From Perkinsus olseni (lineage: Eukaryota > Perkinsozoa > Perkinsida > Perkinsidae): a stretch of DNA of 64,000 nucleotides. Made by a program: the position numbers and the translations under genes. Where the stretch lies: contig JABANP010000106.1 in the NCBI GenBank assembly GCA_013115135.1, positions 1-64,000 of the forward strand, written 5' to 3'. The notes under the pieces were generated by a model. That model did not search any database. It worked only from the letters and a program-made list of their open reading frames with translations, and had not been told where the DNA came from. Of the stretch, positions 1 to 64,000 are shown one piece after another (the stretch's first letter is position 1; each line of letters begins with the position of its first letter).

Positions 1-413
1 CTCCGCCGAGTGAACGCGCCCCCTTTTCCCCCATCCATCCACCGGCGGCGGTACTGGCTAGGACCACGGGCTTCAGCGGCGGCCACACACTTCCCCAAAT
101 AATAACTTCAACCAAGGCTCCCTGTCGGCGAGGTCTCTAGGAGCTGCCCCAACGACCGACCATCGAGGGTGAGTCGACAGCTGACATCCATCTTGCCTAC
201 CCCTCCATGGCCAGACTTGCGCCACCAAGATTGGTAGTTCGACCTTCTCATCAAGGTCTGATAGTGCCCAGCCACCCTCCAGTGGCAGAGATGAAACCAG
301 CTCTGCCGAGATACGCAGAAAACCACAGCAGCACGATCGGGAATAAAGTGGCGAGCCAGGTTGCCGGAAAGCGTAGGTCCTAGGCTTAGCCCAGTCCGCT
401 CGAGCACGCCTCA

Positions 414-1827
414 GTGCCACCGCGAGGAACTCCTTCGACACTCTCGGTGACGTCGAGAAACTCCCCTGCAACCAGCGAGACGGCCTCTGTGCCCTCTCAC
501 ACGCCCATCATCCAGCTGGTGGACCCAGACAAGGAGAAGAGGAAATCTGGAGGCAGCCATTCCAGTCAAGTGTGGGTTGATCTGCATCGACGCTTCCTTG
601 CCGACTGTTGAGTCAGGTCCCAACCCAGTACGATCCAGTACCAACCAGAGGGACCCGTGACTTCAGCACTGCCACACTACAGTCCTCGCAGAGGCAGTCG
701 CTTCGAGGCCTTGTTTCAAGATGCTCTCAATCGTCAGGAGCGCCAACGGTAAGTCAAGCGGCTTGTCTGGGCGGAATCGAGTTACTATTGCATCTGTCAG
801 TGTCCGCAAAGAAGAGCGGGAGCGCGTCGAGGAGGAGGAGTTGTACCGCAAGGGCCAATCGAAGACGCGCAGGTAGACGGCCCGGTCCAGAGCTGGCGGT
901 CAATTCTTCCCTGTCAGACCCTTCAGTATGGCCAAGTTCAAACAGTGTGTCGACGACGATGTGCGACAGAGGCAAGAGCGGAAGGCCCGTCGAGAGGCGA
1001 TGCGCATTCAGGAGAAAAACAACAAAGACAAAGAAGCTGTACGGCAGTAGGCAACGACCGGACCAACACCGCTTCGCCTCAGTTGAAGCAGTGCTCTTTC
1101 CGTCCGAACACTACACGACGTAATCGCAGATTCAGCGCTGGACGCTCCCCCACGTCCTCAATCTCGGGGTACGGCGACCTGCTGGACACATCACGAGTAG
1201 AAGCGCTGCCTCTCAACACCCATCGCATCGATCTCATCAGGTCTCTGGCCGGCGTGGTTCCCTTTCCAGCTGCTTCTCCCCAGGGTCAACATTTGGTACA
1301 GAGGAATGCTCGCAGCGTCACTCGCTGCTCTTCACGATAGGTTCCAGCCCCGTGGGGAGGTCGCCGCCGGCTAGTAGACAGGTCAGCCCTCGAGTTTCGA
1401 GAATCGGGTTTGACGCGACTAAGACGACCACGCGAAGAGTGAGTTGCTCTTACCAACCAAACGGCAACTGTCTTTTCCGTCCTCAGCAATCAGTCAGCAG
1501 CCTTATGTCCATCGAGGAAAACATGTCGCCCTCCCGAAGGAGTATTTCCTTCTCTAAGCGACCGAGCCGATCGGGCCCTTCTCAGGTGCGCCAAATGGAG
1601 GCCGCCTCAGTCAGGTCTACTCGCCCCGCCCATCAGTGGCCTCCCAGCTCTCACCGCGCTCACCAAGCGTGCTAGGCGATAGCGTTCTCCGCGACTGTCG
1701 AGATGTAACACAGCCGCCGTTTCTGAAGTGTGATTCTGCATTTCAGCTACGTCGGCTCGACATGGGAGCTTCCCTGAGGTCTTCAACCTCTCCGAGGGGC
1801 AGAGGTTGGAATCCCGTCCACTACTAA
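414..1827 (+). CDS. Spliced charged coiled-coil protein, possibly cytoskeletal
   Basis: I do not recognise the family. The + strand holds a chain of short exons joined by GT-AG introns at about 749-800, 873-917, 1039-1082 and 1241-1283 (43-52 nt). Across these joins the frame stays open and reads very charged helical protein, for example RQERQRVRKEERERVEEEEL, then MAKFKQCVDDDVRQRQERKA, then LKQCSFRPNTTRRNRR. The phrase CSFRPN resembles the 'C-x-F-x-P' repeats seen in some protist cytoskeletal and ciliary proteins, but that link is weak. Further exons appear to run to a stop at 1825-1827. The first exon and start codon are uncertain: 414 is only the first ATG of an open stretch, and I see no supported coding in 1-413. 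A short intron near 615-646 is also likely. Existence of a gene is fairly sure; its function is not. Confidence 0.55.
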
Positions 1828-3413
1828 AGTCGGCCGTCATTCGGAACGACTAATTCCAGGTTCACATGGGCTGATATAGACCCATCGACGAGATTGAGGA
1901 GACTGCCGGAATCGTCATGTCATGATGTTATTGTGGACATGCAAATTCATAACGCAGCATGGCTAATCATTTCCAACATACATCTGGTATCTGTGTTCGA
2001 GTCCGTGATGATGAAAGCGTTGCTCAAATCCAAGACAGTCCTGACCGGGTGGTGGTCAGAGAACGTTGTTATCATAAAGGTGCCACTCAGCTAGGATCGT
2101 GGTTTCGACCATGATGCCCATCGAGGATTGAATGAGTCATATGGTATGACTTGCGGGCTCCTCTGTGAGGATTATCTGTAGCCGTTTTCTGCATCAATGA
2201 GTTACTGATAAGACCGTGGGCAAGGGCGCTCCGCTCGAGAACTTCCCGCCATTGTTATCAACAATAACAGTGCTGTTTGTGTCGGTTGGTGGTTAAGCGT
2301 CCTCGAAGTGCGTCTCCATACGTGTAAACCCTTTCATTTGGCGGAGAGTCCGCGTTATGCAACGTCTCGAGGGGAAACCCACAGAGACGTGCGGTGCCGT
2401 CTACTTCGTCCTAGTCTTACGATCGACTACCACTGTCGTAAAAAAAACCCACGCTGTACCAGAAACAGCTATTTACTGCCAATCAAAGAATCATACTCAT
2501 CAAGTGTCAGCCCCTTCCTAGCCGCCTCTCGCATAGCGGGCAGGTACTTCGCGGAGCACCTGCTACCAAACCTGATAATGAACGCAAAGTTTATTGCTCG
2601 GCAGCCACACAAAAGCCTTCGCCAAGACCACGGCAAAAATCCCCAGTCGCGTTGCGCGAGTTACATAGGTTTGCTGAGCTCAGAATTCACGGCGTCATGG
2701 GCCTCGCACCACCACAAGGTGTACTTGTCGTTAGAGGATACCTATCATAGGCTCAAGTTGGCAGGTTGAGTGAATATAAAAGGCTCACCTCGGGTGGCAT
2801 TTCGCAACAAATATCCACAAAACCGTCGGCACAATGCCGGCATGGGTAGACTTCAATGAGCGAGGTAAGCCAATCCATCTCCGTCGGGCGAGACTTCGAT
2901 GAGCTGGCGGTGCTAGACCTACCACCTGGCAGCTCCTGAGAAGAGAGCTCATAGGAAGCCTCAGTGGGAGCTGACCGCCCCGTTCCGGTGATGATGATGA
3001 TGGGTGGAGGTGCCGTCGCCTACCACCAAAGGGGCCCGGCTGTGGATGTATCGCCAGTATGCTCTGCCAATCTCAGCACGATTGGGCGGATACCTGACAC
3101 GCAGAGCGGTCGAGAGGATCCCAATTTTGGTATGGGAAGTGCCTCACACTATCCCTGGGGTTGGCTTCACTTCATAATCATCACAGCTCACTTCCACACA
3201 CTGTTCGTCTGACTTCAGACGCGCCTTCAGGGACTCGAACACCCCGGACGCGGACATATGCTGGAGAAACCCATTGAGAAGTCCGTTAACAACCACCCCG
3301 AGCCCCTCCGCCGTGCTCGACTGTGCGAGCCACATTCCGGTCACGCGGCATCCGCCATACCCAGTGACGCAACAGCGCTGGCGAGAGACGTACGTATGAA
3401 GTGGGCAGTGGAG
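1828..3413. other. Intergenic, no confident gene
   Basis: No recognisable protein. A 153-codon open frame on the + strand (2308-2769) has no familiar motif and unbiased composition, so I do not call it a gene. At about 2776 there is a TATAAAAG string some 58 bp before an ATG at 2834 (MPAWVDFNER) followed by a GTAAG donor-like site. A short spliced gene at 2834-3212 is possible but cannot be supported from sequence alone. Confidence 0.3.
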
Positions 3414-4464
3414 TTAACAGTTCGGAGAGGCTTGAGCGCACTGCTCACATTGGCCCGTCTTAGTCAGCTGCATCACAGTAAACGTGTGGTTAAGTCTGTG
3501 ATTGACGTGCAACGGTGGGTCGAGGTCCAGAAAACCGCCAAACCCGTCACACTTCGCTCCGCTAGAGAAGAACACTTCGGCAACACGCGAATGCAGGAGC
3601 GCCATGGCGCACATGATGCAAGGTTCCGTAGAAAGGTAGACGCTGCAACCAGTGCAAAGATAGCTGGATTTCTCTATGTCCGACAGAGTGCCATCCGCCG
3701 ACTCCTCGGGCGAGCGCGGTCGCTTCCCACTGTGGACTGCGGGCAGGGGTGTCGCCGCTTCAGCCACCTGAAAAGCATAAAGAGAGCTCAGTTCAGACCG
3801 GACGCGTGACCGGTAATTCCCTGCTGTAGAGAAATAAAAGTACAACGGACCAATCGTTCTTACCTGACTAATAGCCACCATGCAAGCATGCTTTAGTGGA
3901 TGCTTATCATCAGCCTCAGCCTCGGCAATCACATCACCACTAGGGGACACTATTATCACTTTCTTTCGCCCTGCCAACAACGTGACTGAAGCAGCTGAGA
4001 GACAAGCGCCTACCTGCTGCTTCCATCATCCGCAGAATCTCCTTCCGTCGGGCACTGCTCGGCTTGTTGAGCGCCGAGTCACTTCTCTCAAGAGCCGGGC
4101 GCCGCCACACCATCGGCCATACTTGGTTCCACTCTTGAAACTGTTCTCGCGTGAACGCGGGGTACTTCGGTACGTCAACCAGGCGGACTTCGAGGTCGTC
4201 AAAAGGAACCCCACAGTCCTTCGGGCCGACTACCACCTCCAAAACTCCCTCCTTCTCGTCGTGCCGTCGCACTCGCTTCAGGTGGGACATAGCTGACGGG
4301 AGAGGGCTTTTCCGCGATAGGGTTTTCATGACCACCGACGCCTCTGTTTTCGGCACTTCCAACACCGTCGCCGGGACGGTCTCGAGAGAGCGTGTGAATT
4401 CCCGCGGCAATAGCTGGTTAAACTTGGTGCAATTAGGACAGTATCGTGGCGGTGGGTCTGGCAT
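3414..4464 (-). CDS. ADAT3: tRNA adenosine deaminase subunit ADAT3/Tad3-like
   Basis: Non-catalytic partner of the ADAT2-ADAT3 heterodimer, which makes inosine at tRNA position 34. The start ATG is at 4464 ([16 protein letters not shown]). The N-terminal domain includes HLKRVR and [16 protein letters not shown], a pattern typical of ADAT3. A 43-nt intron (3971-4013) joins it to the deaminase domain. A 96-nt in-frame segment (3768-3863) has GTAAG...CAG ends and is probably a second intron. Zinc motifs are present: HACM supplies the histidine, and [18 protein letters not shown] the two cysteines. The catalytic Glu expected after HA is Cys here, as in other ADAT3 proteins where it is lost (Val in the human one). 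The C-terminal GFGGFLDLD...LNHTFTVMQ also fits the family. The catalytic ADAT2 is not in the window. Confidence 0.9.
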
Positions 4465-4784
4465 GTGCTTGATAGCTCCGATCAACAATCGGCTGAAAAA
4501 GGCGTGCTAAGTACGATGACCGACTCGGAAGCAACGGCAGCGCTATCCAGAGACATGACACATCCAAAAAGCAGGGAGGTGGGCGCAGAGCACGAGTATG
4601 TGAGAGCAGTGCAGCGCTGCCCGGGGGTGAGGTTTCATCTGGCGCTCGATGGCAGGCCGAATGGGACACAAGCACAATCGGAGGGTTGGAAATACATCAG
4701 AAACAGTCATGGCAGTTTGTCTCTCTCCTGCGTGCATTGCCGGTCATGATCCACCCCGAAGTTGGGACGTCTCCCTCGGCACGC

Positions 4785-5311
4785 TCACAACCTGAACAGA
4801 CTCTCAACAGCCCAGCAACAAGGATGTGGGAAAACCTCGGAACTAGCGGGCTCTGCCTCTCCGCCCTCTGACCGCAGCTGCCCAACTTCGTCCATCAACT
4901 TCGCCGTGGCTTTCTTCTGACAATACTCTCAGTGGTGTTCTTTTCGAGTGTACCCCACCTGCCGTATTTTCTCCCTCTCCTCAAGCAGCTCCCGTAACTC
5001 TTCTCTCTCACCCTCACTCAGAACGTGCAACCGCTGCTGGAACCTGGTCAGCCATCATCACTTCATCGGAGTACCACAACATTCGCTCCTCACACGTTGA
5101 TCCTTTCTTGCAACTCTCGGAGCTGTACGATCTGCCGTAGTGTGCCCTCCCCCAGCGCTCGTTTCAAGTACGGCTGCTTCGAAGACTTCTTCAGTTGGCG
5201 TCGCTCCGCTAGGAGTTCGTAGAAGTCCTTGTCACAGTACCCTCGTCGAGCGGCAGCGATCTCACTCAGTAGAGAGAATCGACGATGCGCCACACGACAG
5301 AGCCGCTGCAT
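4785..5311 (-). CDS. Small coiled-coil protein, unrecognised
   Basis: Three exons read on the - strand from ATG 5311. The first gives KDFYELLAERRQLKKSS and LRQIVQLRELQERIN. An intron of about 57 nt follows, then QRLHVLSEGEREELRELLEE, a 42-nt intron (GTGGGG...GTCAG) and KKATAKLMDEVGQLRSEGGE, ending at the stop 4785-4787. The protein is almost entirely predicted helix with heptad-like Leu/Glu spacing. No family is recognised. It lies upstream of ADAT3 on the same strand, with only about 320 bp between the two genes. The start could lie in a further upstream exon, since the reading before 5311 is not clear. Confidence 0.55.
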
Positions 5312-5562
5312 TCAATACAACTACGGCATCACAGCTCGAACACGCGTATCTTTCCACTTTGCGAAACGCAAGCATCAAGATAAGATACGAATGAGCAACA
5401 TAGTGCTCTGAAGAAATGCAGACAGGCATCGTCATAACCGGCAAGTGGTGGTTGCCGTTGTAGCTGCACTTCTACTGCTGCTGCTGAGAAAACGTTCTGT
5501 ACAAGTAGTAGCAGCCGTTATACTGCTGTTGTTGCCGCTGGCGGGCGCGTAGTCCTCATCCA

Positions 5563-6956
5563 GTGAAGAGGCTAGCAGCCGAGTGGCGGAATCGTCAACT
5601 TCTAATTCTTGAAATTGGCGGATCTGGAAAGGACAACATCATCATCATCATCATCGCAGCTCCCCTGTCAAGACAGCAGCACGCGGATTTCACTCAGGCC
5701 AACCCGATGGAGGAAACCTCACTTTCCGGCGAACTTCGAAGAAGATCCACGTCAAGCCTATCGCGAGGCAGATAACACCGACTACTAGAAGAGCCAGTGT
5801 TACGGGATTGGTGACTTCGGACTGAAGCAGTGACAATAGGGTAAATCTTGCTCTCTTACATTTCCCCAACGCTCACTCCTGTAGACATCGCTCCTACTAT
5901 GCTGCTCGTGGTGACTCCAACGTATACGAAAAGAACAGAGAATAGGAAGCCCACGCTTGCCGATGCCAGCAGGAAGCCTCGGAGAGTAACCGCTGTCACC
6001 GACACGCCGTAATTCTTCACCCAGATCGGAACCTGAGGACAGAGCTGCTCAACAGAGAAGGCCCAGTGGACGACGTTCACTTACATACATAAACCGAGAC
6101 AGGAAGAGGAACTTCATCTCAGAGTTTCTCGTGAGAATTTGCAAAGCCTTGTAGTAGTCGCTGCGGTCCAACGCTGACCGGACCAGATCGAACCTGAGAT
6201 TGCATCATAGCAATGGCTAAAACGCCTCGGTGGACCCAACCAGAAATATCTTCCCATGAGGAAAGAAGCTACACTGCCCGCGGTCTTAGCCGGGAATGCC
6301 ACGAGTAGCGCTCGCCTGAGGGAGCAGATGACGGATACGGCAGCCGTGGTTGATGGTCGGCACTCACCATTTCAGCACAAATCCTGCTGTGACCTCCACA
6401 GGAGTTATCGGGACGCCACAAATAGTTGATAGAAAAACTACGACTGAAAGGACAAGAGACAGCCTAGTGGCAGAGGGTAGAGGCTCTTAACGCTCACCTC
6501 CGAACAGAGCGTACTCTTTCGTGTAGCTTCCGTTCTGGCTTGAGAGAGATTCCAAGTAATTTACTATCTGAAGACGACAGAATGACGTGGAGGCGGCGCA
6601 CGATTCTGACCTCTCTGAAGGACGGCAATAGTCCGGCCCAAGCGTGATTCCGTTTTAATTCAACCAACAGCGTCAGCAGCAGTGATACGATAACTAGGAG
6701 GGGTATTAAAGGCTTCCATAGAGTCTTGAACCCTTCCCTTGAGAAGGGGGAGGCAATCATGCAATACGTCGAAGAGCTACAACGGCAACTACAGCTGCCA
6801 CTAGTCGAAGAGATGAAGGCCGTACCATCGCCCAGTGATGGAATAATCACAACCTCATTCAGGACCGAAGCAACACTGAGAGGAAAGAAGCGCGTGCGTT
6901 TGGCCAAAAAACTCCTGTTGGCACGGCAGGCTCTATCTCAGCTTCTGATAGGGTAG
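5563..6956 (+). CDS. Possible spliced + strand gene, unrecognised
   Basis: Several + strand stretches look coding: TSLSGELRRRSTSSLSRGR near 5710-5775, TPTYTKRTENRKPTLADASR near 5915-5985, LREQMTDTAAVVDG near 6315-6360, LREIPSNLLSEDDRMTWRRR near 6540-6600, and a final open exon with EAIMQYVEELQRQLQLPLVE ending at the stop 6954-6956. Introns would be short, but I could not place every junction. On the opposite strand the same DNA gives hydrophobic segments. I judge these to be the shadow of Lys/Arg-rich coding, but a small - strand membrane protein cannot be excluded. The last exon overlaps the 3' end of the convergent phosphodiesterase gene by about 24 bp. Confidence 0.3.
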
Positions 6957-8780
6957 GAGGCGTTCACTTATGTCTCCTCGCGGTACTATGCGGATGTCCC
7001 CTGAGGTCATCACTTCCGCAGTGATGGCGCACTGATCTGGAGTGCTCTCCAGTGGGCTGGGAAGAGTTAAGTGATGCACACCTAGAACACGAAGGAACTA
7101 ATAACGCCGCTACTGGGTAACGAACCTCCGCCTCGCGATGGGTAGACCTGAGTCACCACCAAGTGCACCAACTTACCGTGGTCGTCCAGATGGTAAACTT
7201 CATTATGAATGTGCCCACATACTACCAGCCGCGTACACGGGAACTCATAAATGGCCTAACCCTGGCGGTACTCGCTACACGAGCGAAAGCGACCGCCCTA
7301 CCTGGAGGACCTCATCGTAGTTCCAGAGCAGCCCTCGACAGTTTCGATGCCGAGTTGCGTCGGGATGCAGTATAACGTGGGAGAGAATGATCACCTGCGA
7401 ATGAGGCGGCTTCCACGGTAAAGAGAGAGGCAGAACCTCACGCTGGTGCCTCGCTGGTGGCAGGTCTGTAATACACCTCGGAGCCACTCGAGCTGCTCCC
7501 TTCCGATGGCACCATTCACGGGAGCCCATCGGGATTCAACTCCGGAAAGACCGGCAAAGAAGTCCGTCTTGCTTCCTGAAATTCACCAAGTTCCGCCGAT
7601 TAAATGTTCGGAACGGGTAAGCCGCTCCCGAGAGAGCCCAGTCCCTCACCAATGTCGTTAGGGTTGTGACTTTGGCACAGGTCATAACCCTCAGGATCGA
7701 GACCGGCGTCTTTAAACTGGAAAATGCAAGATCATCATGATAATACTAGACTGGCCCCAACCTCACCAGTTCGTATCCGTGGCGGCCGCCTCCTTGCCGC
7801 ATAACGCTGACATCATAGGGATCCAAAACAACAACCAACCAGTCGTCTGCGGGCTTGTAGGCATAGTAAAAACAGGAGGGATCTTCTGGGCTCGAGGCTC
7901 CAGTAACGACTGTACCGAGCACTTCATTTTACCAGTAGGGAATTCGTCTTGCCCCAGAGACTCTGGACGAGTGAGGGAATACTGCTTGCGAGTCGCTGGG
8001 AAAATCCGATTCTCGGAGAGAGCCTTTTCTGAGCTGATCAGGGTGAGCGTGCCGATACGATGACTGATGGTTACCGGGTGAAGCAATAGAGTTCATGGTT
8101 GCCAATCATGTGGATAACCTGCGGGACACCGAGTGCGAGGCTTCCACTACCGGTGAAGGGACAAGATGACCCGAACCAGTCCCTCTGGCTGCTCACCCTG
8201 GGGCAGTTGAGAGCATCGAACTCGGACACGATCTTGCTTATGGCCCGGTCCTGGATGTTCAGCCCTCTATTGCGTCCGTCAACCAAGTCCCCGAGGTTCA
8301 CAACGAAGTTAATGGGTGGGCATCTGAAGACGATTCAATCGAAGCCGACAGCGAAGGACACCATTGGCGGCCCTACTGCAGAGAATTCCACCAGCTGATG
8401 GCGTTCCTCAAGACCTGTGCAGAACGACGGTAGCACCTACACTCAAGTGGCTACACATAGCCATCACGGACGAGGAGTCCCCAAACCACAACCAGCTGAT
8501 GGACGAACTTATAAAAATGCTCCCGCGCTGGGCGAGAGAAAATTGCCAAACGAACGCCTGGGCGATCTTATCAGGAACCCCTGGCCCTTCCGTCAACCCC
8601 TCACCTCTTCTTAGTGTGGGTGTAATTGAAGGTATCGTCCACGTCTGCGTACTGTACGTCCGCAATAACGCCAAATCGGAAGAGTATCTTCGGACTGGCT
8701 GCAGCCGCTGCTGCAGCAGTTCGGACGACGCCGGAAGACCCAGTGAACAGCTTGTTACAAACTCTCAAGCCAGGGCGCAT
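6933..8780 (-). CDS. ADPRM-like metallophosphoesterase, copy A
   Basis: Resembles Mn-dependent ADP-ribose/CDP-alcohol diphosphatase (ADPRM), which splits ADP-ribose, CDP-choline and similar pyrophosphates. From ATG 8780, about 20 residues including an alanine run lead into FRFGVIADVQYADVDD (metal motif 1). Then come ATH..VLRNAISWWNSL, FVVNLGDLVDGRNRG (GD motif), HMIGNHELYCFTR (GNHE), FYYAYKP, VLDPYDVSVMRQGG, HNPNDIG, GVESRWAPVNGAIGREQL, VIILSHVILHPDATRH, WNYDEVLQ, LVVCGHIHNEVYH (GHxH) and a C-terminal exon ending at 6933. The order matches the whole family. It needs about nine introns, mostly 40-80 nt. One junction, after WNSL near 8370, lacks a GT donor; only a GC donor keeps the frame. It is tandem with copy B, same orientation, about 560 bp apart. 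The substrate is inferred. Confidence 0.85.
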
Positions 8781-9342
8781 GGACGAAGGAAATCAATAAA
8801 AATCATTTCTGCACGACGCCGGTTCGATGACCCACGGCAAAGGAGTGAAGAGGGACGGCGAGGGAACGAGGCTAGATGACTGTGACTGCCATCAGATACA
8901 CTCTCCACGGATCGAGCTCCAACTTGGAACAGGGGAAGGCCTCGTCTAAGTACGATGAAGCAGCACACCCCACGAAAGAGTCTGAAGTAGCCGCGGCCAA
9001 AGCCAATCGAAGCATAGCAGTTCCACAGCGAGGAGACGGCAGGGGAGCGGACCCGTAGGCAACGTAATTACCGCTGCTTCGTCTGACGTGGTATTACAGA
9101 CTACTACTAGACTACACCAGCGACTAGTAGACCGCCCATTCCCGTACAACCCTGTGTACTGCAGTACAGTACACCAGTAGTCGCCCGAAGAGATGATAGG
9201 CAAATGCCTGGACTCAGCAATCCACCAGTGATACAAAATGCCGCCATCAGCAGCAAAAGGTGTTTGATAACAAAATGGACAGTTCTCACTCACAACAGCA
9301 ACCACAGCAAGGAATGAATTCTCAAGTGAAAGCTCAGCTCAG

Positions 9343-11304
9343 TCAATCGCTGCAATTGAAGTAACGGTCACTGATTCCGCCGGAACCGGAGACTTTGATG
9401 TCGCCCGACGACAGAATGTCGCACGTGATGGCGCACTCATCGGCGTCCCACTCCATCGGGCTCGGTAAGCAAAGGTGATGGATCCCTGAAAAGATCGTCA
9501 AGCGCAACCAGAGCGACCATTGGCCTCACCGTGATCATCTCGGTGGTAGGTCTCTCGATGAAGGTGACCGCAAAGGACCAGCTTGGTACAGGGGAAGTCG
9601 TACATCGCCTGAGGTGACGATATCGGAGAGGGGCTATAGCGGATGTCAACATTCTCGTACGTCGAGGACATCCTGGTAGTTCCACGCCAGTGTTCGGCAG
9701 TTCCCCTCATGCGTGGCGTCGGGATGTATCACCACATGGGAGCACACGATGACCTGAACCATGATACAGCTACACAGAGGAAGTAGCGTGAGGGAGAGCA
9801 AACAACCGCAGACTGCAGCCGAATCAGAGCATAGAAACGGGGAAAGAGTATGATAGACTGGACTTGGGGCCGCATAGGTGTTACGTTGGTATTGTCCTCA
9901 TGGCAGCCGTGCAGGAGATTCCGAAGCCAGGCTAACTGTGTCTTGCCGAAACCGCCATTGAAAGGTACCCACCGAGATTCTAGGCCGTGCAAGCCTTGGA
10001 AGAAGTCCTTTTGGATACCTGAGCAGGTGAGAGGCTTACTTGGTGATCAGTTGAAGACGCATGAAAAGGCTCGGGGCTCATAAAAAGTCATTTCCGCTGG
10101 GCAATTGTGGCCTGATCCGTGCCGTACTCGACCATATACATCGGAAATTGGCAAGACCAGCGTTCTCCGCAGCGCCGAGGCTTCCGACGTCCAGCAAGAG
10201 TTCCTACCGATATCATTGGGGTTGTGGCTCTGGCACAAAGCAGTGCCTTCGGGGTCTAAGCCATGTCCCTTCAACTGAGTGTAGAGCGAAATGGGAAGGC
10301 GCGTGAGGGGGCGAATGAGACTCACCAACTCGATGCCGTGACGGCCACCGCCTTCTCGCATGACGCTGAGGTCGTAGGGGTCCAGAATGACGACACGCCA
10401 GCCTCGGCAAGGCACGAAAGAGTAATAAAACGTCGAAGGGTCACCTGGCATAAACGGTGAGCGAAAATCTCCGAACCGGGGGCTTACCGGTTGGGTATTG
10501 CGAGTCTGGAAGCGATGGAGGTCTGGATAGAGCGTATGGGAGCTTAGTAGGCGGGAAGACTTGGGGCTTTGATAACTCCGACCTGCGAAAAATAACGACC
10601 ATCGAATATGTCGCGGCCGGGTATCGAACCGGGGACCTCCCACCTTGTGAAGCAATAGAGCTCGTGATTGCCGACCATATGAACAATCTGAACAGTACAA
10701 ATACGAAATACACGCTCCATAGAGAGTCGAGAACGCCCTCTCACAGCACTAGTGGAAGGACATCCGAACCGTCCGGGAGCTCCATCTCTCTACTGACCTT
10801 ATCCCGGCAATTAAGTCTTTCAAATTCCTCCATGACCGTCGCCATCGCCTCCTTCTGAGTGCCGGTCCCTCTGTTGTGACCATCGATCAGATCAGCGAGA
10901 TTCACCACGAAATCGACGCTAGGTGACCTGAGTCATCACCCCCACTGTGAGGGCCCCTCGGTCGACAGCAGCGGAGTTACCGAAGAGAATTCCACCAGTC
11001 CACTGCTCGGCCAAGCGTCTTCACCGACTTCCGGTAGTGTCTGAAAGCAAGGCTTGTCACCTCTCCCTCGAGAACGCCCAATATCGCCAGCGAGGCAGGC
11101 GGTGTCAGGGAACGCCTCACTCAGAGCGGGAACTTGCCTGATTTTAGTTTTTGCAAAGTTATAAGCATCGTCCTTGTCCGCGTACTGGACGTCCGCAATC
11201 ACACCAAACCGACAGATGACGTTGGAAGAGGAGGCCGCCGAGGCCAAGGCGGCGCTATTAGCTGCCGCTGCCGTGCTCGCGCAAATAGAACTCGAAGAAA
11301 CCAT
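9343..11304 (-). CDS. ADPRM-like metallophosphoesterase, copy B
   Basis: Second paralogue with the same architecture. ATG 11304 starts a Ser/Ala-rich leader, then CRFGVIADVQYADKDDAYNF, HYRKSVKTLGRAVDWWNSL, FVVNLADLIDGHNRG, HMVGNHELYCFTR, FPPTKLPYALSRPPSLPD, FYYSFVPCRGWRVVILDPYD, HNPNDIG, RWVPFNGGFGKTQLAWLRNL, VIVCSHVVIHPDATHEGN, WNYQDVLDV, LVLCGHLHRETYH and a final exon IHHLCLPSPMEWDADEC ending at the stop 9343-9345. The family GD motif is AD here; the metal-binding Asp is kept. The intron after KTKIR uses AG|GCAAGT, a classic GC-AG donor, and ends TTTCAG before the HYRKS exon. Divergence from copy A is substantial, so the duplication is not recent. A tRNA T-arm-like string lies in one intron (10611-10643). 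Confidence 0.85.
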
Positions 11305-11533
11305 AATTACTGACGATAACAATGACAGCGGCCAGCAGAGAGTATACCTCTAAGATCATCAGATATGCTCTCAGTTCATCATCATGAACACTAGTCACTG
11401 TATGACACCCTCGGATGGTATTGTTGTTGCGGAGAGCGTGAAGCGACGTGTATCGGCCGGTCCAGTTAAGGGTGAGAATAAACCGACTTAAACGCAAGTC
11501 ACTTCCCCCTAGAGACATGAGTCGTATCATCGG

Positions 11534-12405
11534 TCACACAACATGCTGTCCCCACACTTCGACTCTGCCTCGCGTAACAGTCGCATCGCCTCCTCCGCCC
11601 CCGCCACGTCTGATGCCTGAGTCGTGCGCCTGGCGCTCAGGTGGGGAGCCAAGATCGCCCCTTACGGTCGGTTCTCGGGTTTTGGGAGCGAGAGGCTTGC
11701 ACGACCTCCTCTTCACGATGGCTGCCCTGGCCTCCAGCTGCGATCCATCAGGCTCGACAGCGACGACTGCATCCGCCTGAGGAGAGCTCGATACATGGTG
11801 TATCCGAGGTCGACCATGGCTCACGCCAGAGGAGCTCTCCGAGGCCTCAACGATCGGACTAGGATTCTTCGCAGTGAGGGCACCTGCCTGGAGTACAACG
11901 GCTATGCAACGATCTACGACCGCTACCACCAGCCTCCTTCACAACCGCCTTCCCGAGGTCATCGTCGAGGCCGCCGCCCATCCGGGCTGCCAGCTCAGTC
12001 AGAGCATCTTGCGTACTCTCGGACAAGGGGAAGGGCGCAGCAGCTAGAAAGCTGTCGGGGCCCATCCTCGACAAGGAGGCTTCGAAATCTCTCACGAAGT
12101 CGTCGATTTGCCTGAGAACACAACAGCCTCACGCTGCAGTGCTTAACTCCAGCGCCGTCAGCACGCCCCACTGACCCTGCTGCTACGGCTATCTTCCCCG
12201 GCGAGAGCCCCCGAGCGAGGGCAGTACACGCCGCTACCTTTTCCTGGCCTGCATCAGGAGAGCAACATCCTCTTCCCCAAGCTCCGGGTTCAGGAGCCCC
12301 TCGGTACCTATCGAGCCCACACCCGCCAGAATAGAGTATCAACAGCCGACGGTAGCCATCCAACGCGAGCATGGGCAATCGGAGATTTCTAGGCAACTGC
12401 AGCAC
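11534..12405 (-). CDS. Unrecognised spliced protein
   Basis: The - strand has consistent coding pieces: DGYRRLLILYSGG, EGLLNPELGEEDVALLMQAR, DDFVRDFEASLSRMGPDSFL and DALTELAARMGGGLDDDLGK. A 42-nt intron (GTGGTAGC...CTCCAG) leads to a last exon of GALTAKNPSPIVEASESSSG followed by low-complexity Ser, Arg and a poly-Gly run, with the stop at 11534. The first half has a helical, tethering-factor-like look, but I cannot name a family. Upstream exons probably continue toward 12850, where LYLARQARGRAEEQEEGILR and other plausible segments lie, but I could not connect them. The 5' end is therefore unresolved. Confidence 0.45.
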
Positions 12406-12912
12406 CCACGTCGGAGAATCCCTTCCTCCTGCTCCTCAGCCCGCCCTCTCGCCTGTCGGGCCAGATACAAGCCCTGTGACAACACATAACCCTGCGGTAA
12501 CGAGAGAGGTCCTCACGTGCCGAGCATCGATCGTCCGTAGCGGCACATCCTCGAATACCCGGATCGGTTTCTTCCTCTGGGATGGCGGGGTCTGAGACCG
12601 CTCAACAAGTCCCCGCTAAGGTCCATCAGAAACTTGTTCTCGATCGAGCACTGTCGACTAGGATGCCTCGGGTGAGGATAAATAAACGTGCAGAGCGGCG
12701 GGCAACACCTGCCTGAGGTCCCCTGGTTGTGAAGGTGATTCTGCCGGACCTTGATCGGGGACGGAGTCTCTCAGCCATCTCGGGGAAGTCGGGGTGTTCA
12801 GCAAGCGGGTTGCCTGCACACTCCCCGAGAAGACAAGTGGCCCTGGGGTCAACTCGCCCGACCTTTCACGACCACTGTCTTGTCACATGCCCCGATGAGC
12901 ATCGATAGGTGC

Positions 12913-14650
12913 TCATGTAGACGCGGCAGCTGAGGAGGGAACGTCACGGACTGAGTAATCCCCGAGGTCCCGGGCTCGATCCCCACCCGGTACTACGTCT
13001 CTCAATTCGTTGCCACTGAGGTCCAGCCACTTCAATGATCGGAACACGTCCTTCGTCCTCTTATTCCGAGCCTCTTCTGTGACGCCATCGATAGGCTCAA
13101 CACGCCTGGATGAACCGGGCATCATCCAGGGACCCTCGGATACCCCGAAGGACAGCGAAGCAGGCGACGAAAGGAATTTGATCACTCCCTCTCCGAGCAG
13201 GGCTGTACAGGGCGAAGCCTTTATACAATACCATAACTTCGTATACAATGGGCGATGCCAGCGTCCCGAGGAACCTTATTCTGTTATGAGCCAGTGAGAG
13301 GCTCTCCAGTCGCGGCAGACCCTCCAGAGGGTTCCACTGGTCGTACTGCACGAGGTCGTTATGTGACAAGTTAAGATCGGTAAGGAAAGGAAAGTCATTT
13401 GGGGATGCGGCCTGAGAATGTCATAATCGATGGCCCGAAACGAGAAACGTGGAGCGTATGAAGAACGTTGAGAGCTACTACACCAAGGCCTGTCTGAGAA
13501 ACTACCGCAAGCTGGTCGCCCTACCAAGTGAACTGGAATGCTGGCTACGCAGTTGTGTGCCATGTTTAGCTTGATGAGACGAGTGAAGACGGTTAGCTGA
13601 GAGAGAAACATGGATACTGATCCTGTCGTTACCACAATCTCATCGTAAGCTCGTCTGTGGACGCTAGAGATGGGCGAGGGAGAGGCTTCCAGCATCAAGA
13701 AAGGAGACCAATCACACCCGTACGGATACATTGAGAAAAGTATCTTCCCGGAGGTCGTTGAAGGAAAGGTCGAGCTCCTCAAGATTCGGCAGCAGCGGCT
13801 CTCCTCGAGGAATTTCCGATGAGCGTCGATCAGGACGCGGGAACCTACAGCTATGATGCCAGCGGAAGAGGCTAATGCCTGCATGGCTATTGCCTTACTC
13901 TGTATACAGCGTCGCGAGACTGTTGCAACTCAACGACAGCACCCTGAGCCTCCTCAGGTTACCTAGCTGAACAGGGAACCAACACTGACACGACTGAGTC
14001 AGGGCCCGGAACGAACGACAGGTTTGACATTTGCAAACGTTAACGAAATGATTCAGGTCTGGCATAGTGCTCCATGGGAGCTGTCAGTGGTACGCTTATT
14101 GGCCGTAGCAATCATCAGCGACACGGTCAAGGGCCACTTGATCGAGGAAAGCACGATACAGGCCTGGACCCTACAGTGGGCCCACTCAGAGAGTTCTCTC
14201 GGGGACTAGCGTGTCTCACCGTGGCCGTTGTTAGCTACCAGAAGCATACCCACTCGCCCTCTCCCTTACCTTGAGCAGCATCTCAGTGCTCGATAGACGG
14301 TTGTCCGACAGATCAAGAGTATCCAGGTTCCGGAAATATACCAAGTCCTTGGTAGCAACTGACTTCAACTGAAAAGCAAGGACAGCGAGAGGGAGCCATC
14401 CCACATCACGCCGTCAGCTCGCCACGTTACCTGGCGAGATGCCAGGGAAGACGCTCATAACATCTTCCGGGAGCTTTGCTGCACCCGTAGCCTCCAAGAT
14501 AGCGAACCCGTCCAGAGTGCCGCGAGACGCTCGCTTCGGTCGGGGAAGGTCGTGGCTTGATGGCGGAGGGTCTCGTGACCTGAGGGCTCCCCACAACGAC
14601 AAGGAGCTCTCCCCTGTTACTTGGCCTTTCGAGTAAAATGCAGTCCCCAT
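12913..14650 (-). CDS. Leucine-rich-repeat protein
   Basis: Many LRR units appear in successive short exons, reading down the - strand: LVYFRNLDTLDLSDNRLSS (about 14,300), PVQLGNLRRLRVLSLSCNSL (13,950), LPNLEELDLSFNDLREDTF (13,770), FTRLIKLNMAHNCVASIP (13,560), FPFLTDLNLSHNDLVQYD (13,390), LPRLESLSLAHNRIR (13,290) and VFRSLKWLDLSGNELRDV (13,030), ending at 12913. Each matches the LxxLxxLxLxxN consensus. The role is probably protein binding; no enzymatic domain is visible. The 5' exon at 14414-14650 reads LEATGAAKLPEDVMSVFPG. Coding-like sequence continues upstream at 14,700-14,830 (SVMISAAKEDTTESPRYGSV), so the true start may be near 15,180. The repeat identity is sure; exact exon borders are not. 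Confidence 0.75.
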
Positions 14651-15459
14651 GCGCCCAGTACTACCGTGCCGAATCCAACCAGTTGAAATTCAAAGGTCGT
14701 ATCGCTTTCGATGGATTCCGCGGCTTATTCTCCACAGACCCATAACGAGGGCTCTCGGTAGTATCTTCCTTCGCAGCCGAGATCATGACAGAATCAGGCA
14801 AATACTGAGATACGAAGCTCGCGATGCCACTAGATGCTGAACCCAGCTATACACGTAAGAGCTCGTGGAGCTATACTCGTGAAGTACAGCAAGGGCTGGA
14901 CTTCACGACTCCTGCTTGGAGCCGAGTGAACACTATTCTCAATACTGTTTACTACATGAGCGAAAACAGCGGGGTAATGACTGGGCGGTCCTATCTGCAA
15001 CAAGTCTGCCGCAGGCAAACATCGACGACCATTCCCGGCGGAAGTCGTTTCTCCCGGGCGCGCGTTCGAGACTCGCATTGTCACTGTGATAGCGCTGTTG
15101 GCATCTGCCAGATGCTCCACCGCCCAGAGAGATACTCCAACCCGATTCACTTTGGTCTCCGTTCAACCACGGATGGTGAGAACCGACTCACCTGCCTGGC
15201 GCACTGAGAGGCCTCGGAGAAGAACGTTATGTCCCAAGGACACGTACCAGCGTCATCCCTACTGCAACTCAATCTTGTTGTTCGACATCAACATCCATAC
15301 CAAGTACAAAACATGAAGGACAGCATTGATAAATGAACTTAATAGCCCTTGAAAGGGGCACAACGACAACCCTGAGTCTCGCCGGCATACACAGACCAGG
15401 AATGCCGGACGTAAGGCTTCCTAACGCGAGGACAGCTTCATCAGAGGGATGGGCTCCAG
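14651..15459. other. Possible 5' exons of the LRR gene; otherwise intergenic
   Basis: On the - strand 14,700-14,830 reads AAKEDTTESPRYGSVENKPR and similar, ending at a GTAGTA donor-like site, which fits an upstream exon of the LRR gene. Above about 15,190 I see no coding signal on either strand and no RNA gene. The stretch 15,300-15,459 is the 3' flank of the secreted repeat protein. Confidence 0.35.
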
Positions 15460-18147
15460 CTAATGGGCCCCAGTAACCTTGGTGAGCGGTAAGGCTACTG
15501 ACTCAGCTGTCTTGTTATCATCTTCATCATCATCCGTATGTAGTGGGGAGAGAACCAAAGACCAAAAGGCTTCTGGCATCGGGCAGATACGTACCCAGTC
15601 CGGAGAGAAGAGATTTTGTTCAAGGAAAGCTCTGAGGGAAAAGAATCCCAGGGACCAGTTGTCCACCAGGTCCAACTGCAGACAGCCATCGGCAAGCATA
15701 CTTGCTTCGCCTGTGAATTCTTTTTTCAGCTTCTTCGAATTCTTCAGGTCCAACCTGACCATTCGACCGCCAGCTTTCTGGCTCTTCGTGACTCCCACGT
15801 CAATCCGCGTAGCACTATAGAAAGCAACGTAATCTCCATCCGGTAGAATCTCCGATGATGGGACGCATGCCTCGGAGTTCGGCTCAGCCTCGCGTTCCTT
15901 TTCGTCAAGCATTTTGCGGTTATCCGCTGAAGCCTCGTCGGAAGATGGCACGGTTTGGGTGAAAGGTGGGTTCTTTCCCCTAGGCAGGTGAGAATGAGGG
16001 TATGAGGCCTCGCCACGTGAGGGTTTCGGCAGCTTATCGGCAGGGAGGGCGTCGGGCGGGGAGGCGATAGCCGCACTAGAATGACCTGCACCCTTTGCTT
16101 TGCCAGAATCCACTCTCTGCTTCTTCACGACCTTCACATCCTCCTCGATGGCTTCCTCCTTCCTTTTACTACTCGAAGAACTCGTCCGAGGCGTGACGTC
16201 AAGGGCGTCCATCTCACCAGGGTTTTCCTTCCTCCCCGGTCCAGAGAGACGAACAGAATTGTAGGATTCCGTAGGCGGGGAGACGATAGCCGCGCTAGAA
16301 AGGCCTGCACCCTTTGTTTTGCCAGAATCCACACGTTGCTTCTTCACGACCTTCACATCCTCCTTGACGGCTTCCTTCTTCCTCTTTGTACTCGAAGAAC
16401 TCGTCCGAGGCGTGACGGCAAGGCCGTCCATCTTATCAGGGTTTTCCTTCCTCTCCGGTTTACTTAGACGGATAATATTAGTGAAATCCGTAACCATATT
16501 CTTGCTTCGCTCCATGCCAATGACAGCGTAGAGACCCCTAAAAGCGTTGCAGAAAACTAACTCCTTGGTCGGCTGCTTCGGCACGTCTTTCCCCGTACGA
16601 TTGTACAGTTGCCGTATAAACCCGCCCACTGCCTCCGCCCCGCGCCTTTCGTCCGCCATGAAATGGAAACACTGTCCCGCTGTATCAGGAAGGTCGTAAT
16701 ATTCGAGGTCCAGCTTTTTCGTGAATGATTGGTCGTACCACACCAAACGGTACTCCTTGCTCATCTTTATAGACTCTTCACCGACCTTCGCCTCCACACG
16801 GGCCACTTGCTCCCCGTCGCGCTCCCAAACTTTCAGTTCGAAGCCCGTGAGCGATTGAATGGTCCTGCACGTTCTACCCTCATCCTGTTTCCTTGCCTTG
16901 TAAGTTCCAGATGGAAGCTGACTTCTTGTCACTGGCGTGAAGATTCTCTGCTTCTCCCGATCCGAGAAGGTCGCTAGCACTGGAGGGACTGCGCCACCCC
17001 TTTCCTTAGGTTTCACAGATGTCTTAGTCCTTCGAAGAAAAACCGCATGATGGAAACTGGTAAGATGATCTGTTCTTTTATCCGTTCCCAGGCCGACCAT
17101 GAGGCCTTCAGGTGTTCGACAGAAACCAATATTTGTCATTGGCTGCTTTAGCTTGACCTTCTCCAAACGTTCGTAGAGATCCCTCACAAATCTCCCAGCT
17201 TCACTTATTCCGTGCTGAGTCTGTGCTACGAAGCGGAAACACTTCTTAACTTTAAGGTCGAAAGGCGTGAGGTCAATCTTGTACGCGCGGGACTTGCTAT
17301 ACCAAGCCAAACGATTTGGCGCGCTCATCAAGACCGGTTTCTTACCCACTTCGGCTTCTGCAAGGGCCACCAATTCTCCGTCACTCTCCCAGACTTTCAC
17401 TTTGAAATCAGTAAGTTGCGGGACTGTGCGGCAAACTCTACCCGGTTTGACTGGCGTGTAGACTCCGGTAAGGAGATCATCCTTGACAGCTGGTTGGTAC
17501 GGCAACTCCTTCTTTTTATCAGAAGCACTTGGCGGCGTTGGCGAGGGGTCCACATCGTCCGCCTCACTCGGAACTTCGGGAGTCTCGGGTCCCTCAAGCT
17601 CTACTATATTTTTGAAGTCTTTGAACCTCTGGCCATCCTTTCTCACAATGCCAAGACCAACCATCAGGCCCGAGGATGTTTTGCAAAATGCAAAATCCGA
17701 ATGGGGCTGGGTGAGCTGAACAGAACCAGTTCGGTGGTACAAATCCTGTATAAATTCCCCAGCCGCGCTCATCGCAGCCTCCCCAGGATTCCCGACGAAC
17801 CGGAAGCATTTCTTTTTATCATCGACAACGTCATAAGCCTCGAGGTCGAAATTAGACTTGATATCTTGCGTCATACTCTTACCGTACCACGCCAAACGAT
17901 TAGCCGATTTCATCGGCACGAGCGTTCCATCAACGGCCGCTTTCACAGTGGCTACCTGCCACCCATCACGCTCCCACACTCTTACCTCAAAATCAGTGAG
18001 CCGCGGGATAGTAGGGCACACGTTACCCGGACTCTTGGCCTTGTAGATTCCAGATGGCACCTCATCCTTCAGAACCGGTGTTAAGTTCTTCTCGGCAGTA
18101 CCACTACGGAGGGCTCCGAGCAGTAGGAGTATCACAGGGATGGGCAT
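15460..18147 (-). CDS. Secreted three-repeat protein, novel family
   Basis: Single uninterrupted frame of about 895 codons. The open frame extends 5' to 18183, but the first ATG is at 18147 and gives a clean signal peptide (MPIPVILLLLGALRSGTA). Three tandem repeats of about 165 residues follow, near residues 23-185, 215-378 and 402-560. Each has P-S-G-x-Y-K, a Cys before xTIxxLTxFExxVWExDG, RLxWY, KCFxF, FIxxLYxRxG, FCxTxxGL and a closing FxNIxxL. Three cysteines are conserved per repeat. A Ser/Lys-rich linker with a duplicated 73-codon unit containing KVVKKQRVDSGK comes next. The C-terminal domain (LPDGDYVAFYSATRIDVG onward) looks like a degenerate fourth repeat. I know no named family for this. 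It is probably extracellular or vesicular, from the signal peptide. It is divergently arranged with the first acyl-CoA synthetase, about 315 bp between start codons. Confidence 0.8.
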   Translation of the reverse strand: MPIPVILLLLGALRSGTAEKNLTPVLKDEVPSGIYKAKSPGNVCPTIPRLTDFEVRVWERDGWQVATVKAAVDGTLVPMKSANRLAWYGKSMTQDIKSNFDLEAYDVVDDKKKCFRFVGNPGEAAMSAAGEFIQDLYHRTGSVQLTQPHSDFAFCKTSSGLMVGLGIVRKDGQRFKDFKNIVELEGPETPEVPSEADDVDPSPTPPSASDKKKELPYQPAVKDDLLTGVYTPVKPGRVCRTVPQLTDFKVKVWESDGELVALAEAEVGKKPVLMSAPNRLAWYSKSRAYKIDLTPFDLKVKKCFRFVAQTQHGISEAGRFVRDLYERLEKVKLKQPMTNIGFCRTPEGLMVGLGTDKRTDHLTSFHHAVFLRRTKTSVKPKERGGAVPPVLATFSDREKQRIFTPVTRSQLPSGTYKARKQDEGRTCRTIQSLTGFELKVWERDGEQVARVEAKVGEESIKMSKEYRLVWYDQSFTKKLDLEYYDLPDTAGQCFHFMADERRGAEAVGGFIRQLYNRTGKDVPKQPTKELVFCNAFRGLYAVIGMERSKNMVTDFTNIIRLSKPERKENPDKMDGLAVTPRTSSSSTKRKKEAVKEDVKVVKKQRVDSGKTKGAGLSSAAIVSPPTESYNSVRLSGPGRKENPGEMDALDVTPRTSSSSSKRKEEAIEEDVKVVKKQRVDSGKAKGAGHSSAAIASPPDALPADKLPKPSRGEASYPHSHLPRGKNPPFTQTVPSSDEASADNRKMLDEKEREAEPNSEACVPSSEILPDGDYVAFYSATRIDVGVTKSQKAGGRMVRLDLKNSKKLKKEFTGEASMLADGCLQLDLVDNWSLGFFSLRAFLEQNLFSPDWVRICPMPEAFWSLVLSPLHTDDDEDDNKTAESVALPLTKVTGAH
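16050..16487 (-). repeat. Tandem 219-bp duplication inside the repeat-protein gene
   Basis: Two direct copies with a 219-bp (73-codon) period, roughly 16050-16268 and 16269-16487, encode the Ser/Lys-rich linker (…TSSSSTKRKKEAVKEDVKV and …TSSSSKRKEEAIEEDVKV). The DNA is highly similar between copies, with scattered substitutions that keep the frame open. The period is divisible by three, so copy number can vary without breaking the frame. Confidence 0.8.
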
Positions 18148-18461
18148 TAGCTTGTCGAAGCCAATAAGAGTCGACGGAAGCACGAAAATGTTGGGTGATT
18201 GATGTCTCGCTCGCCCCAGCTCTAGCCATCTTCAGTCCTCTTGCCAACTCTCCACGATAGTCTTGGGGGGTTAACCCCAGCTCAGAATCGATTCTTGCTC
18301 GTGAAATGCGGTTCCACGGTCAAAATCTGAGTTTGGAGATCTTTATAGTATCTCGAGGCTTTATTTCGGCCAGCTCGAAATGAATGTCGGTCAAATTTAT
18401 CCCGAGAAGCCTCTCTCCTCTCTTCAGTCTTTCCTCTCGTTATTCCCTTATCGTCCCCCCT

Positions 18462-20973
18462 ATGGATCCTTGTCCTGTCTCTGCTCCGGTGCCGTACACG
18501 TACGAGGTAATAAAACGATTGTCCACCGTACAGCGGGGCTACGCTCGGCCATGTTGCTATTCACAGGTTCCCAATTCCGCTGTTCCGGGGGTCAGCGGCC
18601 CTATCTATCGCCACCCGGAGTTCCCTGACAACCTTCTCAATCGTCTGGATGGGAACGAGGCCTTAGTCACCAGCTTCGACGTCTTCCGGGATGTAATGGC
18701 AGCTCGGGGGTTATTCATATCAGACTAGTGTATTGCTGGTCTTCAGGCTGCTGAGAAGTACCCCGATCGTCCTTGCCACGGCACTCGCCCTGTACTGGAT
18801 GATGGTTCGGTGGGCCCATTTGAATGGCAGACTTATAAAGAGGTTTATGAGAGAATAATCAACTTCGGTAGAGGGCTGGAAGAACTCAATCTACTATCCA
18901 AATCCGAGGATGGTTCGATGAGGCTAATCGGTATCTACATGAAGAACAGATCTGAGTGGGTTATCGCTGAGCAAGGAGCATTCACTAGGAGAGCTACAAC
19001 AGTCCCCCTCTATGATACCCTCGGCGAGGATGCTGTTTCTTACGTCATCAACCAAACGCAAGTTCGGACCGTCATCTGCAGCTCCGCCGAGGTACCCAAG
19101 TTACTCAGCTGCAGAGAGGCTTGCCCCTCTCTGGCGACCATCGTTTGCCTCGCTCCTGCTGCTGCTTTGCGTGAACCTTGTGAAGCTGCGGGCTTGCAGC
19201 TACTCGACTTTTGCCAAGTTGAGGCGTGCGGCGCCAAGGCCACGTACCAGCCTTTGACTGGAGAAGAGTCCGACATCGGCACCTTCTGCTACACCAGCGG
19301 TACTACCGGTGACCCCAAGGGGGCACTGCTCAGTCAGGGTGGTATGCTGGCGAATGTGGCTGGTCTCACGAAGCTAGTCACCACCGAGAGCCCGTTGTTG
19401 AAGTTTGGCGCTGAGGACGAGGCGTACCTTAGCTACCTTCCCCTTGCTCACGTGATGGAGCGCCTGGTGCAGACTATGATGTATCACTTCGGCGCTGCCA
19501 TTGGCTTCTCTCAGGGCGACTCTAGAAAGATTATGGATGATGTGGCGGCCTTGAGACCTACCCTTTTCGCCTGTGTGCCTCGCATCCTCAATAGGGTTTA
19601 CGACAGTGTCGTTGGGGCCGTTCGGAAGGCTGGAGAGGTGAAGGAATCTCTTTTCGAGCGAGCAATGGAGGCTAAGAAGGAGGGGCTACAGAATGGCTTC
19701 CTCACCCACGCTTATTGGGACAATACAGTCTTCGATGATATTAAGAAGAAGCTGGGCTTCGATCGTGCCCGCCTTGTCGTGACAGGCAGCGCCCCTATTG
19801 CCTCTCATGTGCTCACTTTCATGAGAGCCCTCTTGGGTTGCCCGGTGGTTGAGGGATACGGCCAGACCGAGGCTACCTGTGCCGTGAGCTACGCTCATGT
19901 GCGCGACTTCTCAGTAGGGAATGTTGGTCTCCCTGTCGGATGCCTCGAGGTCAAACTGGCGGATGTGCCGTCAATGGGGTACCTCTCTACTGATACTCAA
20001 CACGGTAAGTTTCCGCCGTCTTTTCATTCTGTATAGAAAGATCTGATTATTAGGTTCTAAGGGTGACTTTATAACGTGTAAGGGTCGTGGTGAGATATGT
20101 TACAGAGGCCCTTGTACCTTCAGAGGGTAGTCACTCAGCCGATGAGCAAAGGCATGAACGGTGTCTTGCTCATCAGGTACTACAAGATGCCTGAGAAGAC
20201 CAGGGAGACGATCGACTCTGATGGTTGGGTCCATAGTGGGGATATCGGCATGTGGCTGAAGACGGGACAACTGAAGATCATCGACAGGAAGAAAAGTATC
20301 TTCAAGCTCAGCCAGGGAGGTAGTGCAGGTTCCCGTAGCCACCGATTCCCTTGCAGTGCTTGTTGCTGTTCTCAGAGTATATCGCCCCTGATAAGATCGA
20401 AAACGTCATCACTGAGTCGCCGCTGGTCGCACAAGCCTTTGTATACGGTAACAGCTTTCAGTCTCGTCTAGTGGCTGTCATATTGCCGGACTTTGAGTAC
20501 TTGCTGGAGCATTTCCCGAGTACGGCCACCGGGATTGGGTACGATGATTATCATCCTCATTCTTCGTCCGTGACTGTCTATCACTCTAGGAGTTCCAAGG
20601 CTCTGTGTGAGAGTGACGCCGTTCGCAGCCTGGTCTTGAGGAGCGTCCAGGAGATCAGCGACAAAAACAAACTGCGAGGCTTCGAGAAGGTGGGCTGTTG
20701 TCTCTGTTCGCTCTACTTTTTACACCATCAGCGACTGTAGGTCAAAGCCGTTCACCTCACGTCGATTCCCTTCACTGCCGAGAACGGTCTGTTGACCCCC
20801 TCCTTCAAGCTGAAGCGAGATGTAGCCTTCAGAACTTTTGAAGAGGAGATCGATCGGCTCTACGAAAACATCGGGGACAAGGTGGGTTTCATTTGCTGTC
20901 AATGAGCGTAATTGCGTGATATTCTCCGTCTTTCCAGGTAGCCAATGGTCACCGTGTCGAGGAATCCGCTTGA
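18462..20973 (+). CDS. Long-chain acyl-CoA synthetase, copy 1
   Basis: ATP-dependent activation of long-chain fatty acids to acyl-CoA. Start ATG 18462 ([15 protein letters not shown]); an in-frame ATG at 18384 is an alternative. Exons are joined by introns of about 45-60 nt, for example after YTYE, after SFDVFRD (18692-18747), after STDTQHG and after FRG. Motifs: [18 protein letters not shown] (P-loop/AMP site), [41 protein letters not shown] and [20 protein letters not shown] (ACSL signature), then [20 protein letters not shown] near the end. The stop is at 20971-20973. About 280 nt around 18750-19029 and about 140 nt around 20177-20318 are nearly identical to the two paralogues, while the remainder is diverged. 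Confidence 0.93.
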
Positions 20974-21492
20974 ACCCCGAGCTCCTCTTCCTACTGTTAC
21001 TTCACCATCTTCCTCGGTCTGTGTGCTGAGCCTAGAAGGCAGTAGCTGTTTGTCACCAATTTTACTAGCCGTAACGATGACCGGAAGACGACCGAACTCC
21101 TTGTGAGAGCGCTTTGCCATGCCCGTCGTCACCACCGTCATCGCTAGCGGCTTCTGTCTAGTATTATCCTTTCTTGACATCATAAACCAACTCGTACTCT
21201 TTTCAACATTTCTTGCTTGTCGCGAAGGCCCCGGCCGTGTATTTGGTGGCTGGGAGCTGTTTCTCGTACGAAGTAGTAATCTTTGTTTGGCAGTAATGTT
21301 TGTCTCCTACTGAATCCGAGTCGTGTTGACATAGTAAGCGAGGAAGAGGGCATCGAAACTGCGCTCGCCGTGCCGCTTTCAAATTGCAGGAACAAACGCA
21401 CGAATCTCTTTTCCGGACGCAGGCAAGAAATCCGATAGTATCGGAGTAGTACCCCATAGTATCATACCAGCTTAACATCTTTACGCCTGAGA
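20974..21492. other. Intergenic
   Basis: 3' flank of acyl-CoA synthetase copy 1 and 5' flank of the next + strand gene. No convincing coding frame, RNA gene or repeat seen. Confidence 0.5.
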
Positions 21493-22563
21493 TGATCCTC
21501 CCTCATAAGTCATCGGGCAGAACGGCCTTACTCGCTATCACCCTCTTCGCTAATCTGGTGAGTATCTCCGCTCCCCTGGGCAGAGCACTAGCAGTTCGCT
21601 GTGTTGTTTTAGATGGGCGTCGCCGAGGGAGCCGGGCGTAAGGTGAGTTCTGTGCTCGTCAGAGGAGCTAGCCAGAGTGTATTCACAATGGCAGGCTCTT
21701 GGCGTTTGCACTGTGAACAACCGCCATTTGAGTATATTGAAGATCAAGGCAAAAGAGGGCACAAACACTCTAAAGAAGGCGTGGAATCGCCTCCGCGGGA
21801 AAAAGCACATCGACAGCCGCATGCCCCACGTGAGCCGACGAGCTGCTCTCCGGGTAGCATCTGCATCGACAGGTTGAGTTCGTCCTCGGCGAGGGCGAGA
21901 AACGATTCACTTCCTACTTTTCTCCGAGGACAACAGCCCCTGCTGGAGGCTGCGAAGAGTGGTGAGGCTCTCGCCCTTCTGGGAGGGCCAGCCAGGCTAC
22001 CTTCCCAAAAGATGCAGTGCCGTATCAACAAGAGGGGTGATGAACGCCGTGTCATAAGGAAGCTCATGGCTCGTGTGAGTAACAAAGGATTATCTTAGGT
22101 TGATGATGGTTCATGATCAGATCGGGGCCATCGGCTACCTTGACGGTGGCGAGTGGCGCTTCCTACAGCCTGACTATTCTAAGGGCGACACAGTCTCGGT
22201 GAAGCGTGTGAATGCGCGGTCAGAAGAGAGTGCTGGCACCATCCACTTCCGTCGTGGAGAGACAGCGGTCACTATGATTGATGATAAGACTGTCAGCGCT
22301 CAGAGCACCGACCACATCATGTACAGGCTGAAGTTCGCCCACTCCGAGGCGGCCAGCAGATTCTACCACGCCATCCACGCTATCACTGAGGATGACGTCT
22401 TCAGTCACTCTTCCACTCGTACTCAGGTGAGCTCTATCGGGCCGACTTCGTAGTATCCGCTCAGTATCAGATTGGTGGTGGTAACTCCCCTTCGACTAAT
22501 GACCAAGAGGCTCTGAACCCCTCGGATGATGAGGTGAGCGAAGTGGAACGACTACTCAAGTGA
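21493..22563 (+). CDS. Unrecognised protein, possible signal sequence
   Basis: ATG 21493 begins SGRTALLAITLFANL, a hydrophobic segment that could be a signal peptide. An intron (GTGAGT...TTTAG) leads to MGVAEGAGRK, then another to LGVCTVNNRHLSILKIKAKE. Later exons read VEFVLGEGEKRFTSYFSP, MQCRINKRGDERRVIRKLMA and, from 22100, MMVHDQIGAIGYLDGGEWRF through LKFAHSEAASRFYHAIHAIT. A 44-nt intron (GTGAGC...ATCAG) leads to the last exon, ending EVERLLK with the stop at 22561-22563. I could not make the phase agree at the junction before 22100, so this may be two genes, the second starting at 22100. The tail has a weak PH-like look. It is convergent with synthetase copy 2. Confidence 0.5.
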
Positions 22564-22917
22564 GCAGTCATTCCTCAGTAAATATGTAAATACGAGAACT
22601 ACTTGTTAGCAAGCTTCACAGTGTTTATAAGTTGTTATTCTCATGTTGTGATCATGCATTCACCGGATGTGTTAATAAGGTGTCACGACTGATCTCTATT
22701 GAGTTAGTAAACTCGTTAGTCACTCTTGCCAACCTCAACTAGCTCACTCAAAAAACACAATCCCCGTTATTGTTACCGACGGATAATAACAATCCAATAC
22801 TAAGACGGACCTGTCATTCCCCTACAGTGAAAAAAGTTGATGGAAAAAGTGCTGAGATGAAATTAATCGCTCTGATGGATATTTTGCTTGCCACCAACCT
22901 GACAGGGCGAAATAACG
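22564..22917. other. Short intergenic between convergent genes
   Basis: AT-richer spacer between the stops of the + strand unknown gene and the - strand synthetase copy 2. No coding or structured element noticed. Confidence 0.5.
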
Positions 22918-25500
22918 CTACAAGCGGCCTCCGACTGTGCAGGCTACCTTGTCGCCTATCCCTATATATAGTTCATCGATCTCCTTCTGAAATTTAGCAC
23001 TGGCAACGTTGCGCTTGAGCTTGAATGAAGGAGTGAGGAGATCATTCTCCACGGAGAATGGTTCGGGGATGAGATGAATCGCCTTCACCTGCAAGACTTC
23101 TATTAGTTCAGCAGTCGACAGGTCGGATGATAACAGCAGTAACACGAGCGGCCTGAAGTAATCTCTCACCATTTCAAAACCTCTGAGTTTCTCTGCGGTT
23201 GAACGCTCTTGCAAACTCTTAAAAATGGCCTGCTTAATTTGATCATCCTTGCACAGGCTTGCAGGGTCTCTCCTGCAGAGGGAAGACATGTCGAGTTTAC
23301 GAGCGTTGAGGCACCCACCTGTCTCCTTCCTGTGAGCCGGGAAGGCCCTGGAGGGTCTCAAAGTCAGGGACGATTATGGCCACGAGACAAGAATGGAAAC
23401 TGTTGCCGTGAACAAAGGCTTGGGCTATCAAGGGAGATTGGGTGATGACGTTCTCCACGCGTTCGGCGGAAACGTATTCTGAAGCGGAGTATGCTTGGAG
23501 ACCGCACTGATGCCCGGTGAACCGAAGCCTACCTCCCTGGCTGAGCTTGAAGATACTCTTCTTTCTGTCGACGATCTTCAGTTGTCCCGTCTTCAGCCAA
23601 AGGCCGATATCCCCACTGTGAAGCCAACCTTCAGAGTCGATCGCCTCCTTGGTCCTCTCAGGCATCTTGTAGTATCTACTCGAACACATAACCAACATAA
23701 ACGGGAGTCCCCACGGTCCCCCGCCGCCAAGATGATTCGCCAAATGCAGCTCACCCTTGGAAAATTGACGGGCCTCTGAAGCAGATCTCTCCCCGCCCCT
23801 TGCAGTCGATGGCACTCTCCCCAGTACCTATGCAAGAACATGGCAACCCCGACCTGAGTATCCCTCGGCAGCCCTACCATGCTGAGTATCCGTCGACAAA
23901 TACCCAAGCTCTGGCACGTCAACGAGTTTGATGTCCATGCAGCAAACCGGGAGCCCGACATGGCCCGACGTGAAGTCATGAAGATGAGAGTAGGTAGCAA
24001 GGCATGTGTTCTCCGTTTGACCGTAGCCTTCGGTGACAGGGCAACCAAAAAAGACCCTCAAGAAGTCCATGACGTGGTTGGCGAGAGGGGCGCTTCCACT
24101 GGCGACAAACTGCACCCTATCGAGACCGATCCTCGCCTTGATCTTATCGAAGACCAGCTTGTCCCAAAGAGCATGCTTAAGCATGCCTTCCTGTAGTCTG
24201 GCTTTCTTAGACGCCAACGCCTGCTCGAACAGATAGGCCTTGATGCCGCCAGCAGCACGAGCACCGACGGTGATTTTGTCGTGAAGGCGATTCAGCAACC
24301 TTGGTACTGATACAAAAAGGGTCGGCCTGAGCGCTGCAACATCCTCCATAATCTTGAGAGGGTCGCCCTGGTAGAATCCGACAGCCACTCCGAGATGGAC
24401 CAGAGATATACTAACCAACCGCTCCATGATATGCGGCAGAGGTAGGTAACTGAGGTAGTACTGCTGAGAGCCCTTAACGTCAAAAAGAGGGCTCTGGGTC
24501 CCAAGGAAAATCACAATAGAGCTGATATTAGCTACCACGTTACCATGAGAGTTCAATGCTCCCTTGGGGTCACCGGTGGTACCACTAGTATAGCAGAAGG
24601 TAGCGATATCAGTAGGCTCTCCCACGAGGGGCTCGATGTCGGCCTCACTGCCCTTCTTCTCGATGTCACCGAAGCGGTGGAACTTGAGCCCAGCTGCATG
24701 GCAGGCGGTGGCGACAGCTTCTGGGCAAGCCTCAGGGTCGGCGCAGATGATGTTAGTGAGAGTAGGGCATTCGGCTTTGCACGCAATAAGTCGAGGAATC
24801 TGTGATGCTGTACACACCACGGTCTCCAGCAGCACTTGGTTCACGATATAGTCAACGACGTCCTCCCCGAGGGTATCATAGAGGGGGACTGTTGTAGCTC
24901 TTCTGGTGAATGCTCCTTGCTCAGCGATAACCCACTCAGATCTGTTCTTCATGTAGATACCGATTAGCCTCATCGAACCATCCTCGGATTTGGATAGTAG
25001 ATTGAGTTCTTCCAGCCCTCTACCGAAGTTGATTATTCTCTCATAGACCTCTTTATAAGTCTGCCATTCAAATGGGCCCACCGAACCATCATCCAGTATA
25101 GGGCGAGTGCCGTGGCAAGGACGATCGGGGTACTTCTCAGCAGCCTGACATACGAGCAACCCTGCAATAACTCCACAACAATCGCCAACACACAAACAGC
25201 CCGGGTGCGCAGTCCAAGGATAGCAAAGCGGAATATCACCGTGCAAGGCTCACTGACGTACCCTTTTAAAGACAGCGGCGCTGGTGTTCAACGACTCGTC
25301 ACCGTCGATGAGACTGATGTTACCGGAGGAGGCGTCCGGATTCCTGTAGATTGGACCGCATTCTCCTGGGACAGCAGAGTCGGGAACCTGAAGAGAGAAA
25401 GCACATGCTTGAAGAGAAAACTGGAAAGCGAAGGGGCCGCTCGAGAACTAACCTCGTAAGTGTATGGCGCCGGAGGTGACACAGAGATGGAGTTTCCCAT
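22918..25500 (-). CDS. Long-chain acyl-CoA synthetase, copy 2
   Basis: Paralogue of copy 1 in the opposite orientation. Start ATG 25500 (MGNSISVSPPAPYTYE), intron, VPDSAVPGECGPIYRNPDAS, intron, then [20 protein letters not shown]. Motifs: [60 protein letters not shown] and [12 protein letters not shown], then the EYVSAERVENVITQSPLIAQ exon. The end is [20 protein letters not shown]...GDKVACTVGGRL with the stop at 22918. The intron after STDTQHG is about 50 nt and must be spliced at TTGCATAG to keep the frame (…[19 protein letters not shown]). The 5' tract from AAEKYPDRP to YDTLGED is almost identical in DNA to copies 1 and 3. The ATP and AMP motifs are intact, so the enzyme is probably active. 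Confidence 0.92.
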
Positions 25501-26882
25501 GCGAGATTTGCAGACGGGATCAAAAACTGAGCACGGAAGCTACTCGCAACCGTCATCGCACGCTAGTTGAAAATTGAAGGGAAGGGTGTGGTGCAAAATG
25601 TTATTCAATCGCGTGTAAGTGCTGCAAAATCCATCATCGGCTCCGAGCTCTCATGCTCGCAGTGATGGGGAAACTGCGCGCCGTTCTGAGATAGTAAAGG
25701 GTGGGCCTGGTGAGGTACTGCTAGGATTAGCCGACTTCGCCATAGGTCGCTTACGACGGCCCACCGCTGAGGAAGCATGTGACGTCGTCCTTCACGACGG
25801 CAGAGCCTAAGAATGCTCCTTCATGAGGACGAGCTAGCGCCGAAAAGGGAGACAGCTGTTTCGCCTCGTGCCTGGGCGCGTCGTGTGTCTGCGTGCAGAG
25901 CAAGGAGATCTCGTGACGTGACCAGAGTGGGCAGCAAGGTACCCCGTCAACAAGAACAACAAGTGCGGCGATCTCCAGTGCGATCATTTCTAGGATGGGC
26001 GCCTCCGCTGGAGTACCACCTGGTGACAGCCACCGTAATAGAGGAGAAATGCCGACGATCGCTCCGCCGACACGCGTGGCCCTAGGTCTTCACAAGGCTA
26101 TGCAAGTAGCATGCCCAGCTAATGACCCTCGCACTTCGATTGCGGTACTACTCCATGATCAGTCAAGACGAGATCGAATCATTTGATGGTATCCCGTTGG
26201 TGATTACGATGGGGTGTAGAAAGCGGGCATGGGACTCATGGTGTGCAGTAGCACTGGCCACTATGCGCGCACTCGGCGCCGCCGCACATAACTATTGTGC
26301 GCTGTCGCCAAGCTGCCGTGCGTTCGGATGGCGGTGGAAGGCCGTTGCTAGAGCAACCACTGCCGATTCGACAGTGTCGAACAGAAGCGTCTGCAGAGCT
26401 CTGTACTACAGAGCTCTGTACTCCTCCCATCCACGTGTGTTTACCACACTGGAATCGGAGCGAAGCTTCGACAAATCCCAGCCTTTCTTCCGGGACATCG
26501 AAAACATCTACAGGGCACCCGGCACCTGAGTGCCTGAGTCCGGGGGTCCCAAGGGGTTGGTGTCAGGCGGCCTGACCCAGACCCCTTGCGATGAACACCT
26601 CAGTGGCATACACTGTCTCGTACGCACTCATGCGGCTGGCTCGGATATTCCCTCGACACACGAAGTGTATCGATCACTAAGTCAAGACTCATGTGGGAGT
26701 CATAAATCGAAGTAGCCAATCTACTGCCAAGAACGACAACTGTTGGTGATCGATAATCTTCCGCAAGGGATCATAAAGTCAGCAAGACTGAATGCCTATC
26801 AAATAGTCGAAAAACGCTAAGTCGCCATCTCGTGTGTACCAGCATGCGAATGGGTAAACACCGTCACATCTTAGACCTGGGT
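25501..26882. other. Intergenic, about 1.4 kb
   Basis: Lies between the start of synthetase copy 2 and the end of copy 3. A 135-codon + strand open frame (26122-26529) has no recognisable motif and I do not call it a gene. A perfect-looking 15-bp tandem duplication around AGAGCTCTGTACT lies at about 26395-26425. No RNA gene seen. Confidence 0.4.
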
Positions 26883-29578
26883 TCATCCAAAATCTGAAAG
26901 GCAGAACAAGGGTGGCAGTGCGAGAGGTGAATGCGGGCCTACAGTTTCCCCGATTTGTTCATACAAGGCGTCGACTTCCTTCTGGAACACCTTCACGGCG
27001 ACGTTACGCTTCAGTTTGAATGACGGCGTGAGTATGTCGTTATCGACAGAGAACATCACAGGAGACAAGTGAATCGCCTTCACCTGAGTCAGGCCTGCCG
27101 GTGGGTAGTTGACTACTGCAGACCGGAACGCACCCATTCGAACTTTCTAAGACCGGACTTCTCTGAGACTTCACGTAGGGTTCTCAATATCAGAGAATTC
27201 ATATATTTGCTCCGACAAATATCCTCAGGGGACCTGAAAATACACAGCAGCTGAACAGTCGATGGTCTCGGTGCAAATCGGGGACCGAGGAAGATTCCCG
27301 AACTCGTAAACCAATTAGATCTAGCGGGCTGGGCGAAAACATCAGGGAACCGTATTTAGGCTTACTTGAGATCATTTCGATTGCGCAGTTCATTCGACAA
27401 GTTTTCAAAGTCGGGGACTATGATTGCCACTAAAGAAGACCTCAGCGAGTTGCCGTAGACAAAGGCTTGTGCAACGTATGGCGACTGTATGAGCACGTTC
27501 TCGATCCTCTCAGGAGCAACGTATTCTGAAAGGGAAGAGCGGTGTTGCAACTCGCATAGCATCAACCGCTAGACAAGCATGTAACAACAGCGATCGATTT
27601 GTGCGTTCCTACAACCGCACGAGAAAGGCAAATGAGAAAACACTCACCTCCATTGCTGAGCTTGAAGATACTTTTCTTCCTGTCGATGATCTTCAGTTGT
27701 CCCGTCTTCAGCCAAAGGCCGATATCCCCACTGTGGACCCAACCATCAGAGTCGATCGTCTCCTTGGTCTTCTCAGGCATCTTGTAGTACCTGATGTAGT
27801 TCTGTTGCAGATGCCCTTCATCCCTCCCAGTCAATTGGTTACCTACCCGGAGAAGATGGATGGTCCGCGAAGGAGTATTTCGCCGCGACCACGACACTCT
27901 AGCTTGGATACTCCCGAGCCTGCGAGGGAGCGTCTTCGCTCATGAACCATGACCAACGGCGTGGCCCAGTGAGGCAGTCAACTCACCATGTTCCGTGTCC
28001 GTGGAGAGATATCCCATCTCGGGTACATCGGCTAGTTTGATTTCCATGCAGCTCGCCGGATACCCCACGTGGCCGGACGCGAAATCGCTAGGGTGGGTAT
28101 AAGAGGCTAGCCCCGACTCGGTAGAGCCATACCCTTCCAGGACAGGGCGAGCAAAGAAGAGTCTCAGGAAATCCAATACGTGTGTGGCAATGGGAGCACT
28201 GCCCGTGAAGACGAGTTGAACTCTATCGAGCCCTAGCCTCTCCTTAATCTTATCGAACACTCCGCGGTCATATTGAGAGTGCTTCAATGTGCCACATTTG
28301 AGCAAGTTCAACTTCGCCTGAACAGCTTTGTCAAACCCAGCTGAGGCATTTGTGGTGATGACTCTCTCATAGAGTCGGTTCAGGAGGCGAGGTACCGAGA
28401 CGAACACTGTGGGCCGGAGTGCTGCAATGTCGTCCATCAACTTCAGAGGGTCGCCTTGGTAGAAGCCCACTGCTACGCCAAGGTAGTACAACGCAACTTC
28501 GACCACTCGTCCAAAGACGTGAGGGAGGGGCAGATAGTTGAGGTAGTAGTGGTGGCCCTTCCGTAAATCAGAGAGGGGATAGGGGGAAGTGAAACACTCA
28601 ACGAAGGCAGCTGCATCGGCAATAACACTTCCCTGGCTTAGAAGTGCCCCCTTCGGCTCGCCTGTTGTACCGCTTGTATAACAGAATGTCGCGATGTCAG
28701 TAGCAGCACCGACGAGAGGTGAGTACGACAAGTCTGCGCCCAGGCGTTCGACCTCGTCCATGCTGAGGAGTTTCACATCGACGGCAAGACAAGCACCAAT
28801 CGCCTTCTTCTCCAGATGGTCAACACATATTATGGTGCGCAGGCTGCGACACCTTCCTTTGACTTTGACAAGGTTCGGGACCTGTAGCGCGGAGCAGACG
28901 ACTGTTGACAGTTCTGTCTGGTTGAGTATGTAGTGGACGGTATCCTCCCCGAGGGTATCATAGAGGGGGACTGTTGTAGTTCTCCTAGTGAATGCTCCTT
29001 GCTCAGCGATAACCCACTCAGATCTGTTCTTCATGTAGATACCGATTAGCCTCATCGAACCATCCTCGGATTTGGATAGTAGATTGAGTTCTTCCAGCCC
29101 TCTACCGAAGTTGATTATTCTCTCATAAACCTCTTTATAAGTCTGCCATTCGAATGGGCCCACCGAACCATCATCCAGTATAGGGCGAGTGCCGTGGCAA
29201 GGACGATCGGGGTACTTCTCTACAGTCTGGACAAAGACAACGGAAACCAGAGATGATAGAGGGATCCGTGAATAGGTGCGCCCCCACTCACCCTCTTGAA
29301 GACATCGAAGCTAGTCACAATGGACGAATCATCGTCAATGAACCTTTGCAATCGATTCTTGTATCCCGGATGCCGATACACAGAACCGCTGACGCCGGGA
29401 ACGGCCGAGTGTGGAATCTAACAGGTGATCAGTACACCCTCGAGTTTGTCAATGAATCGAAAATGAACGATAAGGTATACTGTGCGTCGTGTGACGAGAC
29501 TAGTGAGCGCGACACTCCGCATTCAAACATCCCGCTGAACAGCCTCACCTCGAATGCATAGTCTCGACTTTCCGCCAT
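26883..29578 (-). CDS. Long-chain acyl-CoA synthetase, copy 3
   Basis: Third paralogue, head-to-tail with copy 2. Start ATG 29578 ([10 protein letters not shown]), a long intron, then [19 protein letters not shown], intron, [15 protein letters not shown]. Motifs: [40 protein letters not shown] (GYGxTE with Ser where the others have Gln), [71 protein letters not shown], and [20 protein letters not shown] near the end. The stop is at 26883, unless a further short intron follows GETV. It shares the near-identical 5' tract and the second tract with copy 1 (about 97-98% by eye). Several introns here are longer than usual for this window. Confidence 0.9.
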
Positions 29579-30940
29579 AGGGAAAGGCATGCAAAATCAA
29601 CCAATACTGTAGACACACGCTCGCGTTCACATAGGACAAGTCGGAGACCTCATCACACCCACGGCGACTGATACCCGGCCTCCCTCCCCCAACTCAGTAG
29701 CACTGGTCTGGGGCACGTCATACTGCATGACGCTGGTGCAAACCCTAGAAGAAAACGGTCCTTCCAAAGGGTTCATTTGAAAATCGTAACAGAACACGAA
29801 TCTGTGTGATGAAAGGAAACGCATAAGTATCACACTATACGGTAGTTATCGTAGTAGCTGTAGCTTGATAATTGCTGCGTTCAGTGATTAGTAGCAGGCC
29901 CTGCTAAGCAGGGCCCTACTAGGACTCTCCTACTAAATGCTGCTGCCGTCGGAGACTATGCCGGGAGACTCCCGGCGGGAGGCTTTTGCCTTGGTCGCAT
30001 ACTGACAGTATGATACTGTTGATACCAATGCTTTGGGGCCTTCTCGAACGTCAAGTCACGGTGACGACGTAACCCGAGATATGAATGACCTCGGTGGATG
30101 ATAGTATACTAGCATTGGTTGACAGATCGGACCAAACTAGTCGTCCCGGATACTGTGGAATCACGATTAACCGCAATGGCCGTGATGTGATCGGTGTGGG
30201 CGTCAGCACTCTACCAAAGCAGAAATTTTGAGAATGACGAGGATCAGAGTCAATTGGCGCGATTCGATGTAGAGGGAGTAAAACTTTTACTGTAAAAGGT
30301 CATCTAATGACGAGCTAGAGCCAAGTACGGAGGGCACATTGCATGACTTACCATAACAGTTTTTCCGCTGCCCATCTGAGCGATTTTTACCGTGCCAGTC
30401 AGCCCGACCGACGTAACAACATACGCTTCACTCTCACGGTGAGAGTCTCACCCAGAGGTCTTATCAATTTAAATTAAATTATTTAATTGCTGAGACCTAA
30501 TTCAAAGGGAACGATCAAATTAGTGAGGATAAGGCAGTCGATCCTACCGGTAAATGAGATTCAATTTCGATCGAGCAACGGGGAGAACTTCCGGTGTCAT
30601 CGACATTATAAATGTAGACGTGGCCGTCGGCTATGGCGAGCCCGAGCTAAGGACAAATATTCCTCGAAGAGTCAATCCAAAGGTCGCAGAATCTGCACTG
30701 CAGAGGTCCCTCATTTCTGCATTGCAGAAGGGAAAGCCCTATACCCCCATCATGGGGGTCCCATGTGTTGCAATTTCTTCCAGGAAGTCCACTGCCCTGA
30801 AGTCCCCTAACTGCCTTACACTATGAGACTTATAGTGTTAACGCTGACGAGCATGATGAGGTAGAAAGTCGCGGCCCACATAGTGAGTGGGAAGAATAGG
30901 AAAGTGATTCTCTAATAATGGCCGTCATTTTGATTTTTCA
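29579..30940. other. Intergenic with small perfect palindromes
   Basis: Upstream flank of synthetase copy 3 and left flank of the retrotransposon. Three odd-length perfect palindromes occur close together (29897-29915, 29960-29976, 29998-30012). A 90-codon + strand open frame (30554-30826, MRFNFDRATGRTSGVIDIIN) has a somewhat protein-like composition, but no match I recognise and no clear splice partners. I leave it as unassigned. Confidence 0.4.
29897..30012. repeat. Cluster of three perfect inverted repeats
   Basis: GGCCCTGCT-A-AGCAGGGCC (29897-29915), GCCGGGAG-A-CTCCCGGC (29960-29976) and CATACTG-A-CAGTATG (29998-30012). Each is a perfect inverted repeat around a single central A. Arms are 9, 8 and 7 bp. 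They lie in non-coding DNA about 320 bp upstream of the start codon of acyl-CoA synthetase copy 3. Function unknown. Confidence 0.8.
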
Positions 30941-31211
30941 AGTCAGGATTACTCGCGTAGTGAACCCGACCCAAAAGATGTACTGCAACTCAGAAGCAAC
31001 CAAACGTATAGATAATACCCAAGGCGACACGAGTCACCAGCTATACGATACGTCGACGAACCACGTCAGACAACCGAGTCTGCACGGAGTAATGGCTACG
31101 AAATCGATCTAGCGAAGCTTAGCTTGAAGCACCCGTCCTGCACTACACAATCGTGCACCATTGTGCAGTGCTGTCCCGATTCCGGCCGATACCACACTTC
31201 ACACCGTCACA
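30941..31211 (-). repeat. 3' LTR of the Ty3/gypsy element
   Basis: Direct repeat of 38212-38481. On the element strand it begins TGTGACGG and ends ...CCTGAC, where the last base differs from the 5' LTR copy (T instead of A). Other differences by eye are one extra A near 30974, a T/G at about 30949 and a C/T near 31022. It is immediately preceded, on the element strand, by a purine-rich tract. Confidence 0.93.
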
Positions 31212-31223
31212 TACCTCCCTCGC
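31212..31223 (-). other. Polypurine tract
   Basis: On the element strand GCGAGGGAGGTA directly abuts the 3' LTR start TGTGACGG. Position and purine richness fit the primer for plus-strand DNA synthesis. Confidence 0.7.
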
Positions 31224-32068
31224 AGGACGGAAGCGGGGCTACGGAACCGGCCTAAGGACGAACGGGGCCCGGCCAAGCAAAAACCAACAAACAATGGGCT
31301 CATACGATTACAATTACGATATCAAATAAATCTACTTCAACAATCTCTCGACTCCACAAACCGGCCTGGTTGAGGAATCCTCAATGAGGATCGATCTACC
31401 ACAACCGGCCTCGAATTATCAACCCGTCCACTCAATTACTGCCACCTCGCACCACGTCCCACAAAGCAGGCTTCTTCGTCTTCTTCTCTCGTAGTCGCCC
31501 GTCCGTCACCACGACAAGCGTTCGAAGAAAATTCTCAGCAGAAAAGGTCTTGAACGAACGGTCGCCGATAGGTCAACGTAGATACCATCTTCGCTCGGGC
31601 TAACCGACTGATGGGGCGAGGATCGCTGGTGCCAACTATCAGGACTTCTGACCATCCAAAGTCTTCAAGCGGACATGAGGGTAACGGCTTTAGCAGAAGC
31701 GGGAACAGGCAGCGCAGTTGCAGTCGCTTCTTGAGTGGAACAGCTATCATCAGAAACATTATAAAACACATCCGACCTAGAGGGGAAGGCGCAGCCGAGG
31801 GGAGGAAAGCAACTAACGGCAACGAGTGGAACGCGCGTAATCTCACTCAAGCAAACCGAACAAATCGCAAAACGAGCCTCAACCACAGGGCTGGCCGCCC
31901 CTCCGGTCCTAAATTACGAATACAATAATTACGTTAACAGAGCGTTATCCGTTTTGATCAGGAACAGAAACGCACAGCGCAGAAACGGTCGTGGGAACCA
32001 TCGCTCGCCCCGACGAGTCGTAATCGCCCCTTACCTTGGGGAACTTACTCACCATCGTTTGGTGCTCT

Positions 32069-35000
32069 CTAATTAGTCCTTCCGTTCTCGTCATGACGAC
32101 GAGAAGCTAGAGGGACGTACTGACTTGGGTCGAAAGGAGCGGGAGGTGGACGTCGGACTCGAGTGGACCGCCAACCGACCGAAGCATCATCTCTACGGAT
32201 GCCTCCGGCCTCTTCTTGTTGATTACCGGCATCAACCAAGGGGGCGTCGTCAACTTGATCAACAACATCTTGTACACCGTCAGCACGCGACTCCTCCGAC
32301 CGAACAGAGCTCTGAGGAGGAGAAGACTCCTCCCTCGCAGAACCGAAACCAGGGGAACGTTCAGGAGAAGAAACCATCGGCGTCAACAGATCTGGGGGAG
32401 ATTCGGGATCATCAACCGGAGTCTCAGCTCGGGGACTAACCAAACCTCTAACCATGCCGTCATCTGCGGACGCAGGAGTCACAGGGGAACCAGGCAGAAC
32501 AGGGGCGTCATTCAAAGGTGGAGCAGGCACGTCGTTCAAAGGCAAGATAGGCACATTCTCAACTGGTACATCATCAACCACTTCCGGCCGACGAACTAAG
32601 GGCTCGACGTCTTCGGGCTCAACATCCTCATCTCTCTGCTCACCCTCAGGATTCGGAACAACCGGATCCTCAACAACATCACGGTCTTCAGGGGGAAGTA
32701 ACTCCCACACATCATACTCCACTAAGCCTTGAGCTTGAGCTGGAACTTCCTCGTGACCATCTTGTTGTTGGACCTCGGCGTTACCGGCCTCGTCAGGAAC
32801 TGGCGGGACGTCGATGTTGTCACCCGGCACCACATCGTCGTTCACCGGACCCTCATACAGCAAGGGGAAGTCGGACAAGTGCGGGTCTTCTAGCGGAGGT
32901 GGAGGATGTCGTACAATACCCATATGAGGAGGAGGATGTGGCGGTTGCAAGGGGTCAATATGAAGCAAGTCGACAGAGATAACCTTAGTATGACCAGTGT
33001 CTTCGTGCATCACTTCCACAGCCTTCACAACCCGTCCTGGCATAATGCGCTTGACAAACCAACCGTCCTCCCAACCGGATAAGAGCTTGTCACGCCGACC
33101 ACGAGAACTCGGGAACCTCTTAAGCTGCACCTTCTGACCCACAAAGAACACCCTCGACTTAGCCTTCTTATCATAGAAGTACTTCTGACGAGCACCAGCA
33201 TACGAGACATATAGATCCACCGTATCCTGAATACGAGCTCGAGTGTGAGCTTGTTCTTCCGACCAAGTGATAGGATCATGCAGATTGAAGGCGTCAGACA
33301 GAGGTGGAAAGTAGCCAACATTAGGCTCCCGGCCAAACATGAGGAAGTAAGGCGTGTGCCCCGTACTGGCATGCACACTAGTGTTGTAGCACCACAAAAC
33401 CGTCCTCAGCTTGCCCAGCCAATCATAAGAGTGGTCCACGTGCGTCCTTAACATTCCCAGCACCGTCTGGTTAAAGCGCTCGACTAAACCATTGCCTTGA
33501 GGGTGATATACCGTACAGTGGGCTCGCTCGCAGCCCAGGCCCGTGAGAACTTTCTCAAAGACCTTGGACTCAAACGCCGGCCCATTATCCGACAACACTC
33601 GCTCTGGGGGACCAAAATGACCGAACAGAACATAGAGAGAAGCTACCGCACTTGCTGCCGTTTCATCAGTCACAGGGAAGGCCTCCGCGAACTTAGTAAA
33701 ATAGTCCACAACCACCAACAACTTGGAGAAGGAGCCGACCGGAGTTGACAACGACAAGAAGTCGATGGCTACCGTGTGCCACGGCCGGCCTACAGGAATA
33801 GTTACCAAGTCCATAGGGGGCACGACCTTCTTCTTAGCCTCCTTGCAACGGCGACACTCGCAGATATAGTCCGCAACCGCCGTCAACATACCCGGCCAGT
33901 AACACAAAGAGGTGAGCTTTTGACCAACCCGTTCCTTACCAAAGTGGCCGTCGTCATCATGAAACTGAAGAAGCACCTCCGACCTAATCGCTTGAGGGAC
34001 CACAGGGACCAGGCGAGGCTTGTCATCAGGCAACGGCCGAACCAGTCGCACTAAGACACCGTCCACGACATCCAACTGACCCCAGATCTTCTTGTAAGGC
34101 ATAAGCTCCGGCCCTATCAATTCGTTCCTCGCCAAAGGAGCCGGATCCAACCTTCGCTCGAATACCAGAGATAGAGTCGGATCAGCTCGCTGAACATTAC
34201 GAAGTTCCTCCTTAGTCCACCGGGGCGCCACCGAGAGAATGCACACGATGGGCGAAGTCAGCCGTACCGACCCACCTAACTCGCCGCCCTCGAGCGTAGC
34301 CGAGAGTCGACGAGGCTCAACGAGCCGATCTTGCTCTGTCCCGCAGCCAAGTTGCTCCGCGGACAGCATCTCAACATCAGGAACACCTTCCTTCTTGAGA
34401 GTAACCGGCCTAATCCGAGAGAGAGCATCAGCATTAACGTGCTTAGTTCCTTCTCGATAGCGGACCGTAAACCGATAAGCCTGCAAGGCCAGTAGCCACC
34501 TCGTCACCTTCGGGCTAGTAGCCTTACGTAACCACGTGAGGGGCCTATGGTCCGTGACCATAACCACCTCCAAGGGGTAACCGATGATGAAGTGGTGAAA
34601 GAAGTCCAACGTCTTCAGCAGAGCATACGCCTCCTTCTCATACGTGGGCCAGTTCAACTGTGCCCCTGTAAGGGACCGGCTAAAGTAGCCCAACGGACGG
34701 CCATCTTGTTCGAGAACCCCACCAACCGCGTAATCACTAGCATCCGTGAAGATCTGGAACTGCCGGCCAAAGTCAGGGTACATCAAGTAAGGGAGCCTTG
34801 CCAAAGCCATCTTCAAGTCCACGAAGGTGGCCTCGTGATCATCCGACCATAACTCTTGTACTCGGCCTACATCATCTTTACCGTCCAGAGCCTTACAAGC
34901 CGCCAACAACTCACGAAGGGGGCGTTCTCGAGCTGAGTAGTTGTCGATAAACTTGCGATAATAACCAGCCAGACCCAAGAAAGAACGGAGTTCCATAGTC

Positions 35001-37138
35001 GTCTCAGGAACCGGCCACGTCGTTATAGCACTAACCTTACTCCGAGCGGGCTTCATACCGACCTCGTCAAAGACATGACCCAAATACTCCACCTCAGGTT
35101 GACCAAAGTCACACTTGTCAGGCGCCAGAGTCAAGTTAGCCGACCTTAACCGCTCGAAGATAATCCGCAAGTGCTCCAAATGGGTCTCCTCGTCTGGACT
35201 GAAGACCAAGACATCGTCTAAGTAGATCCGGACGAAAGGTAAGTCGCCGAGCTCAAAGTGCATCAACCGCTGGAAGGAGGCAGGGGCGTTCGACAGACCG
35301 AAGGCTACACGCTTCCACTGATACAAGGGAAAGCCCGGACCCGGGCAGAAGGCAGTCTTCTCCCGGTCTTCCGGCCTCAACAACATCTGCCAATAACCCG
35401 ACCTAAGGTCCAAGGTAGAGAAAACCTTGGCCCCCTTAAGATGCTCTTGAACATCGTCCGGCCTAGGAACCGGATAGGCGTCCAAGTCAACAACCTTATT
35501 AAGCTCGCGGTAGTCGATACACATCCTTACTCGGCCGTCCTTTTTAGGGACATAGACACAAGGGAAGCGGTAGGAGGACGACGAGAGCTCAATCACATCC
35601 GCGGCCAGCATCTCGGAGACCATCTCTTCCACATCGCTACGCCACTTATGAGGGACTCGTCGAACCTTCTCGGCAATAGGCTTCTCCTTCTTCAAGTGGA
35701 TCTCGTGCTGCATGTGGTCGCACCTACCCGGCCGCTTAGAGAAGAGGTCCGAAAACTCCAAACACAGGGCCTTATACCGACCATACTTGGCGTCGTCGGG
35801 GAACTGCGGTAGCTCCACCCCATCCGTCTGGAAGTCCGGAACAGCAAACTCCAAAGCAGCAGCCAGGTCATCACCGTCCAGCTCGTCTACATCAACACCT
35901 TCACCAGGCCACTCTTCCGGAGGAGAGAGACCCTTATCGGGAATAATAGAGCTTAACAGAGTCGGACCAGTTATAGGCGGGACCACCATAGAAGCACGAA
36001 GAACCTTAGCATACTCGGGAACATGCTCCGACCGAATTTGTTGTAGAGCTCGATCCGACCTTTCCTTCCGAGAAGCCGCTGAAGTCACCGATTTAGCATC
36101 ATCGCCGAGATCACCAGTCGCATCCTTAATAACGGGAGTCACAGGTCCTCCGGCCGCTGCCTCACACCACCGGTCTTCAACTTGAACCTCCTTCGAAACC
36201 ATCTTGGGTACCGGGACTTGGAGTGAAGGCAACCGATAACGACCAGAATCAATAACTGATGCAGCAGACGACGAAGACGGACCACTGGACTCCGAAGAGG
36301 ACCGACTTGGACCCGACCGATGACGATTAACCTCACGCCGACGGCGACGACGACGGCGACGGCGACGATGACGACGGTGGTGACGACCAGGCTCCGACGA
36401 GGGGCTTATAGAAGGGGTAGCGGCGTTCGCCGGGGCTACCACATCCAACACGGAACCGTACTCCGGCCGTAAGGAACCAACATCTTCTGGGCCTTCACCA
36501 ACAAAAATCGAAGGAGTCATAACCACGGGATCAGCAGAGTTAACCAACCAATCAAGAATATTAGGCTCAGACATACGCTTCCTAAATTCTTGGGGAACCG
36601 ATAAACGCACAGCATCCATACCAGCCATCAAACCCATTCCAAAATGACGCAGAAAGTCCATGCCTAATAACATATCTACACTAAGGGAGTCGATAACTAT
36701 CATACATACGGGGAAAACCGGCCCCGGAACTACCTCATCCTTAGTCGGGCCGGACCGGGAAGACGGTTCCCGGCCGGGAGGTAAAACATAAAAACAGACG
36801 TCCAAGTCCAGTACACCCAATATCTTACAAGTACCACCATTAGCCGTCCTGATAAAATTCAGAGGACACGGCCTTACCAAAGACAGCATGGACGGGGAGA
36901 GCGCTTGCTGCGGTATCAGAGACAAGTCACTACCAGTATCAATAACGCCACATAGAAGCGCCGACCGATCCACCGAAAGAGGCGAAGACACCATCACCCA
37001 AACCTGCGGGCTATGCCGACCAAATAAGTCAATATAAGTAGAGGCAGACGTCAGACCCAAATTAATAGCTTCCGGCCTCCCAGCGATCACCGAGCCGACC
37101 GGAGGCTCGCGAAGAGGTGATCGCTCAACTAGTTTCCC
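32069..37138 (-). CDS. pol: Pol polyprotein (protease, RT, RNase H, integrase)
   Basis: Open from the frameshift site to the stop at 32069. Residue numbers below count from the codon at 37090. Aspartic protease: VIDTGSDLSLIP, active Asp at 51. Reverse transcriptase about 505-680 with MCIDYRELNK, FGLSNAPASFQRLM and RIYLDDVLVF (YLDD at 623-626). RNase H starts with QIFTDASDYAVGGVLEQDG near 779-797. The integrase zinc region is H1044, H1049, C1078 and C1082; the catalytic core has D1110, D1168 and E1204 (LSDNGPAFES, YHPQGNGLVERFNQ). The end carries a Pro/Glu/Val-rich tail of about 270 residues. Unusual: an arginine-rich run (236-252) and a 200-residue linker between protease and RT. There is no ATG at the frame start; translation is by -1 frameshift from gag. 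The element is one of the genome's retrotransposons, not an infectious virus. Confidence 0.95.
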   Translation of the reverse strand, partial: GKLVERSPLREPPVGSVIAGRPEAINLGLTSASTYIDLFGRHSPQVWVMVSSPLSVDRSALLCGVIDTGSDLSLIPQQALSPSMLSLVRPCPLNFIRTANGGTCKILGVLDLDVCFYVLPPGREPSSRSGPTKDEVVPGPVFPVCMIVIDSLSVDMLLGMDFLRHFGMGLMAGMDAVRLSVPQEFRKRMSEPNILDWLVNSADPVVMTPSIFVGEGPEDVGSLRPEYGSVLDVVAPANAATPSISPSSEPGRHHRRHRRRRRRRRRRREVNRHRSGPSRSSSESSGPSSSSAASVIDSGRYRLPSLQVPVPKMVSKEVQVEDRWCEAAAGGPVTPVIKDATGDLGDDAKSVTSAASRKERSDRALQQIRSEHVPEYAKVLRASMVVPPITGPTLLSSIIPDKGLSPPEEWPGEGVDVDELDGDDLAAALEFAVPDFQTDGVELPQFPDDAKYGRYKALCLEFSDLFSKRPGRCDHMQHEIHLKKEKPIAEKVRRVPHKWRSDVEEMVSEMLAADVIELSSSSYRFPCVYVPKKDGRVRMCIDYRELNKVVDLDAYPVPRPDDVQEHLKGAKVFSTLDLRSGYWQMLLRPEDREKTAFCPGPGFPLYQWKRVAFGLSNAPASFQRLMHFELGDLPFVRIYLDDVLVFSPDEETHLEHLRIIFERLRSANLTLAPDKCDFGQPEVEYLGHVFDEVGMKPARSKVSAITTWPVPETTMELRSFLGLAGYYRKFIDNYSARERPLRELLAACKALDGKDDVGRVQELWSDDHEATFVDLKMALARLPYLMYPDFGRQFQIFTDASDYAVGGVLEQDGRPLGYFSRSLTGAQLNWPTYEKEAYALLKTLDFFHHFIIGYPLEVVMVTDHRPLTWLRKATSPKVTRWLLALQAYRFTVRYREGTKHVNADALSRIRPVTLKKEGVPDVEMLSAEQLGCGTEQDRLVEPRRLSATLEGGELGGSVRLTSPIVCILSVAPRWTKEELRNVQRADPTLSLVFERRLDPAPLARNELIGPELMPYKKIWGQLDVVDGVLVRLVRPLPDDKPRLVPVVPQAIRSEVLLQFHDDDGHFGKERVGQKLTSLCYWPGMLTAVADYICECRRCKEAKKKVVPPMDLVTIPVGRPWHTVAIDFLSLSTPVGSFSKLLVVVDYFTKFAEAFPVTDETAASAVASLYVLFGHFGPPERVLSDNGPAFESKVFEKVLTGLGCERAHCTVYHPQGNGLVERFNQTVLGMLRTHVDHSYDWLGKLRTVLWCYNTSVHASTGHTPYFLMFGREPNVGYFPPLSDAFNLHDPITWSEEQAHTRARIQDTVDLYVSYAGARQKYFYDKKAKSRVFFVGQKVQLKRFPSSRGRRDKLLSGWEDGWFVKRIMPGRVVKAVEVMHEDTGHTKVISVDLLHIDPLQPPHPPPHMGIVRHPPPPLEDPHLSDFPLLYEGPVNDDVVPGDNIDVPPVPDEAGNAEVQQQDGHEEVPAQAQGLVEYDVWELLPPEDRDVVEDPVVPNPEGEQRDEDVEPEDVEPLVRRPEVVDDVPVENVPILPLNDVPAPPLNDAPVLPGSPVTPASADDGMVRGLVSPRAETPVDDPESPPDLLTPMVSSPERSPGFGSAREESSPPQSSVRSEESRADGVQDVVDQVDDAPLVDAGNQQEEAGGIRRDDASVGWRSTRVRRPPPAPFDPSQYVPLASRRHDENGRTN
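37082..37138 (-). promoter_or_regulatory. Programmed -1 ribosomal frameshift signal
   Basis: On the element strand the last gag sense codons hold the heptamer G GGA AAC (37132-37138) in the correct phase, immediately followed by the gag stop TAG. After a 6-nt spacer comes a perfect 10-bp stem, AGCGATCACC (37116-37125) with GGTGATCGCT (37082-37091). Inside the loop is a second stem, GAGCC/GGCTC (37104-37108 with 37092-37096). A loop CCTCC could also pair with GGAGG just 3' of the stem, giving a pseudoknot. Slipping back one base gives GGG AAA CTA, which is exactly the pol frame (37138 is in phase with pol). Confidence 0.92.
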
Positions 37139-38148
37139 GGACTAGGCGGCTTAGAACGGGACGGACAATTACGAGCGAGATGACCGGTCTGACCACACTT
37201 AAAACAACCAGAGTCAAACGCCTTATTAGGGCAAGCCAACGCAGAGTGAGCGCCGCCACAATTACCACAACCCCCGCGACCACGGCCCTTGCCACCATTA
37301 CCCTTGCCAAATCTTTGTTGGGAATCCAGCCTTTGAGTAATACCGGCCAAGTTTTCCATCATAGGAGCCAACACAGATTGAAGAGCCTTGCTAATCTCAG
37401 CCGCGAGGGGCTGGGATTCTGCCGTGACTGGAGGCCTTGATATCATACGACCGTCCTTAGTAGCGGTACCCGGGCTGTAGTCATCGACGATGGAGCAGAT
37501 AGCACGAATAGAATGGTCTTGCTGCTTGCGGAGCTCTTGCTGGGCACCTTCAGGAGCAACCGCAACACACCGGTCGAAAATCTGCCGACCCATAGACTCC
37601 GCAGACATACGTTGGCCTTGTGGAAGAGACCGATTATACTCCTTCAGATACCGACCAAGACGAGCCGCAAAGACCACGAAGCGCTGATGACCGTCCCACA
37701 CCAGAGAATTGAAAGCCCGAAGCGCTTCATCCGGCGAGCGCTTAGCAAAGAGACTCAGCATTAATACCTTGTCGTCCTTCCAGTTCGTCTTACTTGCCAA
37801 TTCTTCCCATGAGTCAAAGAAGTCTTCTTCCAGATACATACCAAGACGAGATGCTCGCGAACGCTCCGACCACTGAGCCGCATCGGCTGCTGCCTCATAA
37901 CGACGAAGCCATGACCGAAAGTCGGTAGTACCATCGAAGGGATGGGGCATTCTGCTGGAAAGTTGCACACTAACGGCTCCGGCCTGTTGGTTGTCGTTGT
38001 CACCGTCCGCCATGTTGACACGGGGCTCTCGCAACATAGTAGCGGTGGTCGTGCCGTTGTCAGCGTTACCATCTCGAGAAGTAGGCGATAGGAAGTCGGA
38101 CTCTTCACCGTCCACACCAGTCGTAGAATCTTGTAAGATAGAGGACAT
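37129..38148 (-). CDS. gag: Gag structural protein with zinc knuckles
   Basis: The first ATG is at 38148 (MSSILQDSTTGVDGEESDFL); the frame is open 5' of it but starts with non-ATG codons. About 339 residues. The middle region (PHPFDGTTDFRSWLRRYEAA, QRFVVFAARLGRYLKEYN) fits the capsid-like domain of Ty3/gypsy Gag. Near the C terminus are CGNCGGAHSALAC and a canonical CCHC knuckle CFKCGQTGHLARNC, which bind RNA. It ends SPGN with the stop at 37129-37131, overlapping the frameshift heptamer. Only about 50 nt separate the primer-binding site from the ATG, so the leader is very short. Confidence 0.93.
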   Translation of the reverse strand: MSSILQDSTTGVDGEESDFLSPTSRDGNADNGTTTATMLREPRVNMADGDNDNQQAGAVSVQLSSRMPHPFDGTTDFRSWLRRYEAAADAAQWSERSRASRLGMYLEEDFFDSWEELASKTNWKDDKVLMLSLFAKRSPDEALRAFNSLVWDGHQRFVVFAARLGRYLKEYNRSLPQGQRMSAESMGRQIFDRCVAVAPEGAQQELRKQQDHSIRAICSIVDDYSPGTATKDGRMISRPPVTAESQPLAAEISKALQSVLAPMMENLAGITQRLDSQQRFGKGNGGKGRGRGGCGNCGGAHSALACPNKAFDSGCFKCGQTGHLARNCPSRSKPPSPGN

Positions 38149-38199
38149 AATCGTTGGAGTTAACGTCGATACCAAAGTCGCAGTACTTCGAACAAGGAG

Positions 38200-38208
38200 C
38201 TGCTACCA
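38200..38208 (-). other. Primer-binding site, initiator Met tRNA type
   Basis: On the element strand TGGTAGCAG begins 3 nt after the 5' LTR. It is complementary to the 3' end of eukaryotic initiator tRNA-Met (CTGCTACCA). A 9-nt match to iMet is also typical for other Ty-type elements. The host initiator tRNA is not in the window to confirm the pairing. Confidence 0.8.
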
Positions 38209-38211
38209 AAA

Positions 38212-38481
38212 TGTCAGGAGTACTCGCGTAGTGAACCCGACCCAAAGATGTACTGCAACTCAGAAGCAACCAAACGTATAGATAATACCCAAGGTGACAC
38301 GAGTCACCAGCTATACGATACGTCGACGAACCACGTCAGACAACCGAGTCTGCACGGAGTAATGGCTACGAAATCGATCTAGCGAAGCTTAGCTTGAAGC
38401 ACCCGTCCTGCACTACACAATCGTGCACCATTGTGCAGTGCTGTCCCGATTCCGGCCGATACCACACTTCACACCGTCACA
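38212..38481 (-). repeat. 5' LTR of the Ty3/gypsy element
   Basis: 270 bp, on the element strand TGTGACGG...CCTGACA, i.e. canonical TG...CA ends with a TGT/ACA inverted terminus. About 98-99% identical to the 3' LTR at 30941-31211. It must carry the promoter; I see no unambiguous TATA box. Confidence 0.93.
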
Positions 38482-39120
38482 ACCGGCCTCATTTTTTGGA
38501 GGGGCCCTAAGCTGAGATTTGCGGGAGACTCTCACGGTTGGCGAGTGATTTGAGAGAGACTCTAGTACGAGTTTACTCATTTGCTGCCACTGTGGACTCC
38601 TCCTACGTGGCATTTGATCTCTGCAACCCGACCTTTCAACTACTACACCTTCGACTTCGAGTTCCAAGTATTTGGGATTGAGGCCTTCCAGAACTACTGT
38701 GACATCAAGAACCACTCAGACTTGTCTACATCGACTTCCCCTTTCCTTCGGTTCTGCTAAGGCCACCCCGATACTTCACACTTGAGACGATACGTAAGCT
38801 CAGCTAGTGAGGGAGACAGTCACAAGAGGAATCGTGGGGCGAGACAGTAAATTCTGTGCAACATCTGTTGAAACCGTGGATTCTAGCACTCATCCCTGAC
38901 CCGAGGGATGCTCTATCCAGAACACCTCGTTCAAGTGGCTCGTGCATTCACCTTTCGTCACTGCTCGTCGACATCACCGATCGATAACATCTGAGGGCCC
39001 TCATGCTGACTTCTCAGTAGAGAGAACCCCATCGGATCGTAAGTACTCGCGTGAACTACTACTAACTCGAGTGATTCGCTATGAGTCAAATACACCAGCA
39101 TTGGATAAATAAATTCATGG
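38482..39120. other. Right flank of the retrotransposon
   Basis: On the - strand 38490-38715 stays open for about 75 codons (VLEGLNPKYLELEVEGVVVE) and runs straight into the LTR. This could be a coding exon interrupted by the insertion, but the + strand is also open there and I see no partner exon on the far side. The remainder to 39120 is non-coding. Confidence 0.35.
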
Positions 39121-40272
39121 CTATGGTAGCAATGATGAACTCAGCTCTCTCCAAAGATCCCCTCCGGATCTCTTAGAGCAACCTCCGTGGGGAACCGCCC
39201 ATCGGTGATAGTACTGAGCAACCTCGAGGGTCGAGTTCTCTAAGTCGAAATGCGTGTAGTAGGCCCGAAAGAAGGGCATGCCGAGATGCACAGTCTTAGA
39301 CTCGGTCGGCTCTATCGCGAGTATGCGCAACGTGTCCGAGTACTCTTCGGTGTAGTAGGCAGGGCGCAGCACCAGGCACGCTCCGTGAGAGAAGTCGCCC
39401 AAGTTGAGTTGAAGTATCGGCATACGCTCCATCTCAGTATTCCTGATCAGCCACTTGTTGCCCTCGTGTTCAACTCCCGATCTGTCCAGCATCGAAGTGA
39501 CTTTTTCGTAAAGTTGGGTGGGTAGTCGAATAAGAGCATCACCCGTATCGAGTACGGCCAGCTTGTTGTTTAACGCGATGAACATGGTCCCTCCAGTGGC
39601 TACGCTCACGCTAGAGAGCCTCAGCTGCAGCAGAGACGACGTTTGCGAGGCTCTCGACTGTACCAGCTCCATGTGTCTCATCGCGAAGACTGCACAATCG
39701 CCCCTTCCACCTAGAGTCAGCGTCCCATCTAGGTGTGTGCTCTGCTCAGGAGTGCACACACTGAACCTTCGCTCTTGGATAACCCCGGCTGCGTAGAGCT
39801 GCTTGAGGAAGGGCGAGGGGCCGCCCGGCTGAGGCTGCGCTAGACCGAGGAGACCGTGGGGCTCTTCTTCGGACGATGGCGAATTGAAGCCGATAATTAG
39901 CCCGAAGGTGGCACTGTGAATCACTCGACCGCCGATGGTGATTGAACCCTCATGCATCACAAAAGTAACATGAGTGTCGTCGCCAAATTCGACGAAGAAT
40001 TTCCGCGAGGAGCGGTAGGGATCACAACCATCCGGACATGTATAGCATCCTGAGCTCAGCGTCGTACAGCTGCGACCGGCGTAGGCCTTCTCATACCACT
40101 CCTTGTACACCACGAAGAGGGCCTGACTGCCGGTGTCTACTATCAGCCGCTGCTCCTGCTTATCAAATTCCATCGCTACAGCCCCTCCCTCGATGGGAGC
40201 GGTGACCTCTGCAGCCTCCACCCGCCAGAGCAAAACAAGTGCCGAGGTGAGAGCTCTGGCGATCGAAGCCAT
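39121..40272 (-). CDS. Pepsin-like aspartic protease, secreted
   Basis: Single exon of 383 codons from ATG 40272. The N-terminal segment ARALTSALVLLWRVEAA is a signal peptide. Two catalytic lobes: RLIVDTGSQALFVV near residue 44 and LAVLDTGDALIRLP near 240, both DTG. FFVEFGDDTHVTFVMHEGSI marks the flap region and HGLLGLAQPQ is the family's G-L-L-G-L-x stretch. It ends with FDLENSTLEVAQ, matching the closing strand of family A1. It should cleave proteins in the endomembrane system or outside the cell. No propeptide of normal length is obvious, since only about 25 residues separate the signal peptide from the first lobe. There is no C-terminal anchor. Confidence 0.9.
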   Translation of the reverse strand: MASIARALTSALVLLWRVEAAEVTAPIEGGAVAMEFDKQEQRLIVDTGSQALFVVYKEWYEKAYAGRSCTTLSSGCYTCPDGCDPYRSSRKFFVEFGDDTHVTFVMHEGSITIGGRVIHSATFGLIIGFNSPSSEEEPHGLLGLAQPQPGGPSPFLKQLYAAGVIQERRFSVCTPEQSTHLDGTLTLGGRGDCAVFAMRHMELVQSRASQTSSLLQLRLSSVSVATGGTMFIALNNKLAVLDTGDALIRLPTQLYEKVTSMLDRSGVEHEGNKWLIRNTEMERMPILQLNLGDFSHGACLVLRPAYYTEEYSDTLRILAIEPTESKTVHLGMPFFRAYYTHFDLENSTLEVAQYYHRWAVPHGGCSKRSGGDLWRELSSSLLP

Positions 40273-40443
40273 GGAAGCAGCACGACTGCAGCGAGAGTAC
40301 TACGACTCAGATGGACCGAGACGGATGGAAATCCGGCGAGGAGACGGGAGAAACTCTCGTCTCCGGCGTGAAGGGCGCGTCCCCGCGGTGCTCGGCGAGC
40401 GGGTCTCTCACGAGATGGCTACAGTTCTTTCACATTCGGAGAC

Positions 40444-41395
40444 TCAGTCTCCGAGACTGTGTGTGAGGTGAGTACTGAAGAGAAACTCAATTCTTAAAAG
40501 CTTGAAACCAAGGTGATCAATGTTCTTCGGACGCACTAATTGGCTCCCCGGAGGGCGTAGCGAAACGTTAGACTGATTCTTGGACGGTGTTCCCTCTTTC
40601 GAGACGGCAGGCCATGCTTCCACAGCCTCTGCGTACTTCCTCCCATCACCAACAATGACCCACTGCGCGGCACTATATGAACCTACATCGAGTTCCCTCA
40701 TCTCCGGCTACACCGCCGCCGCCGTACTCGAAATACTACTTTCCTTTTATCCTTCTTGGCGTCTAAGAAGAAGTCTCGCTCCGCTCCCAGGGAGATGCAG
40801 GCAATCGACGGTTTTTTACCGAGGACCTTCTCATCATCGGAGTGCATCCCAATATTATCCGATCCGTCTCGATAGTAGTTGAGGACGCAGCAGTTGAACT
40901 GTTCATCACATTCCTTGCTCACAGCCTTCTTCAATTTCGCTATGACCATCGGACCCCTCGTCCACGGCGAAGGCACTCTCAACGGCCCGCCCGAGTACCT
41001 GAGTACATCCTCATTCGACGGATGTCTCGCCATGACAACTACTACCTGTATTGTTTCCCATCATCAGCATAGAATGCAGTCAATCTCCGTTCAAGGTGCT
41101 CCTTTCCGAATATCTTAACCGTGCCCTGACCCCAAGGGACTTCTCTCATCAACTCTCCCAATGCTTCAGCAGGATCTTCCACGAAGCTAGGCAAGTACGT
41201 CAACCACGAGCCCTCATCATCCAACGGCCATCGATCCAGCGGGGTGTCCCCTGGGAGATTCAAAACCCTTCCCTCCCGCGGCCTAGGGGGTTCCGCCTTC
41301 CTAGACCGCTTTCGCGGAGGAAGCTTCTCTATCGAGCAGTCGCTCTCTTCTGAGCTCGAGCCCAGCTCAACCACCTCTTTCAACCCGTTGGTCAT
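40444..41395 (-). CDS. AlkB-like Fe(II)/2-oxoglutarate dioxygenase
   Basis: Resembles the ALKBH2/3 group of nucleic-acid demethylases. Start ATG 41395 (MTNGLKEVVELGSSSEESD), a basic Arg/Lys patch (PPRKRSRKAEPPRPREG), then WLTYLPSFVEDPAEALGELM. An intron of about 45 nt falls after DGKQY, joining to YSGGPLRVPSPW and the core VLNYYRDGSDNIGMHSDDE, which has the HxD iron motif, then KPSIACISLGAERDFFL. A second intron precedes WVIVGDGRKYAEAVEAW and the C-terminal NVSLRPPGSQL. The usual second iron-binding His of the W-x-H-x-V-P motif is not visible; PAVSKEG follows the Trp. Either the exon is misread or the C-terminal half is unusual. The basic region suggests nuclear location. Confidence 0.8.
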
Positions 41396-41711
41396 CCATG
41401 TAAGTCCATGACTGAGGCACAGCCACGTCGAAGCCCCTCGCACTAGAACGCTACAACACCCAAACTTGGACTGCAATAATGATTATGGTGATAATACTCG
41501 CAGGAGATTATGATACATAATAGTCCAAGGGCCGGAAAATGGTGATAACTATACAAAACGTTAATGGCGTATAGTACCAGAATGCATCATTACCAATGTA
41601 CCGGGTACTAGACAACAACCGCAGTAAAGAAGAAGAAGATCTACAGAACGACAGCCTACTACTTCACAATGGGCATTCTAAAAGGCAAGACGGAAAAGAA
41701 GAATGGTGAGG

Positions 41712-43249
41712 TCAAATGAAGCTGTCTCTACTGTGAGCCTCTAACGGTAGTGGCGGGAATCGCGGAACTCTCTCGAGGCCGATGCTCCGTCGCCAAATGC
41801 CCGATCGGGACCACCCTGCCTTGGGGCACATCTCCATACGCAAAAAGCCTATGTCGCTGTTCAACGGGGCGACCGTACTAACTTTAATTTCGAGACTACC
41901 GGTCTTCGGAGACCAACTGCTTCGACGATCAACTTGGGAAACCCGCCGCCTTTCAGTACTCTTTTTGGAGGCACTCGTCGACCTGCTACTACCGCGAGCC
42001 GCACTCCTCTGAGCTGCAGGGGTCTTCCTCGACGGCGTCTTCAATGCCTCTGCGCTGCTGCTCTTCCTAGGCCTCCCACGCTTCCGCCGCGCTGAACCCT
42101 CGTCGCCAGCACTCTTGTCAGATACTACAGAGCCTTCTCGGGCTTCCCGTATCCGCGAGCTTCGACGAACTGCTCCTTCGAGAGCCCAGTCCGGCAGAAC
42201 GCCGTCCAGACTGTCATCCGCCTGGAATGAAAAAGGCGAGCTCGTTCCTCGGCCCACCTAGGGGTCCCAGCCACTCTACCGATTTGCGCCTCCTTCCACC
42301 GCTCACGTGGCCGCCCTCGTCGTCCTCAGCATCAGTACTAGAGGCAGATGGAACTCGAAGCCGTCGACGCTTCCGCTCACCAGGGTCGCCGTCTGTGCTG
42401 CTATCAGCGGGGGGCTGCAAAATCGAGAACATACAGCCGAGCATTGAAGCCCTGGGATACACTACCTTTCGTACACGCCTGCGACTTGCATTGGACTTCG
42501 ACTTCCGTTGCTTCGCTCGACTCCTGACAAACAAGAATCAACAGGAGCTCGGTCTTATGCTGCTGGGACGCTAGGAGCACATAACCCGTACTACGATGGC
42601 CGACGGTCGTCACGGAGCTTGCCAGAGGATATAGTGACGATCTTTGGGTGGAGCTCTTCCTCTAAGCTAGGGGAATCATCGATAGCGAATTTATTCCGAG
42701 TTGACCTGACGGGAACTCGCTTCGACCTAAGATATCCAACAAATCACAAAAGACTACCTTCTCTCTATGAGGAGCTCTTCGTCATCAACGAGGTCGGCGC
42801 CGCCATTGATTCCGGACGAACTTGAAGGAGCCGGAGACGCCTCGGGCTGCCGAGGTCGTTTCCGCTTAGCTTTTTTGGACTTAACGGCCGTTGGCGACGA
42901 TGCTCGTTTTCTCAGCTTCTCCTTCTTGCCATGGTCATTCCGGCTCTTCCGCGGACCAGATGCCCTACAAGATTACCCTTGACAGTGGAAGGGCGGCTCA
43001 AGGCCATACCACCTACCTTTCATGAATCGCAGAAGCTTCGTCAGTGTGAGCCCTCCGACGGTCCTGAGGAGGCCTGTCCACCCCACGACCGTCTTTGGAG
43101 CGTTCCTGCTGCTGCTGCTGTTGCTCCTTCTCCCGCCTTTCTGACTCGGCAATCAAATTGATGTAGTACATCATTATACGGTCCTCTGAGAAGCCACCAG
43201 TAAAACCGCAATTTCGTGGCGCAGCGGGAAGCTTACCCGAGGACGCCAT
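41712..43249 (-). CDS. AT-hook nuclear protein with poly-Gln
   Basis: Spliced from ATG 43249. Exon 1 reads MASSGKLPAAPRNCGF, GGFSEDRIMMYYINLIAESE and a six-Gln run. Later exons read KKEKLRKRASSPTAVKSKKA, NKFAIDDSPSLEEELHPKIV, RSRAKQRKSKSNASRR, PSASSTDAEDDEGGHVSGG, DDSLDGVLPDWALEGAVRR and RRSSRIREAREG. The AT-hook ARRKRGRPRKSSS follows, then a Ser/Arg-rich tail and the stop at 41712. Introns of about 45-60 nt keep phase, for example 58 nt ending TTCCAG before ADDSLDG. AT-hooks bind the minor groove of AT-rich DNA, so this is a chromatin protein. RRSSRIR is faintly like the CENP-C motif, but too short to rely on. Confidence 0.65.
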
Positions 43250-43817
43250 GATCTCTTTATCGTGAAACCAGGTGGCAGCTGTGGGTGTCTCAAGACACAC
43301 TATATGAAACAACTGAAATGGCCAACTTCTCCGAGGAGGACTATCACTATAGCACTGACCAACGCGAGCCCGGTAGGTGGGAAGAAGAACGCTGAAGGGA
43401 GAGCCACGAGAGCTTTATTTCGTGAGGAACGGAGTCGCAAAGGCTGGCCTCCAATAACCAGGGCCCTCTAGTAGTCTCCTAATTGCGCAAGAAGAGGGCT
43501 ACGGAACGTTAACTGAGTAAGCAGGTTACAGCGTGCCGCCGCAAAAGTTCCGAACCTGCGAACCCACGCCTCGCCCGACTTTCCGTTCCAGTCAATGGCG
43601 TTGGACGGCTCCAAAATCGGGCAGTAGACACAGTCACCGTTTGAAACTAATTTGCGTGCGCTCCAACAGCGTTTTCCCCGGATCCGTTGCAACATGAACA
43701 GACACAGCATGGAGGCTCGTGGAGTCTGTATCGATCAGCAGGGCGCGCGCACCTGTCGAAGCTGGCCCGACTGCACTAGCTATGATTAAATCGTACACTG
43801 TTTAGTCGATTGTATCG
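43250..43817. other. Intergenic between divergent genes
   Basis: Shared upstream region of the AT-hook gene (-) and BiP (+). Open frames here are short and carry no motif. I did not find a clear heat-shock element or unfolded-protein-response element by eye. Confidence 0.4.
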
Positions 43818-45788
43818 ATGAAATTCCTTTTACCTACGCTTGCCTTAGTGGCAACTTCTGTCCTCGGGGCCAAGGACAGTAGTGAAAATATCGATGGCCC
43901 CGTGGTCGGTATAGATCTGGGTACTACTTACTCGTGTGTGGGAGTCTACAAGAACGGCCGTGTCGAGATCATTCCCAACGACCAGGGTAACCGTATCACT
44001 CCTTCCTACGTCTCCTTCACTGAGGACGATCGCTTTGTGGGCGAGGCTGCCAAGAACGAGGCCGCCGTGAACCCTCACAACACCGTGTTCGATGTTAAGA
44101 GGCTCATTGGCCGTCGCTTCAACGACAAGACCGTTCAGAAGGACAAGAAGTTGTTGCCTTACAAGATCGTTAACAAGAACGACAAACCCATGATTTCCGT
44201 AGAGGTCAAGGGTGAGGAGAAGATGTTCAACCCTGAAGAAATCTCTGCTATGGTCTTGGGCAAGATGAAGGAAACTGCTGAGAACTACTTGGGTACGGAG
44301 GTGAAGAACGCTGTCATCACCGTTCCTGCCTACTTCAATGATGCTCAGAGACAGGCTACCAAGGATGCCGGTACTATTGCTGGCTTGAACGTTCTTCGTA
44401 TCATCAACGAGCCAACCGCAGCTGCTATTGCCTACGGTCTCGACAAGAAGAACGAAGAGAACATTCTTGTTTACGATCTTGGTGGCGGTACTTTCGATGT
44501 GTCCCTTCTTACCATTGATAACGGCGTCTTCGAGGTCGTTGCTACTGCTGGTGATACTCATCTTGGTGGTGAGGATTTCGATCAGCGTGTTATGGATCAT
44601 TTTATCAAGATTTTCCAAAAGAAGAATCACAAGGATCTTCGTACTGACAAGCGTGCCTTGGCCAAGCTCCGTCGCGAGGTCGAGAAGGGCAAGCGCGCTC
44701 TCTCCTCAACTCACCAGGTCCGTATCGAGGTTGAGAACATCATGGACGGTATCGACTTTTCGGAGACTTTGTCTCGTGCTCGTTTCGAGGAGCTCAATGC
44801 CGATTTGTTCAAGAACACTTTGGGCCCTGTAAAGTCTGTCCTCTCGGATGCTGGCATGACCAAGGGCGAGATCGATGAAGTCGTTCTCGTTGGTGGTTCT
44901 ACTCGTATTCCTAAGATTCAGTCTCTCATCAAGGACTACTTCAACGGCAAGGAGCCCAACCGTGGCATCAACCCCGATGAGGCCGTTGCCTACGGTGCTT
45001 CTGTCCAGGGCGGTATCCTCAAGGGTGAAGCTGGTCAGGATCTCCTGTTGTTGGATGTCACTCCGTTGACTCTCGGTATTGAAACTGTTGGCGGTGTGAT
45101 GACTAAGATCATTGGCCGTAACACTGTTATTCCGACTAAGAAGTCTCAGACCTTCTCCACCTATCAGGATAACCAGCCTGCTGTCAGCATTCAAGTCTTC
45201 GAGGGTGAGCGTCCTTTGACCAAGGACAACCATCAGCTTGGCAAGTTCGAGCTCTCGGGTATTCCCCCGGCTCCTCGTGGTCAGCCCCAGATCGAGGTTA
45301 CTTTCGAGATCGATGCCAACGGTATTCTCAACGTGAAGGCTGAGGATAAGGGCACCGGCAAGTCTGAGAAGATCACCATCACCAACGATAAGGGTCGCCT
45401 AAGCGAGGATGAGATCGAGTCGATGATCAAGGACGCCGAGAAGTACGCTGAGGAGGACAAGAAGGTCAAGGAGCGTCTCGATGCGAGGAACGCCTTCGAC
45501 GGCTATCTGCGTTCTATGCGTTCGGCCGTAGAGGGCAGCGGTTCCTTCAAGGGTCTTGGTGAGAAGATGGACGAGGACGAGAAGACCGGGGTTCTCGATG
45601 CTGTGAGTGAGGGCGAGGAGTGGCTCGAGGCCAACGGTGACAGTGCTGAGCCCGATGAGATCAAGGACCAGCAGAAGGAGGTCGAGAGTGTTTGCGCTCC
45701 TATTGTTTCCAAGTACTACAACGCTGGTGCCGCCGATGAGGACGAGGACGATGATGATGACGACTACGACTCTCCTGATGAGTTGTAA
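43818..45788 (+). CDS. ER HSP70 chaperone BiP/GRP78
   Basis: Intronless, 656 codons. The signal peptide is [18 protein letters not shown]. The ATPase domain shows all three HSP70 signatures: [28 protein letters not shown] and [16 protein letters not shown]. The linker and substrate domain follow ([37 protein letters not shown]). The C terminus is acidic and ends SPDEL, an ER-retrieval tail of the xDEL type in place of the common KDEL or HDEL. It folds proteins entering the ER. Codon use is strongly biased toward C/T-ending codons, unlike its neighbours, as expected for a highly expressed gene. Long open frames on the opposite strand are shadows of this bias. Confidence 0.98.
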
Positions 45789-45913
45789 AGTGCGTCGCAC
45801 TACTGTCTTTCCTGAAACACTGTTTTTATACTGGTTCCTTTTCGTGCTTCTGATCACAGCGCGTCTCGCGTTGAGTGAACAACAACACCTGTATTGCTGA
45901 AAGATGAGTCTCG

Positions 45914-46315
45914 GATGATGATACGTGTCTAAATTGGAATTCCTCGTTTCAGTCAGGGCTTTGCTCTATGCTGATTGAGTACACACCGTTCTGACGAGAT
46001 ATTACTGTTGCAAAGCATCAATGATGATACGTGTCTAAATTGGAATTCCTCGTTTCGGCCAGGCTTCGGTCGATGCCGATCTTTACACACGTTCTGAGGT
46101 GCATGAACTGTTACACAACTGGCCTATTTAACGGGCTGAACTAATCTCCCTCAGAAAGGTACGTCGGTGCTAGTCTAACTAAGTCGTACTGTCGGCGTTG
46201 GACTTTAAACTCACACACAAACAACTGGCTGCCGATGATGATACGTGTCTAATTTGGAATTCCTCGTTTCGGTCAAGGTTCTCCCTGATGCCGATCTGTT
46301 ACACACTTTCTGAGG
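45914..46315 (+). repeat. Three interspersed copies of an ~80-bp repeat
   Basis: Copies start at 45914, 46021 and 46234. Each opens with ATGATGATACGTGTCTAA, then TTGGAATTCCTCGTTTC. A variable dozen bases follow, then in copies 2 and 3 GATGCCGATCT with TTACACAC and TCTGAGG. Copy 1 is more diverged in the second half. They lie in the 3' flank of BiP and before the end of epsilon-tubulin, so they may be transcribed in a 3' UTR. Spacing between starts is 107 and 213 bp. Confidence 0.85.
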
Positions 46316-46398
46316 CCAAAACTTGTCCTGTACACCCTCAAAAATATACGCCATGAATTAACGCAACTTGCAAAAAGTTTGTATCGATGGAAGATGCA

Positions 46399-48379
46399 TT
46401 ATAGGAGCATGCGTGGCAATAATCTTCCAAACGCGAACTCTCTACGAATTCCGCTCAGTGTGGTCTTCTCAATGGCCGTCGTGCGAGCCAGCGACTCGGT
46501 GTACTTCCCTTCAGTATAGTCGTCCATCATAGCTCGCAGTGTTTGCCGTGCTTCTTCGAACACGCCTTGGTCCATGTATCTAGCAACGACCTCGCGGGAT
46601 GGCGCCGGGGCGGCACTTACTCAGTGTAATGGTGAACATGCGCCTTCCTCTTGTATAAACGCCAGAAATTTGCGTGCATTTTCTCGAACACAGGGCGTAT
46701 GGCGCAACTGTTCACGAGAGACAGAAGAGAGTACCTGCACTTCGGGGTGCAGTAAAAACTGCGCGGGAGACAGAGCTCACGGGAAGGCGGTGTTGGAGTT
46801 CCTCCCAGCTGTTGCGCTGATCGCCGTGGGCAACACGTTGCAAATGCCGATCTTGTAGCAGTCATCGAGATAAGCAGGCCTGTTCAATGTCTTCTTGATT
46901 CGCGTTACATTCCGGTTAACGTCGTTCAAGGAGCATTCGCCTGAGACCGAGTTTCGCTTTTGGACTCCAAGCAGCGCCCACCTCTGAGTAGGAAGGCCGA
47001 GGCCAGCGAAAGAGATGCTCTAGGGTCGACTCCGGCACCCGATCCGACGAGCTGTGATCCGGGCGAGAACGCGTCCGTGAACATGTGGTCGAAACTTCGG
47101 GGCTGCAAGCGCACATCCTTGGACCTGCCACTGGCTGCTGGAGGACAGACCCCGAGTGTTGTACCGCTGGAAAATCGGACTGAGCGCAGGCAGCAGGAAG
47201 TGGGTGTTGGGGAAGGGCACTAGGTTAGAGGTTATCTCGTTGAGATCAACGTTGAGGGAGCCTTCGAACCTCATGGACGCTGTGAGGTCCAACCAACACC
47301 TACAACACGAGGAAAGCTGTCCAGGGCTGGACGCGGCGGGATACCTGGCCACGATGGAGTTCATGTCGTCGAACGTGGTCTGCTTGCTGGAGAACATCCC
47401 TCCACCGCCCTTCTGCGGGGCGCCGGCCACCATCGCAGCGGAGGCGTTGTAGGTGTTAACGATACGAGCAAGGGCGTCGTTGCCTACCACGATGTTGCCA
47501 GCTGACTGCCGAGTGCGCCACTGACTTATTGGCAGAACGCAGCTAGCATTCTCCCTGAGTTTCGTGAGGGATAGTATAGCGTTGTACGGCGAGGTGATGA
47601 CATCATCTTCGGCGTCTATGGTAGGGAAGAGAGCCGACACGAAACGGTACGCCTTCGACCCGTACCTGCCCAAGCTGCGCTCATCCGCGCTGGACGGTGT
47701 ACTCACTCGTCCTCAAGCCTCTCCAGTATGTAGGAGCCGAGTCCACTGCCGGTGCCTCCGCCGAGGGAATTCACGCAGAAGAAGGCCTGCAGACTATCAC
47801 ACGCTTCCACTGCATATCGGACCTTCTCCATCACGGAGTCGCCGTAGGTCGCGCCATACCTGCCAGCTGATGACGTGATGGTGTAGTCGAGAGCAGCAGT
47901 TACCCGAAGTAGCCGTGGGCCCAGTTGTTCCCTGCACCCGACACATCCGTTACGCATTGCTGCTGCCGACAGTCGTTCGGCCGCTTTGGGTCACGGAATA
48001 GACTCCCGATCTTACTGTTGAGGACCTGAGACGATTGCTAGTCCTTCTCTTAGGGAGATGCCACTACCTGGTTTATGACTCCCTGCTCCATATCAACTAG
48101 GATGGCACGTGCACGCAGATTTTCGAGAGGACTGTCACTGCCTGTGGGAATGTCGGAACCGTTGGCATCTAGGTTGCGAAAGAATGTTGAGATGCAGTCG
48201 TCGTATCTGAGGGGCGCTCGCAGTCAACGTGATACCAGAAGGTCCTACACGATAGCTCTGCCCTGAGCCTGTCGGCGGCGCGCTTCGGCCGAATGTTCTC
48301 GGATGACCAGGTCCCAGAACCTCCAGCCGATCTGATTGCCGCACTGGCCGACCTGTATCGTCACCACTTCACGAGGCAT
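46399..48379 (-). CDS. TUBE1: Epsilon-tubulin
   Basis: Basal-body/centriole tubulin required for triplet microtubules. Start ATG 48379: [31 protein letters not shown]. The tubulin GTP motif [20 protein letters not shown] follows. [49 protein letters not shown] and [16 protein letters not shown] are specific to the epsilon class. A 41-nt intron (GTAAGT...TGCTAG) then gives [20 protein letters not shown] and the end at 46399-46401. About seven short introns are needed. It sits directly downstream of PIH/CS modules on the same strand, a flagellar neighbourhood. The presence of this gene implies centriole-based flagella in some life stage. Confidence 0.92.
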
Positions 48380-48554
48380 GCTATCAAAACAGGCATAGAA
48401 CAGCTGAGCTGAGGGAGTACAGAGTTTCAACGGAATCTCTCCCACTATGCAGGTTCCCAGAGCTGGCGGCATCACTTCGTTACTCGACCTACTCGCAACT
48501 CAACTCATCTCGCGGCATGCCTCAACAGTACACATGGCACAGGAAAATGGTTGC

Positions 48555-49487
48555 TCACGCAAGGGGCGCAGTAATCGTAACTCTGTTCCTCTTCTTGCTG
48601 AACTTCGCCTGTGCTCTGGACTCCTGCACTGTGGCTGGTATTGGTAGTTCCCGCCCATTAACACGGATCCTGTTCGCGCACAGCTCAATGTCGAACCTCG
48701 AGGCGGCAGCCTGTTGATCAGCCGGGGTAATGGTGCAGATCAGCTGCCCGTCTTTGGTCTCCATGCTCACTCGTGGCTCGTCCTGGGAAGAAGCAATGGC
48801 AACACACCTACCTGATTTTGAAACTAACAGACGATGATGCCTTCATCAGTCGCACCACTTCACCTTCTCCTCCGGGCTCTTCTGCGGGACGTCATCAGCC
48901 CACATAGAGTTGTAAGAGTGTTTGTCGAAGATCTGCTCAATTTCCTTTTGCATTTTCTGCTGCTCGGCCGGAAGGCCCGAGGATGTCTTCTGCTGTGTCG
49001 AGGCAGCTGAAAACGAGGCGACGCGAATCCGACGACGCCCGACGACTCCCTGGAGGTGTGAATAATTGCTCCTGACCGCAATCGACCACATTGCAAACTG
49101 AGTACGATTTTTTCCGATGCGCTTCCGATTCGTGTAATAGGGAGCTCAACGAGCGCGCAACCTTCATGAGGTACTGACACGCGAACCACTACCCAAACCT
49201 ATTCCAGGCCGTGTGCGCTTGAAAGAAAGACAGAGGTCCCGGCGTACTGTCAACGATCTTGCACGACTGTCTCAGCTTCTTCGGTAGCCATCCCATTGGA
49301 TCGCCGGCGTTCTCCGGTATGACACCCTCGGTGCTCCCTGATACGCCGTAGAGCACGCCTTTCGTGTTCGTTAGGAAACCCGGCTTGAGGACGCCCCGGT
49401 TGCGCCTAACGCTCGCACTGCTGTCCGCTACAACCTGAGATGTGGGTACGAAGTTGGCTTGTCTGGTGATTTGCCACTGAACAGCAT
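48555..49487 (-). CDS. PIH-family C-terminal CS-like domain
   Basis: Two coding segments fit the C-terminal half of a PIH protein, a co-chaperone of HSP90 in axonemal dynein and R2TP assembly. The upstream one reads RRNRGVLKPGFLTNTKGVLY, GSTEGVIPENAGDPMGWLPK and LRQSCKIVDSTPGP. The middle reads LPAEQQKMQKEIEQIFDKHS. The last exon is a CS/p23-like fold: RVSMETKDGQLICTITPADQ, FDIELCANRIRVNGRELPIP and RAQAKFSKKRNRVTITAPLA, with the stop at 48555. The start at 49487 is only the nearest ATG and is uncertain. This could be a separate gene, or the 3' half of the PIH gene at 50011-51176, with the tRNA lying between them. Some splice phases here remain unresolved. Confidence 0.6.
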
Positions 49488-49498
49488 AAATAGCAAGC

Positions 49499-49571
49499 GG
49501 TCGTTTAGCTCAGTCGGTTAGAGCATCGTGCTAATAACGCGAGGGTCGCAGGTTCGAGCCCTGCATCGACC
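49499..49571 (+). tRNA. tRNA-Ile (AAU)
   Basis: Cloverleaf folds by eye. Acceptor GGTCGTT/ATCGACC with one T-T mismatch. A-box TAGCTCAGTCGG, anticodon arm GTGCTAATAACGC with anticodon AAU, B-box GGTTCGAGCCC. The sequence closely resembles eukaryotic tRNA-Ile(AAU). There is no intron. The discriminator is A at 49572; only a weak TTT run follows, so Pol III termination is not obvious. Confidence 0.95.
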
Positions 49572-49688
49572 ATTTCACTTCGCCAAAACATGCCCTTGCT
49601 GTGCTCCCCAACCCCACCGATCGGACGGAGCGCCGTTCTTATTCTTGGACTTCATTTACCGGCCTTTGTGACCGTGTGACGCCAATAT

Positions 49689-49926
49689 GTTTGGGTCCGC
49701 GGTAAATGTTTGGGTCCGAGGTTCGTGCCGCGGAAGGTAACCCCTTTGTTACGACTTCTTGCTTTCTCTTATTCCAGACAGTTCTTCCGCTTTCCAACGG
49801 ATGTGCGCCCTCCTCTCATGGACTCCTCGCCATCTCATCCGTCACCGGTTACGCGTCACTTCCACGACCGGGGACCTTAATTTAATTAAGGTCCGCGGTT
49901 AAGGTCCGAGGTTAAGGTCCGCGGTA
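49689..49926 (+). repeat. GGTCCG(C/A)GG repeat cluster with palindrome
   Basis: Two units GTTTGGGTCCG(C/A)GG start at 49689 and 49708. About 150 bp later is the palindrome GGACCTTAATT-T-AATTAAGGTCC (49872-49894). It flows into three tandem 13-mers, AAGGTCCG(C/A)GGT(T/A), at 49888, 49901 and 49914. The core GGTCCGCGG/GGTCCGAGG alternates in both clusters. Function unknown; lies just downstream of the tRNA. Confidence 0.8.
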
Positions 49927-50010
49927 ACGCGCGCGTCTGCGGCCAGATGTCACCTGGCCTCAACTCGCGCCAGTGACGCGAGAGCCAGAGCGCACTCTCT
50001 GTCTAACGAG
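49927..50010. other. Spacer, or intron of the PIH gene
   Basis: Non-coding. A GTAGGAGT donor at the end of the last recognised PIH exon (about 50,040 on the - strand) suggests the transcript continues into this DNA. Confidence 0.35.
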
Positions 50011-51176
50011 TTGCGTTGCAGATCTCCACTCCTACCATTTCTGATGAAGAGATCCCACCTCGATAAGCTTAGCTTCTTGGGCTCCCGCTACTTGTTCCGC
50101 TGCCGAGGCTTCCTTGACTTCCTCGACATCGTCCTGCTCATCCGCTGGCTCGAATTCGACGGGATTGTTTGTCTGCTCATCGAGGAACTTGTAGGAGGCC
50201 TTCAGGAACCTGGTGGACGGGGCATGATTGCAGAGGCGGCATTCCCCACGGTAATCTCCTGGCTACTTCCACCCCCGGGAGTTGACCTCCTTCACTGGCT
50301 TGGCGTAATTCTGGACGTTTCTCAGCGCCACCGTGACGAGGTCCACAACTAAGGACTGCCGCGTGGTGTCCATCTGATAAAAGGGGATACTTCTTGGCCC
50401 CTTCAGCGACAAAGAGGGGAGGAGCTATGTGCGATAGTTCAGAACTTAGCGCCGTCGCCTGCTTCGTTGGACTTGAAATCGACGTGCTGAGCTGAGCTAT
50501 CCGGTGGTTCGCCCTAGTGCTGTGTGAGCATGGCAGCGAGCAGACCAGTGAATCTTATTTTCTCCTGGCGAGATGCAGTCTTCAAGGCTGGAGCAACAGG
50601 ATCGTCGATGAATCCCAAAACCCGGTGAGGGTGACAGGAGTCCTACCTTCCCTCCCTCGTTGAATGATTGGCACGCAGTCGGCGAGTTTTGATACCAACC
50701 CAGGGCGCGAAAATGACGTCAATAGCCACACACGCGTTGCCCGCCCTGTCGAAGACTCTCCGGAAGCTGCCGACGTCCACCGGCACCTGATCAGCTCCGA
50801 TCCCCTATGACGCTGGCCGTACTGGGCAGAACCTCCGATCTTTACCTGCATATTTCTGATCCCCATTTTGTCAACCAGATGGCCGTCCGCCCTAGCCCCA
50901 CTGGGCAGCAGAGGACCCTCGACCAACGGATGGCCGCAAATATTAACGAACATCTTCGTGCTGGTGTTCGGGCGCCTGACGAGGATCCAGTCCGACGGTG
51001 GTTCGGGAACATACCACCGATTGAGGTGCCACACCGAGCCCGAGGAGCAGACGGCACTCACTGATGCAGCGTGCAAGTCGTCTTCATAGCGACCCCAGGC
51101 AAGGGAATGAGCTTCGGGCGTGAGTGGAGTCCAGCGCTCGGCACAGCCGAGGACGGGTAGTTGGTGGTCCTACTCA
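50011..51176 (-). CDS. PIH1-domain protein (dynein/R2TP assembly)
   Basis: Start ATG 51176 (MSRTTNYPSSAVPSAG) leading to the PIH signature PKLIPLPGVAMKT. A phase-2 intron then joins RPNTSTKMFVNICGHPLVEG, the K-x-F-x-N-x-C core of the domain. Another intron leads to VPVDVGSFRRVFDRAGNACV, AIDVIFAP, VLGFIDDPVAPALKTASRQE, then PFYQMDTTRQSLVVDLVTVA. It continues with CRLCNHAPSTRFLKASYKFL and an acidic Glu/Asp stretch to about 50,040. The order matches PIH1 proteins, which help HSP90 assemble axonemal dynein arms and the R2TP complex. The 3' end is unsure: a GTAGGAGT donor after SLHQK suggests more exons, possibly the CS-like domain at 48555-49487. Confidence 0.75.
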
Positions 51177-51385
51177 TACCGATGTGAAAAACACCTATTC
51201 AGTGGACAGGGCCTCCACGATCAACGAAAGGGCACGCATGCATCCGAAAGAGCACAGCATTCTCAACTCTCATGAGGGTTCATGATCATCATCGCCGGCG
51301 AGGACGCCTCTGGCCGCGGCTTGCCACTCGGATGACTCGCCTGAGACACCAGCACAATGATGGAGGGGTCGAGTCAGGATCAGTG

Positions 51386-51607
51386 TTACAGACCTCTGGT
51401 GGACTTCAATAGCTTCTCTGCCGCTGAGTGTGTTTCAACGTCGTGACCGCTCGCCGCTGTAATCGTAGACGCTCTGTGAGGGAAGAGCTTCTCGTACAGA
51501 AAGACCAGGACCTGCGCCGGACTGCCCGGTAGGCCCGACCAAGGAAGGCTAGCTGCCTGCGCTGTATACAGAACGCCAGTGAACCCTGCGATCACTAGCT
51601 TCATCAT
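51386..51607 (-). CDS. Small secreted protein, 73 residues
   Basis: Single exon from ATG 51607. MMKLVIAGFTGVLYTAQA is a good signal peptide. The mature part of about 55 residues (SLPWSGLPGSPAQVLVFLY, HRASTITAASGHDVETHS) has no cysteines and no known motif. Coding status rests on the signal peptide alone. Flanking 51177-51385 and 51608-51798 show nothing else. Confidence 0.45.
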   Translation of the reverse strand: MMKLVIAGFTGVLYTAQAASLPWSGLPGSPAQVLVFLYEKLFPHRASTITAASGHDVETHSAAEKLLKSTRGL

Positions 51608-51798
51608 AGTAGCATCCCGTTATCAAACTGCCATTCCCGAAACTTCTCTACCTTCTGCTGTCCAGTCTTTCTCGTTCACTACAAGCCCTTGATGCATTCT
51701 ACGACTACATTCCCCACAACGAGCCCCGCACGTCACCTCTTCACTGGACACTAGCGAGTCGAGCACATCCTGCCGCGTGTTACGAGCCGACGCCTGCT

Positions 51799-53192
51799 TC
51801 AACCCATAGCCGCTGTATCTTCGTCTAGAGGCATCCTGGCAGAAAAAGTACCCTCCGAAAGTGGCGAGGACGCAGCCCTCACCTTGCGGGTCTCATCAAC
51901 GCAGGCAAGGAAGTACTCCTCGAGCTCAGCCTGGCGGATGTATCTCTCGCTGGCAGCTTCCTCGAGTATCTCATGTGTGCGTCTCAAGTCCCTGAGCTCT
52001 CTCTCCAACTCCCCTATCTTGGTGAGGTACTCGGCTTCTAATGGAGACACCTTGCCTAACAAGGCGGAGGTACTGAAGGCCGAGGGCGATGCTGTTGCGG
52101 CCCACTCGCTGCTTCAACCATGGACATACCGCTTCTCTCCGCTGTGACATCCTGAGGTCGTTGAAGGCCAGACGTCGCGAGATGAGCACCTAATCGCTGC
52201 ACTTCGACATGCGACGAAGGGATGTCGGCAGTCGCATCTTCCTGCATGCTAAGGCGAGGACCTTGCAGCAGAGCCCCACCCGATGCATCGCCTTGTCCAG
52301 CCGCAGGCTCCTCGGTTAGGTCTGACGCCCTAGTCCTCTTGAACACCGCCTTGAGAACCTTGACAGCAGCAGCGTGACGCACTGCCCTCAAGCAGCCTCT
52401 ACTTTAGCCTGCCGCTTAGATGCCTTCATCTGGTCTTCCAAATACCTCTTGTCTTCACTCAATGCCTCAGACCGAGCTTGCCACGTCCCAACCTGATTTT
52501 CCTATTTTCCGCTCCGTCGTGAGCGTGTAGCTAACACCCTGCTCGGGGCTGAGCTCGGGTACCTCCTTGCGGTAGTCCTTGCATAAGGCGTCCAGGCGTA
52601 GCGCTTCGGACATGAACCACTTGAGCTCCTTCTCCAACTCCTGGACCCTCTTGTCTCGCCGCACCTTGTCACCTTCTTTGTCTGCTTTCACCTTGAGTTC
52701 CCGGAAGCTCTTCTGGACCGTGCTCCTGCCAGCCACACTAGACTGACTCATCTCCAACGCCCCAGCTACATGTGGGATTTGTACGACAGCATGAAGTCAT
52801 GCTCGTGCCTCTGCAGGAGGTCAGCCACCCTCTCCGGGAGCGTCGCAGCCAGAGTGTTGAGTTGGTCGAAGAGGCCCAGTACTGAGATACAACATGAACC
52901 CAATGTTCACCTTCTCATATAACAACAAAATTAAATTCCTCAGTGAAAACAAGCTATGGACTCCCCAAAAATGTTGCACATGAAAACCTGTGTTTGTAGC
53001 TTCAGGGTGATGCAAAAAAGGGCCCACAACTCTCTGATGCTGCAGGATATGGAGATGACACAAGTACCGTTTGCAAGCATTCGAGGAATTCTCTCCCATG
53101 TTGTAGGAGGCGTCACTCAGCTCGAACTGTGCTCTCAAGTTTTCAAGAATGGGCCCCGTTTCTTGGTCACCCAGTAGAATTAAGATACTCAT
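51799..53192 (-). CDS. Coiled-coil protein, unrecognised
   Basis: Start ATG 53192 ([39 protein letters not shown]). An AT-rich stretch of about 210 nt with GTACTT...CTCAG ends is probably the first intron, much longer than its neighbours. Later exons read [80 protein letters not shown], and finally [20 protein letters not shown] and [20 protein letters not shown], with the stop at 51799. The exon joins keep phase, for example AT|G across the intron before STVQKS. The heptad pattern is strong. No named family. Confidence 0.6.
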
Positions 53193-53354
53193 AATGATAG
53201 AGATATTAACATAAATATCTGCACCAGTCCTGATACGTAATAATGATTATATGCCTTCAAACACTAATAGTGGACAAACAGCATACCCACGAAGAACTGG
53301 ATCGGCCTCCTACCCCTAGGTCCGGCCACAGGCACGCTCGCTAGAACGGAAGCC

Positions 53355-54402
53355 TTATTCTCGAGTGCCCCAGGCTCCTGGCGCTTGGTCATGGCTCTGC
53401 GACCCTCGGCGCTCTCTCTCGAGATTAACGCCGGTTAGGAAAGCTGACGAGTCATTCGCGTCGTCCCGGAGAGTCTCCGAGGAGCTGCTGCCCGAGGATT
53501 CGCTCCACAGTTTCCGAGGACAAGGAGTCCGCTGTAGGAGGCTTGTCGTGATGCATCGGGCGGGTTGAAGGAGCTGACCGCACTGGAGGCCCCGAACTCT
53601 CGACGATGAAGTGAACGACAACAGACACTGTAGATGGAATCACCGACGCTCAGCCCATGACACGTAGCCATCCTGGACGTCCCGAGGGAAGAAAAGCTCG
53701 CCATCATCGAGGTGCTCGTCAAGAGGCAGGAGAACAGCAGCGGGCGGACCTGTTGGGCACACGCTGAGGTCAACTGGGGGAGCCTCTACTACCATCTGCA
53801 TCTAGGGCATCACTGCGCGACGACAGCCCGGCTAAGGAAACTTCGTCAGCTTCTCCGACAGGACTGGCGGACCCCAGGATATCGCCGCCCTCGATGCCCT
53901 ACAACAGCGGAGGACAAGCTTCTGAACCTTCCCTACGGGAGCAATCCTAAAAGCAGCTTGAGGGCAACCCGCAGACAAACGAGCAGTAACCCTCGGAGGG
54001 GCTCAACTCGTCGTTTACAAACTTCCCCGAGATTGACAGCAGATTCTAGCACGTACACACGCCAACTCGGAAGCATTTCCCTAGCCAGATGTCGGAGAGC
54101 TAGAATGCCCCTACCGCAGCTTGACCACGAGACCCGCCTAGCCGGGCCCTGCTCTGAGGTCGCCGATCGCGTGGGGTCGGTCGACCTTCTCCGAACGCCT
54201 TCTTCGGGCGAGCTCCTTCTTTTCCAAGATGGCGGGGATGGGGAAACTTTCGCGGGGATCGAGGTTCTTCCGGAGTAGGCCGCCGGGGAGCTTCAAGGTG
54301 CTCGTGCCATGACCGGCCCCCTGGCTGTCGGCACCTGCAGAGAGGAATGGTGTCATGAGCGCTGCGACCGTTCTGATGTAGTGCTCGAATCACGGTTGGC
54401 AC
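53355..54402 (-). CDS. Probable spliced gene, unrecognised
   Basis: Coding-like - strand segments: LPGGLLRKNLDPRESFPIPA and KKELARRRRSEKVDRPHAIG near 54,170-54,290, KLVLRCCRASRAAISWGPPV near 53,880, then PMHHDKPPTADSLSSETVER and LRDDANDSSAFLTGVNLERE near 53,400-53,560. The competing + strand frame at 53712-54278 is long but less protein-like. Junctions are not resolved and there is no family match, so only the approximate presence of a gene is claimed. Confidence 0.35.
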
Positions 54403-54597
54403 ACAGGCTCCCAGCCGGGCAGGAGACGAAACCGTTCCTCTCCGTCACTCTTCGACCGATAGAGCACTCTGCCGGACTCGGTCGAGGGACCCCTTCGAAG
54501 CACTACACGTCGCAAAAAGGTTGCGTCTCCAATTTCAGCCAGCCCAGCCGGTTCCGTCGTGACTCGATTAGGCTGATGGCAACTGGTACCGAGCCCC

Positions 54598-56188
54598 TCA
54601 CCTTTGCTGCGTGAGTTCCTCCTCCCTCCTCTCCTGCTCCTCCCCCGCGGTTTGCCGCCTCCGGACCGGCCGTTGAATGGTCCGATCAGCCTCAACGACA
54701 TCCTCTTCGCGTAGGACCAACTTCAGATGGCATGGAAGGGCTATTTTGCACCCTCGGCTGCTCACCCTTACAACCAACCTCTCCAACGAGCACCAAGGGA
54801 GGCAGCTCCTCCTCTTCAACTCTCCTAGATGATGGTCGAGCTTCCGCGTCGAATATGAAAGGGGGCAGGCTTCCGAGGTCTGTGCTGTGCTCACGGCCAA
54901 GGCCTCGGACAACCTGCTGTGTCGGCGAGTCAGTGCCTTCCCCTACTGTTTTCAGCGGACAGCGAAGGTCAGTGAAAGCCTCGACCTTGCGTGCATCCGA
55001 AACTGGACTGGAGCGGGGAGAAATACTAAGGCTGTTGCCGCCGCTTAAGGGCAGATCTCGTTTCTTCGAAAGCTGATCGCATGCCACATTCAGAACTTCT
55101 ATCACCTCGGCGTCGGCAGGAAGATGTTCCACGGCAAACTGAAAACCCCAGCGCCGGCGGTACTCAGCGACGCACTCAGGAGGCTGCACTACCCGAAGGC
55201 CCCTCCGGTATGCCGTCAACGCCTCTCGTCGCCTGCCGAGATGCTCCAGCTGAGCCCCCACGCTATGCATGGCTGCGACCGTTGTGCTGTGTAGGACGCT
55301 TCGTTGACTCTCTAAGCGGCAACCTAGTCCATGGGCTGCATCTGAAGTGGACCGGCCATGCTCTTCCAGTGATCCGAGCGATCTTCACGAAGGCGTACCC
55401 GGGCGAATCATCAACCCGAGTGACGACTATGGACGGCGAGCGCACTGTTGTCGCTGGAGAGCCTACCGTGCATTGAGAAGCTTCAGAGCTCCCTGAGCGT
55501 GTCGGAGGGATTGATGATGTCTCCCTAAGTGGCTGAGCACCGAGGAGATGTTCAGATGCGTCCCGGCCACTGACAGATCGGCAGTCGGACCTTGACAAGC
55601 CATCTCCAGGCGCAGAGCACGGACTAGGAACCTGAGGACGCGGGTGCTGCAGTGTCGAAATTACGAGGGCACCTCATAGCTATATGAGGCCTATCCATAG
55701 CCCTATGGTAAGAAGCCATGTTATTGAGGGTCATGGCATGGAAGCTGGTATCGGAAACGGAGACGGCAAGAGCCTCGGCTTCTTTCAAGTGGGCGATACA
55801 GGAGGCCATTGACCCCTCTCTCAGGTCTCGAGTCGCCTGATGATTTAGAGCTGCGACCTGAAGCAAAGACATAGCTCGAGGCTTCTAGGACTGCGAAGCG
55901 AACGACGGACAGTAATCAGGGCTCCCAAAGCAAGGGATCAGCCGGCTTTGGAGAGAAGGTTCGATTGGGTTCACACCCGCTGACGGGGAAGTGACCCATC
56001 ACGCTGCAGCGGCGACATCGCGGTAAGGGTGCCGAAATCCACATCGAGTGGATGTCATACTTTCTGGGCAGTTATCGTTGAGCCCAATACTCGACATTCA
56101 CACGGTGGCTAGCCGCAACAGACTCCTCTTCAAAGCGTGAAGGAGCAGAAGGTTCGCACTTTTGAACGCGCTGCATCTTCTGCTTCAT
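54598..56188 (-). CDS. Tetratricopeptide-repeat protein
   Basis: Start ATG about 56188 (MKQKMQRVQKCEPSAPSRFE, VNVEYWAQR). Then SLLQVAALNHQATRDLREGS, CIAHLKEAEALAVSVSDTSF, MTLNNMASYHRAMDRPHIAM, FLVRALRLEMACQGPTADLS, HLNISSVLSHLGRHHQSLRH and AQGALKLLN. Later MHSVGAQLEHLGRRREALTA and YRRGLRVVQPPE follow. These are TPR helix pairs of the type with L-x-x-L-G-x-x-x-x-A. The C-terminal part is acidic and Arg-rich (EEDVVEADRTIQRPVRRRQT) and may continue past 54598 through a short intron. The fold is a protein-binding scaffold; partners are unknown. Confidence 0.65.
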
Positions 56189-56433
56189 GGCTTGCTCGCG
56201 AGCTCGCCGGAGTCGGCCTGTCGTTATTCGAACGGTGACCGACACTGCGATTCATGGGACAGTACGATCGAATCGCGTCGAGAAACGACTAAGCTGTGCA
56301 GAACCAACTAAGACAACGCCAAGAACCTCTGAGAAGGCTGATGAGCACCGTTCACACAACGCCTCGGATTGAAAGGGGAAGCCCTCGAGGTTCAGGCCAC
56401 AACGTGACCATGGTCCCTAATAGCAGCGCACGA

Positions 56434-57421
56434 CTAGTCGAATATACTAGGGTCGATGCCGAACTCCTTGTCGACTCGCTCCTCGCTCATCCCTCCACGC
56501 GATGCGATGAACCTGAGAGAACGAGCAGCGACAGCTGTTTACTGGGTTGGCGCGCCTACTGCCTGACGGTGCATATATTGTCGGTCCAGATGTCCAATAG
56601 ATCTCGAGACCGCCGCATCTCCTCGACTGGCAGAACAATCTTGCCGATCAGCGACCAGGGTTCTCAAGCGCACTTTGTTCTTTCATCTTGCTCGGATCGG
56701 TTGCTTCGAGGGCCTCTAGATCCGCCGTCAACTTCCGCCGTTTACCTTCGAGCTCTTCGAACGCCACGCGCATAGCTGCGGACTTCTCCTGAGGGAAACT
56801 ATGCGCGGCGGAGAGACACCGGCCCAGCAACACGGGTCTCGTGGTGGCGGGACTGACCTGCGTGACGCCGCTAGCTTCAAGGGCCGATGAGATCTCCTTC
56901 TTGCGACCTTCGGCCTCGGCCAGAGCTTCCTCAGATGACTGCAGAGAGGCTCGGCTCTTGTCAAGTCTGGTCATTAGTGCTGCCTTCTGACTCGACGGGA
57001 GGGCCCAGTAGCTGCAGGGGTGGGAACTTGCGGCCAGACAGCACTCTGATGATTCCGAATGCTTTCAGCACGATCGAGCACAGCCGCCAGGTTCTATTTC
57101 AGTGGCCAAGAAAACGTACCCCAGTCCATGCAGGACGGCCCCCTTGGAGCCGTACAGTGTGACCTACATGTTCTGCGAGCCAACCTTTTCCATGCTCACT
57201 AGGCGGTCACCATCCACTAGATGCTGGACAACCTCCTTCACCGATTGCGGTACGATACCACACCTGAGCGAACTTCGAGCCCCAAAGGGGTCGATGGGCT
57301 CCAACTTCTTGGCTATCTTTTCAATTTCCTTGAAGTTGTAAAAGCTCTGCTCGGCCATGAGTGCCTCGTGAAGCTTCGCTTTCTTCTGGTCGAGGCTTAA
57401 ACCCTTCGCTCGTTTTGGCAT
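56434..57421 (-). CDS. MND1: Meiotic nuclear division protein 1 homologue
   Basis: Partner of HOP2 in meiotic strand exchange with DMC1/RAD51. Start ATG 57421: MPKRAKGLSLDQKKAKLHEA, FYNFKEIEKIAKK. A short intron leads to GIVPQSVKEVVQHLVDGDRL and VSMEKVGSQN, which together form the winged-helix domain. Next comes the coiled coil: MTRLDKSRASLQSSEEALAE, GRKKEISSALEASGVTQ, AMRVAFEELEGKRRKLTADL and EALEATDPSKMKEQ. Then RDLLDIWTDNIYA (family WTDNI motif) and ERVDKEFGIDPSIFD, with the stop at 56434-56436. Every block is in family order and the total length fits. Introns are about 40-60 nt. Confidence 0.92.
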
Positions 57422-57628
57422 GGTTTCGGTGACACGGTAAGAAACAGGAACTGCTTCTGGGCCATCTCCGGACGAATGCAGTGCACCTTCTGCAAGCACG
57501 GTAGGTCGACGTGTCGAAGTAGCCACGACCATCCTGAGTAATTTCCTGCATTCGAGCCCTCCTCCGCTGTCATTTACCAACAAACGTCCAGTAAAAAAGC
57601 TCACCGAAACCGGAAACAGAAACGTTTG

Positions 57629-59251
57629 TCATGAATTTGACGTAGCGGGGTGGCCGTAGAGCACCCCTCTAAGATACGCATGCTGTGAATGCTTCTGACT
57701 AGGCCAGCTGTCCCATCTGATATGCCGTACGTCGTACCCCAGCCGGGTGAGCAGACGGTGCTTCAGCTCGGTCGTCACCGTCGGGCGCTCCGTTCTGAAG
57801 CAGCCATTACTTCCAGTAGGCGAAGAGGCCCCCCGCGCTACCCGTTTATGAAGTGTCGGGGCCCGTCGATCTCAAGTAGCTTCCTCGAGTTGAAAATGAC
57901 CACATCGATCATGTACGGCTGTTGTAGCGCTACCTGACGACAAGCGGTGGTCACCTGTCTCTCGAAGGGGACCCCTACCTCCAGAGTATGCGACACTCCC
58001 AGATCGGAGAGCTCCCGGGACACCACCAAGTGCTGCTGTGAGGACATGGTCGGCAGGGCATCGTACTGATTGTTGACGCGAAGCTGACCAGACATGTCGC
58101 GACTCTACACCCGCAGGTCTCCCTCCACCTACCTGCGAGACCACAGCCAGAAAATCTCGTGCTTTCTGACTGAGAGCACACCACAGCAGCGGCCGCTCCA
58201 GTCTTATATGCAGCTCGATAACGCAGAGGTTGATTTGGCAGTACGTGTCCAGTCTCGACGGACCCACCCCAGACTGAGCCAAGTACTCCACGACAGCTCC
58301 AAGCAAGCGCTCTTTCAGGTCGTAAAGCTCCTGACCGTCGCCATCCGAGCGATACTGGCACACTAACGGTAGCATGAGGTGGTTCAGGGTGTCCACCAGC
58401 GGCTTCGTTGGTTGGGCGGGCCACTTGGGGACCTCCGAAGCTACTAAATGCATCATTGTGTAGAACCGAGGATGATCCTCGAGACCAAGCTTCGTGCAGA
58501 TTTGGAGCAGGACAGCCAGTCTGAAGGCGCAGATCTCGCCCTGTTGTTCATGCGCCGCGGCTGCATCTACTAGTCTACCCAGGACCACCCGATCGATACG
58601 GACGCTCAGGTTGCCCATGATGCCGAGGAGAGCGCGGAAGGCTGCGAACTGGTTGTCGTCGTCGCCGAGGACCATCGCCCGACGTGCAAGAGTAGCCGCC
58701 AGCTCGTTGTCGAAGATGCCAACTTTCTTGTACGCCCCGCAGATTGCGATGATCTGATATGACCGCATCTGACTCGTTCGCTTCGCCAAGGCTGGGAAGG
58801 CAGCCTCGAAGACGTCCATCATGCCGGTCTCGTGCTCCCGGACGCCTAACGTGGCGAGGGTGCTGAGGAGCCTCGCGAGGTCCCGGCCGCTGGCCTGCTC
58901 CAGCAGCTCCTCCTGCCGGATGAGCACCCGGCGAGCCAGCTCCCGAGCGCCCTCTCTGTCGTCGTTCTGTGCGAATGCGAATAGCAGGCGGATGAGGTCG
59001 GGCACTGGTAGCCGTAGAAGGTGACGAGAGGCCCAATCTCGACAAGTAGTGAAGTACTGGTCCACCTTGCTCCTCTCTGATACTTGCGCGAAGGCGGCGT
59101 CGCCCATCGCCTTCATCGGACATTTTCTGCCGCTTTCTTCGAAGTGCGTAAGATACGCCGAATTCAGGCAACACAAGCCTGGCCAACACGATGCCTTCAT
59201 CCCCAAGGGGACCGCCGCCTGCAGACCCGCTGATACCACAGGTAGTGGCAT
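57629..59251 (-). CDS. RAP-domain protein (FASTK-like), probably organellar
   Basis: From ATG 59251 one long exon gives helical repeats (LLRLPVPDLIRLLFAFAQND, SGRDLARLLSTLATLGVREH, QIIAICGAYKKVGIFDNELA) typical of FASTK/RAP proteins. A 50-60 nt intron after AVVSQ joins LRVNNQYDALPTMSSQQHLV. The C-terminal RAP domain is clear: YMIDVVIFNSRKLLEIDGPR followed by HFING, then after an intron ELKHRLLTRLGYDVRHIRWD and SW, with the stop at 57629-57631. RAP proteins bind RNA, usually in mitochondria or plastids, and are expanded in apicomplexans and relatives. The N terminus could be a targeting peptide, or an upstream exon may exist. Confidence 0.88.
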
Positions 59252-59384
59252 CTTGAAAAACCTGATGGTGGGGCAGGAGGACTACGGCGTTACCCCACAC
59301 GACACTTCCCATAAGCATGTGAATAGGAGGACTGCATTAGGCATGTTGAACGGTCAGTGATAGGGCTGTACAAAAAAACAAAAA

Positions 59385-59648
59385 TCATCTCTGAGCTCCT
59401 AAAATCTCTCGAAGCGGTGCCATCCGACCACTCCGAAGTTTCGCTATGACGGTGCCGTGGATAACCTCGCACTCAACTCGAAAGGCACCTAGGGAAGTCT
59501 CGAACTCCCCTCCTAGGATTCCGGGCTTACCCCCGATCAGGTAATGGTGGCTACCCGCGGCTCGGCTGGTGGGCGTGCGCTCAACAGAGGGGACAGCAAC
59601 GCCTTCTGACCGCAGGGCCTCCACCAGCTTCTGCACGGCGTCGTCAAC
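59385..59648 (-). CDS. 3' exon of a small protein, unrecognised
   Basis: An open exon preceded by a CAG acceptor at about 59649 reads VDDAVQKLVEALRSEGVAVP, AGSHHYLIGGKPGILGGEFE, TSLGAFRVECEVIHGTVIAK and LREILGAQR, with the stop at 59385. It looks like a compact alpha/beta domain; the G-G-x-F-E-T-S-x-G-x-F-R-V pattern faintly recalls the accessory domain of lipoate ligases, but that is speculative. Upstream coding (RPLDRVRLVPRKTDSLWS) probably lies in 59650-59760, but I could not find the start. Confidence 0.45.
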   Translation of the reverse strand, partial: VDDAVQKLVEALRSEGVAVPSVERTPTSRAAGSHHYLIGGKPGILGGEFETSLGAFRVECEVIHGTVIAKLRSGRMAPLREILGAQR

Positions 59649-59828
59649 CTGACCACAGACTGTCGGTCTTCCGAGGGACTAAACGTACTCGATCGAGTGG
59701 TCTCATGGAAGGCTGAGACGAAGGAGTCGCTGGCTGTGACTTTGACCAGTTACGGTGGCTGAACGCCCCAATGAGGAGACCGTGGGGGGAATTCTGAAGA
59801 ATAGCCGCTGACGAGAGCTTCAGCCTGT

Positions 59829-60668
59829 CTAAATCATAACATCCTTGTCCTTCCGAGTATGCTTCGTCTTGATGGCTGTGCGTATGTGAGCGTTCTCCTC
59901 AGCGCTGATGATGCCGTCACTCAGTATACTATCGAACTCGTCCGGTATGAGCACCGATGGCAGCGAGTCATTCAGGCCGCTGTTGTGCATCATAGTGGGC
60001 CGACATCCTCCCTCGACCTGCCATCAAGGGACCCGCCTCTCTACGATGATCCGACTCACCCCACCGCCATTTTCGTCCACTCCGCTGGACGGCCATCCAG
60101 CAGGGGTATCAGTGACAGCATAGTACCCCGAAAGGCCAGAGAACGGGTCAACACCTACCACACCACCGCGACTTCGCCGGGAGACGTACCCTCCGCTCAC
60201 CAAAACGAAGGTTGTATCGCTGTGCAACGCTCTGTAGATGACGCTTGGCCACTTCAAGCTCCCTTACGGTGGCGCTGAGCCGGCGTTCCTAACATGGCGG
60301 CCATTCACGCATTCGGAGGAACTGCCTACTCTATCGAGAATGTTTCGGTTGAGTGTGAGTAGCATAGCGTCCTTCTCCGCCACCGCAGCATCGGCTACCC
60401 GCAAACGCGCCTCCAACGCCTGAGAGGAACCACGCTCGTCCTAATGCGAGGTACGGGGAATTCCCGAATCACTTGGATCTGCTTGTCTCGACTGGCCACG
60501 GCGTCCTTTATCTGCTGCTTATACCGCTCCTCCAGGTCCTTACTGCTGGCGCTGTCATCAGTGGTAGAACATGACAGAGAGGCTGTGCCTGCCAGCCGCG
60601 GTCAGTTTCCCCTTCAACCTCTCCAGCGTGCCGAACTGCAGCGACATGCTTGACTCCAACGCAGACAT
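59829..60668 (-). CDS. Coiled-coil protein, unrecognised
   Basis: Start ATG 60668 (MSALESSMSLQFGTLER). A 66-nt intron leads to ASSKDLEERYKQQIKDAVAS and DKQIQVIREFPVPR, then EARLRVADAAVAEKDAMLLT and LNRNILDRV. Later exons give YRALHSDTTFVLV and finally MMHNSGLNDSLPSVLIPDEF, DSILSDGIISAEENAHIRTA, IKTKHTRKDKDVM, with the stop at 59829-59831. It is helical throughout, with a basic C terminus. No family recognised. The middle exons (60,030-60,260) are the least certain. Confidence 0.55.
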
Positions 60669-60774
60669 CTATTCCACCATGATTTCGTCATTTTGTGGTA
60701 CTGGGATCGCCGAGGGACGATCGCAATAATCAACCCGACGCAGCCAGGACAGACCGTGCAACGCACAAGGACCA

Positions 60775-61063
60775 TCAATGCTCGATCGTGAGCGCCACGA
60801 TAGCCCTACTGAGTGAAGCTCGCCGCCTAGCGTCCACGGTGAGAGCACGCCGGCATCCTGTCTTCCCCATGGACTTTCTCTTGTCCTCCAGAGAAGTCTC
60901 ATGTGTGCGTACCTCGCCGTAACTACCGTACGTAATATGCCCCCCAAGCAGCTGCTGAACTCACCTCCGCATCGAAGGCCTCTATGGACTTGTTGGTGTA
61001 CATCAGTCGGGCTAGATTCGCCGACGTTCGAGGTCGCTTATCCACAGTGCTGCCTATCGACAT
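60775..61063 (-). CDS. Small basic two-exon protein
   Basis: Start ATG 61063: MSIGSTVDKRPRTSANLARL, MYTNKSIEAFDAE. An intron GTGAGTTC...ATGAG of about 66 nt follows, then TSLEDKRKSMGKTGCRRALT and DARRRASLSRAIVALTIEH, with the stop at 60775-60777. About 75 residues, rich in Arg and Lys. No family recognised. It lies about 105 bp upstream of the preceding coiled-coil gene, on the same strand. Confidence 0.5.
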
Positions 61064-61607
61064 AGGGCTTACCAATAACACTATGAAACTACTCTACAAC
61101 TCTGAATACAGCGAGGCGACCTCGAGAGTCGGCGAGTTCAGCGCGTCTAATGGTCTTTAGACTCCAACCGTATTTCTCCCAAGCCCAACTTCATCTACGG
61201 CACCCGCTGGGCTGACTGAACTCATGTCACAGCGGGGATCAACAGAAAATATGCAGGCGGTTGGTAATAAGAAAGTGGCACAACGAGTAAACACTACAAA
61301 GGCACATCCCAATGGGACGACAGTTGAACAAACATAAATAGGGAAAACAAGCCAGGGTATATGGGACGAGTGACAGCGCCTTGCCATCACAGGATTGCCT
61401 TCGCCAGAGCAGAGCTAGTATCTAGGAATGGCGTTCTGTGCATGCATCGATCACTATCGGAAGCTCCTACGAGTCGCAGTCTATGAGCCAGCAAAGTTCT
61501 CTCGCGATGGAAGTTTTTGCCGTAATATATTACCCGAGCCGAGCTGCGGCACGCCGTCAAAGAAGAGTTGAGCGCCAACTACCGACCACTGCTTGCCACA
61601 GGTAGCA
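61064..61607. other. Intergenic
   Basis: No convincing coding sequence, RNA gene or repeat noticed on either strand. Confidence 0.4.
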
Positions 61608-64000
61608 TCACTCCACCCCTCTCCTCATATAGGAATCGACAAGCCTAATCCTACCCGATTGGGTTTCTGCCCCCTTCTCTGCGACAGGTCCATGATCAGC
61701 CTCCGTAGAAGGGGTAGTGGCAGCTGTTGTAGCGGGAGTGACGACGATCGCCTCGACGCTACTCCGCTTCGGTGTTTCCGATGCGCTGCTGGATTGTGTC
61801 TCTATGGGCTCGATGGCAGCATCAGCCTGCCGTGTGTCCGCTGTTCCCTGGCTAGACGATACACGGCTGATCTCTTCTCCTGAAGGAGCGGCGAGGGGGC
61901 CCTCAGCAATCTGAAAAGCAGAACCCATGAACGCTCAACGGCTGGCCGCGAGCCTCGGCCCTGCTTGCGACAACAAGTTTCACGATACGACAGACAGCTG
62001 CCTAACCTGGGCCCTCAGCCCTTGCAGCTTCTCCTCCATATTCCACTTGTCCTCTAACGCCTACAGCACGGGAGCAAATTACCATGGTGAACGACCAGCA
62101 GTTGGCAATCACCTCATTGAGATGAGTCCACAGTTCATCATGCTGCCGTTGAAGCTTTCTTAGCTCTTCCCGAAGTCTCTCCACCTCACTGGTCACCTAA
62201 CCGAATCCCCAGCACTGACGGTAACGAAGCGGCAGTCTGGTGATGAGCACACCGACGGTTGACGGAGCAACCGGCAAAGATGTGGCAAATAACAATACGC
62301 AAACCACACTCATTCGGATTAAAAATGCAGAAAAGAACAGAGTGACCCCTATAGCACGTTTCTCTCTGTAAGACTCTGTTTTCTGCGCTAGAACGTTGGG
62401 TGTTATACCACATTTCGATCAATTCTCCCTATTGAATACGCTACTAGTCGAACTAGGAAACCTGAGCCTCCCGTCTGCAACTCATAATACTAAGGGATTA
62501 TAATAATATTCTCTAAGGAATCCATAACAGTAAAAGTCCATCCCGCGAAGAGAAATAAAGACTTCCATACCAACTACCCCACCTCAGCGCCAGCTTGTTC
62601 TCCCTCCTTGCCCTCCTCATAATCCTTGAGATCGGCCCTGAGCCCAGATAGCTCCGCCTCTCTGACCATCATAACCACCAAAACATCAAACTCCCCCACC
62701 ATTATCATAACCGCTCACATACCGACTTTTCAGCTGCTGCTTCAACTCCACATTCTCCTGCGCCAAGGCTTGGATGACTCCTGCAAGATACTACGACTGC
62801 ATCCAGCCTGCCGTCACCCGCCCGTCCACGTACCGCGTGATCCCTCCGACGACCCATCGTCATCCACACCCCTCCTCTTTTGAAGCTCCTCTCTTAGGTC
62901 AGCGTTTTGCCCCTCCAATCGCTTCGCCCTGGCCAGCAGCTCCTCAACACGTTGCTTATCCTCGTCAGGCTCTACACCACAACTAACTCCCAACAACCAT
63001 CGCCAATCGCACCTACTTGTGTCCTGCTCATCGCCATTACCGCCAGCAGCAACAGGAGTAGGTTGGCCATTGTGCCTTCGCAGAGTGTCCAGCTCTTCTT
63101 GCAGCTTCTCCACTTGTTGACACAGATCGTCTCTCTCCTGTTAAAACTCCCATACATCTGGAAACACGGGCGAAGCAAGCTCTCCGGTTTACGTCAATAA
63201 CAGCGTCCATTTCGTTCTGCATCTCCTCATTGGTGTTCAGCAGTGAGTCGTATACCTCGGCAGGGTCCTCGCCATACCTATTAATACAAACCCTGCAAGT
63301 TCGATAAAAAAGACAGTTTTTCTCCGGTTCTTAGCTAATTCTTCAAATATAGTACAACTCCAAATACCTCCTCCAGTTTCCTCAATTGCCATCGAGCTAG
63401 AGTCGCCTACGAGCCTTGTGTCTTAATTTTATCTCCACAAAATCATTTCTCAATTTTATCTTCATTTTGAAGCATTCCATACTACTGTCCCTCCTACCAA
63501 CCGCCGCCTACACTTTTTTCACGAGCTTCATCATCTCAGCCTCCTTTTGCTTCGACCCATTCCTCTCGGTCAACAGCTTCTTCTCCAGCGTTAATTTCTG
63601 GTCCAGGTCCTCCTGGAGGTACCTACGAGAACCAAATAGCTCAACCCGACCCATGCTGTTCATTGAGCATATCATGAGAGATGCCTGGACATGACTGACA
63701 ATGCTGAGCCAGCCGCCCATCAATCGCCAAGGCAGGTCCGGCACAGCCGTCCTACGCTATATCATTCCGCATGGCATCCATATCCGCGTTCGCAGACCGT
63801 ATTTCCTCCTTGGTATTCTGTAACTGAGGTGACACTCGCTCCCTTTCGCCGTCAAAGTCCTAAACTGGAGGTCGCCCGAGTGTTGATGAGTGGGACGATC
63901 TGTGATACTCGGATAGTCGGTGGTGGCCGTTTAGCGCCAACAGACTAGCCTAGTTCCCCGGTGCTAGAGCTTCGCGAGCCTACGTCTGTCTGTATCCTCG
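61608..64000 (-). CDS. Large coiled-coil protein, partial (runs off right edge)
   Basis: A series of short exons on the - strand all read heptad coiled coil: TKEEIRSANADMDAMRNDIA (63,800), YLQEDLDQKLTLEKKLLTER (63,600), DPAEVYDSLLNTNEEMQNEM (63,250), VEKLQEELDTLRRHNGQP (63,100), VEELLARAKRLEGQNADLRE (62,930), ALAQENVELKQQLKSR (62,740), LSGLRADLKDYEEGKEGEQA (62,620), SEVERLREELRKLQRQHDEL (62,170) and EDKWNMEEKLQGLRAQV (62,030). The final exon is Ser/Thr/Ala-rich and ends at 61608. The region 62,200-62,560 is non-coding and may be a longer intron or a gene boundary. The start lies beyond the window. The role is probably cytoskeletal or scaffold; no family named. Confidence 0.65.

What the first reader, a model, noticed from the sequence alone, without database searches (positions are those of the whole stretch)
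37082..37138. Textbook -1 frameshift cassette joining gag and pol
Seen directly: the heptamer G GGA AAC is in the zero frame and abuts the gag stop codon. A 6-nt spacer follows, then a perfect 10-bp stem with a nested 5-bp stem, and a possible loop-downstream pairing CCTCC/GGAGG that would make a pseudoknot. A one-base slip lands exactly in the pol frame. G GGA AAC is a known slippery heptamer in some retroviruses, while the yeast Ty elements use +1 shifting. A -1 site with such strong structure in a protist Ty3/gypsy element would be a good model for recoding in this lineage.
Basis: partly seen in the sequence, partly recalled or inferred. Interest (0 to 1): 0.85.

Follow-up and report, generated by a model that had tools for sequence, protein, structure and literature searches.

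The report
Conserved frameshift signal in Perkinsus retrotransposons
A mobile element in a Perkinsus (shellfish parasite) genome carries a signal that very probably makes the ribosome slip back one base to read its enzymes, and many distantly related elements in the same genome keep the same signal with a pairing-preserved RNA hairpin.

Summary
The host is a Perkinsus, close to P. olseni.

Comparison makes the case. Among 36 gag-pol junctions of 14 related families in this genome, 34 keep GGGAAAC/T; the two that lost it show no intact pol. All 17 pol loci whose frame is open back to the junction have it. Six nt downstream lies a 9-bp hairpin that covaries: 6 of 9 pairs, 97% of cells paired. 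A model built without the window's family finds exactly the window site. Heptamer-to-hairpin distance is constant, whereas heptamer-to-stop varies (0, 3 or 15 nt), so the geometry suits slippage, not stop-codon events.

The pseudoknot is not supported: loop-downstream pairing is not conserved, and competing folds exist in the window's family. The conserved stimulator is a hairpin. This is a new, lineage-wide instance of a known mechanism (as in PEG10). No frameshifting was measured.

The parts
37132..37138 (-). Slippery heptamer G_GGA_AAC, last two sense codons of gag
   Evidence: Sequence; retained at 34 of 36 junctions of 14 related families, as GGGAAAT in one family
37129..37131 (-). gag stop codon TAG, directly after the heptamer
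   Evidence: Sequence; its distance from the heptamer varies between families, 0, 3 or 15 nt
37126..37131 (-). 6-nt spacer (includes the stop)
   Evidence: Sequence; heptamer to core stem is 6 nt in 14 of 14 families in the model-fitted alignment
37116..37125 (-). Stem S1, 5' arm AGCGATCACC
   Evidence: 10 perfect pairs with 37082-37091; covariation across families
37082..37091 (-). Stem S1, 3' arm GGTGATCGCT
37092..37115 (-). 24-nt apical loop with nested stem GAGCC/GGCTC (37104-37108 with 37092-37096); peculiar to this family
   Evidence: of the other 13 families, 11 have a loop of 10 nt (B: 7 nt) in the 9-position stem, two (K, P) a bulged stem
37129..38148 (-). gag ORF from first ATG, 339 aa, CCHC zinc knuckle
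   Evidence: (PF00098)
32069..37138 (-). pol, -1 frame relative to gag, counted from the heptamer: protease-like DTG, RT, RNase H, integrase
   Evidence: the DTG motif is read from the sequence and is not a Pfam match
38241..38481 (-). 5' LTR, repeated core of 241 nt (repeat runs about 28 nt further towards gag)
   Evidence: 2 differences in 241 nt
30971..31211 (-). 3' LTR, repeated core of 241 nt

Best explanation
It is the gag-pol programmed -1 ribosomal frameshift signal of a Ty3/gypsy-type LTR retrotransposon of Perkinsus. A ribosome with tRNA-Gly on GGA and tRNA-Asn on AAC is held by the hairpin that begins 6 nt downstream; some ribosomes slip back one base onto GGG AAA, continue at CTA and make a Gag-Pol fusion (about 2,026 aa here, by arithmetic), while the rest stop at the next codon and make Gag alone. 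Shown: sequence layout, frame relation, retention of the heptamer, constant heptamer-hairpin distance, covarying stem. Inferred: that slippage occurs, its efficiency, and that the hairpin rather than a pseudoknot or the alternative fold stimulates it.
For: Coming from the pol side, 17 of 30 pol loci have a frame open back to the junction and all 17 have GGGAAAC/T in slip phase there; in the other 13 the frame stops, or the contig ends, before the junction. GGGAAAC/T is kept at 34 of 36 junctions examined and in 16 of 16 copies with a -1 pol frame of 1,000 codons or more, although gags of 10 families are 24-43% identical outside the D/F/I group. In 8 of 10 full-length gags it is the only in-phase X_XXY_YYZ (Y = A or T); it starts 7-22 nt before the stop in all 10. 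Hairpin: 97.2% of cells paired, 6 of 9 pairs with double changes, covariation 0.515 against 0.183 shuffled and at most 0.140 slid; with 14 families in a model-fitted alignment 98.4%, 8 of 9 pairs, 0.652 against 0.220. A model built without families A, K, O and P recovers all four. Heptamer-to-hairpin distance is constant while heptamer-to-stop varies. Of 14 gag relatives read, 7 end in ...GN, as GGA AAC would encode, from P. olseni, P. marinus, P. chesapeaki and one unnamed source. A distant element in the same genome has gag and RT in one frame, so the split is a property of this group.
Against: No translation data. One copy (C469) lost 6 nt of the stem yet keeps an open pol frame of at least 1,226 codons. 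In the window's family the hairpin competes with another fold, and copy C373 of that family fits the model poorly (19.1 bits). One of the five covariation measures, the number of further pair types, does not exceed shuffles (10 against 8.7, 134 of 500; 97 of 500). Family B has one mispair and no unusual folding energy (z +0.7). The 14 cassettes share ancestry, so they are not 14 independent origins; families F and I are 77% identical in gag. Seven of the 14 gag relatives read do not end in ...GN: two run on into pol sequence, the others end elsewhere, four of the seven being marked partial.
Confidence: 0.93

Rival explanations
1. Splicing: a short GT-AG intron removes the heptamer and stop and joins gag to pol, as the public gene model P0001 (P. 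olseni FOL46_002192) implies.
For: P0001 runs from GHLA straight into PERSPLREPP, which I read as a roughly 44-nt GT-AG intron; in-phase GT-AG pairs exist in all 10 families tested, 2 to 35 per family (donors within 130 nt upstream and acceptors within 90 nt downstream of the stop, introns of 30 nt or more, stops after joining not checked).
Against: Such an intron would remove the last Cys of the CCHC knuckle. The in-phase options differ from family to family and number only 2 in family L. Splicing explains neither heptamer retention nor the covarying hairpin at constant distance. Another public model of the same gag ends in ...PGN (P0002).
Confidence: 0.03
2. Separate initiation: pol is translated from its own start (leaky scanning, internal entry or termination-reinitiation at the gag stop).
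For: Gag stop and pol frame overlap or abut, and pol has in-frame start codons downstream.
Against: The heptamer-to-stop distance varies (0, 3, 15 nt) whereas heptamer-to-hairpin is constant; conservation of GGGAAAC would be unexplained.
Confidence: 0.02
3. Frameshifting is real, but the stimulator in the window's family is a pseudoknot or a switch between the hairpin and the overlapping alternative fold rather than the hairpin alone.
For: TCCGGTC pairs with GGCCGGA downstream (7 pairs, shuffle p 0.075); the alternative fold is the 72-nt optimum (-28.8 kcal/mol) and the 60-nt and 75-nt optimum in copy C373.
Against: Not conserved: 2 of 12 families reach p<0.05. In 50-, 60- and 75-nt segments the plain hairpin is optimal for the window copy.
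Confidence: 0.2

Closest known systems
PEG10 (Edr), mammalian gene derived from a Ty3/gypsy element (sushi-ichi homology per the abstract of PMC10570562, listing)
   Same: Ty3/gypsy ancestry, GGGAAAC, -1 shift, 5-nt spacer, GN/GKL peptides, protease after the site (passages of PMC2800197)
   Different: Stimulator is a pseudoknot; overlap 61 nt; a domesticated mammalian gene rather than an element with LTRs
Retroviral GGGAAAC sites (MPMV, SRV-1, JSRV, maedi-visna, FIV)
   Same: Same heptamer, downstream structure after 6-7 nt in those named (table passage of PMC3835772; column headings not seen, order is my reading)
   Different: Pseudoknots with first stems of 6-7 bp; here a 9-10-bp hairpin and no conserved second stem
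Stem-loop-stimulated -1 sites (simple-hairpin class; HIV-1 recalled as example)
   Same: Heptamer, short spacer, plain hairpin; PMC3835772 says some stimulators are conventional stem-loops
   Different: Other heptamers, other lineage
-1 gag-pol sites of animal LTR retrotransposons (2003 survey quoted in a 2016 review)
   Different: That passage names animal, fungal and plant elements; this is an alveolate, with a covarying hairpin across 14 families
Yeast Ty3
   Same: Ty3/gypsy element making Gag-Pol by frameshifting
Perkinsus mitochondrial frameshifts
   Same: Same genus, frameshift decoding (PMC9550989, abstract and passages)
   Different: Mitochondrial genes; no heptamer-hairpin cassette in the passages I saw

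Membership tests
Programmed -1 ribosomal frameshift site (eukaryotic tandem-slippage type) | X_XXY_YYZ heptamer in the zero frame | tested here: met
Programmed -1 ribosomal frameshift site (eukaryotic tandem-slippage type) | Downstream ORF in the -1 frame, open across the heptamer | tested here: met
Programmed -1 ribosomal frameshift site (eukaryotic tandem-slippage type) | RNA structure about 5-9 nt downstream | tested here: met
Programmed -1 ribosomal frameshift site (eukaryotic tandem-slippage type) | Measured production of the fusion protein | not testable with these tools
   No translation or proteome data at hand
H-type pseudoknot stimulator | Conserved loop-downstream second stem with feasible loop lengths | tested here: not met
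   2 of 12 families at shuffle p<0.05; window candidates have L3 of 1 or 4 nt against a 10-bp stem; that this is too short is recalled knowledge, not computed
Ty3/gypsy LTR retrotransposon (Metaviridae) | Order RT, RNase H, integrase | tested here: met
Ty3/gypsy LTR retrotransposon (Metaviridae) | Flanking LTRs | tested here: met
Ty3/gypsy LTR retrotransposon (Metaviridae) | Target-site duplication | tested here: inconclusive
   None evident by eye at the ends printed; LTR 3' boundary uncertain by a few bases

The most novel reading that the evidence does not exclude
In the window's family the extra apical stem and the overlapping downstream pairing form a two-state RNA: the ancestral hairpin and an alternative fold of similar energy exclude each other, so Gag-Pol output could be set by which fold re-forms in front of the ribosome.
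Probability: 0.12. Interest if true: 0.65.

Novelty: new member of a known kind. Interest (0 to 1): 0.5.

Why it matters
One genome holds 14 families with the same heptamer, spacer and a hairpin that evolution has re-paired repeatedly: a natural mutational series for asking what a hairpin stimulator must conserve, in a nuclear alveolate setting for which I found no report (searches: listings and abstract starts only, apart from the passages cited). Perkinsus mitochondria are already known for frameshift decoding (PMC9550989), so cytosolic and mitochondrial recoding can be compared in one organism. It also suggests that automatic gene models cut the fusion at the gag stop (P0002) or bridge it with what looks like a false intron (P0001).

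Tried and rejected
Pseudoknot: searched in 12 families and rejected as a conserved feature (correcting). Splicing: in-phase GT-AG pairs counted in 10 families and rejected on pattern. Relatives in viral contigs: no match to the six peptide patterns used. Pattern scan for cassettes outside the elements: 25 matches against 8 for the control; 15 of the 25 lie at junctions already known and the other 10 are about what the control gives. That pattern can see only some families (15 of the 34 known sites), so a cassette in a host gene is not excluded. A second pattern was badly chosen and matched nothing, known sites included. Alignment A1 was not used, because its A and K rows are out of register and one row was mistyped; the alignment mixed orientations and was not used.

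Tally rules: the 36 junctions are places where the sequence around gag's 3' end was in hand: 34, plus C636:20126 (heptamer degraded, pol frame closed 23 nt on) and C473 (heptamer degraded; not among the 61 pol matches, a capped list). Gag matches without a 3' end or not fetched, and the distant C720 (no heptamer) and C932 (single frame), are not in the 36. Of the 16 copies with a long pol, 15 are counted and C13. Other long pol frames (for example C337, C386, C82, C668, C503, C285) stop or run off the contig before a junction is reached and are not in the 16. In one search, 36 of 48 sources matched at E<=0.0012; several are two views of one place. The 12 without such a match are L004 (C636:20126), L075 (single frame) and L013, L014, L018, L022, L031, L032, L033, L061, L062 and L064, in which I saw no intact junction.

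Full report
What is there. The window is contig C9 of a 61.5-Mb, 968-contig genome. Gag relatives in the protein collection are Perkinsus wherever a name is given (P. olseni, P. chesapeaki, P. marinus; only the 7,998 candidates sharing most words were scored). One P. olseni entry is 100% identical over 70% of the window's gag and another is 99% identical to a sister family's gag over its full length, so the host is P. olseni or a near relative. The finding lies in an LTR retrotransposon on the minus strand: LTR cores 38241-38481 and 30971-31211 with 2 differences in 241 nt, gag with a CCHC knuckle, and pol with RT, RNase H and integrase in Ty3/gypsy order.

Observation. Every coordinate in the finding is right. 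Heptamer 37138-37132, stop 37131-37129, spacer 6 nt, 10-bp stem, nested 5-bp stem; the -1 frame is open for 1689 codons.

Comparison within the genome. Searches with pol and gag returned 61 and 60 matches (lower bounds by the tool's own note). From the pol side, 17 of the 30 pol loci have a frame open back to the junction, and in all 17 the first in-phase X_XXY_YYZ is GGGAAAC or GGGAAAT; in the other 13 the frame stops or the contig ends first. In all I examined 36 junctions, which I sorted by eye into 14 families, A to P without H and J, the window being A. Thirty-two read GGGAAAC, two GGGAAAT (family G), two have lost it. The two that lost it have the -1 frame closed 23 nt on (C636:20126) or no pol match (C473). 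All 16 copies whose -1 pol frame is open for at least 1,000 codons have the heptamer (15; C13). Full-length gags of 10 families are 24-43% identical except within the D/F/I group, 53-77%; M, N, O and P were not in that comparison. In 8 of these 10 gags the cassette heptamer is the only X_XXY_YYZ (Y = A or T) in slip phase; D and I have one more far upstream.

Structure. Twelve cassettes from 10 families (A, K, O and P left out) align into a 9-bp stem with a 10-nt loop (7 nt in B): 97.2% of cells paired, 6 of 9 pairs changed on both sides, covariation 0.515 against 0.183 +/- 0.040 for shuffles and at most 0.140 for slid partners; the number of further pair types, 10, is not above shuffles (8.7; 134 of 500). 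RNAalifold finds the same stem unasked. A covariance model from these 12 recovers the left-out families: window and C13 32.8 bits, K 38-39, O 56-58, P 29.4, and the third A copy, C373, only 19.1. In the 64-kb window it has one match at E<=1. With one cassette from each of 14 families, fitted to the model and therefore leaning towards it, 8 of 9 pairs show double changes and 98.4% of cells pair. The window's copy has A-U where the other 13 have G-C (columns 26/64). Its loop is 16 nt longer than the usual 10, not a multiple of three, so the 3' arm is read in a different codon phase than in those families and still pairs perfectly: the constraint looks to be on RNA, not on protein.

Discriminating evidence. 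Heptamer to core stem is 6 nt in all 14 families in that model-fitted alignment; counted as the longest uninterrupted stem, three families (E, L, M) start 1-2 nt earlier because the stem extends outward. Heptamer to gag stop is 0, 3 or 15 nt, and 42 in one broken copy (C499). A mechanism tied to the stop codon (readthrough, reinitiation) would fix the other distance.

Pseudoknot. The better candidate TCCGGTC/GGCCGGA has shuffle p 0.075. Across 12 families only C (0.048) and M (0.018) fall below 0.05, without correction for 12 tests. The pseudoknot is therefore unproven and not conserved. In family A an alternative fold containing this pairing is optimal at 72 nt from the stop (-28.8 kcal/mol against -26.2 for the best hairpin-type structure listed), but the hairpin is optimal at 50, 60 and 75 nt from a start 3 nt further on in the window copy; in C373 the alternative is optimal at 60 and 75 nt.

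Evidence the other way. C469 has lost 6 nt of the stem's 5' arm and still has an open pol frame of at least 1,226 codons; family B has a mispair and an unremarkable folding energy (z +0.7); mean z over 14 families is -2.3. Nothing here measures translation.

Contrast. C932, a distant element (RT region 36% identical, open frame 2,066 codons), has the CCHC knuckle in the same frame that runs on to the RT, so not all elements of this genome split gag and pol.

Other species. Of the 15 gag relatives returned I read 14 (P0014 not fetched). Seven end in ...GN, as GGA AAC before a stop would give: P. olseni P0002, P0005, P0006, P0009, P. marinus P0013, P. chesapeaki P0015 and the unnamed P0004. Two run on into pol-frame sequence (P0001; P0003 of P. 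chesapeaki, which reads GKL at the site) and five end elsewhere (P0007, P0008, P0010, P0011, P0012). DNA of those species was not available, so this is indirect. P0001 bridges the site with what I read as an intron and would lose the last Cys of the knuckle.

Known context. G_GGA_AAC is among the most slippery heptamers on mammalian ribosomes (PMC5009743 passage), is used by several retroviruses (PMC3835772 table passage) and by PEG10, a gene of Ty3/gypsy origin (PMC2800197 passages). A survey quoted in PMC5009743 found -1 pol in 28 of 51 animal elements. The mechanism is therefore known. What is new, as far as four searches show (listings and abstract starts), is its occurrence and deep conservation in Perkinsus retrotransposons, with a covarying hairpin.

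Noticed in passing
L021 (C469), cassette at 702-744: Copy with open -1 pol frame but 6 nt missing from the hairpin's 5' arm, a multiple of three; a natural stem-deletion variant.
   Followed up: partly
L075 (C932): Distant element with the gag CCHC knuckle in the frame that runs on to RT: single-ORF strategy in the same genome.
   Followed up: partly
L083 (C720) 112-125: Distant gag tail overlaps a -1 frame by about 13 nt without any X_XXY_YYZ heptamer; perhaps another recoding signal or a decayed copy.
   Followed up: partly
P0001 (P. olseni FOL46_002192): Public gene model fuses gag and protease over what looks like a roughly 44-nt GT-AG pseudo-intron covering the slippery site.
   Followed up: partly
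window 30940-30971 and 38481-38511: No target-site duplication is evident at the LTR ends although the LTR cores are 99% identical.
   Followed up: no
window 39121-40272: Pepsin-type aspartyl protease ORF (PF00026) beside the 5' LTR, same strand as the element.
   Followed up: partly
window 18810-29163: Three similar ORFs in both orientations that I read as acyl-CoA-synthetase-like (recalled, not searched): a local gene-family array.
   Followed up: no
A2 columns 31-40 (hairpin loops): The loops share a G followed mostly by pyrimidines near their 3' side; protein coding or loop structure, not resolved.
   Followed up: no
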